55,302 nt of DNA, from positions 1-55,302 of the forward strand of contig JAAEOP010000595.1 of assembly GCA_024223125.1 (NCBI GenBank), in the 5' to 3' direction. This document shows, one piece after another, positions 1-55,302 of this stretch. The first letter of the stretch is position 1; every line of letters starts with the position of its first letter. The position numbers and the translations under genes were made by a program. This stretch comes from Chloroflexota bacterium. GTDB taxonomy: Bacteria > Chloroflexota > Anaerolineae > Promineifilales > Promineifilaceae. The notes under the pieces were generated by a model that did no database searches, was not told the origin of the DNA, and saw nothing but the letters and a program-made list of their open reading frames with translations.

Positions 1-1
1 C

Positions 2-196
2 GGCCAGGTATTAGCCACCGCCAAATTAACTGAACGCTCCCCCATTGGAACCGTTTTCATGACCTTTCATTTTGCGGAAGCGGCCGTTAATCTTTTAACA
101 ATAGACGCCATTGACCCCACAGCTAAAATACCGGAGTACAAAGTGTGTGCTGTGCGAGTTCAAAAAGAAAGTATGCAAGTGGCAAGTGGCAAGTAA
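2..196 (+). CDS. Formate dehydrogenase alpha subunit, C-terminal end (partial)
   Basis: The window opens inside a gene read in frame from base 2. The last ~64 residues carry the C-terminal signature of molybdopterin-dependent formate dehydrogenases: [15 protein letters not shown], then LLTIDAIDP and [10 protein letters not shown]. This belongs to the molybdopterin-dinucleotide-binding domain that closes the active-site subunit oxidising formate to CO2. The tail after VRVQKE is coded by a 7-bp tandem repeat (ggcaagt, about 171-193), so the last residues probably come from repeat DNA rather than family sequence. The formate channel gene 180 bp downstream on the same strand supports the call. 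The upstream part lies outside the window. Confidence 0.88.
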
Positions 197-251
197 ATGG
201 CGCGAACCTGCAAACTTGCAGACCTACAAACTTACCAATTAAACAACATTT

Positions 252-344
252 GTAACTATTCAGCTTCCAGAGGTGCGACGCACTTGCAAAGAGCAGCGGC
301 ATTGACATTACTCTGGGAAAAGTGCGTCGCACCTGTACAGTTAC
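252..344. repeat. Palindromic MITE-like element, family A copy 1
   Basis: Perfect 15-bp inverted arms AGGTGCGACGCACTT (271-285) and AAGTGCGTCGCACCT (320-334) surround 34 bp. An outer pair GTAACT (252-257) / AGTTAC (339-344) closes a 93-bp unit. CAACATTT flanks it directly on both sides (244-251 and 345-352), as a target duplication would. A second copy with the same layout but compensated arm bases lies at 39756-39849. Confidence 0.7.
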
Positions 345-377
345 CAACATTTTTCACAAAGCAGGAGAATATAAATA

Positions 378-1274
378 ATGCAACAAGTACAAAATGGTTT
401 TTCGTTTGATGCCCTATTACCGCCGGAAATGGCTGGTAAAGCAGAAAATGCAGGCGTGGCTAAGGCCAACTTAGGAAAATGGCGGATGCTGGCGTTGGCT
501 GTGTTGGCTGGGGCCTTTATCGCTTTAGGGGCTATATTTGCTACAACAGTTACTACCGGCAGCAGTGGACATATGTCTTTTGGCATAACGAAGCTGGCCG
601 GGGGATTGGTCTTTAGTCTGGGACTTATTCTGGTAGTGGTAGCCGGGGCCGAACTGTTCACCGGCAATAATCTGATTGTGATGGCCTGGGCCGGCCGCAA
701 AGTATCTAGCCGGCTGCTGCTGCGAAACTGGAGTATTGTGTATGTTGGCAATTTCTTGGGCGCTGTAGCTACCGCACTGCTCCTTTTTGTCAGCCAGCAA
801 TATATGTCGGCTGGTGGACAAATAGGTGTAAACGCACTTAATATAGCCAACAGTAAAACGGGTTTGGGTTTTGTCCCGGCTCTATTCTTGGGCATATTGT
901 GTAATGCGTTGGTCTGCCTGGCAGTGTGGCTCTGTATGAGCGCCCGCACCACTACCGACAAAATCCTGGCTATCATTTTCCCAATCACAGCCTTTGTAGC
1001 GGCCGGATTTGAACACAGCATTGCCAATATGTATTTCATCTCTATCGGTTTGTTCATTAAGCAGTGGGCGCCAGAATCGTTTTGGCAGGCAGCGGGCACA
1101 ACGGCCGCCAGCTACCCCAATCTAACCTGGAGCGCCTTCTTCGCCAATCTACTACCGGTGACAATTGGTAATATTATTGGCGGCGCGTTTTTGGTGGGGC
1201 TAGCGTACTGGTTTATTTATTTACGGCCGCAGCACTACCAGCAGCCAGAAACAGCTCATGTTACCCAGGTGTGA
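378..1274 (+). CDS. focA: Formate/nitrite transporter (FocA family)
   Basis: A 298-aa integral membrane protein of the FNT family, which forms pentameric channels for formate or related monovalent anions. Family signatures are the early glycine/alanine helix (GAFIALGAIFATTV), GAELFTGNN around residue 95, GNFLGAV, LCNALVCLAVW, and AAGFEHSIANMY near residue 220. The length is normal for the family. Start ATG follows AGGAG (362-366). It lies directly downstream of the formate dehydrogenase gene, which suggests formate rather than nitrite as substrate: uptake for oxidation, or export of excess formate. A 93-bp palindromic element sits between the two genes and could affect their coupling. Confidence 0.9.
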   Translation: MQQVQNGFSFDALLPPEMAGKAENAGVAKANLGKWRMLALAVLAGAFIALGAIFATTVTTGSSGHMSFGITKLAGGLVFSLGLILVVVAGAELFTGNNLIVMAWAGRKVSSRLLLRNWSIVYVGNFLGAVATALLLFVSQQYMSAGGQIGVNALNIANSKTGLGFVPALFLGILCNALVCLAVWLCMSARTTTDKILAIIFPITAFVAAGFEHSIANMYFISIGLFIKQWAPESFWQAAGTTAASYPNLTWSAFFANLLPVTIGNIIGGAFLVGLAYWFIYLRPQHYQQPETAHVTQV

Positions 1275-1393
1275 GGAGTGACATTCTTCATTATGAATAT
1301 AGCGATTCGTCACTGCCTATTATTAGCCGCTTTCGGCATAATTAAGCCATCTGGGCAATCTTAGTGAGCATCTAACAAAAACTTCTCCTTTGC

Positions 1394-1426
1394 AGATTGG
1401 TTCATTCTCTAAGAATGAACCAATCT
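1394..1426. repeat. Palindrome family C copy 1 (hairpin)
   Basis: AGATTGGTTCATTCT, a 3-base centre, then AGAATGAACCAATCT: a perfect 15-bp inverted repeat. It lies 120 bp downstream of focA, so it may act as a terminator, although no T-run follows. The same outer stem recurs at 52788-52820. The rest of 1275-1568 holds no gene. Confidence 0.65.
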
Positions 1427-1508
1427 TAGGGGGAACTAAATTCTGGAGTCTTACTCGGTTTAACATTCTCACTTTATCCTTTGGCTCAGATCATAGTCAC
1501 AACTTAAC

Positions 1509-1538
1509 AACCAGGTCTTGTTCATTCAAGACCTGGTT
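1509..1538 (+). promoter_or_regulatory. Stem-loop in the leader of the 2-oxoacid oxidoreductase operon
   Basis: AACCAGGTCTTG, loop TTCATT, CAAGACCTGGTT form a perfect 12-bp stem that ends 15 bp before the GGAGG of the ferredoxin gene. Such a hairpin could be an attenuator, a stabilising 5' structure or a processed terminator. No T-run follows directly, so its role is undecided. Confidence 0.5.
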
Positions 1539-1568
1539 ATTGTGTATTCAAATGGAGGAGTTCCCACT

Positions 1569-1844
1569 ATGGCCTCAGGGCGTATTGTCATTAATTTAGA
1601 AAGGTGCAAAGGATGTGATTTGTGCCGCCCTGCCTGTCCCCCAAAAGTTATCCAATTAGCTAACCAACTGAATAGCAAGGGCTACCGTCCCATGCTGCTA
1701 GTAGACCCTTATCACGAATGTACAGGCTGCGCTTTGTGCGCGGTGGTTTGCCCCGATGGGTGCATAACTGTCTACCGTGATGTACCGCCTAAGAACCTCA
1801 ATGGAAAACAAAAGGAGGGTCGCTATGCCCCAGCAGTTACTTAA
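1569..1844 (+). CDS. 2-oxoacid:ferredoxin oxidoreductase delta subunit (2x[4Fe-4S] ferredoxin)
   Basis: A 91-aa protein with two classical cluster motifs, [13 protein letters not shown] near residues 13-25 and [12 protein letters not shown] near residues 50-61. Each supplies three cysteines to one [4Fe-4S] cluster and the remote CP cysteine to the other. This is the delta subunit of four-subunit 2-oxoacid oxidoreductases (KorD/VorD/PorD), passing electrons from the thiamine site to soluble ferredoxin. ATG follows GGAGG (1554-1558), giving MASGRIV. An in-frame longer ORF starting at 1518 would run through the upstream hairpin and lacks such a site. Its 3' end overlaps the alpha subunit by 20 nt, so translation is probably coupled. 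Confidence 0.9.
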
Positions 1845-2901
1845 AGGAAATGTAGCCATTGCCGAAGCAGCCGTTCGTGCTGGCTGTCAGGCATATTTTG
1901 GCTACCCCATCACCCCCCAAACAGAATTGTTAGAGCATATGGCCCGGCGGATGGTGGAACTAGACCGTGTTTTTCTGCAAGCAGAAAGTGAAGTGGCCGC
2001 CATCAATATGGTGTATGGCGCGGCCACGGCCGGAACGCGCGTCATGACCTCATCCAGCAGCCCCGGCGTCAGCTTGATGCAGGAAGGGTTTAGTTATATC
2101 GCCGGTTCAGAAGTGCCGGTGGTCATTGTAGATGTGATGCGTGGCGGGCCAGGTTTGGGCAATATTCAACCCAGCCAGAGTGATTATAACCAGGTTACGA
2201 AATCAGCCGGACATGGTGATTTTCATCCTATTGTGCTGGCTCCGGCCACTGTGCAAGAAGCAATTGATCTAACCGTGCTGGCCTTTGATCTGGCCGAAAA
2301 ATACCGCACATTGGTCTTTGTGGTGGCTGATGGGGCGATTGGGCAAATGATGGAACCGGCCGAACTGCCACCCATGCGACCCTTGCCGGAAACACGGCCG
2401 TCGTGGGCCTTAACCGGCGCAAAAAACCGTGAGAAAAATTTAATCACCTCGCTTTATCTGGGTGCAAAAAATCTGGAGCGGTTAAATACAAAACTACAAA
2501 ATAAACTCACCGTGATCCAGGAAAATGGCGAAGCCCGTTACGAAGAACAGTTCCTGGAGGATGCTGAAATTGTGATAGTGGCCTTTGGCACGGCCGCACG
2601 AGTAGCCCAAACTGCCGTAGCCCAACTACGACAGCAAGGTCAGCGTGTGGGTCTTTTCCGTCCCATCACACTCTGGCCTTTTCCCGAACAACAGGTAGCA
2701 GAGCTGGCTAAACAGGCAACCGCTTTTCTAGTTGTAGAGATGAATGCTGGACAGATGGTACATGATGTGCGTCGCATTGTGGGCGGGTCGGTGGGGCCAC
2801 AAGTTCCGGTTCATTTCCACGGCCGTACCGGTGGCGCCATGCCTATGCCCGATGACATATTACAAAACATCAACCAACTTCTTACGGAGGCGCTCCCATG
2901 A
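1825..2901 (+). CDS. vorB: 2-oxoacid:ferredoxin oxidoreductase alpha subunit, VorB type
   Basis: A 358-aa alpha subunit of a CoA-acylating 2-oxoacid ferredoxin oxidoreductase. The pyrimidine-binding N-terminal domain shows GYPITPQTE (about 26-34), [14 protein letters not shown] (about 75-88) and [17 protein letters not shown] (about 104-120). The C-terminal transketolase-like domain (about 240-345) begins with [11 protein letters not shown]. The [10 protein letters not shown] and [14 protein letters not shown] segments match what I know as VorB (3-methyl-2-oxobutanoate type) better than pyruvate- or 2-oxoglutarate-specific enzymes, but substrate cannot be proved from sequence. The ATG at 1825 follows AGGAGGG. 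The stop overlaps the beta-subunit start by 4 nt (ATGA). Confidence 0.88.
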
Positions 2902-3677
2902 CCACACTCCTCAACGAAAAAGTAATGTATGAACGGCCGCAAGCTTTGGCCGATGTTGTTACCCATTACTGCCCCGGCTGCACCCACGGCACCGCCAATC
3001 GGCTGGTAGCGGAAGTGATTGATGAATTGGGTATCCGCGAACAATCCATTCTGGTTGCTTCTGTAGGTTGTTCTGTATTTGCTTACAATTATTTTGAACT
3101 GGATGCGTGTGAGGCGGCTCACGGCCGTGCGCCGGCCATGGCCACTGGCATCAAGCGCGTCAGTCCTCAGAAAGTCGTATTCACCTATCAGGGAGATGGC
3201 GACTTGGCCTCCATTGGCATTGCCGAAACCATCCACGCTGCCACACGAGGCGAACAGATTACCATCATCTTTATCAACAATGCCATCTACGGCATGACTG
3301 GCGGACAAATGGCGCCCACAAGTTTGGTGGGGCAAAAGACCACTTCCTCCCCCTTTGGCCGGGATGCTCTGTTGGCCGGAAAACCGATCCACATTGCCGA
3401 ACTATTGTCTGGGCTGCCCGGCGTCGTTTACAGCGTGCGTCGCAGTTTGCACGATACCCGACATGTTATCCAGGCCAAAAAGGCCATTCGTACCGCCTTT
3501 GAAGCCCAGATACAAGGTTTGGGCTTCAGCATTGTGGAACTGCTATCTACCTGCCCCACCAATTGGGGCATGACCGCCGGCGCCGCCTGCGAATGGGTAC
3601 GCGATGAGATGGTTCCCGTTTATCCTCTGGGTGATTTCAAAGTGGCAGACGAACTGAAGAGCAGAAAGAGAAGATGA
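2898..3677 (+). CDS. 2-oxoacid:ferredoxin oxidoreductase beta subunit (TPP-binding)
   Basis: A 259-aa thiamine-pyrophosphate subunit. Cys25 and Cys28 (CPGCTHG), Cys58 ([10 protein letters not shown]) and Cys71 are in positions where family members ligate the proximal [4Fe-4S] cluster. The TPP/Mg motif is GDG (99-101) through NN (127-128), followed by [13 protein letters not shown]. Together with alpha it forms the active site that decarboxylates the 2-oxoacid and transfers the acyl group to CoA. It starts at an ATGA overlap with the alpha gene. A GAGATTAGGAGATT-type hairpin follows the stop, before the aminotransferase. This beta subunit differs in type from the decayed one at 30.9-31.5 kb. 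Confidence 0.9.
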
Positions 3678-3692
3678 AGATTGGAAGATTGA

Positions 3693-3728
3693 GAGATTAG
3701 GAGATTCAATCTCCTAATCTCCATTTTT
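3693..3728 (+). terminator. Terminator-like hairpin from a GGAGATT-type repeat
   Basis: GAGATTAGGAGATT (3693-3706) and AATCTCCTAATCTC (3708-3721) pair perfectly, followed by CATTTTTG. The stem plus T-run resembles an intrinsic terminator or attenuator between the beta subunit and the aminotransferase. The arms belong to a repeat family seen at several gene ends in this window. Confidence 0.6.
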
Positions 3729-3741
3729 GAAGGAGCCAGTC

Positions 3742-5007
3742 ATGAGTACCCCCTGGAAACAACGTTATGCCCAGCGCATGAAGCAAATGGGCAGTTCGAT
3801 GATTCGGGAGTTGTTAAAGCTTACGCAGCAGCCAGACATTATTTCTTTTGCCGGTGGACTGCCGGCGCCTGAGCTTTTTCCGGTGGCTGAATTTGACGCG
3901 GCCGCCAGCCGGATATTAGCAGAACACGGCCGCCAGGCATTGCAATACAGCGCCACGGAAGGGTATCTACCCTTGCGCCAATTCATCGTGGAAAAGATGG
4001 AACAGTACGGCATACAGGCCACGCCAGACAATGTACTCATCACCAGCGGGTCGCAGCAAGCGTTAGACCTGATTGGAAAGATGCTGCTGAATCCGGGAGA
4101 TATGATTTTGACGGAACGGCCGACTTACCTGGGCGCTTTACAGGCGTGGCGAGCGTACCAGGCTCAGTTTACAACCGTTCCCATTGATGAGCGGGGGTTG
4201 TGTACCTATGAACTAGGGGAAGCGCTTTGTACTGGACCAAAATTTATGTACATTTTACCCAACTTCCAAAACCCCAGCGGTGTCACCCTGCCACTCTCCC
4301 GCCGCCAATCCCTCATTCACATTGCCGACCAGTACGGCATTCCCATTATTGAAGATGACCCTTATGGCGAACTGCGCTTTGAAGGGGAGCATTTACAGCC
4401 GTTGATTGTTTTGGATGCTGAAGAATTAAGACAGCGGCCGCACTCTCCTAAAGCTCATGGATATTTACGTGGCAACGTTATTTATCTGAGTACCTTCTCC
4501 AAAACATTGGCCCCTGGTTTGCGGTTAGGCTGGATTGTTGCCCCAGAAGAAGTGATTCAACGTTGTGTGATGGCCAAACAAGGGATGGATTTGCACAGCA
4601 GCAGCTTTGTACAGATGATGGTTTATGAAGTGGTGCAAAATGGTTTTTTGCAGCAGCATGTCAAACATATCCGCCAGGTGTACCGGGAACGGCGCGATAT
4701 GATGTTGCAAGCAATGGAAACATATTTCCCGTCCGGCGTCTCCTGGACACGGCCGAAAGGGGGGCTTTTCTTGTGGGTAACGCTACCAGAAGAAATGGAC
4801 AGCGCTATCCTGTTACAAAAAGCAATTGAACACAAAGTTGCTTTTGTACCCGGGTCTGCCTTTTATCCTGATAACGGTGGGCAAAACAGTTTTCGGCTGA
4901 ATTTTTCTAACGCAAGGCCAGAACAGATTGAAACGGGTATACAGCGGTTGGGAAGAATGCTGGCGGCGGAAATAGAAAAACCAGAAATGGAACTGGCTCT
5001 GGCTTAA
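3742..5007 (+). CDS. PLP-dependent aminotransferase, class I/II (MocR/2-aminoadipate transaminase-like catalytic domain)
   Basis: A 421-aa fold-type I aminotransferase. The PLP lysine is Lys254 in STFSKTLAPGLRLGW. Other family positions are FAGGLPAPELFP (36-47), TSGSQQALD (101-109), NFQNPSG (174-180) and the Asp of EDDPYGELRF (204-213) that contacts the pyridine nitrogen. It resembles LysN-type aminotransferases acting on 2-aminoadipate, branched-chain or aromatic amino acids with 2-oxoglutarate. It lies inside the oxidoreductase operon, between beta and gamma genes, so its product is probably the substrate of that enzyme: amino acid to 2-oxoacid to acyl-CoA. ATG at 3742 follows AAGGAG; the in-frame TTG at 3727 is less likely. 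Confidence 0.87.
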   Translation: MSTPWKQRYAQRMKQMGSSMIRELLKLTQQPDIISFAGGLPAPELFPVAEFDAAASRILAEHGRQALQYSATEGYLPLRQFIVEKMEQYGIQATPDNVLITSGSQQALDLIGKMLLNPGDMILTERPTYLGALQAWRAYQAQFTTVPIDERGLCTYELGEALCTGPKFMYILPNFQNPSGVTLPLSRRQSLIHIADQYGIPIIEDDPYGELRFEGEHLQPLIVLDAEELRQRPHSPKAHGYLRGNVIYLSTFSKTLAPGLRLGWIVAPEEVIQRCVMAKQGMDLHSSSFVQMMVYEVVQNGFLQQHVKHIRQVYRERRDMMLQAMETYFPSGVSWTRPKGGLFLWVTLPEEMDSAILLQKAIEHKVAFVPGSAFYPDNGGQNSFRLNFSNARPEQIETGIQRLGRMLAAEIEKPEMELALA

Positions 5008-5054
5008 AAGAGATTACGTAAATCGATTTACGAACAACAAATATGGAGAAACAA

Positions 5055-5627
5055 ATGGAAACTTCGATCATTATTGCTGGATTCGGCGGACAGGGTGTGT
5101 TGTTTTCCGGGCAATTATTAGCCTACGCGGGTATGGATAACGGCCGTCAAGTTACCTGGATTCCTTCTTACGGGCCAGAAATGCGCGGTGGCACGGCCCA
5201 CTGCACCGTCATTATCAGCGATGAACCGGTGGGCGCGCCCATCGTCGCCCAACCAGATATTGCCCTGGTATTTAACCAACCTTCTTTTGAAAAATATGAA
5301 ACGTTGGTAAAGTCGGGAGGGCTTATCGTCGTCAATAGCTCAATTGTTTCTGAGGAGTTGCTGCGGCTCGATGTGGATTGTGTCACCATTCCGGCCAATG
5401 AGATTGCGGAACAATTTGGTACAGTCAAGATGTTGAATATGGCTATGTTAGGCGGGATGATTGCGGCACGGCCGTTGCTCTCTTTAGAAACAATGTCCCA
5501 GGCTCTACGAGATCATTTACCGGCCAGAAAAGCCCACCTCATCGAAGGAAACTTAGCCGTCTTACAAGAAGGCTTCAAACGAGCCAAAGCCGGTCAACCA
5601 ATAGTGGCGCTTCCTCACCATAATTGA
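5055..5627 (+). CDS. 2-oxoacid:ferredoxin oxidoreductase gamma subunit
   Basis: A 190-aa gamma subunit of the 2-oxoacid:acceptor oxidoreductase family. IIAGFGGQGVLFSGQLLAYAG at the N-terminus is the hallmark, with YGPEMRGGTAHCTVIISDEPVGAPIV (about 41-66) and PDIALVFNQPSFEKY after it. The domain completes the CoA-binding side of the complex. ATG at 5055 follows GGAG (5045-5048); an ATG 12 bp upstream is in frame but has no clear ribosome site. It is split from the beta gene by the aminotransferase and is the last gene of the plus-strand operon. Its 3' end faces the CoA-transferase gene across a strong shared hairpin. Confidence 0.9.
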   Translation: METSIIIAGFGGQGVLFSGQLLAYAGMDNGRQVTWIPSYGPEMRGGTAHCTVIISDEPVGAPIVAQPDIALVFNQPSFEKYETLVKSGGLIVVNSSIVSEELLRLDVDCVTIPANEIAEQFGTVKMLNMAMLGGMIAARPLLSLETMSQALRDHLPARKAHLIEGNLAVLQEGFKRAKAGQPIVALPHHN

Positions 5628-5636
5628 ATTGAAAAT

Positions 5637-5687
5637 GGAGATAAGGAGATTGGAGATTGCGAACAATCTCCCAATCTCCTTATCTCC
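5637..5687. terminator. Long convergent hairpin (GGAGATT repeat family)
   Basis: A 23-nt arm (5637-5659) and a 24-nt arm (5664-5687) pair along their whole length except for one extra C, with loop CGAA. It fills the gap between two convergent genes (stops at 5627 and 5698), so it can serve both transcripts. The stem lacks a T-run but is very stable. Confidence 0.65.
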
Positions 5688-5695
5688 AATCTCCC

Positions 5696-6991
5696 CTACA
5701 TATATTCCAACTTCTCGGCCGCGAATGTTAATTCATCACGGAACTGCGGATGGGCAATACCGATCAGGGCACGGGTACGCTCCCGAATCGTTTTGCCATA
5801 CAGGTTAGTCACTCCATATTCTGTCACCACAAAATGCACATCATTGCGCGTGGTTACAACGCCAGCGCCTTCATTTAACATGGGTGCAATACGGCTCAAT
5901 GTACCGCCACGAGCTGTAGAGGGAAAAGCGATGATGGGCAAGCCACCCTTTGACCGAGCCGCGCCACGAATGAAATCAATTTGCCCCCCCACGCCACTGT
6001 AAATACGCGGGCCGATTGAATCGGCGCAAACTTGCCCGGTTAAATCAATTTGCAGAGCGGAGTTGATGGCAACCATTTTGTCATTGCGGGCGATGTTGTA
6101 GGGATCGTTCACATAATCGGTGGGGTGCAGTTCAATCAGCGGGTTGTTATGGATAAAATCATACAAACGCTGGGTGCCAAAAAGGAAGCCGGCCACAATT
6201 TTGCCGGGATGGAAACTCTTTTGGGCGCAAGTAATAATGCCCTCTTCTACCAAATCAATCACACCATCAGAAAATAACTCCGTATGAATACCTAAATCTT
6301 TGTGGTGGGTCAGGCTCTTCAAAACTGCGTCGGGAATACTACCAATACCCATTTGCAGTGTCGCTCCATCAGGAATCATCTCAGCGATGTGCTGCCCTAT
6401 CACCAGGTTTTCTTCTGAACTATCGCCTTGCGGCGCTTCGGGCAAAGGGTAATCACTTTCCACAATATGCTGCAAACGGCCGACATGAATGAAGCTGTCT
6501 CCCATTGTACGGGGCATTTGCTTATTCACTTCAGCAATGATGATACGGGCCGATTCTGCGGCCGGTTTGGTGGCCCCCACTTCCACGCCAAAACTGCAAA
6601 AACCATGTTCATCTGGCGGCGTCACAGAGATGAGGGCAACGTCTATGGGCAGGATACCATTTTTGAATAGACCTGGAATTTCGGAAAGGAAGATGGGGGT
6701 AAAGTCGGCTCGTCCTTCTTGCACGGCTGGACGTATATTAGACCCTATAAAGAGAGCATTGACGCGGAAACTGTCCTGATATTCAGGGGCGGCATAGGGG
6801 GCCGGGGCAAAGGTAAGGATGTGGGTTAATTCCACATCTCGTAAAGAACGGGCACATTCTGTCAGACCGTGCGTCAGTTTTATAGGTACGCCAGCCCCGC
6901 CGCCAATATAAAGGCGATTGCCGGACTTGATGGCGCTTAACGCCATGTGTACATCAGTTACTTTTTTGCGATAGATGTTTTCCCAATTCAT
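5696..6991 (-). CDS. Acetyl-CoA hydrolase/transferase family CoA-transferase (4-hydroxybutyrate/butyrate type)
   Basis: A 431-aa family I CoA-transferase. The active-site glutamate is Glu238 in GIHTELFSDGVIDL. GAGVP (32-36), SVTPPDEHGFCSFG (122-135), QMGIGSIPDAV (213-223), and the C-terminal VVTTRNDVHFVVTEYGVTNLYGKT segment are typical. Such enzymes move CoA between acyl-CoA and acetate or another acid through a glutamyl-CoA intermediate. Here it could recover the thioester made by the neighbouring oxidoreductase, for example isobutyryl-CoA plus acetate to acetyl-CoA plus isobutyrate; this is inference from context. It is transcribed 12 bp downstream of alanine dehydrogenase, so the two form an operon. 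Confidence 0.87.
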   Translation of the reverse strand: MNWENIYRKKVTDVHMALSAIKSGNRLYIGGGAGVPIKLTHGLTECARSLRDVELTHILTFAPAPYAAPEYQDSFRVNALFIGSNIRPAVQEGRADFTPIFLSEIPGLFKNGILPIDVALISVTPPDEHGFCSFGVEVGATKPAAESARIIIAEVNKQMPRTMGDSFIHVGRLQHIVESDYPLPEAPQGDSSEENLVIGQHIAEMIPDGATLQMGIGSIPDAVLKSLTHHKDLGIHTELFSDGVIDLVEEGIITCAQKSFHPGKIVAGFLFGTQRLYDFIHNNPLIELHPTDYVNDPYNIARNDKMVAINSALQIDLTGQVCADSIGPRIYSGVGGQIDFIRGAARSKGGLPIIAFPSTARGGTLSRIAPMLNEGAGVVTTRNDVHFVVTEYGVTNLYGKTIRERTRALIGIAHPQFRDELTFAAEKLEYM

Positions 6992-7003
6992 TTTTTACTC
7001 CGA

Positions 7004-8146
7004 TCAGGCTTGAATTAAATCGGCCAGGTTTGCACTGGATTCTCTGCCTAAGGCGACGGCGACGGCCGTATGAACCAACTGCCCCTGATAAATATTGATA
7101 CCCGCAGTTAAAGCCTCTTCTCGTCTGGCAGCTTCAGAAAAGCCATCTTCACCAACTGCCAGCAAATAGGGTAAGGCAGCATTGGTTATGGCATGACTTG
7201 TGGTGCGAGCGTAGGCAGCAGTCATGTTGGGAACGCAGTGGTGAATGATGCCTTCAGATACATAAATGGGATCGCGCAGAGTAGTAGGACGGCTAGTTTC
7301 CACGCAGCCGCCTTCATCTATAGAAAAGTCTATGATGACGGAACCGGAACGCATCTGGCGTACCATGTCGCGGCTAATAAGGATAGGCACACGCCGGCCA
7401 GGGGTAGAAATAGCAGCGATCAGGACGTCGGCAAAAGTGGTCACCCGGTGGAGATTATATTCATTAGCAAACATGGTGGTGACACGGCCGCCGAAGCGAT
7501 TATCTAGTTCCCGTAAAGCGCATATGTCCTGGTCCAGCACTGTTACCTCTGCGCCCAGGCCGACACAAACACGAGCAGCGTTTCGCCCCAAAACACCACC
7601 ACCAACGATGACGATGGTTGCCGGGGGGACGCCGGCCAATCCACTGATTAAAATACCTACGCCATCCCGGTTTAACCGCGGCTGATGGCTGCGGAGTAAT
7701 TGTCCAGCCAACAATGGCGCCATCCGTCCGGCAACTTCGCTGGCTGGCCGCAGCACAGGACGCAGACCGCTTTTTTCTTCGATCATTTCGTAGGCAACGG
7801 CCGTCATCTCGGATTCTTCCAGGGCTTGTAATAAATCTGTTGAAGCTGTGGGCAGGTGTAAAAATGAAAAGATCGTCTGACCGGGTCGAAATTTTTTGTA
7901 TTCGTCGGCACGGGGGCGGGTAACTTTAGCAACTATGTTAGCTCGGCCGTATGCTTCTGCGGCCGTATACACAATTTGAGCGCCAGCGCGACGATAATCT
8001 TCATCACTAAAACCCGATCCTTCCCCGGCATTCACTTCAACATAAACAGTGTGCCCCACCTGTACTAATGTCAGGACACCGGCCGGCGTCAGGCCAACCC
8101 GTTTTTCCAGGTCACGCACTTCTCTAGGTATGCCAAAAGTTTCCAT
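7004..8146 (-). CDS. ald: Alanine dehydrogenase
   Basis: A 380-aa NAD-dependent alanine dehydrogenase (pyruvate + NH4+ + NADH to L-alanine). Arg16 (EKRVGLT), Lys74 (VAKVTRP) and His97 (FSFLHLPT) sit where the family keeps its substrate-binding and catalytic residues. The Rossmann motif is IVIVGGGVLGRNAARVCVGLGA, with VLDQD closing the adenine-binding strand. HHCVPNMTAAYARTTSHAITNAALP matches the C-terminal signature. The usual Glu of KVKEP is Arg here. METFGIPRE was taken as the start because it aligns with family N-termini; 13 extra upstream codons are possible. Together with the aminotransferases it can release or reassimilate ammonia during amino acid catabolism. Confidence 0.9.
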   Translation of the reverse strand: METFGIPREVRDLEKRVGLTPAGVLTLVQVGHTVYVEVNAGEGSGFSDEDYRRAGAQIVYTAAEAYGRANIVAKVTRPRADEYKKFRPGQTIFSFLHLPTASTDLLQALEESEMTAVAYEMIEEKSGLRPVLRPASEVAGRMAPLLAGQLLRSHQPRLNRDGVGILISGLAGVPPATIVIVGGGVLGRNAARVCVGLGAEVTVLDQDICALRELDNRFGGRVTTMFANEYNLHRVTTFADVLIAAISTPGRRVPILISRDMVRQMRSGSVIIDFSIDEGGCVETSRPTTLRDPIYVSEGIIHHCVPNMTAAYARTTSHAITNAALPYLLAVGEDGFSEAARREEALTAGINIYQGQLVHTAVAVALGRESSANLADLIQA

Positions 8147-8268
8147 GATTGTTTTCCAATGATGACTACAGCAAATTGGAGTCACAAACAGATTTTTCCT
8201 GATGCAACGTCAATCTGTTCCTGACTTAAATCTGTTGTAGTCTTCCTGCAAACGTCTATAAAATTATC

Positions 8269-8364
8269 GTGACGATACAGGCCATTCCCGCGAAGGCAGG
8301 CATCCACACATTCTGGATACCTGCCTTCGCGGATATGACAGTCAAGAGAAACCCGTATAGTCAC
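8269..8364. repeat. MITE-like element, family B copy 1
   Basis: Ends GTGACGATACAGG (8269) and CCCGTATAGTCAC (8364) are inverted at 11 of 13 positions. Inside, CCCGCGAAGGCAGG pairs with CCTGCCTTCGCGG. A related but longer copy lies at 20958-21081, sharing CATTCCC, ATCCACACA, GATACCTG, TTCGCGG and TATGACAGTC blocks. It lies upstream of the ald start. Confidence 0.68.
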
Positions 8365-8874
8365 AAATTATCAATCCATTTAAGTGTAGGCGACGATGTG
8401 AGTAATTGGAGTGTGGAATGTAATTATACCCTGAGATGGATGTCATGCTTGCCAACACCCCCCTGTTAAATTAAATGATAATGTTACCGAACCAGAATGG
8501 TTCACTCAAAAGATAATGTTACCGAAGAGGAGTAGGTGGCAAGAGTTGCTGACAGAAAAGATGGACTCTGCGAAGTTATGGTTATTTCATTGGCTGAAAA
8601 GTCCCCCAGTAAACCCCCACTGAAAGTCGCCTGGAATGATGGCTACTTTTTGGGTTGGTTGGTACTGTTTTTGCTTCCGTCTTTTTGTGGCCATTTTGGT
8701 CTTCATCTCCTTGTTTTTGTTGGTATCTATTCTCTTTCTGTTTGAAGACCGTGTCCAATTTCGACTGAACTATAACACTTTTCTGTTGTTTTCTCTCCTT
8801 CTTGTTGCAACGCCGCAGAGCCAACACCAATTGATAATTGACAATTGCCCAGTTCTCTTTAAGATTCGGCCGTA
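8365..8874. other. Gene-poor spacer with repeats
   Basis: No convincing gene. It holds a 15-bp direct repeat GATAATGTTACCGAA (8477-8491 and 8512-8526, 35-bp period) with GAACCAGAATGGTTC between, which looks like a transposon end. It also holds a 50-bp segment at 8728-8777 repeated in inverted orientation at 47324-47373. Open frames of 60-80 codons here show no recognisable domain. Confidence 0.5.
8728..8777. repeat. 50-bp dispersed repeat, copy 1
   Basis: Bases 8728-8777 are the exact reverse complement of 47324-47373. On the minus strand the segment reads VIVQSKLDTVFKQKEN, the same peptide as in the small ORF at 47271-47399. Flanking sequence is unrelated as far as I can see. Confidence 0.8.
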
Positions 8875-9546
8875 ATGAAAGTAAAAATTTGTGGAACCAC
8901 CAATCTCAAAGACGCCATTTTATCCAGTGAAGTGGGGGCGGATTATTTGGGCTTTATTTTTTACCCGCCTAGCAAACGGAGCATTGATGTGCCTACGGCT
9001 GGGAAAATCACGGCCGTACTACGCCAGCACCCCAATTGTCCCATTTTGGTAGGCGTGTTTGTGAACGAAACGGCCGATCACATGGCCCACATTCTGGACA
9101 GATGTCAACTAGACCTGGCCCAACTTCACGGCGACGAAATCCCAGCCATGATTGGAGATGAACATTCACCCCTATACGGCCGTGCCTACAAAGCCCTCCG
9201 TCCCACCTCCCTCACTGAAGCAGAAGCCGAAGCCGAATGGTACATCCCCCCCCCATCTCCTCATCTCCCAATCTCCCAATCTCCCAATCTCTTAATTGAT
9301 ACCTATCACCCCACCCTACGCGGGGGTACAGGACAAACCACAGATTGGCAACTGAGCGCCCGTCTGGTTCAACAATTCCCCGGTCTCATGTTGGCGGGCG
9401 GTTTAACACCGGAAAATGTGGGTGAAGCGGTGCGGATGGTACGGCCGTTTGGCCTAGATGTAGCCAGCGGCGTCGAATCTACCCCCGGACAAAAAGACCC
9501 GGCCAAAGTTTATACATTTATCCACAATGCGAAATCGGTTGGTTGA
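8875..9546 (+). CDS. trpF: Phosphoribosylanthranilate isomerase with repeat-derived insertion
   Basis: A 223-aa TIM barrel catalysing the Amadori rearrangement of N-(5'-phosphoribosyl)anthranilate in tryptophan synthesis. Cys6 in VKICGTT is the catalytic base and Asp142 in LLIDTYHP the acid. VGVFVNE, LAQLHGDE, GGTGQTTDW and LAGGLTPENV are family motifs, and DVASGVESTPGQKDPAKV closes the phosphate site. Between KALRP and LLIDTYH there is an extra Pro/Ser-rich run (about residues 124-139) coded by the same repeat found in gene-end hairpins nearby. It falls in the loop before the strand carrying Asp142. No other trp gene lies in the window. The next gene starts almost immediately. Confidence 0.93.
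   Translation: MKVKICGTTNLKDAILSSEVGADYLGFIFYPPSKRSIDVPTAGKITAVLRQHPNCPILVGVFVNETADHMAHILDRCQLDLAQLHGDEIPAMIGDEHSPLYGRAYKALRPTSLTEAEAEAEWYIPPPSPHLPISQSPNLLIDTYHPTLRGGTGQTTDWQLSARLVQQFPGLMLAGGLTPENVGEAVRMVRPFGLDVASGVESTPGQKDPAKVYTFIHNAKSVG
9253..9293. repeat. GGAGATT-family repeat inside trpF
   Basis: Tandem units of (C)CCAATCT plus CATCTCCT, read in frame as PSPHLPISQSPNL. The reverse complement, AGATTGGGAGATTGG, is the unit of the intergenic hairpins at 3693, 5637, 14617 and 20814. Confidence 0.75.
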
Positions 9547-9600
9547 ATGTTGGGGCGCTCAACGGCCGTAAATCAGCCAACCACCGTATCAGGTAACAAC

Positions 9601-10305
9601 ATGTCTCCTCTCAGGATAGCAACCTGGAACATTGGCGGCGGATTTATCTCAGCCAACAATGGAAACAGTTTCGATGAAGAGAACCTCCCCTACTTCGCTT
9701 CTGAACTAAAGAAACTCAATTGTGACATTGTGTGCCTTCAGGAAGTCCATCTGTCAATTTCCCCCAACCAACCAGATCAGGCCGCTATCTTAAGTTCGCT
9801 TCTAAATTACCCGTTTCAAGAAATTTGTGCTTGTGACTTTGAACGGCCGTCCCATTTAAAAAGCGACCAATTGCTGGCGATTGCCATCATCAGTCGGTTC
9901 CGAATGATTCGTTCTCAATACCTGACTCTCTCCAATCCTGATCTCACAGTTATCAGTAAAAAGGAAACTGAATGGATAACGCATGATAAAGGGTTTCTCA
10001 AAACCACACTAGAAGCAAATAGGTCGGAGTTTGATGTCATTACTGGGCACAATGTTCCTTTCCGAGCCTTCAAGCGGGACTTTATGGAACCTGAATTTTC
10101 CCATATTCGGCAGGAGATTGAAGCGTTCGTGTTAGCTTCCGCTCAAAAAGGGCCAACCATCTTTATTGGGGACATCAACTATGAAGATGTGGAACGGCTG
10201 CTGCCCAGACTGTTTGCGGCCGGATTTTCTAAAGCCTTATCCAATGGTGGCACAGAACCAATATCAGGCGCCCATATCGATCACATTATCATTTCTAGGG
10301 AATAG
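9601..10305 (+). CDS. Endonuclease/exonuclease/phosphatase (EEP) family hydrolase
   Basis: A 234-aa protein with the EEP fold shared by DNase I, ExoIII and phosphodiesterases. All catalytic landmarks are present: Asn in TWNIGGG near residue 10, Glu in CLQEVH, His in ITGHNVPF, Asp/Asn in FIGDINYED and the terminal IDHI, where Asp-His complete the site. It should cleave a phosphodiester or phosphomonoester bond with Mg2+; the substrate cannot be told. I chose ATG at 9601, with AGGT upstream, because the protein aligns from there. An in-frame ATG at 9547, right after the trpF stop, would add 18 residues over an ACGGCCGT site. Confidence 0.78.
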   Translation: MSPLRIATWNIGGGFISANNGNSFDEENLPYFASELKKLNCDIVCLQEVHLSISPNQPDQAAILSSLLNYPFQEICACDFERPSHLKSDQLLAIAIISRFRMIRSQYLTLSNPDLTVISKKETEWITHDKGFLKTTLEANRSEFDVITGHNVPFRAFKRDFMEPEFSHIRQEIEAFVLASAQKGPTIFIGDINYEDVERLLPRLFAAGFSKALSNGGTEPISGAHIDHIIISRE

Positions 10306-10443
10306 AAAACTATAGAAAATGGCATCATTGAAGGAAAGGCTGACCATTTTTTATGCTATGCTGATCTAGTTTTGCCGCCGGATACAATCCAGTGTCTGAG
10401 ATAGAAAACGCACTGAAAGTACGTTATGATGCGGCTCTACCCG

Positions 10444-10506
10444 GTGCGCTGCTCACTCTGGTGCGCTGCTCACTCTCAGTGCGCTGCTCACTTTTAGTGC
10501 GCTTCA
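10444..10506. repeat. 18-bp tandem repeat at the 3' end of the cyclase gene
   Basis: GTGCGCTGCTCACTCT units start at 10444, 10461 and 10479 (17, 18 and 18 bp), with a fourth partial unit running into the stop codon of the minus-strand cyclase gene. The rest of 10306-10443 shows nothing recognisable. Confidence 0.75.
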
Positions 10507-13500
10507 GCGTACTTCTTGTGGCAGACTGGGAATGTGATTCCCAGTTCCCCCCCCCAACACCTGCTGTAAGTCCTGCGCTTCCTCCAAATCTAACTGTGCT
10601 TCCAAACGGCCGAACACTGCCTCACATTTCGTTAGCATCTCCCGTGCCTGGGACAGCTTCCCTTCGACCGCATACAAATTTGCCAATGATAACTGTGTCC
10701 GGGCCAACTCATACTCATCCCCCGCTTCATGCAAAATCTTTCCGCTCTGTAGAAACTGCGCTCGTGCCTCCGCTTCCTGCTGCCGGCCGTGGGCAATCTC
10801 CCCCAGAATACGCCGCGTCCGTCCCTCTTCGCGGGGCATAGACATTTCTTGAGCCAGGTCAATGGCTCGCTGCGCCTGCCTCTCGGCCGTCTGCAAATTT
10901 CCCTGCCGCCACGCCTTCTCGGCCATCAAACCGTACAACTCCGGCAGCAAATCACGCTGCTGCGCCTGGGCAAAATACGCCTGCGCCATCTCCAGACGAG
11001 CATTTGCTTTATGCAATTCTCTGCGGCGGATATACGTTTGGCCCATGTTCATGTACAAGGCGCCAAACACCCACAAAGAGCCGCCGGTCTGTTCCAACAG
11101 GCGCACAGCCCGCTGATAATACCCCAGCGCCGCATCCAGCCGCCCCTGCTTCATGGCGATGCCACCCAGGTTATTATTCACTAATACCTGACTGTATCCA
11201 CTGCCCAACTGGGTAAATAAATCCAACGATTGGCGGTAATGAAAATCGGCCTGTGTCCATTCGCCGCGCATAAAGTAGCCATTGGCAATCAGGTTGTGGG
11301 AGGTGGCCTGGCCGTATACATTTTGCAATGTTTCATACTGGGCTAGAGATTGGGTAAAACGCTCTACGGCCGCGCCACTATCACCCCGTCGCCGATCTAC
11401 AATACCCATCAGATTATAGGTACGAGCCAACACGGCCGTATCTTGCAATGTCCGTCCCACCTGCAAACTACGACGGCAATATTGCAGCGCCTCCTCATAA
11501 CTTCCCTGGCGGATATTGATCAAGCCGGCAATCAGCGAAATTTCTGCTTCCTCCAGCGCTGCCTCCCCATTCAGAGCGGCAAACCCTTTGTCCAGCCAAC
11601 CCATCGCCAAAGCATATTCACCACGTCGTTCATGAGAACGGCCGTACCAACGGTAACACCGCGCCTCCGACTGCCAATCTACCGCGGCCGCCGCCAATGC
11701 TTGCGCCGCTTGTAAATGTTTATGCGCCGTATCATACTGCCCCATATTCACCAGCAATTCCCCTAAAGCCAGATGAATGCGTTTAAGTGACTCGGCCGTT
11801 TCCGATTCCAGTAATGCCTGGGCGCTGTGCAGCCCCTTCTGCAAATAATCAATACTTTGCTGATTGGCATATAACAGTTTGGCCTGCTCCCCGGCCCGCA
11901 AATTATATTGCAAAGACAACGGCCACAATTCACCCAAAAACGCATGATGGGCAATCTGCGTCACCGCGTCTGGCTGCTGCTCCGCCAACGTTTCAGCTAC
12001 CGCCCGGTGAAGCTGCCGCCGCTGCGTGAACAGCAGCGTATCATAAGCCACTTCCTGGATGGTATGATGCCGAAACACATAAATCTCCTGCTCCGACATC
12101 TCTTCTAGCACCACTTGTTCCGCTTCCAACTCTTCTGCTTCCAGTCGCACATCTGCCAGCTTTTTATCCTCAGGATGCACCTCTGTAACCAAAACCAGAT
12201 CAATGTAATAACCGACCACGCTGCTGACTTTGAGCGTCAACTTATGGGTTTCCGGCAACCGATCTAAACGGGATAAAACCAGGCCATGAATCGAATCAGG
12301 TAGACCCAATTTCACAGAAGAGAGGTCGGCTTCTGAATTAAGCTGCCAACGGCCGCCGGTTTGGGTCACAAAATTAGCTCGCTGCAATACAGCTAATAAA
12401 TCATCAGAGACCTGCCAGCTACCATCATTTTGGCGTCTGATTTGCCCAACCTCGCGCATGGCCATCACCAATTCGTTGACAAAGAAGGGATTGCCCCGCG
12501 CCAAATGTTGTACCACCCCCAACAACAGTGACGCCGCACGGCCGTCTAACTGCTGTAGCGCCAATTGACCAATTTCATCGTCCGGCATCTCTGTCAATTG
12601 CAATTCAGAATACACGGACAATTCGGCCAATTCCGGCAGCAGCGGCTTGCTGCCCAACAATTCCGGGCGATGAATCAGTAAGAGCAAGACAGGAGCAGAC
12701 CCAATGCCTTGCTGCCCCAACGCTTTTATAAACGCCAGAGAAGCCTCATCCAACCAATGACCGTTTTCCAGGATAATGAGCAGCGGCCGTACCTCTGCCC
12801 ACACCCGTACCATTTCCAGCAACAGCGAAAAGAGCGACTGCTGCCGAATATTACTTTCTAAAGCGGCCGTTGTCGGGTTATCTGGAATCGGCAGCTCCAA
12901 CAAATCTCCCAACAGCGGTAGACGCAACACCCAATCAGGATGTTCACTTTTCAGAAAACTCGTCAGCTGGGCCACCGCTTCCGTTTCAATTAACCCTTGC
13001 AAACCCAGCAACGAATTGAAGATATGCCGCCACGGATAGTAAAGTGTATTTTGGCTCAGGCTTTGGCACGCTCCCAAAACAAGATGCACTCCTTCAGCCT
13101 GGGCCAGCTGGCTAAAATGGGCCGCCACATGACTTTTGCCCATTCCCGCTTCACCGACCAGTCGTACAATTTGACCTTTTCCAGCAGTGAGTTGGGTCAG
13201 ATTTTTCGTCAATTGAGTCACGGCCGTTTGCCGTCCAACCAATGGCTGGGGAAATTGGGCCACAAATGTACGCACGGCCGTCTCCGTTTTGAAACCGGTC
13301 AGATGAAAAAGTGTCACCGGCTCGCTTTTACCTTTGACCCGAATGGCGGCCAATGTTTCCCAGGTAAAATTGTTTTGGGCGCGACTGTAAACATCTTCAT
13401 TAGCCAGGATTTGCCCCGGAACAGCCGCCTGCATCAGTCGAGCGGCCAGATTTACCGTATCCCCTAACACGCCAAACGTGCGTCGGGTGCTGCTCCCATA

Positions 13501-14571
13501 AGCGCCTACATAAACACGGCCGTGTGTAATGCCAATTTGTATCGGTTCCAAAAACGGAAACTGTTGGGGACATGTTTGCAATTCCAATGCCGCCGCTGCC
13601 GCCCGCGCCACATCATCTTCATGGGCAAAGGGAGCGCCAAAGACAGCATACAAATAAGCTCCTTTATCCCCAATTGTTAATTGCAACAGGCTGCCATCCA
13701 CCTTTTGCAAGATATGTTCCACCTGCCGAATAAAGCTGTCTAATTTGCGCGGCGCATCCGGGTCATAGTCATAATCAATGCCGCCAAAGCGCAAAAAAAG
13801 TGTGGTCGCCGGGCGCAGTTCAGCCAGAAATGCTTGCTGCGCTCCTTCCAAACGCTGATACACGGCCGGAAGCAGCCAGTCCCGCGCCCGTTCCCGGCCA
13901 AGCGTCCCCACTGCCTGTGAAGACCAGGGCGTTTCGGGAATGGTTTCGTTCAGACTTGTAATGACGGCAAAACAGTCGTTGTCATCCTCCCGCCATTCTG
14001 TAACTTGAATCAGGTCAGCCAGGGCAACGGCCGTAGCCTCATCCAAAATAACATCCCCTTTTCCGGCTAGATGTTCGGCTGCCGCCAGCCGTTCTAAAGT
14101 GTTTCCGGTCATCACATCCATGACCATATATTGGGAATCACCGACGGGAAAACGACGTGCAGGTCCGGCCACAACGGCCGTTTTCAATTGCAAAGAGGCC
14201 TGTTCTCCAGGCACAACTTCCAGGTCAGCGAATTGGGTCATCGTTTGCTGCATGGCCAGGGCAACGGCCACTGCGCGACGGCCGTCGTCCCCATCCAACC
14301 AGCACGTCACCGCATCACCGCTAAAAGTAATCACACTGCCGCCATAACGATGCAGATCACCAATCAGAGCTTCATAAACCTGGTTCAAATATTGGGTCAG
14401 CTCTTCCGCCCCGCGTTTATTACCCAATCTCTGGACCAACATCTCTGTCAGAGCCGTGAAACCGGATATGTCGGCAAACACGGCCGCGCCGTCCATTCGT
14501 TCCACCAGACTGCACCCTGCAGCCAACGCCTGCCGCCGGTCAATGGGTATATATGTGGCTAATGTTTCCAT
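10504..14571 (-). CDS. Double class III cyclase domain / STAND ATPase / TPR regulatory protein
   Basis: A 1355-aa protein. An N-terminal adenylate/guanylate cyclase domain (about 25-190) has both metal-binding aspartates, Asp34 in FADISGFT and Asp86 in FSGDAVTCW. A second cyclase-like domain (about 250-430) reads FLRFGGIDY and TIGDKGAYLYAVFG, then TFGVLGDTVNLAARL. Its first metal site is degenerate, so it probably binds nucleotide or partners the first. Then comes a STAND-type ATPase with Walker A GEAGMGKS (473-480), LIILENGHWLDEAS as Walker B region, and a C-terminal array of about ten TPRs. It is cytosolic, with no membrane segment. Likely a signal-responsive cAMP/cGMP producer or scaffold; input and output are unknown. 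Start ATG at 14571 lacks a strong ribosome site. Confidence 0.85.
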   Translation of the reverse strand: METLATYIPIDRRQALAAGCSLVERMDGAAVFADISGFTALTEMLVQRLGNKRGAEELTQYLNQVYEALIGDLHRYGGSVITFSGDAVTCWLDGDDGRRAVAVALAMQQTMTQFADLEVVPGEQASLQLKTAVVAGPARRFPVGDSQYMVMDVMTGNTLERLAAAEHLAGKGDVILDEATAVALADLIQVTEWREDDNDCFAVITSLNETIPETPWSSQAVGTLGRERARDWLLPAVYQRLEGAQQAFLAELRPATTLFLRFGGIDYDYDPDAPRKLDSFIRQVEHILQKVDGSLLQLTIGDKGAYLYAVFGAPFAHEDDVARAAAAALELQTCPQQFPFLEPIQIGITHGRVYVGAYGSSTRRTFGVLGDTVNLAARLMQAAVPGQILANEDVYSRAQNNFTWETLAAIRVKGKSEPVTLFHLTGFKTETAVRTFVAQFPQPLVGRQTAVTQLTKNLTQLTAGKGQIVRLVGEAGMGKSHVAAHFSQLAQAEGVHLVLGACQSLSQNTLYYPWRHIFNSLLGLQGLIETEAVAQLTSFLKSEHPDWVLRLPLLGDLLELPIPDNPTTAALESNIRQQSLFSLLLEMVRVWAEVRPLLIILENGHWLDEASLAFIKALGQQGIGSAPVLLLLIHRPELLGSKPLLPELAELSVYSELQLTEMPDDEIGQLALQQLDGRAASLLLGVVQHLARGNPFFVNELVMAMREVGQIRRQNDGSWQVSDDLLAVLQRANFVTQTGGRWQLNSEADLSSVKLGLPDSIHGLVLSRLDRLPETHKLTLKVSSVVGYYIDLVLVTEVHPEDKKLADVRLEAEELEAEQVVLEEMSEQEIYVFRHHTIQEVAYDTLLFTQRRQLHRAVAETLAEQQPDAVTQIAHHAFLGELWPLSLQYNLRAGEQAKLLYANQQSIDYLQKGLHSAQALLESETAESLKRIHLALGELLVNMGQYDTAHKHLQAAQALAAAAVDWQSEARCYRWYGRSHERRGEYALAMGWLDKGFAALNGEAALEEAEISLIAGLINIRQGSYEEALQYCRRSLQVGRTLQDTAVLARTYNLMGIVDRRRGDSGAAVERFTQSLAQYETLQNVYGQATSHNLIANGYFMRGEWTQADFHYRQSLDLFTQLGSGYSQVLVNNNLGGIAMKQGRLDAALGYYQRAVRLLEQTGGSLWVFGALYMNMGQTYIRRRELHKANARLEMAQAYFAQAQQRDLLPELYGLMAEKAWRQGNLQTAERQAQRAIDLAQEMSMPREEGRTRRILGEIAHGRQQEAEARAQFLQSGKILHEAGDEYELARTQLSLANLYAVEGKLSQAREMLTKCEAVFGRLEAQLDLEEAQDLQQVLGGGTGNHIPSLPQEVR

Positions 14572-14616
14572 AGTTTTTTAAGGGGATTTGGAAAGTGTTT
14601 GCTTGAATGAAAATTA

Positions 14617-14652
14617 GGGATTAGAGATTGAAAAAATCTCCAATATCTTCCT
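14617..14652 (-). terminator. GGAGATT-family hairpin after the large surface-protein gene
   Basis: On the minus strand GGAGATT, a TTTTTTC loop and AATCTCTAATCCC, followed by TAATTTTC, form a short hairpin with T-rich tail just after the stop of the 1916-aa gene and before the cyclase gene. It probably separates their transcripts. Confidence 0.5.
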
Positions 14653-14654
14653 TT

Positions 14655-17600
14655 TTAACGCATTCGAATCTGGCCGTAACCTAACGGCCGTTCTATGCCC
14701 GTATCATACACCACATTTTCCGTTCCGTTATCATTCCACCAAATTTTAATGCGAAAAGTGTCATTGTGACGGTCGTTATCCGTCACATACACCATAAACT
14801 GATACCGCTCGCTATTGGGGGCATTACTCCAGTTCACCGTGCCCTCGCCACGATAAATGGCCGTGTCAGAATCTGGCATGAGTAGCAGCCAATCATAATT
14901 CGTCGAGCGGAACCGGAAATCGCCGCCTTGTACACGGAAAAAAGTATGCCCACTAGGAACATCACTACCACGCCGGTAGCGGGAGACAAAACGAAATGTT
15001 GCTATTTCTTCTGCATCGGTGCATTCAGGAGTGTAACTGCACCAACCGGCCAACGTTTCAATCCAACCACCGCCGGTCACAAAGCTACCATGCGGGTCAT
15101 AAACCACAATATGTTCGTAGACTGTCTCTACGGCCGCGCCGGCGCTGTCCGTTAACAAGATGCTAACAACGTAACGGCCGGGAGATGTGTACGTGTGGCT
15201 GGCGCTGGCTGTGCCCATTGTGTCGGGTAAAACCTGGGTGGTATTTTGTCCATCTCCCCAACGCCATTCAATGGTGAGTGTGTCACCGGGATCAACATCT
15301 GTGTATACGGCCGTTGCCGTAATCATTATTCCCACTTGCACTGGATTTGTCGGAGGCACAATGGGACCAATCTGCGGCGGATGGTTGACCTCACACGCAT
15401 CCCCAATACCGTCATTGTCCGCATCCTCCTGGCCCAGATTGGGCACGAGAGGACAATTGTCCACCTGATCATCTACGCCGTCAGCGTCAAAGTCTGACCA
15501 GCGGGTGGGGTCTAAGGGGAAAGCATCTGCATTGTCCGGTACGCCGTCATCGTCGTCGTCGCTGTCACAGGCATCGCCTAAACTATCGCCGTCAAAGTCT
15601 GCCTGGGTTGGGTTGGCTACCAGCGTACAATTATCGCTGCTATCTAATACACCATCATTATCATTATCAGTGTCGCTGTTGTTGCCTATGCCATCATTAT
15701 CTGTATCCACCCATTCACTGTTGTCTTGGGGGAAGGTATCAAATATATCGGCTACCGAATCGTTGTCGGCGTTCAGGTCACAAGCATCGCCCAGGCCATC
15801 ACCGTCAAAGTCAGTCTGCGCCGGATTGTGTACCAGGCGGCAGTTATCCAGGCTGTCTATTACACCGTCGCCATCGCTATGGGCCACGGCCGAAAGAACA
15901 AGGAAGGGTACACCCTGATCCAGCCCCAACGTAACATTACCGGCATCATCTACCGCCTGTATAAAATATTCCAATGTACCGGCGACGGCCGGAATGCTGC
16001 CCGTCGCTTTGCCAGTGGCTGGATTGTAGGTGAGATCAAGGGCTGACCAGGTATTTACGGCCGTGTCCCGATACAACACCACGACCCGATGAATTCCGCC
16101 TGCACTGCTGCCATCGCCGCTGTCATCCAATTCCACATCAAACTGCACCGTCGTCGGCGAAGGAGTAACATCCAGCGCCCAGATATGGGGCGGCAAGAAG
16201 TCCGTTTCTGAGAAGGTTGCCGTGTACACCAGCAAATCCAGGTCGCTGTACAGACGCATGATGCCGATGGTGGGCGTGGCCACGCTGGTGGCCTGGAATT
16301 GGGCGGGCACAACAACCAACCGCTGCTGCAAATCGCCACCCACCGTCAGAAAGCGGTTCATGCTGGCCGACGTACTGGGGTACAACTGCTGCATGGGGTA
16401 GAACCCCTCGCCGCCAACCTTCACCTCCTGGGTAATGATATTGGTGATAACGGGGTCAAAGCCGCTCGTGTCGCTGAACGTTCCCCCCAGCATCAGGACG
16501 CCGTGTACTGTTTCTGTAGGTGAGCCAAAGTTGCGGGTGGTTTGGGGCAGCACCGGACGGCCGCCTGTACTCAGCAAACCATTTTCTCCCTGGATGGTAT
16601 GGTATGTGCCGCTGCGCGTACCATTGTTTACAAAATGGGCGTCGTAGCTGAAATTCAAGGGCATCTGCCAGGCATTAACGCCAGATGGGCCAGTGGAAAG
16701 AGGTGGAGCGCCGCTGTTGAAAACGCTGTCGCCACCGGGAACAACGGCCGTTTGTACCGGCATCTCCACTTGCAACATCGGCAAACCATACAGCACCAAC
16801 TCGCCCAGCACCTTTTCATCATAATTGGTCAGACCGCCCGCTCCCAGGCTGTTAAAGTAACGTTGTTTGGCACGCAGGACGGCCGTGCCCACAGTAGGCA
16901 AACTGTTTATATTACCCGGCGCCGGGTTGTAACCCAGCTCTTCCGTAAAGTTCAATATCAGCCGTTCCGAGTAAGCCAACAGATCCCCATCCCCATACCC
17001 AAAACCGGTGTTGCCCAGGAAGGTAGTTCCCTGCCGGGCAAATGTCTGGGCATAATCGGAGTCGGTGAAAGTGAAGATGGTACGGCCGTCGGCCACATTC
17101 AAACCCGCATGGCAGCCCACAGAAAAGATCAACCGGCCGCTGAAATTTGGCGAGCTATCAAACTCCGTCGCCAGCACATCATCGGGATTGTTGGGGAAGA
17201 AGCGGAAATGGTCAAAGTGAGAATTCAACGACATCAAATCATACGTTTGGGCGCTAAAAGCTGTGTTGCGGAATTGATCAGCCGTCCAACTGTTATTGAT
17301 GAGTGTGTCAACCTGCCCTAATCCCTGTGTGCCCAATGTGCCGCTAATCGCTGTGGCCTGGTCAACCAGGAAATCATATCCCGTCACCAGCGCGTTTTGC
17401 GGCGATAAAATAGGCTGGTGACGGTACGTATCAACCATGGTGGCGATTTCGCCGGGACTTTCTACCAGACGGCCGAGTCCATACTGCGGCAAGTAAATCT
17501 CTCGACCAGCCACACTGGATGGCAGCGTACCGGCATAATAATCATCGCTCAAGTAGTAGCGCAGTTGGGCCGAAGAAAATAGCGCCGGATTGTCGTAAAA

Positions 17601-20405
17601 CAAATATTTACGCTCATTGGCGACCAACGTTGTGTCTTGCAGCCGCCGATGAGGAATGACATCATCGCCGCCAACAATCACCATATATTTTAGATTGGGA
17701 TACGCCGGAACCAGACTGTAAACGAGCGATTTGATGCTGCGGGCAACATAGTTGGCCGCCTGCGGGTTGGCCGGGTCTGCATCCCAAATTGCGTAAGCGT
17801 TCACAATTTTCGGGTAGCTGTCCAGATTGATAATCTCGCCGTTGACGCCGCTATCCCCGGCCAACAAATTGAGCTTATTCACCAAATCGGCCGAAGCCAC
17901 CGTATCCGTTCCCGTGTAAATCTGGTTCATTCGCAGTTGGTTGAAGAGGATGAGGGTTTGGGCGCTGGTTTGAACGGCCGGTACGGTGAAGGTGGGTACG
18001 GCCGTACTGATAATCGGAAATGGGTTATTGGGCGGTACCACATGAGCGCCGATGGTGAAGGATTGGCCAACGGCCGCGGAATTATGAGGCACAACCGCCA
18101 GAAACCAGGGTCCGGCCAATTCATGCACATTGTGGCGAATCTTCTCCGCCGTCTGCGGCAGCGGATGAGCCGAAATCTTCACCAATGTTTCCGCCCCCCC
18201 TTGTGAGCTGATGTCGTCTAGCTGGGCAATGTCATCCAACTGGGCAATATCATCCAGTTGAGCGATGTCGTCTAATTGGGCGATGTCATCCAATTGGGCA
18301 ATGTCGTCTAGCTGGGCGATGTCATCCAGTTGAGCAATGTCGTCTAGTTGGGCAATATCATCCAGTTGGGCCAAATTGTACAGTCGGGCCAAATCATAAA
18401 TTTGGGCAATGTCGTCCAGTTGAGCAATGTCGTCCAGTTGAGCAATGTCATCTAGCTGGGCAATGTCATCCAACTGCGCCACCGACACCAGGTTACCCAG
18501 GTCTCGCAGTTGGCCGTTTTCTTCACTGATGAAAGGTGCAAACAAATACAAATCATAATCGGCATTGCTAGTCACAGTGGCGCTGATGACGGAGCCAGGG
18601 TCAGCTACGTCCAACCGATACCAGTTTGTGTCGTTGTTGGTCACGGCCGTGTCCTGAACCGGTACGCCTTGAACCAGTAATTGGCTGGATGGGCGCGAAT
18701 TATTGCCATCACAGGTATCTACAATGCCATTGTTGTTTGTGTCTGGTCCAATCATGCGATGGAATTCCAGATCGTCAAAATGGTAATTAAAGCCCCAGGT
18801 TTCTAATTGGGCTGAGTAAATGCAAGCGCCGCTAATTGTCAGAGTACCATTGCTGTTTCTTGTATCCTGGCCGATAACGGCCGCTCCTTGTGTTTCAATT
18901 GTATAAGCTGCGCCCGGTTGGTCTCGGCCAATCAAAGTAGCTGGCGGGAGACCAATGTTGGTTACATTTACACTGACATAATCTACGGCAAAATCAAAGT
19001 TGAATAAGGCATCTGTTCCGGCCGGCCAGGTAGCTACGTCCACAATAGCCCCATCATTGCGCGGATAAGAACCACAGCCAGGACAGGTCGGATGAATGTC
19101 ATTGATGGCAAAATCGAAGGTGACACCCTCTGAACCATAACTGTTGTTGAGCAAATCAACAGTAGCCTGACCGGAAGCTGACGTCAGACCGTTGAAGTCA
19201 ATAATAGTATTGGTGTCTGCTTCGTAAGCGCCAATGTCGCAAGCTGCACCCCACGGCCGTAACACACCCCGCTGATCGGCCGTCAAAGCCACGCCATTAT
19301 GATCCAGACAATTTCCCACACCGGCATCAATCCCATTACTTCCGGCCAGGAGGGCGTGGGTTTGGGTGGCGCCGCTGTTGTTAGCCAAAACAGAGTCAAA
19401 ACTGGTCACTGTACCCAGGTTAATGGGACTGCTACCACAAGTGGCGTCATCAATCAGGTTGCCGCCACCGCCGCTAAACGTCGTGCTACATTCGCTGCCG
19501 CTGTTGTTGGTCAGAATGCTGTTGTGGGCGTTGATGGTCGTCGAGCCGGCCGCGTAAACATGGATGCCCCCCGCGCCGGCAGCGGCCATATTATTAGCAA
19601 TCGTCACATTATGCAGATTCACGGTATGAGCTGTACCGCCATTTAACGTAACCAGCATCGCTCCACCTGCATTACCGCCGGCCGTGTTGTTGGAAATAGT
19701 TGTATTAACAAGATTGACAACAGGATTGGAGAGGGGATTATTGCCATCACTTTGCAACGCGCCGGAATCAATCCCGGATTGGTTGTTAGATAGGGTACTG
19801 CCAATGATGGTGAGGGTTCCATTGAAGTTGTAAATGGCGCCACCGGAACCGGAAGATTGATTATCGGTCACGGCTGTGTTCCGCAGCGTCAGATTCCCCG
19901 AATTAAAAAGTGCCGAGCCTTCCCCATAAGGCCAACCAAGCCCGGTATTGCCGTGACGGATGGTGATGTTTTCGATAACGGCCGTGTTCCCTGGCAGCAG
20001 ATGAAAAATACGGCCGATGCCCGCCGCTGTCGTGGAACCAGCCTGCACAATCGTTGTGGCTGCCCCCGCCCCCGTCAATGTAATGTCACTGGCAATGTCC
20101 AGGTCTTCGGTTGCGCCCCCATCTTCATTGATGCCGGTCAGCGTTAAGGTGTACGTGCCCGCCGGTAGATTGATCACATCTGTACCGGACAAAGCATTGG
20201 CCTCTTGAACGGCCGCTCGCAGCGTACATTCATTGGCGGCCGTGGCGCAAATCCCATCCCCCGGCGCAGCGTCTACAGCATCGCTTACACTGTCTACTAC
20301 AAAAGCGTTGGCAAAAACTGGCCTAGATCGAGGAGCAATAAATACGGCAATTCCTAAAATCAGAAAAAAACAAATAAGCCTCAAGCGGCGAGAGAGCGGG
20401 GACAT
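14655..20405 (-). CDS. Giant secreted CSLREX / beta-helix / gingipain-like (C25) / TSP3 / PKD protein
   Basis: A 1916-aa exported protein. In order: signal peptide (LICFFLILGIAVFIAP); CSLREX domain (GICATAANECTLRAAVQEAN); right-handed beta-helix rich in NNTAGG-type turns; choice-of-anchor Q end (GIDAGVGNC...DIGAYE); a C-terminally folded segment; 15 hexapeptides AQLDDI; then a caspase-like C25 (gingipain) region with MVIVGGDDVIPHRR, GLGRLVESPGE, candidate His in SLNSHFDHFRF and Cys in FSVGCHAGLNV. Five Asp-rich thrombospondin type 3 repeats (DGDGVIDSLDNC etc.) bind calcium in known proteins; then a PKD domain and a GSFVTGGGWI module. Likely a cell-surface or secreted cysteine protease or adhesin. 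ATG at 20405 follows AAGGAG; the longer ORF start adds ten non-signal residues. Confidence 0.85.
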   Translation of the reverse strand: MSPLSRRLRLICFFLILGIAVFIAPRSRPVFANAFVVDSVSDAVDAAPGDGICATAANECTLRAAVQEANALSGTDVINLPAGTYTLTLTGINEDGGATEDLDIASDITLTGAGAATTIVQAGSTTAAGIGRIFHLLPGNTAVIENITIRHGNTGLGWPYGEGSALFNSGNLTLRNTAVTDNQSSGSGGAIYNFNGTLTIIGSTLSNNQSGIDSGALQSDGNNPLSNPVVNLVNTTISNNTAGGNAGGAMLVTLNGGTAHTVNLHNVTIANNMAAAGAGGIHVYAAGSTTINAHNSILTNNSGSECSTTFSGGGGNLIDDATCGSSPINLGTVTSFDSVLANNSGATQTHALLAGSNGIDAGVGNCLDHNGVALTADQRGVLRPWGAACDIGAYEADTNTIIDFNGLTSASGQATVDLLNNSYGSEGVTFDFAINDIHPTCPGCGSYPRNDGAIVDVATWPAGTDALFNFDFAVDYVSVNVTNIGLPPATLIGRDQPGAAYTIETQGAAVIGQDTRNSNGTLTISGACIYSAQLETWGFNYHFDDLEFHRMIGPDTNNNGIVDTCDGNNSRPSSQLLVQGVPVQDTAVTNNDTNWYRLDVADPGSVISATVTSNADYDLYLFAPFISEENGQLRDLGNLVSVAQLDDIAQLDDIAQLDDIAQLDDIAQIYDLARLYNLAQLDDIAQLDDIAQLDDIAQLDDIAQLDDIAQLDDIAQLDDIAQLDDIAQLDDISSQGGAETLVKISAHPLPQTAEKIRHNVHELAGPWFLAVVPHNSAAVGQSFTIGAHVVPPNNPFPIISTAVPTFTVPAVQTSAQTLILFNQLRMNQIYTGTDTVASADLVNKLNLLAGDSGVNGEIINLDSYPKIVNAYAIWDADPANPQAANYVARSIKSLVYSLVPAYPNLKYMVIVGGDDVIPHRRLQDTTLVANERKYLFYDNPALFSSAQLRYYLSDDYYAGTLPSSVAGREIYLPQYGLGRLVESPGEIATMVDTYRHQPILSPQNALVTGYDFLVDQATAISGTLGTQGLGQVDTLINNSWTADQFRNTAFSAQTYDLMSLNSHFDHFRFFPNNPDDVLATEFDSSPNFSGRLIFSVGCHAGLNVADGRTIFTFTDSDYAQTFARQGTTFLGNTGFGYGDGDLLAYSERLILNFTEELGYNPAPGNINSLPTVGTAVLRAKQRYFNSLGAGGLTNYDEKVLGELVLYGLPMLQVEMPVQTAVVPGGDSVFNSGAPPLSTGPSGVNAWQMPLNFSYDAHFVNNGTRSGTYHTIQGENGLLSTGGRPVLPQTTRNFGSPTETVHGVLMLGGTFSDTSGFDPVITNIITQEVKVGGEGFYPMQQLYPSTSASMNRFLTVGGDLQQRLVVVPAQFQATSVATPTIGIMRLYSDLDLLVYTATFSETDFLPPHIWALDVTPSPTTVQFDVELDDSGDGSSAGGIHRVVVLYRDTAVNTWSALDLTYNPATGKATGSIPAVAGTLEYFIQAVDDAGNVTLGLDQGVPFLVLSAVAHSDGDGVIDSLDNCRLVHNPAQTDFDGDGLGDACDLNADNDSVADIFDTFPQDNSEWVDTDNDGIGNNSDTDNDNDGVLDSSDNCTLVANPTQADFDGDSLGDACDSDDDDDGVPDNADAFPLDPTRWSDFDADGVDDQVDNCPLVPNLGQEDADNDGIGDACEVNHPPQIGPIVPPTNPVQVGIMITATAVYTDVDPGDTLTIEWRWGDGQNTTQVLPDTMGTASASHTYTSPGRYVVSILLTDSAGAAVETVYEHIVVYDPHGSFVTGGGWIETLAGWCSYTPECTDAEEIATFRFVSRYRRGSDVPSGHTFFRVQGGDFRFRSTNYDWLLLMPDSDTAIYRGEGTVNWSNAPNSERYQFMVYVTDNDRHNDTFRIKIWWNDNGTENVVYDTGIERPLGYGQIRMR
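18210..18479 (-). repeat. 15 x 18-bp tandem repeat coding AQLDDI hexapeptides
   Basis: Exactly 270 bp. Thirteen units code AQLDDI; two in the middle code AQIYDL and ARLYNL. Units differ mainly at synonymous positions (GTC ATC/GTC GTC, CAA CTG/CAG TTG), so the peptide rather than the DNA seems kept. In the phase L-D-D-I-A-Q each unit fits the hexapeptide rule [LIV]-[GAED]-x-x-[STAV]-x of left-handed beta-helices. Confidence 0.9.
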
Positions 20406-20435
20406 GATTTTCTCCTTATACAATATCACTACCAA

Positions 20436-20529
20436 TACTACATGTTTACTTAAGAGTGTTCAGTGTTCAATGTTCAATGTTCTACTACATGTTTACTTAA
20501 GAGTGTTCAGTGTTCAGTGTTCAGTGTTC
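20436..20529. repeat. 34-bp direct repeat plus GTGTTCA heptamers
   Basis: A 34-bp block at 20436-20469 recurs at 20483-20516 (47-bp period), each ending in runs of GTGTTCA/ATGTTCA. It lies upstream of the giant surface-protein gene. A related run (actgaacactg) lies at 50060-50085 between acpS and the M16 gene. Confidence 0.75.
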
Positions 20530-20593
20530 AGCGCTTGTTTTGTAAGCGTAATTGAAAACTGACGACTGAAAACCATCAATCTCCACCGATACC

Positions 20594-20797
20594 TCAATCT
20601 TCGGATTCGTTCCTTTCTTTTCCGATTTCGGTAGTGACGGCCGCCAGATATTCGACCAGGGCTGCCAAAGAATGAAAACCAAGCCGTTCACCAGATTGTG
20701 GGTCTAGCAGAGAATAGCGCCAGGTGGTACGGCCGTTGGCAGCATTCTCAGACCAAAAACGCAGCATATAAGTATAATAGAGAGGTTGTGCAGCCAT
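20594..20797 (-). CDS. Small conserved hypothetical protein
   Basis: A 67-aa protein I cannot assign to a named family. It reads YYTYMLRFW, then TTWRYSLLDPQSGERLGFHSL and AALVEYLAAV. The W-x-x-S-L-x-D-P-x-x-G-E-R-x-G-F pattern resembles short hypothetical proteins I associate with filamentous-type bacteria such as Chloroflexota and Cyanobacteria; this is recollection, not a search. No signal peptide or membrane helix. ATG at 20797 was chosen; GTG at 20806 and TTG at 20809 are in frame, and no start has a strong ribosome site. It lies between two large regulatory or surface genes, so function stays unknown. Confidence 0.55.
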   Translation of the reverse strand: MAAQPLYYTYMLRFWSENAANGRTTWRYSLLDPQSGERLGFHSLAALVEYLAAVTTEIGKERNESED

Positions 20798-20813
20798 ATC
20801 CGTCACCAATTTT

Positions 20814-20858
20814 GGAGATTAGAGATTGGTGATTGAATTGATCTCCAACCTCTTCTCC
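20814..20858. repeat. Degenerate GGAGATT-family inverted repeat
   Basis: GGAGATTAGAGATTGG (20814-20829) and GATCTCCAACCTCTTCTCC (20840-20858) are imperfect inverted arms, just upstream of the small hypothetical gene. Confidence 0.5.
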
Positions 20859-20901
20859 ATTATTCCCCAACACAAGCTAACTGTAATCATTTAGGGTAAT
20901 A

Positions 20902-20946
20902 GAAACGTGATCGAAACGTGAAAGCAATTCAATGGTAGAGTATAAT
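20902..20946 (+). promoter_or_regulatory. Candidate SARP-type operator and promoter
   Basis: GAAACGTGA occurs twice with an 11-bp period (20902-20910 and 20913-20921), one helical turn, as SARP proteins need. TATAAT follows at 20941-20946. The SARP-domain regulator gene begins 148 bp downstream, so autoregulation is possible. No good -35 is visible, which fits an activated promoter. Confidence 0.4.
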
Positions 20947-20957
20947 TTTCGCAAAAA

Positions 20958-21081
20958 GTGACTTATACAGGTCATTCCCCCACCTTCGTGAGGGCAGGCT
21001 CTACGAAGGTGGGAATCCACACACCAGGATACCTGTCTTCGCGGGTATGACAGTCGAGAAACACCTGTCTGTATAGTTATC
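20958..21081. repeat. MITE-like element, family B copy 2
   Basis: Ends GTGACTTATACAGG and CTGTATAGTTATC are inverted. Inside are ATTCCCCCACCTTCGT / ACGAAGGTGGGAAT and a block GATACCTGTCTTCGCGG shared with copy 1 at 8269-8364. It ends 12 bp before the regulator's ATG, so it forms most of that gene's 5' leader. Confidence 0.68.
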
Positions 21082-21093
21082 GTGAAAAGTGTT

Positions 21094-24000
21094 ATGTTGT
21101 CTTTGCGATTATTAGGAACGCCCCAAATTTTGGTAGATGGATCAACACTTCGCAGCTTGTCTTCGGCGAAGAGTCAGGCTTTGCTTTTCTATCTGGCCAT
21201 GCACGGCCGTCATCCCCAATCCCGCTTAACCATTGCCGGGCTGTTATGGCCAAACAAAACAGACAAAGAAGCGCGGGTCAATCTGCGGCAGGCCATCCGC
21301 CGCCTGCGTAAAGCGCTGCCAGCCTACATTGAAGCCACCCGCTCTACCGTTGCCCTGACCCAAACCGAAACAATAGAGATAGACGCCCAGCAGTTTCAGA
21401 TCGGTATTAGAGCGGGGTTGGATGGGGATGTAGACGCATTGCAAACGGCCGTGAACCTGTACCATGACGACTTCCTCTCCGGCTTCTTTTTAGACGGTGC
21501 CGCTCCATTTGAAGAGTGGATGCTGGCCGAGCGGGAACGACTGCGATTAGCCGCCATTCAAGGGCTGCATCAACTAGCCCTCAATTACAGTGAGCAACAA
21601 TCTACCAAACCGGGGCTGGCGGCCGTGCGCCGTCTTCTGGAAATTGAACCGTGGCGGGAAGAAGCACATCGTCAGTTGATGGTTCTGCTAGTGGCCGACG
21701 GACAAATATCGGCCGCGCTGGCACAGTTTGAACAATGCCGCCACATTCTGGCTGTTGAGTTAGACGTCGCTCCCGGCGCCGAAACCACTGCCCTGTATGA
21801 AGCCATCAAAGCAGAGAATGCCATCGTCAGGCACACGGCCGCATCACCACCGCCAACCATACCCCACAACCTGCCACCGCCGTCCACAACCTTCATCGGT
21901 CGCAGTCGTGAATTGGCAGGGCTAGATAATTTTGTCACAACCACCCAATCCCGCTTATTGACCATTATCGGGCCGGGCGGTATTGGCAAAACCCGCTTCA
22001 TGCTGGCCTACGCAAACCAGTTTCTGACAGACCCCCAGCAGATCGGCCAACACTTTTTCGATGGAATCTATTTCGTTTCCCTGGCTAACCTGAACCTCTC
22101 CTCCGAACTTTCCCTGGCCGACCAGATTAGTCTGGCCATCATTCGGGCGCTGAAATTGTCGTTAGAGACCAGAGACGGCCGTCACACCCGCTCCGCCAAA
22201 CAACAATTACTGGATTATCTGCGCCCCAAAAAGCTGGTCTTGCTGCTGGACAATTTTGAAGATTTACCTGGTGGTTACGTACTGGTGGCCGATATTTTGC
22301 GTTCTGCTCCCGATGTGCAATTAATCGTAACCTCGCGGGAACGGTTGAATTTGTATGAGGAGCGCATCTTCAATTTGCCCGGTCTGGCGCTACCCACTTT
22401 GGATGAGGGGGATACGGCCGTGCAATCAGAAGCGGTCCAACTTTTCATACGAGCCGCCCGTCGTGCCTATCACGATTTTACGCTGGCCGAAGAAGATCAA
22501 GCGTCTCTGATCAAATTGTGCCATTTTTTAGGCGGCAGTCCTCTGGCGATTGAGCTGGCCGCCTCCTGGGTAGACACCCTCTCTCTGGCCAACATTCTGG
22601 CCGAACTGCGCCACGATCTGAATTTGCTAGACACCAATTTACACAATGTAGCCGATCGCCATCGCAGTATGAGCCAGATTTTAGAATACGCCTGGCAGCG
22701 ATTGTCGTTGGAGGAGCAAACGATTTTGGCGGCCTTATCAATCTGTCGCGGTGGCTTTACCCGGCCGGCTGCGCATATCATTGCCGCCAACAATCAGTCC
22801 ATCCCTCCCCGCCAACTAGCAAGTTTACTACACAAATCCCTGCTCACTTATGATCGGGAACGGGACCGGTATGAAATGCACGAACTGCTGCGCCAGTTTG
22901 CAGTCCAAAAATGTGCCGAGGTCGCTGATTGGCACACGGCCGTGTGTACGCGCCACGCGGCCGTCTACTGCCGTTTATTGCAAGATAGTAATGTCCACAT
23001 TTTAAGTGACCGGCAGCAAACAACCCTGGCTTTATTGGAAGCTGACATCAAAAACATCCGGCTGGCCTGGCGCTGGTCTATAGCTCAATGCAAAACAACC
23101 AACCTGGCTATCGCTCTGGATGGGTTGTTTCATTTTTTTGATACCCGTAGTTGGTTTCAAGAAGGGGAACGCGCTTTACGGGAGGCTGCTTCTTGTTTTG
23201 TTGATGTTGGGGAAAATGGGGAAGAGACGGCCGTCATCCAGGCCAAAATTCGGGCGCGACAAGGCTGGTTTCTCTTTCATTTGGGACAGCAACAAGAAAG
23301 CATCTGGCTGCTCAATGAGAGTATGCAATTTTTCCGGCAGCATGGCATCACGAGCCAACTCATCTTTACCCTTAACTATCTAGGCGCTGTCATGCACCAC
23401 CAGGGACGGTATGATGAAGCCTACATCTATCTGACAGAAGCGCGCCAATTGGCCCAAAGCAACGGCGATCAATATCAGGCCAGTTTAAGTCTGAACATTC
23501 TGGGCCAACTTATGTTTGCCGTGGGAGAGTACACGGCCGCTTACCAATATTGCCAGGAAGCGCTGTACCTCAAACGCAAAATCGGCGACCGGCGAGGTAT
23601 GACTTATTCGCTTACCAATCTAGGGCAGGTGGCTGAAGCGCAGGCGGATTATGAGGAAGCGGGCCGACTGCTCCAGGAAAGCATGAGTATCAGTGAAGCA
23701 ATTGGCGACCAGCGAGGGGTGGCCTTTGGGCTGCAAAATCTAGGAAATGTTGCCCTGGTTCGCGGTCAGATGAATGCGGCCGAAACGCATTACACAGATA
23801 GTCTGGCTATTTCCCGCAAAATCGGCAATCGGTTGGGGATGAGTTTGAATTTGATACGGTTGGGGGAAACGGCCATCATCCAAAATAACCCCATTGCTGC
23901 TCAAGACTTTTTGCAGGAAGGGATGCAAATCGCACTGACACTTGAATCCATTCCTACGCTGGTTGAAGGGGTTTTAGGAACGGCCGTGATGTGGCAAGCG

Positions 24001-24198
24001 GCCGGTCAAATAGCCCAAAGTCATACTTGTGCCCAATTTGCACACCGCTTCCCAGACAGCAGCCCAGCCCAAAAAGAGCGGGCAGAAGGGTTGTTGGTGG
24101 AAGGGGAGACGGCCGTGTTCCCCTTTACAGACGACATCATCACCTTTGTCACAAATTGGGTCTTAACGCAGTTAGCCCAACCCCCAACACAAATCTGA
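21094..24198 (+). CDS. SARP/BTAD-type transcriptional regulator with NB-ARC ATPase and TPRs
   Basis: A 1034-aa regulator of the AfsR/SARP type. Residues 1-105 form an OmpR-like winged helix (LSLRLLGTPQILVDG ... LLWPN ... NLRQAIRRLRKAL). Residues 106-240 are the BTAD domain (FLSGFFLDGAAPFEEWMLAERERL, EPWREEAHRQLM, ELDVAPGAETTALY). An NB-ARC/STAND ATPase follows, with Walker A GPGGIGKT (293-300), Walker B LVLLLDNFEDL, and LGGSPLAIELAASW. The C-terminal third (about 700-1000) has tetratricopeptide repeats with IGDRRGMTYSLTNLGQVA-type units. Ligand or partner sensing by the TPRs should gate ATP-dependent DNA binding. ATG at 21094 fits the family N-terminus; an in-frame GTG lies at 21082. A family B element forms its leader. 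Confidence 0.87.
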   Translation: MLSLRLLGTPQILVDGSTLRSLSSAKSQALLFYLAMHGRHPQSRLTIAGLLWPNKTDKEARVNLRQAIRRLRKALPAYIEATRSTVALTQTETIEIDAQQFQIGIRAGLDGDVDALQTAVNLYHDDFLSGFFLDGAAPFEEWMLAERERLRLAAIQGLHQLALNYSEQQSTKPGLAAVRRLLEIEPWREEAHRQLMVLLVADGQISAALAQFEQCRHILAVELDVAPGAETTALYEAIKAENAIVRHTAASPPPTIPHNLPPPSTTFIGRSRELAGLDNFVTTTQSRLLTIIGPGGIGKTRFMLAYANQFLTDPQQIGQHFFDGIYFVSLANLNLSSELSLADQISLAIIRALKLSLETRDGRHTRSAKQQLLDYLRPKKLVLLLDNFEDLPGGYVLVADILRSAPDVQLIVTSRERLNLYEERIFNLPGLALPTLDEGDTAVQSEAVQLFIRAARRAYHDFTLAEEDQASLIKLCHFLGGSPLAIELAASWVDTLSLANILAELRHDLNLLDTNLHNVADRHRSMSQILEYAWQRLSLEEQTILAALSICRGGFTRPAAHIIAANNQSIPPRQLASLLHKSLLTYDRERDRYEMHELLRQFAVQKCAEVADWHTAVCTRHAAVYCRLLQDSNVHILSDRQQTTLALLEADIKNIRLAWRWSIAQCKTTNLAIALDGLFHFFDTRSWFQEGERALREAASCFVDVGENGEETAVIQAKIRARQGWFLFHLGQQQESIWLLNESMQFFRQHGITSQLIFTLNYLGAVMHHQGRYDEAYIYLTEARQLAQSNGDQYQASLSLNILGQLMFAVGEYTAAYQYCQEALYLKRKIGDRRGMTYSLTNLGQVAEAQADYEEAGRLLQESMSISEAIGDQRGVAFGLQNLGNVALVRGQMNAAETHYTDSLAISRKIGNRLGMSLNLIRLGETAIIQNNPIAAQDFLQEGMQIALTLESIPTLVEGVLGTAVMWQAAGQIAQSHTCAQFAHRFPDSSPAQKERAEGLLVEGETAVFPFTDDIITFVTNWVLTQLAQPPTQI

Positions 24199-24294
24199 TC
24201 GGCATCAGAACACAACAGGCAATTTTCATACTAACCATAATGAAATCCCAAATCAACACCCAGTTCAAAGGCAACAATAATAAAAGCCCCCTTT

Positions 24295-24693
24295 TTACCT
24301 TTGTTTTCTAATGTCAACCACAACACCAAGAGTTACCATGCCACTACCTGGAAAGGCTCTATGAAATTCAAGGAACTCTGGTGTTATCAGAGGGCATCCA
24401 AGCAAATTGGCAGTTGCGGCAATCAAGCGGTCATGTAGTTCAGGAATATCGGTTATTTTTTCGGCGGCACGAATGACATCGAAAGTCAATGAATACTTTT
24501 TGAAATTCGGATATTTTTGAAGCAGTTGAGAAACTGCACTGAGGGATGCTTGCATTCTGCCTTTTTGCGAAAGATATAAAATTTCTGCCAACACCATAGC
24601 AGGGATAAATATAGTTGCTTCTTCTTTTCCACTTATGCGGATATTTGTGAATCGAAAGAATTCAGTTCCCTTCTGTGGGGTACTGGCGTACAT
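24295..24693 (-). pseudogene. Truncated PIN-domain (VapC-like) toxin
   Basis: The last ~110 codons read as a PIN ribonuclease: IFIPAMVLAEILYLSQKGR, then IPELHDRLIAATANLLGCPLITPEF. The second and third acidic positions are present (Glu of LAEI, Asp of ELHDRLIAA). The N-terminal strand with the first catalytic aspartate (MxxDTH type) is missing. The open frame continues upstream to 24903, but that part is antisense to an ISKra4 transposase remnant and is not toxin sequence. So the gene was cut at about 24.70 kb and is probably dead. No VapB-like antitoxin is adjacent. Confidence 0.72.
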
Positions 24694-24717
24694 CGGAATG
24701 CGAATTTGGCGCAGGAG

Positions 24718-25010
24718 TGAATCATCTTGGACGATGGTGCAGAATGGATTTGGAACCTGGTAGATAAAAACTTCCCCCAAGCAGTACAAATTATTGATTG
24801 GTTTCACGCTACTGAATACCTGATGCCTATCGCAAAAGCGGCTTTTCGGGATAAGAAACAACAACAAGCATGGGTGAATAATGTGAAAGACTCTCTGTCG
24901 CATGGATTATCCCACCTATCGGAAACAAGGATACCATATTGGCTCTGGCACAATTGAAAGTGCGGCCAAGAAAATAGGGACACAACGCCTGTAATTGCCT
25001 GACAAGTCGT
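24718..25010 (+). mobile_element. ISKra4-family transposase remnant
   Basis: [32 protein letters not shown] is the catalytic-core signature of ISKra4 transposases (first half at 24727-24820). After an internal deletion and frame change the text resumes as [21 protein letters not shown] (about 24929-24991), the conserved C-terminal motif. Start and end of the element are missing. It lies between a truncated PIN gene and an amidase scrap. Confidence 0.8.
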
Positions 25011-25109
25011 TCGTAGACCCGGCAGCCCAACCTCATTCCAATACAGGGGCACAGACATCGCTGGTTGGCCGGTGGCATTGGCAAGCGGCGTAAAAGGGAC
25101 ATAAACCAA
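25011..25109 (-). pseudogene. Amidase (GatA-like) fragment
   Basis: In one minus-strand frame the sequence reads [20 protein letters not shown] then [10 protein letters not shown], a motif found near the C-terminus of amidase-signature enzymes. Only ~30 codons remain. The frame then runs into the antisense of the ISKra4 remnant. The amidase Ser-Ser-Lys core is absent, so this is a gene scrap. Confidence 0.6.
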
Positions 25110-25130
25110 TGCCCGGTCAAATGTATAAAT

Positions 25131-25901
25131 TCATCCATAATATCTCCTAAAGAACAACTGGGTTACATAGGGGAAAGTCACACGACCGTCCATCTGATAC
25201 CTGTCAAACACCTGGCGTAGCTCAGCCAACAAAGGTTCATAATTGGCGTGGCCGGGCAAGGGTGTTACAGAGGATGACAATGTGCGCCCTTTTAAGGTCT
25301 CAAAATCATAGACTTGCTCATTGGCAAAGGTTCGCTTTTGCGGCCGTTCGCCGAGAATGATGTCTGGGGCGCGATCATGCCCCCCTTTTTGGGACCGTAC
25401 AGGGTCTTCGGGTGTTTGCCAACGGGTTACCACAGTTTCATACGCTTCCATAAAAGGTGTGGCAGCAATTTCCCGTGTGTTCCAAACAAAAACAATAACC
25501 CCGCCCGGCCGCAGAATCCGGTTGAATTCAACTTTGGCTTGTGGGCCATCAAACCAATGGGCTGCTTGTCCGGCTGTTACAAAATCTACACTGTTGTCTG
25601 CCAAAGTGGTGGCCTCGGCCGTGCCCGCTACACTTGTAAAATTGGCATATTCGGCCAGATATATCTCCCCCGCCGCTCGCATATTGGCGTTGGGTTCCAC
25701 ACCGTACAGGGGATTGCCATTATCCAAAAATAGCTGCGCCAATAACCCTGTGCCATAACCAATATCGGCAATAACGGCCGTTTCTGTTAAGCCACATTCA
25801 TCACGCAGACAGTGAAGGACGGCCGTTGGATAAGACGGTCGATATTTAACATAATCATTCACACGTTTTGAAAATCGCTTCGTCGGTTTAAATTGGGACA
25901 T
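25131..25901 (-). CDS. Class I SAM-dependent methyltransferase
   Basis: A 256-aa methyltransferase of the Methyltransf_11 type. Motif I is VIADIGYGTGLLAQLFLDNG, motif II is the acidic end of LYGVEPNANM, and the aromatic region reads SVDFVTAGQAAHWF, followed by EFNRILRPGGVIVFVWNTRE. QAAHWFD and the GHANY segment resemble proteins annotated as ubiquinone/menaquinone-type or generic small-molecule methyltransferases; the substrate is unknown. The start MSQFKPTKRFS at 25901 follows GGAGGAAGG; a longer frame to 25949 is unlikely. It is divergent from the LCP gene, with a sigma70-like promoter for the latter between them. Confidence 0.85.
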   Translation of the reverse strand: MSQFKPTKRFSKRVNDYVKYRPSYPTAVLHCLRDECGLTETAVIADIGYGTGLLAQLFLDNGNPLYGVEPNANMRAAGEIYLAEYANFTSVAGTAEATTLADNSVDFVTAGQAAHWFDGPQAKVEFNRILRPGGVIVFVWNTREIAATPFMEAYETVVTRWQTPEDPVRSQKGGHDRAPDIILGERPQKRTFANEQVYDFETLKGRTLSSSVTPLPGHANYEPLLAELRQVFDRYQMDGRVTFPYVTQLFFRRYYG

Positions 25902-25994
25902 ACCTTCCTCCATTGTAAAGTTGCCAACTTTTACACATTCGTTTGCCAATCAACCTAAATCTCGAAAGGTGACAACTTTTTTTGCCCCGAAAAT

Positions 25995-26022
25995 TTGAGA
26001 AGTTACGGTTATAGATTATAAT
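25995..26022 (+). promoter_or_regulatory. Sigma70-like promoter of the LCP gene
   Basis: TTGAGA (25995-26000), a 16-bp spacer and TATAAT (26017-26022) lie 42 bp before the ATG at 26064. Confidence 0.55.
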
Positions 26023-26063
26023 GCCCTCCGCAATTTCAACCCAGATAATTTGAGATTGATTTT

Positions 26064-27512
26064 ATGAAGTCGAACTCTACACGTCGTCGCCCGCCTGCCC
26101 GTTTACGACTGCCATTATGGCTTTGGGTAATATTTGCCGGATTGGCGGCCATCATTTTAATAGGATTATCCCTCTGGCTTTTCCGTACAATCCAGGGAAC
26201 TGTTTCCGCCTTTGAGGTGATCAATCCTGATTTCTCCAATAGCAATACGGCCGAAACCGCCCCCGTACAAACAGACAACCCTGTAACCGCCCCTGAAACT
26301 TCTATTACCCAACCGGATGACGATACAGGTTCCGTGGCCGCCTTACAGTCCTGGTCAGGTAGTGAACGGGTCTCCATTCTCATGCTGGGCATTGACCAAC
26401 GGTGTGATGAAATTGGCCCCAACCATACCGACACAATGATGATCATGACCTTAGACCCAGTCGGCTTATCGGCCGCTATCCTTTCCATTCCCCGTGACCT
26501 GTGGGTCAACATTCCCGGTTTTGGCACTGATCGTATCAACCAGGCCAATTATTTGGGAGAAGTCTATGAATATCCTGGCGGCGGGCCGGCTCTGGCTGTG
26601 GAAACAGTTGAATCGTTGATGGGCATTCCTATAGATTATTTTGTTACGATTAATTTTGACGCTTTTGTGGAGATGGTTAACCAGATAGGCGGCATTGACA
26701 TTGATGTGCCGGAAGCGATTGACGATCAAGCGTATCCTGACCGCTGTTATGGTTATGATCCCTTTACGATTGAAGCTGGCGCCCATCATTTGGATGGAGA
26801 TCAAGCGTTAAAATACGCTCGCACCAGAGCTACATTGGGGGGGGATGTAGACCGGGCCGGCCGCCAACAAGCAGTTATTATGGCTGTGCGCGATAAGGTC
26901 TCGCAGCTAGACAATTTGCCGCAGCTTATTGCCCAGGCGCCCTTGTTATGGCAAACGTTTCAGGACAATGTACGCACCAACATGTCTTTGGAAGAGGCTC
27001 TGCAATTGGGGTTATTGATTCAGGATATTCCCAGAGACAGCATTTATACCTCTGTTATTGATTATAACTATGTATATAACGAAGTAACCCCCGACGGCCG
27101 TCAGGTATTAGTGCCCATCCGGGAAAATATTCGTGATCTACGGGACCGGGTTTTTACGCCGCCGATGATACCCACGCCGGTGATTGAAAACTTGCCGGCA
27201 TTAATGGCCGACGAAGAGGCGCGTGTGGCTGTTTATAATGGCACGGCCGAATTTGGTCTGGCCGCAGCTACCCAGGAATATTTACAACAATTTGACCTGA
27301 ATGTTACTGCGGTAGGCAATGCCGATTCTTCAACCTATCTCACGTCACAAATTGTAACGTATGGCTCTTTTCCCAATACCGCCCGCTATCTGACACAGTT
27401 GATGCACATTCCCCCGCTCAATGTCAGCGACGGTACAAATCCTGAAGGCGACTTTGACGTGCTGGTGATAATTGGCAACGATTGGCGAGTTCCCGAATCC
27501 AGCGATCCGTAG
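26064..27512 (+). CDS. LytR-CpsA-Psr (LCP) family protein with LytR_C domain
   Basis: A 482-aa membrane-anchored LCP protein. One N-terminal membrane helix (LWLWVIFAGLAAIILIGLSL, about 19-38) leads to an extracytoplasmic linker and the LCP domain (about 110-330). That domain shows ILMLGIDQR, HTDTMMIMTLDP, SIPRDLWVNIPGFGTDRINQAN, then GGIDIDVPEAI and ALKYARTRATLGGDVDRAGRQQ. LCP enzymes transfer polyprenyl-phosphate-linked glycopolymers to the cell wall or to protein. A LytR_C domain (about 400-475, RVAVYNGTAEFGLAAATQEYL) follows. The arginines and aspartates that hold the pyrophosphate are present, so it is probably active. Its neighbour downstream is a surface lipoprotein. Confidence 0.9.
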   Translation: MKSNSTRRRPPARLRLPLWLWVIFAGLAAIILIGLSLWLFRTIQGTVSAFEVINPDFSNSNTAETAPVQTDNPVTAPETSITQPDDDTGSVAALQSWSGSERVSILMLGIDQRCDEIGPNHTDTMMIMTLDPVGLSAAILSIPRDLWVNIPGFGTDRINQANYLGEVYEYPGGGPALAVETVESLMGIPIDYFVTINFDAFVEMVNQIGGIDIDVPEAIDDQAYPDRCYGYDPFTIEAGAHHLDGDQALKYARTRATLGGDVDRAGRQQAVIMAVRDKVSQLDNLPQLIAQAPLLWQTFQDNVRTNMSLEEALQLGLLIQDIPRDSIYTSVIDYNYVYNEVTPDGRQVLVPIRENIRDLRDRVFTPPMIPTPVIENLPALMADEEARVAVYNGTAEFGLAAATQEYLQQFDLNVTAVGNADSSTYLTSQIVTYGSFPNTARYLTQLMHIPPLNVSDGTNPEGDFDVLVIIGNDWRVPESSDP

Positions 27513-27572
27513 ATTTCCGTACACGATCATAGACTACAAGCGACAGGCTGTCCTTACCCAGGAGGAATCCCC

Positions 27573-29714
27573 ATGACAAAGAGTGGCTGGTCACGTCTTT
27601 TATTTGGCGTCCTGGTCACGGCCGTTGTCGCTTGCAGCAAACCGGCCGTTGAAGAAGAGCGGGAAATCTCACTGACCGACGAACCCGATAAAACAGAGCT
27701 GCCATTCGACCCCACCGAGCAATCTACTACCCTTGAATCGCCCACAAAGCTGCTGCCTACCCATTCCCCACCTCCCATTCCCACCGCTGAACCGACAACT
27801 GCCTTTTTAACAAACTGGCAGCAAGTGGGCAGCGAAATGAGTGGCTTGCAGATCATGGCTCCGCCCAATTGGGTCAATCTATCGAGCCAAATTGACACCC
27901 CGACGGCCGCTAACGAATTAGGACTCATTGTGCTACTGCTGGCTGACTCTGAACACACCGGCAGCAGCTTACTCAGCGGCAAAGCGATAGGAGACGGCGC
28001 TTACGTAGCCGGTCTCATTTCTCACCGCGATCTAATGCCCAATTCTCCCCAGGCAAACCTGACCCAAATCATCAATCAAATGGATAAGCAGCTTACCCTA
28101 TTAGATGAACCCACCCCTATTTCCGCCTTTACAACATCTGGGGGGAGGGTAACGGGGGCTTATGTGGATGTTGTCGGCGACCCGCTCATTTTTTCGGATG
28201 GAAATGCCTCATCCCTACGAACGCGCATTTTGTTTTTTACCTCTACATTAGCTGGCGCTGTCAATCAGGATACCCAAGCCATCTTCTTGTTAAGCGCCCC
28301 GGAAGCATATTGGACGCAGGTCAAGAATATTTTTACAGATATGGCTAAAACGGTTGTTATCCACAATATTTATGCCGAATATGCGCTGGGGGAGGGAGCG
28401 GCTAATGTGATTGGAGAATTGGCAGCAACAGATTATGTGTCTGGCAATTTGACTGGCAGCGCGAAGGACGTATGGACATTTAATATTGAAGAGCAGCGTT
28501 ATGCTACTTTGACGTTAAGTCCAGGCACGGCCAGCCTGGATTTGACGATGACGCTCATCAGCCCCTCTGGACAAACAGTGTCCCAGGTGGACAATGGATA
28601 CGCGGGAGATGTGGAAACGGCCGCAGACAAACTCCTGCTTGAATCTGGTTTATACATCATCGAAATTGATGAGTTTTTTAATGAAGCGGGCAGCTACACC
28701 TTAAGCCTCATCCTGACCGAAACGCCCCTGTTTGGCGGCGGCGGTCAGATGCAAATTGGGCAAACGATTCAAAGTGACTTGCCCGATGAGGGGCAGCAGT
28801 TGTGGCGCTTTAACGCTGACGCGGGCGCCCTTATCAGCCTTGTATTGACACCGGGGGATACGCTGGATGCAATTTTAGATGTGTATGCGCCTGACGGCCG
28901 TGCCCTTATCAGCCTGGACGAAGGATTTAGCGGCGATGCGGAAGTCGTGTCTGGATTAGAACTGCCTTTGACCGGCGAATACACCATTCTCGTGCATAGT
29001 TTTTCCGGGAACAGTGGCAGCTACACTCTGGCTCTGGATCAAGGCGGCGAAGAGACGCTTAACTTTTACGACGCCGGCGACCTGGCTTACAATGAGACCA
29101 GACAAGAAATGTTGCAGCCAAATGAAGCCCATGCCTGGTTCTTTGTCGGCCGTGCCGGAGACCGAATCATGGCCGAAGTGACCCCTATAGATGAACAGTT
29201 AGACCTGGATGTGTGGCTGTTAGACCCGAATGTGAACCGGCTAACAGCCGTGGATAAACTGTTGGCCGGCCAACCTGAATACCTGGCTTATACATTGCCG
29301 CAGGACGGCCAATATCTCATTTTGGTGCGAGACTTCTTCGGGGAAGCGGGAAGTTATGAGATCAATCTAGTGGCGATGACGGCCGTGCCGCCCGACGATG
29401 CCGGCGATCTGACCTATGGCCTGCCAGTCCAGGCTGATTTAGCTCCGGAGCAAACAGTCATCTGGTATTTTGCTGCCCGTGAGGGAGAAAGTATCAATAT
29501 CCGGCTGGAGCCAACCACGACCCAGGCTGACTTACGTTTTGTGTTGGTTGATCCGGCCGGAAACCCAGCCCTAACGATAGATGCCGCCGATATGGGCCAG
29601 CCAGAAACCAGTGAGTTGTTCATGATTACGGAAGACGGCCGTTGGGGGATTTTGGTTGAGGAGTTTTTTGACGAAGCGGCCGTTTACACGCTGACAGTTT
29701 CGCAAACACCCTAA
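27573..29714 (+). CDS. Lipoprotein with four pre-peptidase C-terminal (PPC) domains
   Basis: A 713-aa exported lipoprotein; the signal peptide ends in VTAVVACSK with Cys as lipid site. A Glu/Thr/Pro-rich linker and a ~200-aa N-terminal region (about 80-270) follow, the latter without a recognised family. Four PPC-type beta-sandwich repeats fill the rest, each with DVWTF or QLWRF, L(D/T)L...DP and GEYTILVHSFSGNSGSYTLAL-like endings (about 285-395, 400-490, 505-600, 610-710). PPC domains often accompany secreted proteases and bind surface polymers; no catalytic domain is visible here. ATG follows CCAGGAGG. It probably forms a unit with the upstream LCP gene, 60 bp away. Confidence 0.85.
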   Translation: MTKSGWSRLLFGVLVTAVVACSKPAVEEEREISLTDEPDKTELPFDPTEQSTTLESPTKLLPTHSPPPIPTAEPTTAFLTNWQQVGSEMSGLQIMAPPNWVNLSSQIDTPTAANELGLIVLLLADSEHTGSSLLSGKAIGDGAYVAGLISHRDLMPNSPQANLTQIINQMDKQLTLLDEPTPISAFTTSGGRVTGAYVDVVGDPLIFSDGNASSLRTRILFFTSTLAGAVNQDTQAIFLLSAPEAYWTQVKNIFTDMAKTVVIHNIYAEYALGEGAANVIGELAATDYVSGNLTGSAKDVWTFNIEEQRYATLTLSPGTASLDLTMTLISPSGQTVSQVDNGYAGDVETAADKLLLESGLYIIEIDEFFNEAGSYTLSLILTETPLFGGGGQMQIGQTIQSDLPDEGQQLWRFNADAGALISLVLTPGDTLDAILDVYAPDGRALISLDEGFSGDAEVVSGLELPLTGEYTILVHSFSGNSGSYTLALDQGGEETLNFYDAGDLAYNETRQEMLQPNEAHAWFFVGRAGDRIMAEVTPIDEQLDLDVWLLDPNVNRLTAVDKLLAGQPEYLAYTLPQDGQYLILVRDFFGEAGSYEINLVAMTAVPPDDAGDLTYGLPVQADLAPEQTVIWYFAAREGESINIRLEPTTTQADLRFVLVDPAGNPALTIDAADMGQPETSELFMITEDGRWGILVEEFFDEAAVYTLTVSQTP

Positions 29715-30035
29715 CCTCGAATTTGGCTGTACAATGTTACTCAGTGAAGATAGGCTAGACGGCCGTGTTATCCGCAGCCTGACAATTGTGAACCCTTTTG
29801 CCGGTAGCCATTCGCGTTTTCTATAAAGTCCCCACAAAAAAGCGGTATTGTCCGACGGCCGATAACGGCCGTTCCAGCTAGAGTAGGACTTACCTTACCT
29901 CTCGTATCTTTTTTACCCTCGGCCGTAAACGAATGACAAATGCCGCCAACAGACATATAATTTAGTCGGTATTTGGGATTTTTGTTACACTTTACGGCAG
30001 TTAACCAAAGCGAGGCAGTAAAGTTACCCCCATTG
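29715..30035. other. Gene-free spacer
   Basis: No gene recognised. It holds two complete ACGGCCGT sites and a run of short open frames with no family. It leads into IS remnants. Confidence 0.5.
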
Positions 30036-30400
30036 TCAAGACCACGAAATGGGAAAAATAAGGTGGGTTAAGTAAACATAATGTATAGTGGGTGTGTTCC
30101 CTTCCCATGAAAAGACAAATCCCGTTTCTAACAGGGGAACGGTCTCGTAATTCTGGAGATAAATATCCTCATATTTGACGCTGCGCCAAAGCCGTTCGAT
30201 GAAGATATTATCGAAAGCGCGTCCTCGGCCGTCCATACTAATACGGATACTGTCGGCCAACAAACGAGCGGTAAAGCCATGGGACGTAAACTGTGAACCC
30301 TGGTCGCTGTTGAAGATGTCGGGACGGCCGTGTTGCAAAGCCATTTCCAGGGCAAGCAGACAAAACGCATTAGAGGTACAAATCTAACACAAGACTGACG
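30036..30400 (-). mobile_element. IS3-family transposase (OrfB) remnant
   Basis: The minus strand codes FNSDQGSQFTS, ISMDGRGRAFDNIFIERLWR and SVKYEDIYLQNYETV, the DDE core end of IS3-family integrases, including the last catalytic Glu in ERLWR. After ETVPLLETG the expected YNxxRPHxxLG motif is lost to a frameshift. The first catalytic aspartate lies beyond the preserved part. Inactive. Confidence 0.85.
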
Positions 30401-30547
30401 GACAAAAGCTCAGACATTAGGTACAGTCTCTGGTGAACAATCATAGACTGAAAACCGAGAGGAAACTGAAAATAGTTGCTTGCATTTTTGTACAAAGCCC
30501 ATAGACAGCCTCTCTTTAGTTTTCAATAAAGAAAACAGGAGTACCCA

Positions 30548-30906
30548 ATGTCTGATAACAGAAGAGTATACAGCCAAGTATTAAAAACGTTCAAGAAGTT
30601 GATGCCCACCACCAAGCAAACTTACGTTGTAATCTTGTCATTGAAATGCGAATGCGACGTTTTATCAAGAATGACAAAATAGACGAAAAGGTGATGTACC
30701 TGCCATTTGCAGAAATGATATTGCAACGGTTGGCATTACATACACTGTATATCGCTATAGATGGAAGTACTGTTGCTCGTGGTTGTATGACAATCATGGT
30801 CGGCGTTGTATATCGGCAAAGATTATTACCGTTAGCATGGGTAACGTACTCGACATTGGCAAAACCATTCAAGTGGACGTACAAAGGGCGTCCCCTTACA
30901 GCCTAA
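30548..30906 (+). mobile_element. IS4-like DDE transposase remnant
   Basis: After CAGGAG and an ATG, the sequence reads MSDNRRVYSQVLKTFKKLMP, then changes frame. The second frame carries RMRRFIKNDKID and LHTLYIAIDGSTVARGCMTI, then YRQRLLPLAWVTY, the first catalytic aspartate region (AIDGS) of IS4-like transposases. It ends at TAA 30904-30906 without the remaining catalytic residues. Confidence 0.75.
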
Positions 30907-30929
30907 ATATCACATAAGGATTTCCGCCA

Positions 30930-31494
30930 GTGTGTACTAGTATGTGTCCCAGCCGGTTGTGAGCATGATGCGGTGACGGCGCAGATTGTGACGGCGGCGT
31001 ATGAGGTGGATTTAAAGCCGCATGAAGTCATCAAAATTGCCGAGATTGGCTGTTCGAGCAAGAATACGACCTATTCTATTTTATGAGCCAATCGGATGGC
31101 TTTCATACGGCACACGGCCGTATGCCGACCATAGCCACAGGCACTGTATTAGCCAATAATAAGATGAAGGCGATTGGACTTAGCGAGGATAGGGATACGG
31201 CTGTATTGGGTATGGACATTTCCGTCATATTGTGCACCGAAACGTGCCCTTGATATACATTATTGATAATAATGGCGTTTATGGTACAACAAAGGGGCAG
31301 TTTTCAGCGACGGCCGATGAAGGTCAAAAACTTAAATATTATGGCGAAAACAAATTCCCGATGTCAACCCCAACCGGGAAACCCTGCCAGAAATTGAGAA
31401 TATGGTAGATACACCGCTTGTTCATCTGCCACCGGATAAGTTACGGTCGTCGGTGGACTCGTCGCAACAAATTATGGAACGAATGTTAGTCTAA
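30930..31494 (+). pseudogene. Decayed 2-oxoacid:ferredoxin oxidoreductase beta subunit (KorB type)
   Basis: Frameshifted remains of a TPP-binding beta subunit different from the intact one at 2.9 kb. Pieces in changing frames read IAEIGCSSKNT, QSDGFHTAHGRMPTIATGTVLANN, IGLSEDRDTAVLG (the GDGD of TPP binding mutated), YIIDNNGVYGTTKGQFSATA and, at the end, VDTPLVHLPPDKL ... QQIMERMLV with stop TAA 31492-31494. NNGVYGLTKGQxSATA is typical of KorB. At least two internal stops and several shifts show it is dead. No alpha subunit is left nearby. It may mark an older catabolic cluster beside the Liv transporter. Confidence 0.82.
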
Positions 31495-31559
31495 AAGGAG
31501 GTGATGGATTCAGAAAAAATTGTTAACTCTTCAGGAGTTCAAGGGGTTGACGGATAGTG

Positions 31560-31600
31560 AAACGTAACAGGAGAGTCATTATGTTTTACTCGTTACGTTT
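31560..31600 (+). promoter_or_regulatory. Inverted repeat in the leader of the Liv operon
   Basis: AAACGTAAC (31560-31568) and GTTACGTTT (31592-31600) form a perfect 9-bp inverted repeat around 23 bp. Between them AGGAGA and an ATG open a 14-codon frame (31581-31625) ending TAA. It could be an operator, a leader structure or chance; nothing decides. Confidence 0.35.
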
Positions 31601-31683
31601 TATGCTAAACGCCTCAAAATCTTAAGGAGTTAAATTGTTTGTTTGTTAAAAGTTTAGTCACAATAGTTAAGGAGAAGAAAAAC

Positions 31684-34326
31684 ATGAAACCTGTGAAATC
31701 TATAAAACTGTTGAGCCTGCTCTTGATTTTGCTGCTGGCTCTGGCTGCCTGTGGTGGCAGTGCGTCGGAAGAGGTTGTTGGCGAAGATAGCAGCGCCACA
31801 GAAACAGACTCAGATACCGGTTCAGATGCAGACGCCGAAGAAGAAGCTGCGGAAGAGGAAGCGGCCGAAGAAGAACAAGAACCTGCCGAAGAAGAAGCGG
31901 CCGAAGAAGAAACTGTGGCCGAGGCATCAGGCGACCCGATTGTACTTGGTGGTCTGGCCCCATTGTCTGCACCCGGTGCAGTGGTTGGCGGCGAAGCGAT
32001 GCGCGACGCCATGATAATCGCTGTGGATGAATTGAATGAAGCTGGCGGTATTTTGGGCCGTCCGGTGGAATTGGTGATTGTAGATACGGAAGGGTTGCCA
32101 GAACGGGGCACGGCCGTGATGGAAAAACTGATCAACCAGGATAACGTCGTGGCTATCGGCGGCGGTTACCACAGCTCTGTGGGTCGCGCGGCCAAAGAAG
32201 TGGCCCATGATAATGGCACCCCCACTGTGTTCGCCGAAACCTGGAACGATGCCATTACCGGCGACATGCAGCGTGAGATTTTCCGTATTGCGCCGCTCAA
32301 TTCTGAGGTATCGGCCGTTGACGTGAAATTTGTCACCAGCCTGCCCGGCATTAGCAAAGTAGCCATCGTCACTGAAAACACCGATTACGGCATCCCGGCG
32401 GCGGAAGCCACCACCAACGGACTGTCTGAATTGGGCATCAAAGCCGTTACCTTTGGCGTAGACATTGGCACACAGGACTTTGCCGGTATCGTCGAGCGTG
32501 TGAAAGCGGAAAGCCCAGACATGATTATGGTGCTGACCACAGGTGAAGCGGCCTACAACTTCCAACAGCAAGCGGCCGATGCTGGCATTGGCCCGCAGGA
32601 TTTGCCTATGCTGTGTAACCAGGTTTCTCTGGAAAGCACTGCCTTCTGGCAAAATGTGCCCGATGGCAACTACTGCTTTATACGGCGCGTTGGTTTACCC
32701 ACTGAGCTGTACAATGACGTCGCCGAGTCTTTTGTGGCCCGATACATAGACCGCACTGGCAAACAAGCGGCCGAATCTTATGCCCTGGAAGCGTATGATT
32801 CCATCATGATTATCGCCCAGGCTATTGAAGAAGCTGGCTCCACCGACGCCGACGCCATCATTGCCGCCCTGGAAGGTATCACCCATGAGGGTACGCTGGG
32901 AACCATCACGTTCCCTTATGGCGAGAACAATCCCCCGGCCGACAATGGCGCTGAAGATAAATGGTGGCATCAATTCCCCGATCCGGCCATCACCATTGTG
33001 CAGTACCAGGAAGAAGGACAGGATTCAACCGTCGCTCCCGTTGTCTTCCCTGACAGCTATAAGACAGGTAATGTCTTTATTGGCGGCGAGGAAGTAGAAA
33101 TCTCCAGCGACGCCCAAACAGTACCTACTGGCGGCGAAGAAGAGATGGCCGCTTTAGAATGTGACGGGCCGATCAAACTTGGCGGTCTGGCCCCATTGTC
33201 CGCTCCTGGCGCTGTCGTTGGCGGCGAAGCGATGCGCGATGCCATGATTATCGCTGTGGATGAATTGAATGAAGCAGGCGGTATCCTGGGCTGTGAAGTC
33301 GAGTTGATTATTGTAGATACGGAAGGGCTGCCAGAACGGGGCACGGCCGTCATGGAAAAACTGATCAACCAGGATAACGTCGTAGCCATCGGCGGCGGCT
33401 ATCACAGTTCTGTGGGTCGCGCGGCCAAAGAAGTGGCCCATGACAATGGTACGCCAACTGTCTTCGCCGAAACGTGGAATGACGCTATTACCGGCGACAT
33501 GCAGCGTGAGATTTTCCGTATTGCGCCGCTCAATTCTGAGGTATCGGCCGTTGACGTGAAATTTGTCACCAGCCTGCCCGGCATCAGCAAAGTAGCCATC
33601 GTCACTGAAAACACCGATTACGGCATCCCGGCGGCGGAAGCCACCACCAACGGACTGTCTGAATTGGGCATCGAAGCCGTTACCTTTGGCGTAGACATTG
33701 GCACACAGGACTTTGCCGGTATCGTCGAGCGTGTGAAAGCGGAAAGCCCAAACATGATTATGGTGCTGACCACAGGTGAAGCGGCCTACAACTTCCAACA
33801 GCAAGCGGCTGACGCCGGCATTGGGCCGGGAGACCTGCCCATGCTCTGTAACCAGGTTTCTCTGGAAAGTACCGCCTTCTGGCAAAATGTACCGGATGGC
33901 AACTATTGCTTCATTCGGCGCGTTGGTTTGCCCACCGAGTTGTACAATGACGTAGCCACTTCTTTTGTGGCCAGATACACGGAACGCACCGGCAAAGAAG
34001 CGGCCGAATCTTATGCCCTGGAAGCGTATGACTCCATCATGATCATCGCTCAGGCTATTGAAGAATCTGGTTCGCTCGACCCAGATGTGATCATTGCCAC
34101 GTTGGAAGGTATCAGCTATGAGGGTACCTTAGGCACAATTACCTTCCCCTATGGCGAGGGCAATACGCCGGCCGACAATGGCGCTGAAGATAAATGGTGG
34201 CATCAATTCCCCGACCCGGCTATCACCATTGTTCAGTACCAGAACGAAGGCGAAGATTCAACAACGGCGACTGTTGTCTACCCCGAAATCTACCAGACTG
34301 GCGATGCTGTTATCAGCGGTCAGTAA
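31684..34326 (+). CDS. Branched-chain amino acid ABC transporter lipoprotein with two tandem SBP domains
   Basis: An 880-aa lipoprotein; LLALAAC places the lipidated Cys at residue 23. A strongly acidic linker (about 35-85, Glu/Ala runs) leads to two copies of a periplasmic-binding fold I protein of the LivJ/AmiC type: copy 1 about 88-498, copy 2 about 499-880, a 411-codon (1233-bp) period. Both show VGGEAMRDAMIIAVDELNEAGG, IIVDTEGLPERG, IGGGYHSSVGRAAKEVA and TVFAETWNDAITG. Family members bind Leu/Ile/Val, amides or urea. The protein is first in a five-gene operon. ATG at 31684 follows AAGGAG. Double SBPs could raise local ligand capture for one permease. Copies differ by a few residues only. 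Confidence 0.9.
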   Translation: MKPVKSIKLLSLLLILLLALAACGGSASEEVVGEDSSATETDSDTGSDADAEEEAAEEEAAEEEQEPAEEEAAEEETVAEASGDPIVLGGLAPLSAPGAVVGGEAMRDAMIIAVDELNEAGGILGRPVELVIVDTEGLPERGTAVMEKLINQDNVVAIGGGYHSSVGRAAKEVAHDNGTPTVFAETWNDAITGDMQREIFRIAPLNSEVSAVDVKFVTSLPGISKVAIVTENTDYGIPAAEATTNGLSELGIKAVTFGVDIGTQDFAGIVERVKAESPDMIMVLTTGEAAYNFQQQAADAGIGPQDLPMLCNQVSLESTAFWQNVPDGNYCFIRRVGLPTELYNDVAESFVARYIDRTGKQAAESYALEAYDSIMIIAQAIEEAGSTDADAIIAALEGITHEGTLGTITFPYGENNPPADNGAEDKWWHQFPDPAITIVQYQEEGQDSTVAPVVFPDSYKTGNVFIGGEEVEISSDAQTVPTGGEEEMAALECDGPIKLGGLAPLSAPGAVVGGEAMRDAMIIAVDELNEAGGILGCEVELIIVDTEGLPERGTAVMEKLINQDNVVAIGGGYHSSVGRAAKEVAHDNGTPTVFAETWNDAITGDMQREIFRIAPLNSEVSAVDVKFVTSLPGISKVAIVTENTDYGIPAAEATTNGLSELGIEAVTFGVDIGTQDFAGIVERVKAESPNMIMVLTTGEAAYNFQQQAADAGIGPGDLPMLCNQVSLESTAFWQNVPDGNYCFIRRVGLPTELYNDVATSFVARYTERTGKEAAESYALEAYDSIMIIAQAIEESGSLDPDVIIATLEGISYEGTLGTITFPYGEGNTPADNGAEDKWWHQFPDPAITIVQYQNEGEDSTTATVVYPEIYQTGDAVISGQ

Positions 34327-34335
34327 TTGAATGAT

Positions 34336-34381
34336 GTGGATGGTGGTTGGTACAAACCACTAACCGCCATCCACCATCCAC
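34336..34381 (+). promoter_or_regulatory. Stem-loop between SBP and permease genes
   Basis: GTGGATGGTGG (34336-34346) pairs perfectly with CCACCATCCAC (34371-34381), with further pairing inside (TTGGT/ACCA). Such stems after SBP genes often protect the upstream message, so that SBP exceeds permease. The next gene's AGGAGG follows at 34391. Confidence 0.55.
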
Positions 34382-34400
34382 TATTTACATAGGAGGGGAA

Positions 34401-35627
34401 ATGGAACATAGCTCAACTTTTTTCTACACTTTGTTGTGGGTGCTTTTTTGGGGAGCGATTGGTCTGGCTGTTACCCCGCGGATCTATCTGCGAAAAGATA
34501 AAGATGTGTCCCAAACCGGCTTGATGGGGGCTGCTATCGGCGCTGCCTTTGGCCCCATTGGGTTAGCAGTTATTTGGATATTTACTCCCAGTTATAAAAC
34601 TCGGTGGGCGCTTATTCCCGGCATTATTGTTATCTTTATATTGTCGTTGGCTTTTGCCCGCGCTGACCCAGATAATCTTTGTGTGATCAGCGGTAGTTTT
34701 GTCGCTTCGCAGTTAACAAACGGTATTGTTATCGGCATTATTTATAGTTTGATGGCTTTGGGCATTACGCTGATCTTTTCTATTTTGGGCATTGTGAGTT
34801 TTGCTCATGGGGAATTTTATATGGTCGGCGGGATGATTGCTTATTTTATGACAGCCAGATGGTTTCCTGGTATCAATCCTGTTGTTGCTATTGTGGCAGC
34901 TTGCGCGGGTACATTTGCCATTGGTTATCTGTTTGAACGTTTATTCTTGCAACCCATGCACACGGGGGAAGTGGAACGGCCGGGTGAATATGCCATTCTG
35001 ATTACGTTTGGACTGGCCTTTTTCTTGCAATATTTTGTGCAGGCGACGGTGGGCGCCAATCCGGTAAAAGCAACCCGTTATTTTGATTTCCCGGACATTG
35101 AGAATGCTTTGTTTGCTACTACAAGGGGAAACATCACCTTCTTTGACGCCTTGTCTGTGCCCAATCCTCGTTTTACGGCCGCTATTGTGGCTATTTTAAT
35201 GCTGGTTGTTTTGCTGCTGTTTCTGTATCGCACCTGGACAGGTAAAGCGCTGCGGGCGGTGAGCGAGGATAAACAGGCGGCGGCCGTGGCTGGCATTAAC
35301 ACAGAGAGGATGAACACGCTGGCTTTTGCTTTGGGCAGTATGCTGGCCGGGTTGTCGGGCGCTATGCTGGTACAGGTTTTTTCCTGGCTGCCACAGGTGG
35401 GCACGATTGCATCTTCCCGCTCTTTTGTGATTATTGTGTTGGGGGGGATGGGGTCGCTGCCAGGGGCATTTATTGGCGGCTTGATGGTGGGTTTGTTTGA
35501 AGCGGCCGGAACCGGCTGTATTCCAGACCCCACACGGGCGGCTTCTTATATCCCCGCTTACGGTATGATTGTATTAACTTTGGTTCTCTTATTGAAACCA
35601 ACTGGCTTATTCGGGAAGGAATTATGA
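34401..35627 (+). CDS. livH: Branched-chain amino acid ABC transporter permease LivH
   Basis: A 408-aa permease. Residues about 115-405 are a standard LivH: NGIVIGIIYSLMALGITLIFSILGIVSFAHGEFYM, VERPGEYAILITFGLAFFLQ, the coupling segment KALRAVSEDKQAAAVAGINTERM, and VIVLGGMGSLPGAFIGGLMVGLFEA. The usual length is about 290-310. The extra N-terminal ~110 residues hold three hydrophobic stretches (WVLFWGAIGLAVTP, MGAAIGAAFGPIGLAVIWI, LIPGIIVIFILSLAFA) and charged loops. Start ATG follows AGGAGGGGAA, so the extension is translated. Its stop overlaps livM by 4 nt (ATGA). Confidence 0.9.
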   Translation: MEHSSTFFYTLLWVLFWGAIGLAVTPRIYLRKDKDVSQTGLMGAAIGAAFGPIGLAVIWIFTPSYKTRWALIPGIIVIFILSLAFARADPDNLCVISGSFVASQLTNGIVIGIIYSLMALGITLIFSILGIVSFAHGEFYMVGGMIAYFMTARWFPGINPVVAIVAACAGTFAIGYLFERLFLQPMHTGEVERPGEYAILITFGLAFFLQYFVQATVGANPVKATRYFDFPDIENALFATTRGNITFFDALSVPNPRFTAAIVAILMLVVLLLFLYRTWTGKALRAVSEDKQAAAVAGINTERMNTLAFALGSMLAGLSGAMLVQVFSWLPQVGTIASSRSFVIIVLGGMGSLPGAFIGGLMVGLFEAAGTGCIPDPTRAASYIPAYGMIVLTLVLLLKPTGLFGKEL

Positions 35628-36832
35628 ACCGACAATGGATTCCACGCATTGCAGGTATTGCGGCGATTGTCCTCCTGCTGATTTTCCCTTTTATTTACGG
35701 CCGTGCCGACTACGACTTCATTATGCACTTATGGATTACGGCCTTTTTCTATGCTATTTTGGCGTCTAGCTGGTCATTATTGGCCGGGTATGCGGGGCAG
35801 TTTTCTTTTGCCCACATGGCTTTTATGGCCATTGGGGCGTATGTGACCGCTCTATATGGCAATTACATCCGTTTTGTCAGCGCGCCCACAAACCTATGTA
35901 CTGAATATCAGCTTGGCGGCCGTTGGCTGGTTATTCTCAATCCAGTGGGTGTCACTTCTTTGGCCAGAAACTGTTTGGATATTGCCAAAGAAACATTACC
36001 GGCCGGCACTGTTATCAACCAACCCTCCATTTGGTGGGGGCTTTTTGGCGGCATCATCATAGGCGGTATTTTTGGGCTGCTTGTTGGTTATCTGGTCTTA
36101 CGCTTACGCAGCACTTACCTGGCCCTGTTCACCATTGGCTTTGCCGAAATTTTGCGGGCTGCCATCAGCGCCGAAATTGCCATTACACAAGGGCAGTCTG
36201 GCCTGGAAATGCTGCCCCTCTTTCCGAACGGCGTCAACCTGTTTGGGCAGACGTTTAGCTCCACCGACAAACTGCCGCCTTACTACATTATGTTGTTTTT
36301 GTTTCTGATTTGTATGGTCATTATGCTTCGCCTGACGGCTACCCGTTTTGGTTTGTTCATCCGCTCATTGCGTGAGGATGAAGAAGCGGCGGCCGCTTTA
36401 GGCGTCAATGTGGTGCGCTATAAGGTGATGGTGTTCACTATTACGGCGATGATGGCTGCGGCCGCTGGAGCCATCTTCGGCCATTACATTGGCATCATTA
36501 CACCCAATATCTTGCTTATCTTGCAGATGAGTCTGGTCATTGCCATGGCTGTCATTGGCGGCCTGGAAAGCATCGTGGCGGCGGCTATTGGGGCTATCGT
36601 CATCCTGTTCATGTTGGAATTGCTGCGAACCAGCTTCACTATTGGGACGATTACGGTGGATATGACGTTGTGGCGGCTGGTCTTTTTTGGGGCGGTGCTG
36701 ATGCTGACGCTGCGCTTCCGTCGTAATGGTCTTATCGCTCCCATTTTGGATTGGTTTGAGCGGGCCGATGTGGCTGAGGAGACGGTAGCCAAACGGCAGC
36801 CGGCAACGACGACGGAGGGAAGCGACTCATGA
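35624..36832 (+). CDS. livM: Branched-chain amino acid ABC transporter permease LivM
   Basis: A 402-aa permease pairing with LivH to form the channel. YAILASSWSLLAGYAGQFSFAHMAFMAIGAY is the family N-terminal signature. LRLRSTYLALFTIGFAEILR follows, and the EAA-like loop FIRSLREDEEAAAALGVNVVRYKVMVF contacts the ATPases. GGLESIVAAAIGAIVI closes the membrane region. The tail is charged and cytoplasmic. It overlaps livH by 4 nt and livG by 4 nt, typical of a tightly coupled operon. Between the second and third hydrophobic stretches lies a ~60-aa loop with two cysteines (NLCTEYQLGG, ARNCLDIAK), longer than in the enteric proteins I know. Confidence 0.92.
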   Translation: MNRQWIPRIAGIAAIVLLLIFPFIYGRADYDFIMHLWITAFFYAILASSWSLLAGYAGQFSFAHMAFMAIGAYVTALYGNYIRFVSAPTNLCTEYQLGGRWLVILNPVGVTSLARNCLDIAKETLPAGTVINQPSIWWGLFGGIIIGGIFGLLVGYLVLRLRSTYLALFTIGFAEILRAAISAEIAITQGQSGLEMLPLFPNGVNLFGQTFSSTDKLPPYYIMLFLFLICMVIMLRLTATRFGLFIRSLREDEEAAAALGVNVVRYKVMVFTITAMMAAAAGAIFGHYIGIITPNILLILQMSLVIAMAVIGGLESIVAAAIGAIVILFMLELLRTSFTIGTITVDMTLWRLVFFGAVLMLTLRFRRNGLIAPILDWFERADVAEETVAKRQPATTTEGSDS

Positions 36833-37620
36833 CTGAATTACGTGTGAATGGGATCACCAAGAATTTTGGCGGCTTACAAGTGCTGCGAGACGTTACGTTT
36901 GAGGTGAATGGGCCGGAATTGATTGGTTTGATTGGCCCGAATGGGGCTGGCAAAACGACGCTGACGAATATTCTGGATGGGGCGCTGAATCCTTCAAAGG
37001 GGACAGTGTATTTGAACGGCCGTCGCATTGACGCTATGCCCTCGTATGATGTGGCTAAAGCGGGGTTGGGGCGGACATTTCAGGTAACACGTGCTTTCCG
37101 GCGCATGACGGTGCTGGAAAATATGTATGTGCCGGCGCTGGCGATGCACCCCTCGACAAGGCAGCGAGACGTTAAAGAAAAGGCAATGGATGTGCTTGAG
37201 TTTTTGACAATTGAGCATTTGCGGAATGAATACGGCCGTGCCCTTTCTGGCGGTCAACAAAAATTGCTAGAACTGGGGCGGCTACTCATGCTCGACCCGG
37301 ACGTCATTGTTCTGGATGAACCTTTTGCCGGCGTCCACCCTAAATTGATGGAAATCATCTACAAATACATCTACAAAGTCAACGAAGATGGCAAAGCAGT
37401 CATCATCATCAGCCATGATATGGACACCATTTTTACCCTGAGCAAACGATTGCTAGTGTTGGATTATGGCGATTTGATTGCGGATGGCGATCCGGAAATT
37501 GTGAAGAATGATCCGGCCGTTATAGAAGCATATCTGGGTGTAGATGAAGACGAAGACCTGTACGATGACGAAGAGGCAGAGACGCCGGAAGTAGAAAAAG
37601 AGGAGGCGCAGGATGAGTGA
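36829..37620 (+). CDS. livG: Branched-chain amino acid ABC transporter ATPase LivG
   Basis: A 263-aa ATPase. Walker A is GPNGAGKT (residues 35-42), the signature LSGGQQKLLELGR, Walker B VIVLDEPFAGVHPKLME and the switch histidine is in IISHDMDTIF. ARTFQ-type text (GLGRTFQVTRAFRRMTVLENM) is typical of LivG. The last ~24 residues are almost all acidic (EDEDLYDDEEAETPEVEKEE), an unusual tail that may interact with basic loops or only tune solubility. ATGA overlap with livM and an 8-nt overlap with livF. Confidence 0.93.
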   Translation: MTELRVNGITKNFGGLQVLRDVTFEVNGPELIGLIGPNGAGKTTLTNILDGALNPSKGTVYLNGRRIDAMPSYDVAKAGLGRTFQVTRAFRRMTVLENMYVPALAMHPSTRQRDVKEKAMDVLEFLTIEHLRNEYGRALSGGQQKLLELGRLLMLDPDVIVLDEPFAGVHPKLMEIIYKYIYKVNEDGKAVIIISHDMDTIFTLSKRLLVLDYGDLIADGDPEIVKNDPAVIEAYLGVDEDEDLYDDEEAETPEVEKEEAQDE

Positions 37621-38338
37621 GCAAAATAACACCATTCTGGAAATGAAAGACCTCTATGTAGGCTACTACAGAGACCTTAACATTTTACAAGACCTGAATA
37701 TCAAAATACAAAAAGGGAAAATCACCACTATTCTGGGCGCTAATGGCGTGGGTAAATCCACGACCCTAAAAGCAGTCTACGGCTTCCTCAAGCCAAATGA
37801 TGGCGATATTCTGGTAGATGGGCAGAGTATTTTGGGCGTACCCATCTATGAACGCATCTCTTTGGGATTGGCTTATATTCCCCAGCAGCCGGGTATTTTT
37901 CGGCATATGTCTGTGAAGGAGAATCTGGAAGTAGGCGCCTGGACGTTTCGCAAAGATAAGAAGCGGCTGAAGCAAAAGCTGGAAGAAAATTATGAGCGCT
38001 TCCCCATTTTGCGCGACAAACGGAATCAGAAAACGGGTGAATTGTCTGGCGGACAGCAGCGTATGGTGGAAATCGGCCGTACTCTGATGACAGACCCCAA
38101 AATTATCCTGGTAGATGAACCGACGGCCGGTTTATCCAAGCTGTTGTCGGAAGAAGTGTATAAGATGTTGACTGATTTACGGGATGATGACGGCTTAACC
38201 ATCTTGTTGGTAGACCAGGAAATCCGTCAGGCGCTCAAGATTACGGATTATGTGTATGTGTTGGAATTAGGGCGCAATAAGTATGAAGGCCCGGCTGCTG
38301 ATTTCCAAGATTTGGAAAAGGCGTTCTGGGTGGGATAA
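37613..38338 (+). CDS. livF: Branched-chain amino acid ABC transporter ATPase LivF
   Basis: A 241-aa ATPase, partner of LivG. Walker A is GANGVGKS, LAYIPQQPGIFRHMSVKENLEVGAW is the LivF-type Q-loop region, signature LSGGQQRMVEIGRTLM, Walker B IILVDEPTAGLS, and the switch position is Gln/Asp in LLVDQEIRQAL (His replaced, as is common in LivF, where VEQN is usual). It begins 8 nt inside livG. It closes the transporter operon; an imperfect inverted repeat follows before the aminotransferase gene. Confidence 0.93.
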   Translation: MSEQNNTILEMKDLYVGYYRDLNILQDLNIKIQKGKITTILGANGVGKSTTLKAVYGFLKPNDGDILVDGQSILGVPIYERISLGLAYIPQQPGIFRHMSVKENLEVGAWTFRKDKKRLKQKLEENYERFPILRDKRNQKTGELSGGQQRMVEIGRTLMTDPKIILVDEPTAGLSKLLSEEVYKMLTDLRDDDGLTILLVDQEIRQALKITDYVYVLELGRNKYEGPAADFQDLEKAFWVG

Positions 38339-38348
38339 CAATTGTAGA

Positions 38349-38413
38349 GGGGCGAGATAACTGGGGAAACGATTTGACGTGACGTTATGATGTTTTGTCG
38401 GTTATCCTGCCCC
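38349..38413 (+). terminator. Inverted repeat after the Liv operon
   Basis: GGGGCGAGATAAC (38349-38361) and GTTATCCTGCCCC (38401-38413) pair at 11 of 13 positions around a 39-nt loop. It may mark the operon end, but there is no T-run and the aminotransferase starts 14 bp later. Confidence 0.4.
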
Positions 38414-38426
38414 CCGTGATTTATCA

Positions 38427-39758
38427 ATGAAAACGACTTCTCAATCTCCTATTCATTTTTCCCCGGTTATGCAAAATTTAAAAACGTCGCCCACGCTGGC
38501 AATTAACGAGCGTGTGCAAGAACTATGGGCCGAAGGGGAACAGGTTTACCATTTTGGTTTTGGCGAATCCCGCTTCCCCGTTCATCCCAAAATGCAAGCG
38601 GCGTTGGCGGCCAATGCCCATCAAAAAAGCTATTTACCGGGACGGGGGCTGCCGGCATTAAGGGAACAGATAGCGGCTTTTTACAGTGTTCAGTTGGGCA
38701 TGGCCGTATCCAGCGAACAAGTTATCGTTGGCCCCGGCAGCAAATCATTGATGTACGCTTTACGAATGGCTTTGGACGGCGCTTTGATTTTGCCCACGCC
38801 GGCCTGGGTCAGCTACGCACCGCAATCTCATTTGCTAAACCGTCCCGTTTACCGCATCCCCGCATCGCCCCGTGATGGCTATGCCTTGACGATGGATGCA
38901 GTGCAAGAGACGGTGGAACAGGTGGCCGAAGAAGCCAAGATTTTACTCATCACCAGCCCCAATAACCCCACCGGCCATATGTTTGAGGCTGCATTTCTGT
39001 CTGAACTGGCTGATTTTTGCCGCCAGGAAGGGATTGTGGTGTTGAGCGACGAAATTTACAGTTTGGTTCCGCATGGGCAAAAACCGCACATTTCATTGGT
39101 CCGGTATTACCCGGAAGGGACGATTGTGTTGGGTGGCTTGAGCAAATATTTGTCGTTGGGGGGGTGGCGACTGGGTGTTGGCATTTTACCGAAGAGTGAA
39201 GACGGCCGTATCCTCATGCAAAACCTACATGCTATCGCCAGCGAAATATGGTCTACGCCTACTGCCCCTGTGCAATATGCTGCTCTCACCGCCTACAGCG
39301 ACGATCCCGACATCGCCAATTACATTGCGGAGTGCGCTGCTATTCATGCCGCCCGCACCCAGCATCTTTGGAGTTGGCTGGTTGAGTTGGGCATCTCCTG
39401 CCCACAGCCGGAAGGCGGCTTCTACCTGATTTCGAATTTTGACCGTTGGCGGGAACCTTTAGCCCAACGCGACGTTCATACCTCGTTGGACTTAGCCAAA
39501 TATTTGCTGGACAATTACCATATTGCCACGCTGCCCGGCAGCGCTTTTGGTACACCGGAACGCGATCTATCATTACGTATAGCCACTAGTTATGTGGATA
39601 TGGAAACGGATGAAGCGGCCGAGAAGATTTTGGAGGTTTGGCGGCAAGAGGCAACTAGCTCAACAAGGGAAGGGGAACAGTTTATGACTCAAAACCACCC
39701 CCATATGGCCGCAGCTATCTCCCGGTTCCAGCAGTTTATTCAGGATTTGGAAGTTTAA
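38427..39758 (+). CDS. PLP-dependent aminotransferase, class I (AspC-like)
   Basis: A 443-aa fold-type I aminotransferase. The PLP lysine is Lys240 in GGLSKYLSLGGWRLG, with ITSPNNPTG (175-183) and Asp208-Tyr211 in LSDEIY at the pyridine side. YHFGFGESRFP and KSYLPGRGLPALREQIAAFY are substrate-domain segments. It resembles aspartate/aromatic or branched-chain aminotransferases of subgroup I. It follows the branched-chain amino acid importer on the same strand, 88 bp downstream, so imported Leu/Ile/Val are plausible substrates. The C-terminal ~35 residues (after EVWRQEA) form a charged extension. The gene's last codons are duplicated beyond the downstream repeat element. Confidence 0.87.
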   Translation: MKTTSQSPIHFSPVMQNLKTSPTLAINERVQELWAEGEQVYHFGFGESRFPVHPKMQAALAANAHQKSYLPGRGLPALREQIAAFYSVQLGMAVSSEQVIVGPGSKSLMYALRMALDGALILPTPAWVSYAPQSHLLNRPVYRIPASPRDGYALTMDAVQETVEQVAEEAKILLITSPNNPTGHMFEAAFLSELADFCRQEGIVVLSDEIYSLVPHGQKPHISLVRYYPEGTIVLGGLSKYLSLGGWRLGVGILPKSEDGRILMQNLHAIASEIWSTPTAPVQYAALTAYSDDPDIANYIAECAAIHAARTQHLWSWLVELGISCPQPEGGFYLISNFDRWREPLAQRDVHTSLDLAKYLLDNYHIATLPGSAFGTPERDLSLRIATSYVDMETDEAAEKILEVWRQEATSSTREGEQFMTQNHPHMAAAISRFQQFIQDLEV

Positions 39759-39849
39759 CCATTCACTCCTCCAAGGTGCCCGGCACTTATAAACGAGTGT
39801 GCTACTCCAGTAGACTTGGTAATGAAGTGCCGGGCACCTGAATGGTTAC
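39756..39849. repeat. Palindromic MITE-like element, family A copy 2
   Basis: Arms AGGTGCCCGGCACTT (39774-39788) and AAGTGCCGGGCACCT (39825-39839) are perfect over 15 bp around 36 bp. The outer pair is TAACCATTC / GAATGGTTA. TTTGGAAGTT(TAACCAT) occurs directly on both sides (39746-39762 and 39850-39866). Its size and layout match copy 1 at 252-344. Confidence 0.72.
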
Positions 39850-39864
39850 TTTGGAAGTTTAACC

Positions 39865-40698
39865 ATGATTGATATCCGACCTGTTAAAACTATTGAAGAA
39901 AGCCGATTAGTTGAAAATTTGATCGCGGCCGCCTGGGGGGGCGACCACCATATTGCTGTGCCGGATCATCTGACTGTTACCATAGCTAAAGAAAATGGGG
40001 GGGTGGTATTGTTGGCTTGGGACGGAGAAAATCCGGTTGGGTTTTGTCTGGGCTTTCTTTCCTATGTAGAAACGGAAGGAGGCAAACGGCTGAAGCATTG
40101 TTCCCACATGGCGGGGGTGGTTCCTGAGTGTCGCGGGCGTAAAGTGGGGCAAATGCTTAAATGGGCACAGCGGGAGGCGGTGTTAGCAATGGGGATTGAT
40201 CTCATTACCTGGACGTATGATCCGTTGGAGACGTTAAACGGCCGTCTCAATATCCATAAATTAGGCGCGGTCTGCAATGTTTATGAACGGAATATCTATG
40301 GCGACGGCCGTGACGCTTTGAATTGGGGCGTACCCACTGACCGCTTTCATGTGGATTGGTATCTAAATTCTCCCCGAGTCCAGGCTCATCAAGACGGCGA
40401 CTGGCAAAACATTCCCCTTTCTGAATGGCTAAAGCGAGGCACAAAAGTTGTGAACCAACCCCAAGAGGTTAATGGACTTTGGCAAGTTGGCGTTATAGAT
40501 GAAGCGCTTGTTACCCACGAACATCTGCTTGTCGCTGTGCCAGCCAATTATCAGAGCATCAAAAATGCCAGTGTCAAACTTGGTCTGGCCTGGCGCATGC
40601 ACACACGAGAAATATTTGAATTGGCGTTTGCCAAAGGATTTGTCGTTGTAGATTTATTTATCGCTGAAAGCTTGTGCTACTATTTTTTGGAACGTTAG
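39865..40698 (+). CDS. GNAT-family acetyltransferase-like protein
   Basis: A 277-aa protein. Its N-terminal half is a GNAT fold: IRPVKTIEESRLVENLIAAAW, VVLLAWDGENPVGFCLGFLSY, then HSHM-like strand HCSHMAGVVPECRGRKVGQMLK, where RGRKVG is the acetyl-CoA pyrophosphate loop. WTYDPLETLNGRLNIHKLGAVCNVYERNIYG matches predicted acetyltransferases of the COG3375 type. The C-terminal ~110 residues have no named domain that I recognise. Substrate unknown. ATG at 39865 lies in the right copy of the direct repeat flanking element A, so its translation start may have been rebuilt by that insertion. Position beside the aminotransferase hints at an amino-acid-derived substrate, weakly. Confidence 0.75.
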   Translation: MIDIRPVKTIEESRLVENLIAAAWGGDHHIAVPDHLTVTIAKENGGVVLLAWDGENPVGFCLGFLSYVETEGGKRLKHCSHMAGVVPECRGRKVGQMLKWAQREAVLAMGIDLITWTYDPLETLNGRLNIHKLGAVCNVYERNIYGDGRDALNWGVPTDRFHVDWYLNSPRVQAHQDGDWQNIPLSEWLKRGTKVVNQPQEVNGLWQVGVIDEALVTHEHLLVAVPANYQSIKNASVKLGLAWRMHTREIFELAFAKGFVVVDLFIAESLCYYFLER

Positions 40699-40901
40699 TC
40701 CAACACCCCAAAGAAATAAACACCAATGAAAGCGGCTCGCCGAATCCTGCTCATTTCCCCTGAAAATTTGCCCGTGAACTCATTCTCTATTGCAGTCGCC
40801 ACCAACGTATGCAAGAACTTATCCTGGCTGGCGAAGCTGCTCGCCCCAACGTTTTGTGGCGCAAACCTGCCCATCGTGTCTAAAGAGTCAAACTGGTGCA
40901 T

Positions 40902-42407
40902 TTACTCTTTTTCGCGGAGATGGGGGAAGAGCAGCACTTCGCGGATGGTGGCTTTGTCTGTGAACAGCATGACCATGCGGTCAATGCCGGCGCCAAAGCC
41001 GCCGTTAGGGGGCATTCCGTAGCGCATTGCCTGCAGGTAATCTTCATCAATGGGGTTAATCTCATCGTCGTCTGAAGCATAAAGCTGTTGCAGCATTTCA
41101 AAACGAGACTGTTGATCCAAGGGGTCGTTCAACTCTGTAAAAGCATTACCCATTTCCATACCGGCAATGAAGTATTCAAACCGTTCCACGTGCAGTGGGT
41201 CGCCGGGAATTCCTTTGGCCAGTGGTGAAATGTCTCGCGGGTAGGTGGTAATGATGGTGGGTTGTATCAGCTTTGGTTCCACAAAATCGCCAAAGACGCC
41301 GTCAATCAGTTTGCCCCAGGCGGCGCCATCGGGCGCATTGCCACCCGTTTCTCGAATTGCCTGCCGTAAATTGTCCACCTCCAGATGTTCCATATAATCA
41401 ATCTCGGCAAACTGTTTAATGGCGTCGCGCATCGTCATGCGCGGCCAGGTTCCAGACACGTCAATGGTGTGCCCTTGGTAGGTGAAGCTGGTGTGGCCTA
41501 AGACTTGCTCGGCTACGGTTTGTACCATCCGTTCTGTGAAGTTCATCACATCATGGTAATCCCAATAGGCGGCGTAGAATTCTAGCATGGTAAATTCGGG
41601 ATTGTGTTTGAAGCTGACGCCTTCATTGCGGAAATCACGGCCGATTTCATACACTCGCTCAATGCCTCCCACCAACAACCGTTTCAGGTACAGTTCAAAG
41701 GAGATACGTAGATAAAGTTCTTGTTTAAGCTGGTTGTGATGGGTGGTAAACGGCCGGGCGGCAGCTCCCCCATACAATGGCTGCAAAACTGGTGTCTCCA
41801 CTTCCAGGAATTCATTGTCATCCATAAAACGGCGCACGGCGCGAATGATGTGGGCGCGGGTTAAAAACAGTTGGCGCACATCTGGGTTAACGGCCAGGTC
41901 AGCGTACCGTTGGCGGTAACGTTCTTCTACATTGGAGAATTCACTGTGGCGTATAAGTCGGCCGTCTACCTTTTCTTCCTTCACCACTGGCAGTGGGCTG
42001 ACTGCTTTGCTCAACAGTTTCCATTCCGTCACCCGCAGGCTGATTTCCCCGGTGCGAGTACGGAACAGGATGCCGCTGGCCTGCACAAAGTCGCCCAAAT
42101 CGAGCAGCTTACGGAATATGCGGTGGGATTCTTCGCCGATGATTTCCCGGCGCACGAATAGTTGCAGACGGCCGTTACCATCTTCAATATGGGCAAACAC
42201 TGTCTTCCCCATATCCCGGAAGCTGACAAGTCGGCCGCAAACGGTAGCTTCAATTTCGGCCGTGTCATCAGCAGCAAAGGCAGTTTTGGCGGCCGTTGTG
42301 TTGTGTGTTCGTTCTACACGCAACGGATATGGTTCTATGCCGGCTTCTTGCAGTCGTGCTAATTTAGCCAGACGTTGTTCTTCTAAGGGGGTGGGGTGCC
42401 AGGTCAT
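40902..42407 (-). CDS. lysS: Lysyl-tRNA synthetase, class II
   Basis: A 501-aa class II LysRS charging tRNA-Lys. An N-terminal OB-fold (about 50-150, CGRLVSFRDMGKTVFAHIEDGNGRLQLFVRR) binds the anticodon. The catalytic core has motif 1 around HIIRAVRRFMDDNEFLEVETPVL, motif 2 YEIGRDFRNEGVSFKHNPEFTMLEFY and motif 3 GFGAGIDRMVMLFTD. The length is usual for bacterial LysS. MTWHPTPLEEQRLAKL at 42407 follows GAGG; 13 upstream codons overlapping the terminator are unlikely. It lies downstream of greA, a common pairing, but an intrinsic terminator separates them, so some read-through or a local promoter must feed it. Confidence 0.96.
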   Translation of the reverse strand: MTWHPTPLEEQRLAKLARLQEAGIEPYPLRVERTHNTTAAKTAFAADDTAEIEATVCGRLVSFRDMGKTVFAHIEDGNGRLQLFVRREIIGEESHRIFRKLLDLGDFVQASGILFRTRTGEISLRVTEWKLLSKAVSPLPVVKEEKVDGRLIRHSEFSNVEERYRQRYADLAVNPDVRQLFLTRAHIIRAVRRFMDDNEFLEVETPVLQPLYGGAAARPFTTHHNQLKQELYLRISFELYLKRLLVGGIERVYEIGRDFRNEGVSFKHNPEFTMLEFYAAYWDYHDVMNFTERMVQTVAEQVLGHTSFTYQGHTIDVSGTWPRMTMRDAIKQFAEIDYMEHLEVDNLRQAIRETGGNAPDGAAWGKLIDGVFGDFVEPKLIQPTIITTYPRDISPLAKGIPGDPLHVERFEYFIAGMEMGNAFTELNDPLDQQSRFEMLQQLYASDDDEINPIDEDYLQAMRYGMPPNGGFGAGIDRMVMLFTDKATIREVLLFPHLREKE

Positions 42408-42425
42408 CGTTAATCCTCTTCTCAC

Positions 42426-42451
42426 AAAAAAACCCGTGAAAGTCACGGGTT
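42426..42451 (-). terminator. Intrinsic terminator of greA
   Basis: On the minus strand AACCCGTGA, loop CTT, TCACGGGTT is followed by a run of T (7 in all). It lies between the greA stop and the lysS start. Confidence 0.88.
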
Positions 42452-42488
42452 GAATAATTGGTCTGCGGGAACGGCCGTTCGGCCGTGG

Positions 42489-42971
42489 TTACTCAATCTT
42501 CATTACCCGAAATTCCAGGATACCGTTGGGCGCATTCACCTGTACGGTATCCCCTTTCTTAGCGCCCAACAGCGCCTTACCCAACGGGCTTTCATTAGAG
42601 ATGCGTCCTTCTTCTGGGTCGGCTTCGGCTGCGCCTACCAGATGGTAACGCTCTTCATCATCATACCCATCTTCAGTTACGGTAACATAGTTGCCCACAT
42701 TCACCATATCCTTCGTACTATTCTCCTGGATAAGCTGATAATTCTTCAGAATTTCTGCCAACTCCTGAATCCGGCCTTCAATAAAAGCCTGTTCATTGCG
42801 AGCTGCTTCCAGACCGGCGTTTTCTACAAAGTCATCATCCTGCCCATCTGCAAATGCTGCCTGCAAACGGTCGGCAACTTCTTCCCGTTTCACCGTTTTC
42901 AGGAAATCCAATTCTTTCGTTAATTTTTCTACACCTTCTTGGGTTAACAGGTGTGGTTTCATCGTGATCAT
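42489..42971 (-). CDS. greA: Transcription elongation factor GreA
   Basis: A 160-aa GreA. The N-terminal coiled coil (about 8-80) carries the acidic tip in ADGQDDDFVENAGLEAARNEQ, which reaches the RNA polymerase active site to trigger cleavage of backtracked RNA. The C-terminal FKBP-like domain reads VGNYVTVTEDGYDDEERYHLVG, then ISNESPLGKALLGAKKGDTVQV, and ends in the usual short hydrophobic tail. ATG at 42971 follows AGGGG; ATG at 42962 is an alternative. A terminator-like hairpin sits immediately upstream of its start. Confidence 0.96.
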   Translation of the reverse strand: MITMKPHLLTQEGVEKLTKELDFLKTVKREEVADRLQAAFADGQDDDFVENAGLEAARNEQAFIEGRIQELAEILKNYQLIQENSTKDMVNVGNYVTVTEDGYDDEERYHLVGAAEADPEEGRISNESPLGKALLGAKKGDTVQVNAPNGILEFRVMKIE

Positions 42972-42990
42972 AATGTACCCCTAATAAGGG

Positions 42991-43012
42991 AAAAACCGCT
43001 GCTAACAGCGGC
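42991..43012 (-). terminator. Terminator-like hairpin just upstream of greA
   Basis: On the minus strand CCGCTG, loop TTAG, CAGCGG is followed by TTTTT. It ends 20 bp before the greA ATG, inside its 5' leader, so it may end an upstream transcript or attenuate greA. Confidence 0.65.
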
Positions 43013-43481
43013 ACTCCTACATAAATATCTAAGACAGGGGCGGGATTATATCAATAGTAGTCCCTGTGATCAACTATTCGTATTCTATCAATAAATGACG
43101 GAGTTTTCGAGTTGTGTATTGAGGTGCTTCTTAAGCCATAATTTGAAAGTATGTTGAGAATTTGGTAGCAAGAAAAGGCATTTTATCAATATGACGCAAG
43201 TTGCTTCTGCTTAATCCTGTTGCCCCAAAATGAATTTTGAGAATGTCTACCTTTGGTTTCTGTTTTTTTCGTAAAAAGAGCGAATATGCAATCGCCCTAC
43301 ACGTTCTCTGGCTCGATGGCTTGACTCGGGGTAATATCTTTGACAGTGTAGTGCAGGCAGCGTTCCCACGATGAGCACATACCGAACCGTAAAGAAGGCA
43401 TTGCCAATTTCCGATGCTTGTGGCACTTGATGACCGAGAAGATTATGGCGAGGTACACAAAGAAGCCGTTCACGAAACTAC
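43013..43481. other. Gene-poor spacer, possibly a decayed gene
   Basis: No gene recognised. Pieces of open frame such as LWLDGLTRGNIFDSVVQAAF and IPNRKEGIANFRCLWHLMTE (plus strand, 43310-43440, different frames) read like broken protein but match no family I know. The section lacks ACGGCCGT, as the transposon scraps do, so it may be foreign. Confidence 0.4.
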
Positions 43482-46400
43482 TTAATACTCCGTCTCTCGC
43501 CCTAAAACCATCAGAATCAAGGCCAGGGTTTTTCCGGCCGAGGCTGTGTTTTCGGCCGAGATTTGGTCAGTGGTGTCTACGGCCGTACGCGACACATCTT
43601 GCCACCCTTCCCCACTCAAACTGATAACCGCATATCCATCCCCATTGCCGCCACGAATTTCCCCTTGGGACTCTAGTTGGGCAATACGATTGTACCGTTC
43701 GGCTGGCTGCTCAAATCGGGCCAGATCGTTGGCAGGGGATGCTTTGGTTCCGGCCAGCCGAGCCGTATTTTGCACCATATCCATGAGACGGCCGTTACCC
43801 CCCGTCGCCGCTACCAAATCCCCATTCCCTTCTAAACCGAGGCCGCGCAAATAGATGATGGCTTCGACATCAAACGCATCTTCAAAAACAGTTTTCGCTT
43901 CTAGCAGGTCGTCCACATTCGGCCGGCTGATCACCAGATCATTTTGCTCCGCCCCCTCGCCGCTGTAGGCTACAAACAGAATGGATTTGTTTGGCGTCCA
44001 GGCCGATTCTTCCAGCACCCGCAGCGCTTCCAACAAAATGCCCACACTGTTGGCATTATCCGTCGCATGGGAATAAATGCCGTCTGGGCCAAGAGGCGGC
44101 ATATCATATTGGGCCATCACCACAATCAGATTCTCATCCAGGCCCTGATTCTCACCGGCCATCATGCCCAGCACATGGATGGCGGGAACATCTTGCTGAA
44201 TTATGCCCGTCATCTTCATCTCGGCCAACGCCTGGGTAGGCACATCAATCACCCCATCCAGCCCCAAATCTTCTCGCTGTACGCGCAAACTTTGTATCGT
44301 TTGTCCTGTACCGGCCAGCAGACGATCGGCCGTCTCCTCCGTAATCCAGAAGATGGGTGCATCCTGCCCGATTTGGGTAGGTAGTCCTTCGTTGACAATG
44401 GGGTTCACCGGAGAGAGGGTAAAGCGGCGCTGTACATCGGTGGCATCATCGGTCACAAACAAAACGGCTTGATGCGGCCGATTACGCAAATAATAAAGTT
44501 CCCACTCATCCAACACCATGACGATATTGTTTTCCAGGTCTAAGGCTTCCAATTTGGGGTAGAGGCGTCGTCCCAACACCACCCGGTCAAGCTCCAACTC
44601 CTTCAAAGCCAGGAAGCGAACCTGTCCGGCGGCCGATCCTAAATTACGAAAGAAGGCTGGAAATTCAGCATAATCTTGTCGATACTCCAGCACATCGCCA
44701 CCATCATTGATAGTGAACTGCGGCTTCTCATCTACCGTCTGGTAAAAACGCTGTCGGGTTTGGGCCATACTTAACCCTTCGCCACCCGATTGTAAACCCA
44801 GAGCGCGGAATTGTTGTTGCAAATAATCGGCCGCATCATAATAACCAGAAGACCCCAACGCTCGACCCATTCGTTCTGCGGCCGTTAGATAATCTGTGTA
44901 AGCAATAGCGTTTTGGGCGTCAAATGTCTCCATGTCTTCCCGATAATAGCGGATGGGGCCAACGTTGTTACGGCTCCAGGCCACCAGGAAGAAGCTGGCA
45001 ATGATTAAAGCGACAGTGTATTTGTTCAGCAAGCGGGAAACGGCGACGCTGTTCTGGTCTACGATGCGCCGCAGCCCTTCAGCCAGCAAGTTAAAGCCCA
45101 TGATGGTGATGAAGAAAGCGGCCGCCGGATAGACAGCCATCCAGGGGTAAGCGCGAGTGACGCCGCGAGCGGCGTTGAGCATAGCCCCCCATTCAGGTAC
45201 ATCGGCAAAAAAGCCAAAATCGGAGGCTGCCCCGCCGCCAATGAAGATGCCGATGAAGGCCAATTCGCCTAACAACACCAACACGGCCGCCGCTTCTAAA
45301 GCCAGCAAAGAAACAAGCATAGGGGCCAAATTGGGCAGCATGTGAAAGGAGACGATGCGGGTGGTACGCTGTCCGGAGGCTATGGCGGATTCGATGTAGG
45401 GCAACGGTCGTATCTTAATCACCTCGCCGCGTACAAATTGCATAATTTCTGCCCAACCCACAAATGACATGGCGATAATAAAGGTACGCATCCCATTTTG
45501 CAGCCCAATCGCCAAAATAAAAATCATGACCAACAGCAACGTCGGGAAAGCGGCTAGAATTTCGGCCAGATTGAGCATGAAGCGGTCAAACCAACTGTCG
45601 GCAAACCAGCCTGTCAGCGTACCCATAATCAATCCTACCAGCAGGCGAATCACAACGACGACGACAGCCAGGGTCAATGTTTGCTGCGCCCCGGCCAACA
45701 CCATCGCTTGAATGTCACGGCCGATACCATCGCTACCCCAGGGATATTCATTGCTGGGTGGGAAAGGAGCCACATAATATTCATCCCCAATTTTGGCCGC
45801 TACCTGAGTGTCGTAGGGGCTACGCGGTGTAAAATCTGCCCCAAACACATAGATGAACGCCAACCCAAGAAAGATAAGGATGCCCATGATTAGGGGGAAA
45901 TTACGCAGGCTGCGTGCCCACGGCCGTCGTCGGGTCGGCGCCACTTCAATTTCGGCTACGCTGTCTTCTCCCTGGCGAGCCAGCAATTCTTTGAAGGGGC
46001 TAGGTTCTGGACCGTTTTTGCGCCGTCGCCACCAAGCAGAAATAGGATTGTGGTGTAGGATTCTAAAAAGAGTATCACTTAATTCTTGCAGCCATTGGCG
46101 CATCTGAAAACGGCCGCTTTTCAAAAATACCGGATCATCTCGCAAACGGGGATCAATGGCTCGGTAGGCAATTTCCAACAGCAAATTGATGGTGATAAAG
46201 ATCAGCCCCAGACAAAGCAGGGAGATAATGGCAAAATCGGTATCCCCGGCGCGTAAGGCGTTGAGTAAATTTTGGCCGATGCCGGGCCAACCAAAAAAAG
46301 TCTCTACAACGGGCAGGCTGCTGAGGGAAAAACGCAAGGCCAAACCGATGACAGTGAGAATGGGTACGGCCGCGTTCTTGAACACATGCCGCCACATAAT

Positions 46401-47096
46401 GGTGCTGTTATACAACCCTTTTGACTGGGCAGTACGCACATAATCTTGGCGCAGGGTCTCTTTGATGGTGACAAAAGTGACGCGGGTGATCTGGGCTAAC
46501 GGCCGTCCGGACAGCACAATCATCGGCAAAATCAGATGTTTATCCCAACCAAAGCCGCCCACCGGAACCAGCGGCGAGCCAAATGTTTTGGTGTACTGTA
46601 TAGCCGCCATTTGCAGTAGCACAATACCAAAAAAACTGGGGACGGAAATCCCGATAATGGAGAGCATGAGTACACTCAGGCTTGCATTCTGGCTTTTGCG
46701 GGTGGCGGCCCAGATGCCAGCCGGAATGCCCAGCAAAACTGCCAGCAGCATAGAAGCAGCCAACAAGCCCAGGCTGTTTATGAGCATCGGGGGCAATATG
46801 TCGGCAATGGGGAGCGGACGGCTAAAAAAGATGCCTCGCTGTGAAACTCCCAAATCTCCCTGTAACAATTGACCGATGTAGGAGACAGTCAACGGCAGGG
46901 CGCTTTGCAATGCCTGGCTAAAGGGCATTCCCTGAGCCATATTCATGCCCAAATAGCTCAGAAAGATAATTGCCAGTAGGGTGGCGACGATATTGACTAA
47001 ACGGCCGCCTAGAAAGGCAAATAGTTTCAGCGAATCGCCGGAGGGTTTGCGGGTAGATTGTACGGTTGTGGATGGTTGTTGAATCGCCTGTGTCAC
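43482..47096 (-). CDS. Fused DppB-DppC-type permease with C-terminal M28-peptidase-like domain
   Basis: A 1204-aa polypeptide. Residues ~25-330 are a DppB/OppB permease (GRLVNIVATLLAIIFLSYLG, GDLGVS, EAA loop DYVRTAQSKGLYNSTIMWRHVFKNA, GIGQNLLNA, DPRLRDDP). Residues ~410-720 are a DppC/OppC permease (WGSDGIGRDIQAMVLAGAQQTL, EAA-like region YIESAIASGQRTTRIVSFHMLPN, final AEGLRRIVD). After one more helix (YTVALIIASFFLVAW) comes a ~450-aa outer domain with M28 aminopeptidase form, including VVMAQYD ... ATDNANSVGILLEALRVL ... ILFVAYSGEG ... DTTDQIS. The M28 His (AHxD) is Gln, the GEE pair is GEG and the late His is missing, so it is probably not catalytic. GTG at 47096 follows GAAGGAG. No SBP or ATPase is adjacent. 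Confidence 0.85.
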   Translation of the reverse strand: MTQAIQQPSTTVQSTRKPSGDSLKLFAFLGGRLVNIVATLLAIIFLSYLGMNMAQGMPFSQALQSALPLTVSYIGQLLQGDLGVSQRGIFFSRPLPIADILPPMLINSLGLLAASMLLAVLLGIPAGIWAATRKSQNASLSVLMLSIIGISVPSFFGIVLLQMAAIQYTKTFGSPLVPVGGFGWDKHLILPMIVLSGRPLAQITRVTFVTIKETLRQDYVRTAQSKGLYNSTIMWRHVFKNAAVPILTVIGLALRFSLSSLPVVETFFGWPGIGQNLLNALRAGDTDFAIISLLCLGLIFITINLLLEIAYRAIDPRLRDDPVFLKSGRFQMRQWLQELSDTLFRILHHNPISAWWRRRKNGPEPSPFKELLARQGEDSVAEIEVAPTRRRPWARSLRNFPLIMGILIFLGLAFIYVFGADFTPRSPYDTQVAAKIGDEYYVAPFPPSNEYPWGSDGIGRDIQAMVLAGAQQTLTLAVVVVVIRLLVGLIMGTLTGWFADSWFDRFMLNLAEILAAFPTLLLVMIFILAIGLQNGMRTFIIAMSFVGWAEIMQFVRGEVIKIRPLPYIESAIASGQRTTRIVSFHMLPNLAPMLVSLLALEAAAVLVLLGELAFIGIFIGGGAASDFGFFADVPEWGAMLNAARGVTRAYPWMAVYPAAAFFITIMGFNLLAEGLRRIVDQNSVAVSRLLNKYTVALIIASFFLVAWSRNNVGPIRYYREDMETFDAQNAIAYTDYLTAAERMGRALGSSGYYDAADYLQQQFRALGLQSGGEGLSMAQTRQRFYQTVDEKPQFTINDGGDVLEYRQDYAEFPAFFRNLGSAAGQVRFLALKELELDRVVLGRRLYPKLEALDLENNIVMVLDEWELYYLRNRPHQAVLFVTDDATDVQRRFTLSPVNPIVNEGLPTQIGQDAPIFWITEETADRLLAGTGQTIQSLRVQREDLGLDGVIDVPTQALAEMKMTGIIQQDVPAIHVLGMMAGENQGLDENLIVVMAQYDMPPLGPDGIYSHATDNANSVGILLEALRVLEESAWTPNKSILFVAYSGEGAEQNDLVISRPNVDDLLEAKTVFEDAFDVEAIIYLRGLGLEGNGDLVAATGGNGRLMDMVQNTARLAGTKASPANDLARFEQPAERYNRIAQLESQGEIRGGNGDGYAVISLSGEGWQDVSRTAVDTTDQISAENTASAGKTLALILMVLGRETEY

Positions 47097-47208
47097 AGCT
47101 TCTCCTTCTTCAAGTTTCTGCTTTGGTTGTTTCTGGTTTATACGGGTCAAGACATCAATATTATGAGGTAGACAACAGTGGAAATCAATTTTATGCAAAA
47201 TGCATGGT

Positions 47209-47235
47209 TTGACAATCATTTCTTTCAGTTATAAT
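47209..47235 (+). promoter_or_regulatory. Sigma70-like promoter of the small two-gene module
   Basis: TTGACA (47209-47214), 15 bp, TATAAT (47230-47235). The spacer is short by two. It lies 36 bp before the GTG at 47271. Confidence 0.5.
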
Positions 47236-47270
47236 GATGTACGAAACCAATATCAATAAGGAAATCAACT

Positions 47271-47399
47271 GTGAGCAGAATTGGAGAAATCCAATACATC
47301 GTTCGTTATGGTCTATATTATCTTGTTATAGTTCAGTCGAAATTGGACACGGTCTTCAAACAGAAAGAGAATAAGAATCAATTAAAAACAAGGATTTGA
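47271..47399 (+). CDS. Small ORF, 42 aa, upstream of RHH protein
   Basis: GTG start after AAGGA (47258-47262), a plausible promoter upstream, and a stop 8 nt before the next ATG. The product reads SRIGEIQYIVRYGLYYLVIV then QSKLDTVFKQKENKNQ. No family is recognised. The middle is coded by the 50-bp repeat also found at 8728-8777. It could be a small partner of the ribbon-helix-helix protein or a remnant of a longer gene; its codon use is AT-rich compared with neighbours. Confidence 0.4.
   Translation: MSRIGEIQYIVRYGLYYLVIVQSKLDTVFKQKENKNQLKTRI
47324..47373. repeat. 50-bp dispersed repeat, copy 2 (inverted)
   Basis: Exact reverse complement of 8728-8777. It covers codons 18 to 34 of the small ORF. 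Confidence 0.8.
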
Positions 47400-47407
47400 A
47401 GACTAAA

Positions 47408-47602
47408 ATGACAAGCAAGAAACGTGAACAAAAACAAGAAGATGGCGTAGAGGCACGAAAGGAGTATTCTGGTAAGTTCAATCTTCGAGTTCTGACCAAA
47501 ATGCATACCGAACTTGCTACCAGGGCGGCATCCACAGGAAAAAGCCTGAATCAATTGGTTTCTGATATGTTAGCTCAGTCCATTCAGACTCATTCTGGTT
47601 GA
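47408..47602 (+). CDS. Ribbon-helix-helix (HicB/Arc-like) small protein
   Basis: A 64-aa protein. GKFNLRVLTKMHTELATRAASTGKSLNQLVSDMLAQSI is the ribbon-helix-helix DNA-binding part known from the C-terminus of HicB antitoxins and from CopG/Arc repressors: a basic N-terminal tail (TSKKREQKQEDGVEARK), one strand (KFNLRV) and two helices. The HicB N-terminal RNase-H-like part is absent, so it is a free-standing RHH or a cut HicB. Start at ATG 47408; TTG at 47396 is possible. It probably represses its own promoter. The small ORF just upstream may be its partner, giving a toxin-antitoxin-like layout. Confidence 0.7.
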   Translation: MTSKKREQKQEDGVEARKEYSGKFNLRVLTKMHTELATRAASTGKSLNQLVSDMLAQSIQTHSG

Positions 47603-47690
47603 TTTTGTTAGCAACAGCGCCTAACATTGGTTGCATCAGAGTACGAGATCAGGGTTCGTTTGCCAATAGAGTTCGTGGGTCTGGATGGGG

Positions 47691-48641
47691 TCATAGATGC
47701 CGCTCAAAAAAATCAATCGTAATCTGGGGATTGTTGACTAAGTATTGGTACCCTTCATAACGCGAGGTAGCTTCCACGTATAAGGGCGCGACCGCATTTG
47801 GCGTTCTGACTGCCATTTGAGCCACATCGGCGGCGCTGCCCCAAGGATCACCATTTCCCTGCACATATAAAATGGGCACATTTCCGGCATGAGCGGCCGC
47901 AGCCCCAGGATGATAATCGGCAAACGGCCGTCCCCCACCCAAACGGTACATTATCTCAGCCAAAGGTACAATCACCATACTTAAAGGGCCGAGCAAGTTG
48001 CGGCCGTAGCGACCCGAAAAAACAGTGGGCGTCGTCGGTTGCACGGCAATGCCCGCTTTAATATCCTTCGTCTGTGGCAGCGTGTACAGGAGCGTATTTC
48101 CCCCGGCCGAAAAGCCAATCACCCCAATCTGATCCTCATCCGCTTCAGAACAGGTTTTCACAAAATCAAGCGCCCCTAACAAATCCTTCGATTCTTCCGA
48201 ACCAAAAGTAAACGGAGGCATGGCCGCACTGTCGCCATGATTGCGCTCATCAAACATCAGTACATTAAAGCCGTCTTTGTGCAAAGCAAAAGCCAACCGC
48301 AGCAGTTCTACCGGCAGCGCCCCAGAAAGACGAGACAAACTGTCATCAGCTGCCGACCCTAGCCGGTTCCACATCCAACCATGCACCATGATGATGGTCG
48401 CGCCGGTTCGCTGCGAGTCGGCCGGCGCTGGAATAAACCAGCCGCTTAAGCGAATGCCATCCAACGCTGGAAACTGCACATTATCATAAGGCAAGCCTAA
48501 TTCACCCGGCGTCACCCACAATCTTTTACGTGTGGGTCGAATCAGTTCCCGCGCAAACAAGGCCGCAATCACAGCTATCAGTCCGGCAACCACCCCTGCT
48601 AACAAGAATAATGCTCGTATCGCCCGCCGAAATAAACTCAT
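47691..48641 (-). CDS. Membrane-anchored alpha/beta hydrolase
   Basis: A 316-aa protein. An N-terminal signal-anchor (ALFLLAGVVAGLIAVIAALFA, about 10-30) precedes an alpha/beta hydrolase fold. HGWMWNRLG marks the oxyanion region, GFSAGGNTLLY holds the nucleophile Ser, and the Asp of NGDPWGSA is the likely acid. A catalytic His is not evident: the usual late position is TSRYEGYQYLVNNPQITIDFF, where His is replaced. So it may not be a normal esterase. It resembles COG1073-type hydrolases. ATG follows GGAGG. The next downstream gene on this strand is outside the recognised unit. Confidence 0.78.
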   Translation of the reverse strand: MSLFRRAIRALFLLAGVVAGLIAVIAALFARELIRPTRKRLWVTPGELGLPYDNVQFPALDGIRLSGWFIPAPADSQRTGATIIMVHGWMWNRLGSAADDSLSRLSGALPVELLRLAFALHKDGFNVLMFDERNHGDSAAMPPFTFGSEESKDLLGALDFVKTCSEADEDQIGVIGFSAGGNTLLYTLPQTKDIKAGIAVQPTTPTVFSGRYGRNLLGPLSMVIVPLAEIMYRLGGGRPFADYHPGAAAAHAGNVPILYVQGNGDPWGSAADVAQMAVRTPNAVAPLYVEATSRYEGYQYLVNNPQITIDFFERHL

Positions 48642-48690
48642 AATACCTCCATAACTATATAGCGAAGCTTCGCCTCAAACCGACCAGTTC

Positions 48691-48748
48691 TTCCCTATCC
48701 ATGTCAGGCAAATTTGCTTTGTTTGTAAAAAATATTCACTAACAAATG
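48691..48748. repeat. 58-bp intergenic repeat, copy 1
   Basis: TTCCCTATCC at one end and AACAAATG at the other bound a 58-bp stretch; the copy at 49600-49657 has the same length. The right halves match at 25 of 28 bases (GTTTGTAAAxAATxTTCx...). Both lie in gaps around the second hydrolase gene. Confidence 0.6.
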
Positions 48749-48787
48749 GTCAGACCTGCGAGGTTTCCAACCAAGTGTTGCATTTGT

Positions 48788-49540
48788 TTAACTTGACCGG
48801 TGAAAAAATTTCATCGTAGGCAACAAGGGAATCGGCCGTACCGTTTGGAATGGGTGGCGTACTCCCGGCAGCACAATCAGTTCTCCATTGGGAATTAAAC
48901 GAGCCAGGCGCAGCGCTTCATTCACCGGAACCAGTTCATCCCGGTCGCCCACACTTACCAATACAGGACATTGTGTATGGGCAACCATCCGTTCTGTAAT
49001 GCCATTGTTTACCAGATAACCAGTCATATCGGCCGCCTGACGCACCAATATGCGCCAATCTCGGCCGCCATGCTCCTGCATCAATTGATCCGCATAAGTA
49101 GGCACTTTTTCAGCCATTGTATTCGGGTCTAACTGTTTATACATTTTGGCAGCAGAGTCTTGCGACCAATAAAATTTGGTAGCGTGCATTAACAACGTAG
49201 CGACACGGCGCGGCTCTTTAAGTGCGTACATCAATCCCAGATAACCACCCAGACTGTATCCGGCAATGTGAACAAGCTGCACCTGCAATGAATCTAACAG
49301 GTCACTGACGTCATACATCATCGTTTCTGGGTCAAGTGTTTTCGCCTTGTTGGTCGAATGTCCGTGCCCACGCAAATCCATCAAAATGATTTGGTAATCG
49401 CTGGCTAAAGGTTTGAGAAACGGCCGCCATTGACTGTATGTTCCCAATAATCCCGGCAATAAAAGCAAAGTAGGGCGATCCCCTGTGCCATGTTGTTCAT
49501 AATTGATAACGCTTCCATCTTTTGCGGTCCAGGTTGGCAT
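48788..49540 (-). CDS. Alpha/beta hydrolase
   Basis: A 250-aa soluble alpha/beta hydrolase. LLLLPGLLGTYSQWRPFLKPL gives the oxyanion hole, MDLRGHGHST the following turn, and HIAGYSLGGYLGL the nucleophile Ser in GYSLGG. The acid is likely Asp in VSVGDRDELVPV and the base His in LPGVRHPFQ. All three triad members are thus present. The substrate is unknown; the layout fits MhpC/menH-like esterases or lactonases. MPTWTAKDGS at 49540 follows GGAG. It lies upstream of the membrane-anchored hydrolase on the same strand but separated by 146 bp with a repeat. Confidence 0.85.
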   Translation of the reverse strand: MPTWTAKDGSVINYEQHGTGDRPTLLLLPGLLGTYSQWRPFLKPLASDYQIILMDLRGHGHSTNKAKTLDPETMMYDVSDLLDSLQVQLVHIAGYSLGGYLGLMYALKEPRRVATLLMHATKFYWSQDSAAKMYKQLDPNTMAEKVPTYADQLMQEHGGRDWRILVRQAADMTGYLVNNGITERMVAHTQCPVLVSVGDRDELVPVNEALRLARLIPNGELIVLPGVRHPFQTVRPIPLLPTMKFFHRSS

Positions 49541-49599
49541 AATTTTCTCCAAAGAGTATACACAGATAAGAAAAACACAGATGCTTTTATATCGGTGCT

Positions 49600-49657
49600 T
49601 TCCCTATCCGTGTATACAAAAATCAGTCAGTTTGTAAATAATCTTCGCTAACAAATG
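49600..49657. repeat. 58-bp intergenic repeat, copy 2
   Basis: See copy 1 at 48691-48748. It ends one base before the acpS stop codon, so on the minus strand it immediately follows that gene. Confidence 0.6.
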
Positions 49658-49658
49658 T

Positions 49659-50024
49659 TTAATCGCCAGTGGCGACTACAAAACCAATGGCATGGGTTTC
49701 TGTATGAGATAAGCTAATAGCCCAATTGGTTAGGCCGCGTTTGGCCGCCAGCGTTAGCGCATTATGGTACAAATGCAGTTCTGGTTTACCTCGTTCATCA
49801 CACACAACTTCAATTTCCTGCCAGCTCACATCGCCAATGCCGGTTCCTAATGCTTTGCTAACTGCTTCTTTGACGGCAAAACGACCGGCCAAACTGGTGA
49901 CACGGCCGTTACAATAATCCCGCTCCTGTGCCGTAAAAAAACGCTTCAGAAAACGGTCGCCGTGCCGGGCAATGCCCCGTTCAATGCGGGCTACTTCGAT
50001 CATGTCAACGCCGGTTGCGAGCAT
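49659..50024 (-). CDS. acpS: Holo-[acyl-carrier-protein] synthase
   Basis: A 121-aa AcpS-type phosphopantetheinyl transferase, which activates acyl carrier protein with CoA. ATGVDMIEVARIERGI at the N-terminus holds the Mg2+-binding Asp, and FFTAQERDYC plus SLAGRFAVKEAVSKALGTGIG contain the second acidic residue (Glu of KEA) and the CoA-binding Lys. SLSHTETHAIGFVVA is the C-terminal signature. MLATGVD at 50024 fits the family; the 20 codons upstream read through repeat DNA. The M16 homologue lies upstream on the same strand. Confidence 0.94.
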   Translation of the reverse strand: MLATGVDMIEVARIERGIARHGDRFLKRFFTAQERDYCNGRVTSLAGRFAVKEAVSKALGTGIGDVSWQEIEVVCDERGKPELHLYHNALTLAAKRGLTNWAISLSHTETHAIGFVVATGD

Positions 50025-50042
50025 ATTAAAAGTTTGCAATTT

Positions 50043-50087
50043 GCAGTATTCAGTTGAGCATACTGAACACTGATTACTGAACACCGA
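50043..50087. repeat. ACTGAACACTGA-type repeat tract
   Basis: Runs of (T)ACTGAACACTGATT between the M16 gene and acpS. The same heptamer family (GTGTTCA on the other strand) is at 20455-20529. Confidence 0.5.
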
Positions 50088-50088
50088 T

Positions 50089-51354
50089 TCACGGCCCAGC
50101 CACAGCCACGCCTATCTGTTTTGTGCTTAAATATTTTTGGGCGGCGGTCTGGATTCGTTCTGGGGTAATTGCCCGTACAGCAGCAGGATATTCCAGCAAA
50201 TAATCCAATCCTAGTTCAAGCAGTTCCATGTCGGTAATAATATCGGCCAAACCATTGTTTGTTTCCAGGGCCATAGGCATGGAACCAGTGCGGTACGCCT
50301 GACTATCGGCCAATTCTGCGGCCGTCACCAATTCATCTTGTATGCGGACAATTTCATCCAAAATACTTTGGATGGCTTTATCAACCACATCGGGAGCGAC
50401 ACCGGCGACGGCCGTCCAGGGCAACGGCCCTAAACCTCCCTGTAATTGGCTGTAAGCAACATAAGCCAATCCTTGCTCCTCACGCACATTTTGCCCAATA
50501 CGCCCCATCATGCCAAACACACCCAGAATGGTATTCATCAGGCTGGCGTCCAAATAATCGGGCGCAGAACGCCGGGGGCCGGGCAGCCCCAGCCGAATAT
50601 CAACCTGATGTTTGTCGGGCATGGCAACATGGGTTTGCAAGCGTTTTTCGGGGCGGGGTTTATCGGGCACGGTCGTCAACGCCTCTTGCCCTTCATTGTG
50701 CCAATCGCCAAACAAAGCGGCAACCTTATCTACGGCCGTCTGCGCTTTTACAGCCCCCACAACTGTGATAATCATCCCCTGCGGCCCATAATAGCGACTA
50801 TGGAAATCGGCCAAATGCGGCCTTGTCAACGTCGCCACCGTTTCAGAATAACCGCCACGGGAACGGCCGTAAGGATGCTCGCCATACAGCAGTTCATGAA
50901 AAGCCAGATTGGCTCTCTGCCCGGTATCATTGGCCCGCATCTGCAAAATCGTCAAAATCTGACTGCGGACTTTGTTTACCTGCTCTTCGAAAAAGGTGGG
51001 CTGTCGCAGCACATCAGCGGCCATGTCCAGCAGCAAATCCATATCTTCTACCAAACCCTGAGCTGAAAACCCGGCCGTGTGATACCCGCTGCTAAAATGA
51101 AGGTGCGCCCCCACCGATTCCAACGCTTCATAAATCTGGTCAAAGCGACGCTGCTGCGTGCCCCGCATGAGGGTCGAGGATGTCAATCTGGCTAACCCGG
51201 CCGTTTCTTTTCTGTCGGCCAACGATCCCGCTCGCACAACCCCTTCCACTACCACCGATTGGGAGGCGAAGTTTTCATACACCAATACCGTTACCCCGTT
51301 GGGTAACAGTTGGCGCTGAATATTTGTTGAATTGGGATAACGGCCGTTTTGCAT
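50089..51354 (-). CDS. M16-family peptidase homologue lacking the zinc motif
   Basis: A 421-aa M16B-type protein. LPNGVTVLVYENFASQSVVVEGVVRAGS is the usual start of the fold, but where active members have HxxEH the sequence reads ETAGLARLTSSTLMRGT (about 51-67), with no His-x-x-Glu-His. The C-terminal half keeps the substrate-binding Arg/Tyr pair in GRIGQNVREEQGLAYVAYS. This matches the non-catalytic subunit of two-subunit M16B peptidases, whose partner has the zinc site; no partner is in the window. The start MQNGRYPNS at 51354 follows GGAG with ideal spacing. The frame stays open for 22 codons upstream through four copies of an 18-bp repeat, so a GTG start at 51420 is an alternative. Confidence 0.85.
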   Translation of the reverse strand: MQNGRYPNSTNIQRQLLPNGVTVLVYENFASQSVVVEGVVRAGSLADRKETAGLARLTSSTLMRGTQQRRFDQIYEALESVGAHLHFSSGYHTAGFSAQGLVEDMDLLLDMAADVLRQPTFFEEQVNKVRSQILTILQMRANDTGQRANLAFHELLYGEHPYGRSRGGYSETVATLTRPHLADFHSRYYGPQGMIITVVGAVKAQTAVDKVAALFGDWHNEGQEALTTVPDKPRPEKRLQTHVAMPDKHQVDIRLGLPGPRRSAPDYLDASLMNTILGVFGMMGRIGQNVREEQGLAYVAYSQLQGGLGPLPWTAVAGVAPDVVDKAIQSILDEIVRIQDELVTAAELADSQAYRTGSMPMALETNNGLADIITDMELLELGLDYLLEYPAAVRAITPERIQTAAQKYLSTKQIGVAVAGP

Positions 51355-51420
51355 GCAGTTCTCCACAGAAATGCAGTTCTCCACAGAAATGCAGTTCTCC
51401 ACAGAAATGCAGTTCTCCAC
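51355..51420 (-). repeat. 18-bp tandem repeat of the ribosome-binding site of the M16 gene
   Basis: On the minus strand GTGGAGAACTGC occurs four times, joined by ATTTCT, and the last is followed by ATG. Each unit contains GGAG at ideal distance from an AT-start-like triplet (ATT, ATT, ATT, ATG). In frame the units code VENCIS. Confidence 0.88.
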
Positions 51421-51426
51421 AATAAT

Positions 51427-51741
51427 CTATAGCCTGAAATGATACCAGACCAAAACCAGTTTGCGTAGTGTCTAACCATAAAAACGTTTGGAAACTCATC
51501 AAAAACAGCGTAAAATCCACTATTCAATAAAACAATAGCAGGTATACTGCCTGCACAATCTGCACGACACACCGCAAAGGAGGCACCTGACAATAATCTA
51601 GCTACATTTCCCCATTCCGCAAAACTTTTAGTGACTTCAAGGGCTAACGCCCGCCATCCACAATTTAGACAATCTGTGGCCTCCCTCCTTCTTTAGGCAA
51701 CAACATTGCCCCCGCCACAAACCTTTGTCTCAGGAGAAAAA
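51427..51741. other. Divergent intergenic region
   Basis: No gene recognised. It separates the minus-strand M16 gene from the plus-strand importer. GCAGG-TATACTG-CCTGC (51539-51555) is a small inverted repeat, a possible operator. CAGGAG precedes the SBP start. Confidence 0.45.
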
Positions 51742-52776
51742 ATGATCAACAAACGCAACATATTCATCCTATTTGGCATCCTAATGCTAGGATTACTCCT
51801 GTCTGCCTGTCAAGGAGAACAGGAAAGCAAAGAACTCAATTTACTCTGCGTACCCCAAGAAGAATGGTGCCAGGGCATGAAAGAAGAATTCGAGAAAGAG
51901 TTCGGCATTACCGTTAATTATGTACGCATGTCCACTGGCGAAGCGCTGGCCCGCCTGGAAGCCGAAAAAGACAACCCTCAATTTGACATTATGTGGGGCG
52001 GCCCCATTGACACCTACATCGCCGGAAAAAATGAAGGCATGTTTGATCAGTACGAATCTCCCAATGTCGAAAACCTATTGGATAAAGACAAATATCTGGA
52101 CCCAGATAATTATTGGGCCGGCATTTACTTAGGGTCACTGGGTTTCGCTACCAACAAAGATTTCCTGGAAGCCAATCCTGGCCTGGAAGCGCCCACTTCC
52201 TGGGATGACCTGCTCAAACCGGAATACCAAGATCAACTCTTGGTAGCCCATCCCTCCACCTCCGGCACCTCTTACACAGCCATGTCCACCATCTTACAGT
52301 TAATGGGCGAAGAGAACGGCTGGGATTTTCTTAACGAATACGCCGATCAGGTATTGCAATTTACCAAAAGTGGATCGGCGCCAGCCAAATTCGTCGGCGC
52401 CGGTGAAGGCGCTGTCGGCGTCGTCTTCTCCCACGACATTGTGAAGCAGATTGAAAACGGGCTGCCGCTGGTGTTGAGCTTCCCCGAAGACGGTACTGGG
52501 TACGAAATCGGTGGTATGGCGATTGTCAAGGGGGCACAGCACCCGGATGCAGCCCAGAAATGGTACGATTGGGCGTTGACGCCAGAAGCGCAGGCTCTTG
52601 GCCCCAAGTACAAAGCATACCAGGCGCCTACTGTCGGCGGCGTGGATTTGTCTTATCCTGAACTATTGGAAGTCAATCTGATTGATTATGATTTCCAATG
52701 GGCCGGCGATAATAAGAAAGATTTTGTAGACAGATTCATCAACGAAATTGCCGGAGCCGAAGATTTGAAACAATAA
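51742..52776 (+). CDS. Fe3+-type ABC transporter substrate-binding lipoprotein
   Basis: A 344-aa lipoprotein; LLLSACQG marks the lipidated Cys near residue 21. The rest is a family 1 extracellular solute-binding protein of the FbpA/AfuA (also PotD/ThiB/PhnS) group. LNLLCVPQEEWCQGMKEEFEKEFGITVNYVRMSTGEALARLEAEKDNPQFDIMWGG is its N-terminal lobe; GLEAPTSWDDLLKPEY and DGTGYEIGGMAIVKGAQHPDAAQKWYDWALTPEAQ are typical. An iron ligand pair of tyrosines near the C-terminus is not obvious, so phosphonate, thiamine or another ligand remains possible. ATG at 51742 follows CAGGAG. The fused permease and ATPase follow. Confidence 0.86.
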   Translation: MINKRNIFILFGILMLGLLLSACQGEQESKELNLLCVPQEEWCQGMKEEFEKEFGITVNYVRMSTGEALARLEAEKDNPQFDIMWGGPIDTYIAGKNEGMFDQYESPNVENLLDKDKYLDPDNYWAGIYLGSLGFATNKDFLEANPGLEAPTSWDDLLKPEYQDQLLVAHPSTSGTSYTAMSTILQLMGEENGWDFLNEYADQVLQFTKSGSAPAKFVGAGEGAVGVVFSHDIVKQIENGLPLVLSFPEDGTGYEIGGMAIVKGAQHPDAAQKWYDWALTPEAQALGPKYKAYQAPTVGGVDLSYPELLEVNLIDYDFQWAGDNKKDFVDRFINEIAGAEDLKQ

Positions 52777-52787
52777 TCTAACGTTTT

Positions 52788-52820
52788 AGATTGGTTCAAT
52801 CTTCAAGATTGAACCAATCT
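52788..52820. repeat. Palindrome family C copy 2 (hairpin)
   Basis: AGATTGGTTCAATCTT, a central C, AAGATTGAACCAATCT: a perfect 16-bp inverted repeat between SBP and permease genes. The outer stem AGATTGGTTCA is identical to the copy at 1394-1426. Confidence 0.75.
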
Positions 52821-52841
52821 TCCACTTCTGGAGAAGGATGT

Positions 52842-55142
52842 ATGACCGCACCCGCAGTTGACCAATCATCTTCCGCAACCACACCCAGCTCCAAACAATC
52901 CACAATTAGAGGTAATCTGGCTCACCGCTATCGTGAGTTTGGACTGATTGCCCGCGACCCGGTGCTTTTGGTTGGTTTATTGCTGGCTGTTCTTTTTATC
53001 CTCACGTTTGTCTTTTTCCCTATCTTTCGGGTGGTTATTCGCGCCTTCTTTGATGAAGATGGCGCTTTTAGCGTGGAATATTTTGCCCGCTATGTTGATC
53101 CATACTTTGCTCCCTATTTATGGCGTTCTTTGCTATCTACTATGATTATGGGTGTCTCCACAGCTACGTTGGGGACGCTGCTGGGTTTTGTTTTTGCCTA
53201 CACGGTGGTGCGTTGCAGCCCGCCGGGAAAGCGTTGGGTACACATTTTGGCGCTTATCCCCATTGTGTCGCCTCCTTTTGCCATTGCCATGGCGACTATT
53301 TTGCTTTTCGGCCGTAACGGTCTCATCACCGCTAAATTTTTGGGCTGGGAATTTACCCAGGGCATGAATGATATTTATGGCATGGACGGGCTTGTATTTG
53401 TGCAGACCATCACCTTCTTCTCTGTCTCTTACCTGATGCTACGAGCTATGCTGGAACGGCTAAACCCGGCCATGGAAGAAGCCGCCCATAGTTTGGGCGC
53501 GTCTAAAATTCACATCTTCCGCACCATCACTTTACCCCTCCTGATTCCAGGGTTGGCAGCCTCCTTTTTGCTGCTTTTTGTAGAATCGCTGGCCGATTTG
53601 GGCAACCCGCTCCTGATTTCCGGGAATGTCAATGTGCTGTCCGTCCAGATTTTTCTGGCGGTAGCGGGAGAGTTTGATTATCAGAAAGCGTCTACGCTGG
53701 CGATTGTGCTGCTGATTCCAACGTTGATTGTGTTTATTGTGCAGCGTTATTATGTCAGCCGCCGCTCTTACGTTTCGGTGACTGGCAAACCGGCCGGCGG
53801 CCAAATTTTGGTCAAGGAACCGATCACTCGCTGGACGTTTATTGTGATTACCTACGCCACGTTGGCGCTAATTTTGACACTGTATTTGTCCATCATTGTG
53901 GGATCGTTCAGCAAGGTGTGGGGCATCAATTATGCTCCCACGTTGGCTCATTGGAAGATGATGTTGAACCGGGGGAATGAAGCGATTATGGATACCACAT
54001 TCTTGAGCGTCATGGCGACGCCTATCGCTGTACTGCTGGGAATGATGATTGCTTTTTTGGTGGTACGCAAGAATTTCAGCGGCAAAGATGGGCTGGATTT
54101 TGGCTCTAATTTGGGCGCGGCCGTGCCCGGTACGATTTTGGGCATCGGCTTTATTCTCTCCTTTGTAGTCTCGCCCTGGCTATTGGTATGGACGCTGTAC
54201 ATTGTGATGGCTTTATTCTTTGCCCGCACCTTGTTCAATACACGCCGGGAGCAATGGATAGCGCTGTCGTTTGGCTCTGTGCTGGCAGGGTTGATATGGC
54301 TTTCGCAGCGGCCGTTGGGGGAAACTGGAGTAATGTATTTGTTGGGCGGACTGTATCTGGCGCTGGCAGTTTATTTCTTTTTCATACGCCACGATAAACG
54401 CTCTGGCAAACTGCTGCTGGGGTTGGGCGTCTATTTGATGATGGCGGATTTGATTCTGTACGTCGCTTATCCCATTGCCAATTTGAGCCGTCAGATTGAC
54501 AGTTCGTTTTGGAGCGATGCAATCTTCCAGTTGTCGGATTATATCCAGGTGTTTTTCCAGGTACCACAAACAATTTTGATGATTCCGTATCTCTTTTTTG
54601 GGGTGGTTATTGTGGATAAGGTGCAGGGTAGGGAACGGCCGTATCTGGCAATCATCTTCCTCGGCTTAGGCGGGGCGCTGGCTTTCGTCGGCGACCCGTT
54701 GGCAATGGTGGGCACGGCTTTCATCATCATATTTGCTTTTGCCGTGCGTAGTATGCCCGCCTCAGTGCGCGCCGGCGTCGCTTCCTTGCAGCAAATTGAC
54801 TCTTCCATTGAAGAAGCCTCCAACAGTCTGGGCGCCGATGCAGAATACACCTTCCGCAAAGTTACTTTGCCCTTAATCACACCCGCTTTATTGGCCGGGC
54901 TGATTTTTGCCTTTACGCGGCACATGACCAGCCTGTCGGCCATTATCTTTTTGGTCAGCCCCCGTTGGCGGATTGTAACTGCTTCTATTTTGAGCGAGTG
55001 GGAACAAGGGGGCGTCAGTTTAGCAGCCGCGTATGCCACGGTCATTATCCTCCTGGTTTTATTGGCGATTGGTTTGATGTATTTAGTAACGACCCGGATT
55101 TTGCAGGGACGCAGCGATGTAGATTTGTCGTTGGGAGCATAA
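52842..55142 (+). CDS. Fe3+-type ABC transporter double permease with membrane insertion
   Basis: A 766-aa protein with two MetI-like permease domains in one chain, as in FbpB. EAA loops are [23 protein letters not shown] (near residue 215) and [23 protein letters not shown] (near residue 660). FbpB proteins are usually about 500-560 aa. The excess is a ~165-residue hydrophobic block (about 445-612) inserted in the second domain between [15 protein letters not shown] and [16 protein letters not shown], which normally follow each other closely. It holds about four to five extra membrane segments with charged loops. Start ATG at 52842 has GGAGAAGG upstream. The ATPase gene begins 4 bp after the stop. 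Confidence 0.87.
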
Positions 55143-55146
55143 CGAT

Positions 55147-55302
55147 ATGTATTTGACATTGGAAAACGTGACAAAACTGTTTCCTGGACGGGGCGGCGAG
55201 GGTGAGGTAACGGCCGTAGACAATATCTCCCTGAACATCGGCAAAGGAGAATTGGTGACACTGCTTGGACCCTCTGGCTGCGGCAAGACCACAACCTTAC
55301 GC
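55147..55302 (+). CDS. ABC transporter ATPase (FbpC/PotA-like), 5' part
   Basis: The first 52 codons: [48 protein letters not shown], ending at the window edge just after Walker A (GPSGCGKT). This is the ATPase of the importer that begins at 51.7 kb; ABC ATPases of the Fe3+, spermidine and thiamine groups start this way. It contains one ACGGCCGT site read as TAV. ATG is 4 bp from the permease stop. Confidence 0.9.

Follow-up and report, generated by a model that had tools for sequence, protein, structure and literature searches.

The window, the whole 55,302-nucleotide stretch of DNA analyzed here, encodes a single polypeptide in which both halves of an Opp/Dpp-type peptide permease precede a domain of M28 aminopeptidase fold that, judged by its sequence, is a conserved pseudo-enzyme whose catalytic residues have been lost family-wide. 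We consider the chances about even that this fusion forms the membrane portion of a peptide importer of Opp/Dpp type equipped with its own receptor, a tethered and non-cutting M28 domain, and powered by a shared OppD/F-type ATPase. We infer the receptor role, the ATPase partner, and the direction of import; likewise, the M28 domain would lie outside, bind peptides, and either replace or receive an SBP.

A first-pass annotation had described one 1204-aa frame joining both permease halves to a C-terminal M28-like domain, and ORF and Pfam analyses bear this out on the minus strand, where the frame runs uninterrupted from a GTG at 47096 to a stop at 43482; the plus strand of the same interval holds many stops. 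An in-frame ATG at 47219 is a possible alternative start. Site residues are compared with Aeromonas aminopeptidase (AAP), whose ligand numbering we take to be His97, Asp117, Glu151-Glu152, Asp179, and His256. The features are as follows.

43482..47096, minus strand: coding sequence of the DppB-DppC permease plus pseudo-M28 domain, 1204 aa, GTG start (ORF, Pfam, homologues)
47102..47106, minus strand: AGGAG, a likely ribosome-binding site that precedes the GTG by 5 nt (read from the sequence)
46122..47021, minus strand: DppB half, residues 26-325 (BPD_transp_1; OppB/DppB chains in the PDB)
Residues 216-248, minus strand: coupling (EAA) loop of the DppB half (compared with 10 Opp B subunits)
45942..46121, minus strand: weakly conserved linker, residues 326-385 (column entropy, low pLDDT)
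45027..45941, minus strand: DppC half, residues 386-690, with its coupling loop at residues 564-596
44964..45023, minus strand: added membrane helix, residues 692-711 (predicted helix, model residues 673-692)
43485..44960, minus strand: M28-fold pseudo-peptidase domain, residues 713-1204 (fold and profile matches)
About residues 775-970, minus strand: PA-like insert in the M28 domain
44109..44111, minus strand: Gln 996, at the position of AAP metal ligand His97 (profile and family alignments)
44058..44060, minus strand: Asp 1013, at the position of the bridging ligand Asp117, kept (profile and family alignments)
43953..43958, minus strand: Glu 1047-Gly 1048, against the general base/ligand pair Glu151-Glu152 (alignment uncertain by two residues)
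43845..43847, minus strand: Arg 1084, at the position of AAP metal ligand Asp179 (profile and family alignments)
43587..43589, minus strand: Arg 1170, at the position of AAP metal ligand His256 (profile and family alignments)

The architecture recurs well beyond this contig. Protein searches, which scored only the 7993 to 7998 candidates sharing most words and so give lower bounds, returned at least 30 other database proteins with both domain types, and the C-terminal region was found in at least 31 proteins (the window's included), all with both domain types and three of them shorter than 930 aa. The three-part order is kept in Chloroflexota homologues from other assemblies; relatives include a 1202-aa protein with 78% identity over the domain and at least 29 more; internal stops are absent from the matches listed, with one exception. 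An assembly error joining separate genes, a possibility raised at first pass, is thereby ruled out. That the fusion is a functionless relic or an artefact is scarcely credible: the lack of evident operon partners in the window would agree with it, but the conserved homologues, the near-absence of stops in the matches listed, and a well-supported group of 25 three-part members, within which the window's protein falls in the C-half tree (SH-aLRT 97), all speak against it.

Across 45 genomes, 61 close relatives (40-55% identity) occupy frames of 817 aa or longer, the one exception being L070, a 497-aa frame whose M28 part continues in the next frame. Beyond these, scores fall to ordinary C subunits (at most 36% identity, mostly in frames of about 300 aa), so that C halves of this clade were not seen alone. 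Relatives occur either as three-part fusions or in a two-gene form, DppB with a separate DppC-M28 gene, a division made by layout and not by descent. Eight three-part fusions (six ABC-fused, L085, and L086) group with the two-gene form in the tree (support 92), which implies that B and C were joined or split more than once. Family counts include near-copies (for example, L053 equals P0033); P0002, which equals the window's protein, and P0007, P0027, P0098, and P0101, three-part fragments that a script had placed in the two-gene set, were left out before counting, and the counts likewise omit the split gene of L070 and nine short IIfrag entries. Candidates for a stand-alone domain comprise at least 16 matches, mostly on contigs shorter than 10 kb and three of them marked partial. 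Three loci from genome contigs match the permease part only, and a search of their genomes for the M28 domain came back empty, a weak negative.

The assignment of the membrane part rests on both sequence and structure. BPD_transp_1 (Pfam) matches in two stretches, one per half (E 5.8e-44 for the whole protein), OppB/DppB and OppC/DppC chains from the PDB match residues 31-320 and 387-686, respectively, and the DppC half has the C-subunit fold of an Opp/Dpp-type permease. Aligned beside Opp sequences, both halves display coupling (EAA) loops, with the motif DYVRTA..KGL...H...N..P in the B half and ESA..G...H.LPN in the C half. Against 10 Opp B subunits the B-half loop scores 0.43 and the rest 0.28, which favors an Opp-type importer; the C-half loop shows no such excess, with values of 0.32 and 0.30 from four Opp C subunits of which two are near-copies of the other two. 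The linker between the halves has a mean column entropy of 3.01 bits, the highest among the segments compared. Given the topology of DppC and one extra helix, the added helix should place the chain that follows it outside.

An outward permease of SapBC-like kind, with an outer domain that holds or hands on the exported peptide, appears improbable. The NCBIfam matches include SapB and SapC, both named as putrescine export permeases, and of six relatives that have a degenerate-motif ABC domain at the N terminus, at least three (L080, L082, and L090) adjoin HlyD or MacB/FtsX (MacB_PCD/FtsX) genes, which belong to export machines. Yet such neighbors occur at no more than 6 of the 32 three-part loci, and every permease row among the structure matches shown is an Opp/Dpp importer subunit. 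The Sap models also rank below Nik, Opp, and Dpp, by a narrow margin in the B half (OppB 114.6 bits, DppB 111.8, SapB 110.4), and no NCBIfam permease model attains its curated cut-off against the fusion.

For the C-terminal domain, structure prediction, PDB searches, and profile alignment recover an M28 plus PA fold over nearly the whole length, alongside the permease fold, and M28-fold structures head both structural match lists. Peptidase_M28 (Pfam) scores 36.6 bits at residues 975-1101, against a cut-off of 21.3, and is the only Pfam match beyond the permease domain at E values up to 1. A better fit to a non-peptidase family is ruled out on these grounds, M28 proteins being those that align best. 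No VIA-align row shows an SBP fold, which is uninformative alone.

The motif reading made at first pass was right: the His of the metal site is Gln in AQYD (995-998), GEE is GEG (SGEG, 1045-1048), and the late His is lost, with Arg 1170 in its place. The counterpart of Asp179 is lost as well, to Arg 1084, and the window's site set reads Q, D, E-G, R, and R, and not five metal ligands with a general-base Glu. Two places past GEG lies Glu 1050, a position that is acidic (Glu or Asp) in 44 of the 60 three-part fusions, and the profile alignment with AAP has a two-residue gap near GEG; together these make the residue equivalent to the metal-binding Glu ambiguous. The proposal that the domain is a pseudo-enzyme extends to the family, since not one of 60 three-part fusions carries all five metal ligands. 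The same holds for the 69 domains of the two-gene form. The giant M28 proteins, by contrast, have a catalytically complete first M28 domain in 15 of 15 examined.

Within a 44-member core that includes the window's protein, the His97 position is never His, Asp179 has become Arg in 38, and His256 is still His in only 4. Branches differ in which catalytic residues they have lost, as is expected if catalysis no longer matters. These losses bear on the idea that the domain is an enzyme low in metal and of different chemistry, which would work on peptides where the channel opens. Glutaminyl cyclases offer a precedent as M28-fold non-peptidases, but the state of the core site and the branch-by-branch pattern of loss, as if catalysis were irrelevant, render this reading highly doubtful.

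The entropy of the motif columns indicates that the pseudo-site is nevertheless under selection. With columns 1047-1048 excluded, as these define the core group, ten motif columns have a mean entropy of 0.42 bits in the 44-member core, against 1.73 for the domain, and none of 20,000 random column sets was as low; over all 60 fusions the values are 0.65 and 1.99, with 0 of 20,000 random sets as low, or 2 of 20,000 when drawn against core columns only. Taken by themselves, the five ligand columns stand out less (302 of 20,000 in the core, 1239 of 20,000 in all 60), and a control in which the motif set was shifted by 20 residues was also low, at 0.79, in the version of the test that included columns 1047-1048. 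As M28 motif columns sit in core strands, part of this conservation is structural.

A giant gene lies within 5 kb at 14 of 20 two-gene loci, one of which is cut by a contig end, and DppB is adjacent at 17 of 20; at the 32 three-part loci none turned up within 5 kb, nor was one seen by eye in the window. In one genome (locus L094), a single DppB precedes three tandem DppC-M28 genes whose permease parts are 84-88% identical and whose M28 parts are 58-63% identical. All three M28 domains keep the five metal ligands and all three have Gly at the general base, a pattern suggesting that binding persisted while cutting was lost and the outer part varied. No giant occurs in the 16 kb read around this cluster. 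Faster evolution of an outer domain than of its permease is also what relaxed constraint predicts.

It is conceivable, though unlikely, that the M28 domain is instead a docking platform. Its partner would be either the giant M28 peptidase or an ordinary SBP, and peptides cleaved close by would be imported at once. The proximity of giants and DppB at two-gene loci would fit this, as would the beta-propeller proteins with membrane segments that adjoin members of both forms, the SBP_bac_5 gene near 3 of 32 three-part fusions, and the transferrin receptor and nicalin, recovered by profile, which are M28-like parts of larger assemblies. The three-part loci weigh against it, with no giant and rarely an SBP found within 5 kb, as do the window, where neither was seen by eye, and the L094 cluster with no giant at hand.

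In keeping with the first-pass annotation, no Opp-type SBP gene was seen by eye beside the window's fusion gene; its neighbors, also named by eye, are lysS-like and greA-like frames downstream and two alpha/beta-hydrolase-like frames upstream. BLAST with two reference SBPs found no SBP gene within 5 kb at 29 of 32 three-part loci and no SBP_bac_5 gene within that distance at any of 20 two-gene loci. SBP_bac_5 proteins are encoded in all 30 carrier genomes examined, so a free SBP may still serve the fusion.

As to the ATPase, which the first pass had expected elsewhere in the genome, no OppD/F-type gene was seen by eye beside the fusion in the window, and BLAST with one OppD and one OppF found no OppD/F pair next to the fusion at the 32 three-part loci, 9 of which end within 1.5 kb of an edge of the stretch read. 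The ABC ATPases at 36829-38338 resemble LivG/LivF of a branched-chain cluster (by eye), and the sole ATPase match within 5 kb of a three-part locus, at L041, lies among sugar-importer-like genes (by eye). OppD/F-type ATPase domains are present in 29 of 30 carrier genomes; the remaining one, G375, has no oligo_HPY match and is possibly incomplete. No orphan OppDF pair that could be a dedicated ATPase came to light in G254, where each of the three OppDF regions read has its own permease genes, or in the stretches read in G036 and G069. Nearby OppDF-SBP operons at L034 and L035 were ruled out as the fusion's own, as they have separate OppB and OppC; near a similar operon at L036 a separate C-like frame was seen, and a separate B is absent from the frame map.

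Compared with the nearest Opp/Dpp importers, E. coli DppBCDF (8z1v-8z1z) and OppBCDF (8z21) and M. tuberculosis DppABCD and OppABCD, the fusion has its halves in one chain, an extra helix, and an M28 domain, and falls short of a complete system in that no SBP or OppD/F gene was seen alongside. OpuA is an SBP-fused ABC importer, and the linked domain in GlnPQ and OpuA has the SBP fold, whereas that of the fusion is an M28 aminopeptidase fold with a PA insert. SBP-fused importers such as GlnPQ (PMC8025302) have an extracytoplasmic domain covalently joined to the transmembrane part, as the fusion would if its domain lies outside. Fold and layout are shared over 363-385 residues with the PA-domain M28 aminopeptidases BSAP/YwaD of Bacillus (6hc6/6hc7), Aneurinibacillus 2ek8, and P. 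aeruginosa PaAP, from which the fusion domain differs in being short of metal ligands and tethered to a permease.

The transferrin receptor, nicalin, and nicastrin are M28-fold receptors or scaffolds that are not known to have peptidase activity. All three resemble the fusion in placing an M28-like ectodomain on a membrane anchor, in nicastrin and nicalin beside a membrane complex, and differ in being eukaryotic and outside ABC transporters. LAT1-4F2hc and B0AT1-ACE2 similarly have an enzyme-like ectodomain at a transporter; there the ectodomain is a separate subunit, the folds are other, and the transporters are secondary. The receptors known to us for peptide ABC importers of the Opp/Dpp family have the SBP fold. 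Nicalin has been modelled on nicastrin (PMC7505659), and the accessible part of a Thermoflexus report (PMC8129789) covers M28 peptidases and Opp transporters with no mention of a fusion. As the first-pass annotation suspected, no account of a BPD_transp_1 permease that carries a fused M28 domain was found in the open-access literature, supplements aside.

On the receptor reading, the M28 domain would be held outside by the added helix over the permease mouth, where, akin to the intact domain of the giants, it could hold peptides uncut and pass them to the channel in place of a free OppA/DppA, thereby setting specificity. ATP hydrolysis would probably fall to an OppD/OppF-type pair encoded elsewhere and common to the cell's ordinary Opp systems. 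More tentatively, and with the balance slightly against it, it could be speculated that a Chloroflexota lineage replaced the SBP with silenced exopeptidases, such that the giant M28 trims, the dead M28 catches, and duplicated copies on one B set the diet.

Source annotations name such proteins either "M28 family peptidase" or "ABC transporter permease subunit"; either conceals half of the protein, and the former asserts an activity for which the residues give no support. If the silenced-exopeptidase scenario is true, the compact form found in the window would combine in one protein everything except the ATPase, and the family would represent a class of ABC-importer receptor with no relation to the SBP fold. 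A peptidase turned receptor, conserved in many genomes and frequently encoded close to a protein whose own M28 fold is catalytically complete, would mark a route from degradation to uptake.

The fusion lies where the first-pass annotation had placed it, at 43482..47096, and its coding strand is the minus strand. The product of 1204 residues is read from a GTG start at 47096, with AGGAG 5 nt ahead of it, and exceeds the Pfam cut-offs for BPD_transp_1 in two stretches and for Peptidase_M28 in one; in a PDB sequence search, residues 31-320 match DppB/OppB and residues 387-686 match OppC/DppC. The gene is solitary, with 510 bases to a greA-like frame and about 600 on the other side to a hydrolase-like frame (names by eye). 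Other frames of the window, named by eye, are as follows.

14655-20435, minus strand: large protein with a stretch of IAQLDD-type repeats that are nearly identical
31945-34326, plus strand: binding protein of the branched-chain amino acid kind, duplicated inside a single 895-aa frame (copies 91.6% identical over 382 residues; DNA 88.7% over 1142 bases)
51706-55142, plus strand: lipoprotein-like binding protein, then a 783-aa permease that resembles a fusion of two halves, a further fused ABC permease in this window

A query with the C-terminal region returned at least 31 proteins, the window's own included, from 7993 candidates scored; PF04389 and PF00528 occur together in all 31. The best non-self match (1202 aa) is 78% identical over this region. 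In the class of G002, the Caldilineaceae MAG (Chloroflexota) that holds locus L002, the domain was matched in 69 of 396 genomes at 1e-10 or better, counting two-gene forms and giants as well, against three matches at 1e-20 in a phylum-wide draw of 400 genomes, two of them from the first sample; given the differing cut-offs, this contrast is indicative only. Source names of family members, where seen, are Chloroflexota, and a Planctomycetota name attaches to a distant M28 protein without a permease domain. The three-part set, with both permease halves, an added membrane helix and the M28 domain in one protein, comprises 61 sequences, the window's own counted twice. A TPR-like extension precedes the permease in some members (by Pfam in P0008, P0009, and P0030, by eye in others), and L037:688-8262 holds a tandem pair of full fusions of 1227 and 1220 aa.

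In the two-gene form, a DppB of about 305 aa is separate from a DppC-M28 protein of about 830 aa. Its M28 region gave at least 61 matches, 51 of them with both domain types. DppB adjoins DppC-M28 in 17 of 20 two-gene loci, and 14 of the 20 encode a giant M28 protein no more than 5 kb away (at L059 the contig stops before the giant is complete). In 10 of these 14 loci (L045 and L053 included), an intervening gene encodes a protein of about 400 aa for which a single membrane helix is predicted, and all three scanned (L053, L066, and L071) contain PD40 propeller repeats. The giants at L044, L057, L067, and L070 have 2019-2057 aa and 6-9 predicted membrane helices; that of L044, the one scanned of these four, contains DUF418.

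The first-pass annotation had read the M28 domain as a pseudo-enzyme, and this is upheld across the family. When 159 domains were aligned with MAFFT (60 from the three-part form, 69 from the two-gene form, and 15 first and 15 second domains of giants, 13 of the giants from the 14 giant-bearing two-gene loci and two from L055 and L070), the five metal ligands are complete in none of the three-part or two-gene domains and in none of the giants' second domains; all 15 first domains of the giants have the five ligands and the general base. As to whether any homologues keep metal ligands, the 16 three-part sequences outside the core retain up to four of the five. In the core, 44 three-part sequences selected by their EG motif, His97 (Aeromonas aminopeptidase numbering throughout) is Gln in 41 and His in none, 37 sequences retain Asp117, 38 have Arg for Asp179, and His256 is Arg in 24 and still His in 4; for the general base Glu151 and the ligand Glu152, the EG selection itself fixes the counts, and at this position the alignment could be off by two residues. 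The general base is Glu in none of the 69 two-gene domains (two gaps). Catalysis was thus lost by different routes in different branches.

The altered site is itself conserved. Over ten site columns, excluding the EG pair, entropy in the core averages 0.42 bits, compared with 1.73 over all columns, and none of 20000 random sets was as low, also when drawn only from columns 975 on. For all 60 sequences, the values are 0.65 and 1.99 bits (0 of 20000, and 2 of 20000 against columns from 975 on). This signal has limits: the site columns sit in core strands, a set shifted by 20 residues is also low, at 0.79, and the contrast is weaker for the ligand columns by themselves (302 of 20000 in the core and 1239 of 20000 for all 60).

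Close relatives of the C half appear to come with the M28 part. Searching 45 genomes chosen for carrying the domain, with only the C half as query, gave 61 places at 3.4e-64 or better (40-55% identity), 60 of them in frames of at least 817 aa; at the remaining place (L070 in genome G247), the M28 part is in the next frame. Further places, at 4.2e-38 or worse and at most 36% identity, are mostly in frames near 300 aa. Thus, no close-clade C half without M28 was seen among the 61 places, M28 being read from frame length for most.

Coupling loops were found in both halves. That of the B half scores 0.43 against Opp B subunits, compared with 0.28 for the rest of the half (10 sequences), and that of the C half is no closer to Opp C subunits than its remainder (0.32 and 0.30; four sequences). 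OppD/F-type domains occur in 29 of 30 carrier genomes searched and SBP_bac_5 proteins in all 30. No OppD/F pair was found within 5 kb in any of 32 three-part loci, nine of which are within 1.5 kb of a stretch end; the sole ATPase match near these loci is at L041, amid sugar-importer-like genes (by eye). In G254, whose 5.35-Mb contig is nearly the entire 5.4-Mb genome, an orphan OppDF was not found, as all three regions examined adjoin permease genes. The ATPase would probably be shared with other systems. An SBP lies within 5 kb of the fusion in 3 of the 32 loci.

A lipoprotein-like protein of about 590 aa adjoins the fusion in 5 of the 32 loci, at three separate places in the tree.

Conserved neighbors of about 590 aa beside three-part fusions
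L034:12652-14445
L035:12968-14848
L036:9718-11481
L038:11265-13022
L046:4991-6802

The four scanned (L034, L036, L038, and L046) reached no Pfam cut-off. A model from five sequences (pLDDT 75.3) is all-beta with C-terminal membrane helices, and its best Foldseek matches include BT3686 and sialidases, which are propeller enzymes. Together with the PD40 protein of the two-gene form, this places a propeller protein with membrane segments beside members of both forms. The M28 domain might accordingly be viewed as a docking platform, one of the main rival readings, which we regard as unlikely.

Six three-part members (L080-L084 and L090; 1440-1486 aa) start with an ABC ATPase domain, matched by Pfam in L082, the one scanned, and recognized by eye in the others. 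By eye, L080, L083, and L084 keep an intact Walker A, which L081, L082, and L090 have lost; all six show a degenerate signature motif. L082 and L090 neighbor a MacB_PCD/FtsX protein and an HlyD protein, and L080 an HlyD protein; L081, L083, and L084 adjoin unscanned frames of similar size, L084 without one of HlyD size. It could be speculated that the fusion is an exporter, the other main rival, to which we assign a lower probability still. In a C-half tree of 75 rows, the 71 family rows split from four Opp C subunits (SH-aLRT 100; outgroup branches are long). Three-part members do not form a single clade in it, since the six ABC-fused members, L085, and L086 group with the two-gene form (support 92).

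The likeliest reading, which we hold at about even confidence, is that the M28 domain would act as a tethered, non-cutting peptide receptor in place of the SBP. The strongest single clue comes from L094 in genome G407.

L094:876-10112 (G407:C121): one DppB, then three tandem DppC-M28 genes

These paralogues have one B subunit in common; their C halves are 84-88% and their added helices 86-94% identical, and their M28 domains 58-63%, a near-constant permease with a varied M28 domain. All three M28 domains have His, Asp, Glu, Asp, and His at the ligand positions, and the general base is Gly. Judged from sequence, this is the mildest loss, in which the domains would be expected to bind metal, and perhaps peptide, without cleaving. 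We found no description of an M28-BPD_transp_1 fusion in the open-access literature on the fusion, its group, and comparison cases. The parts are of known kinds, and it is their combination, with conserved catalytic loss, that is, as far as could be seen, undescribed.
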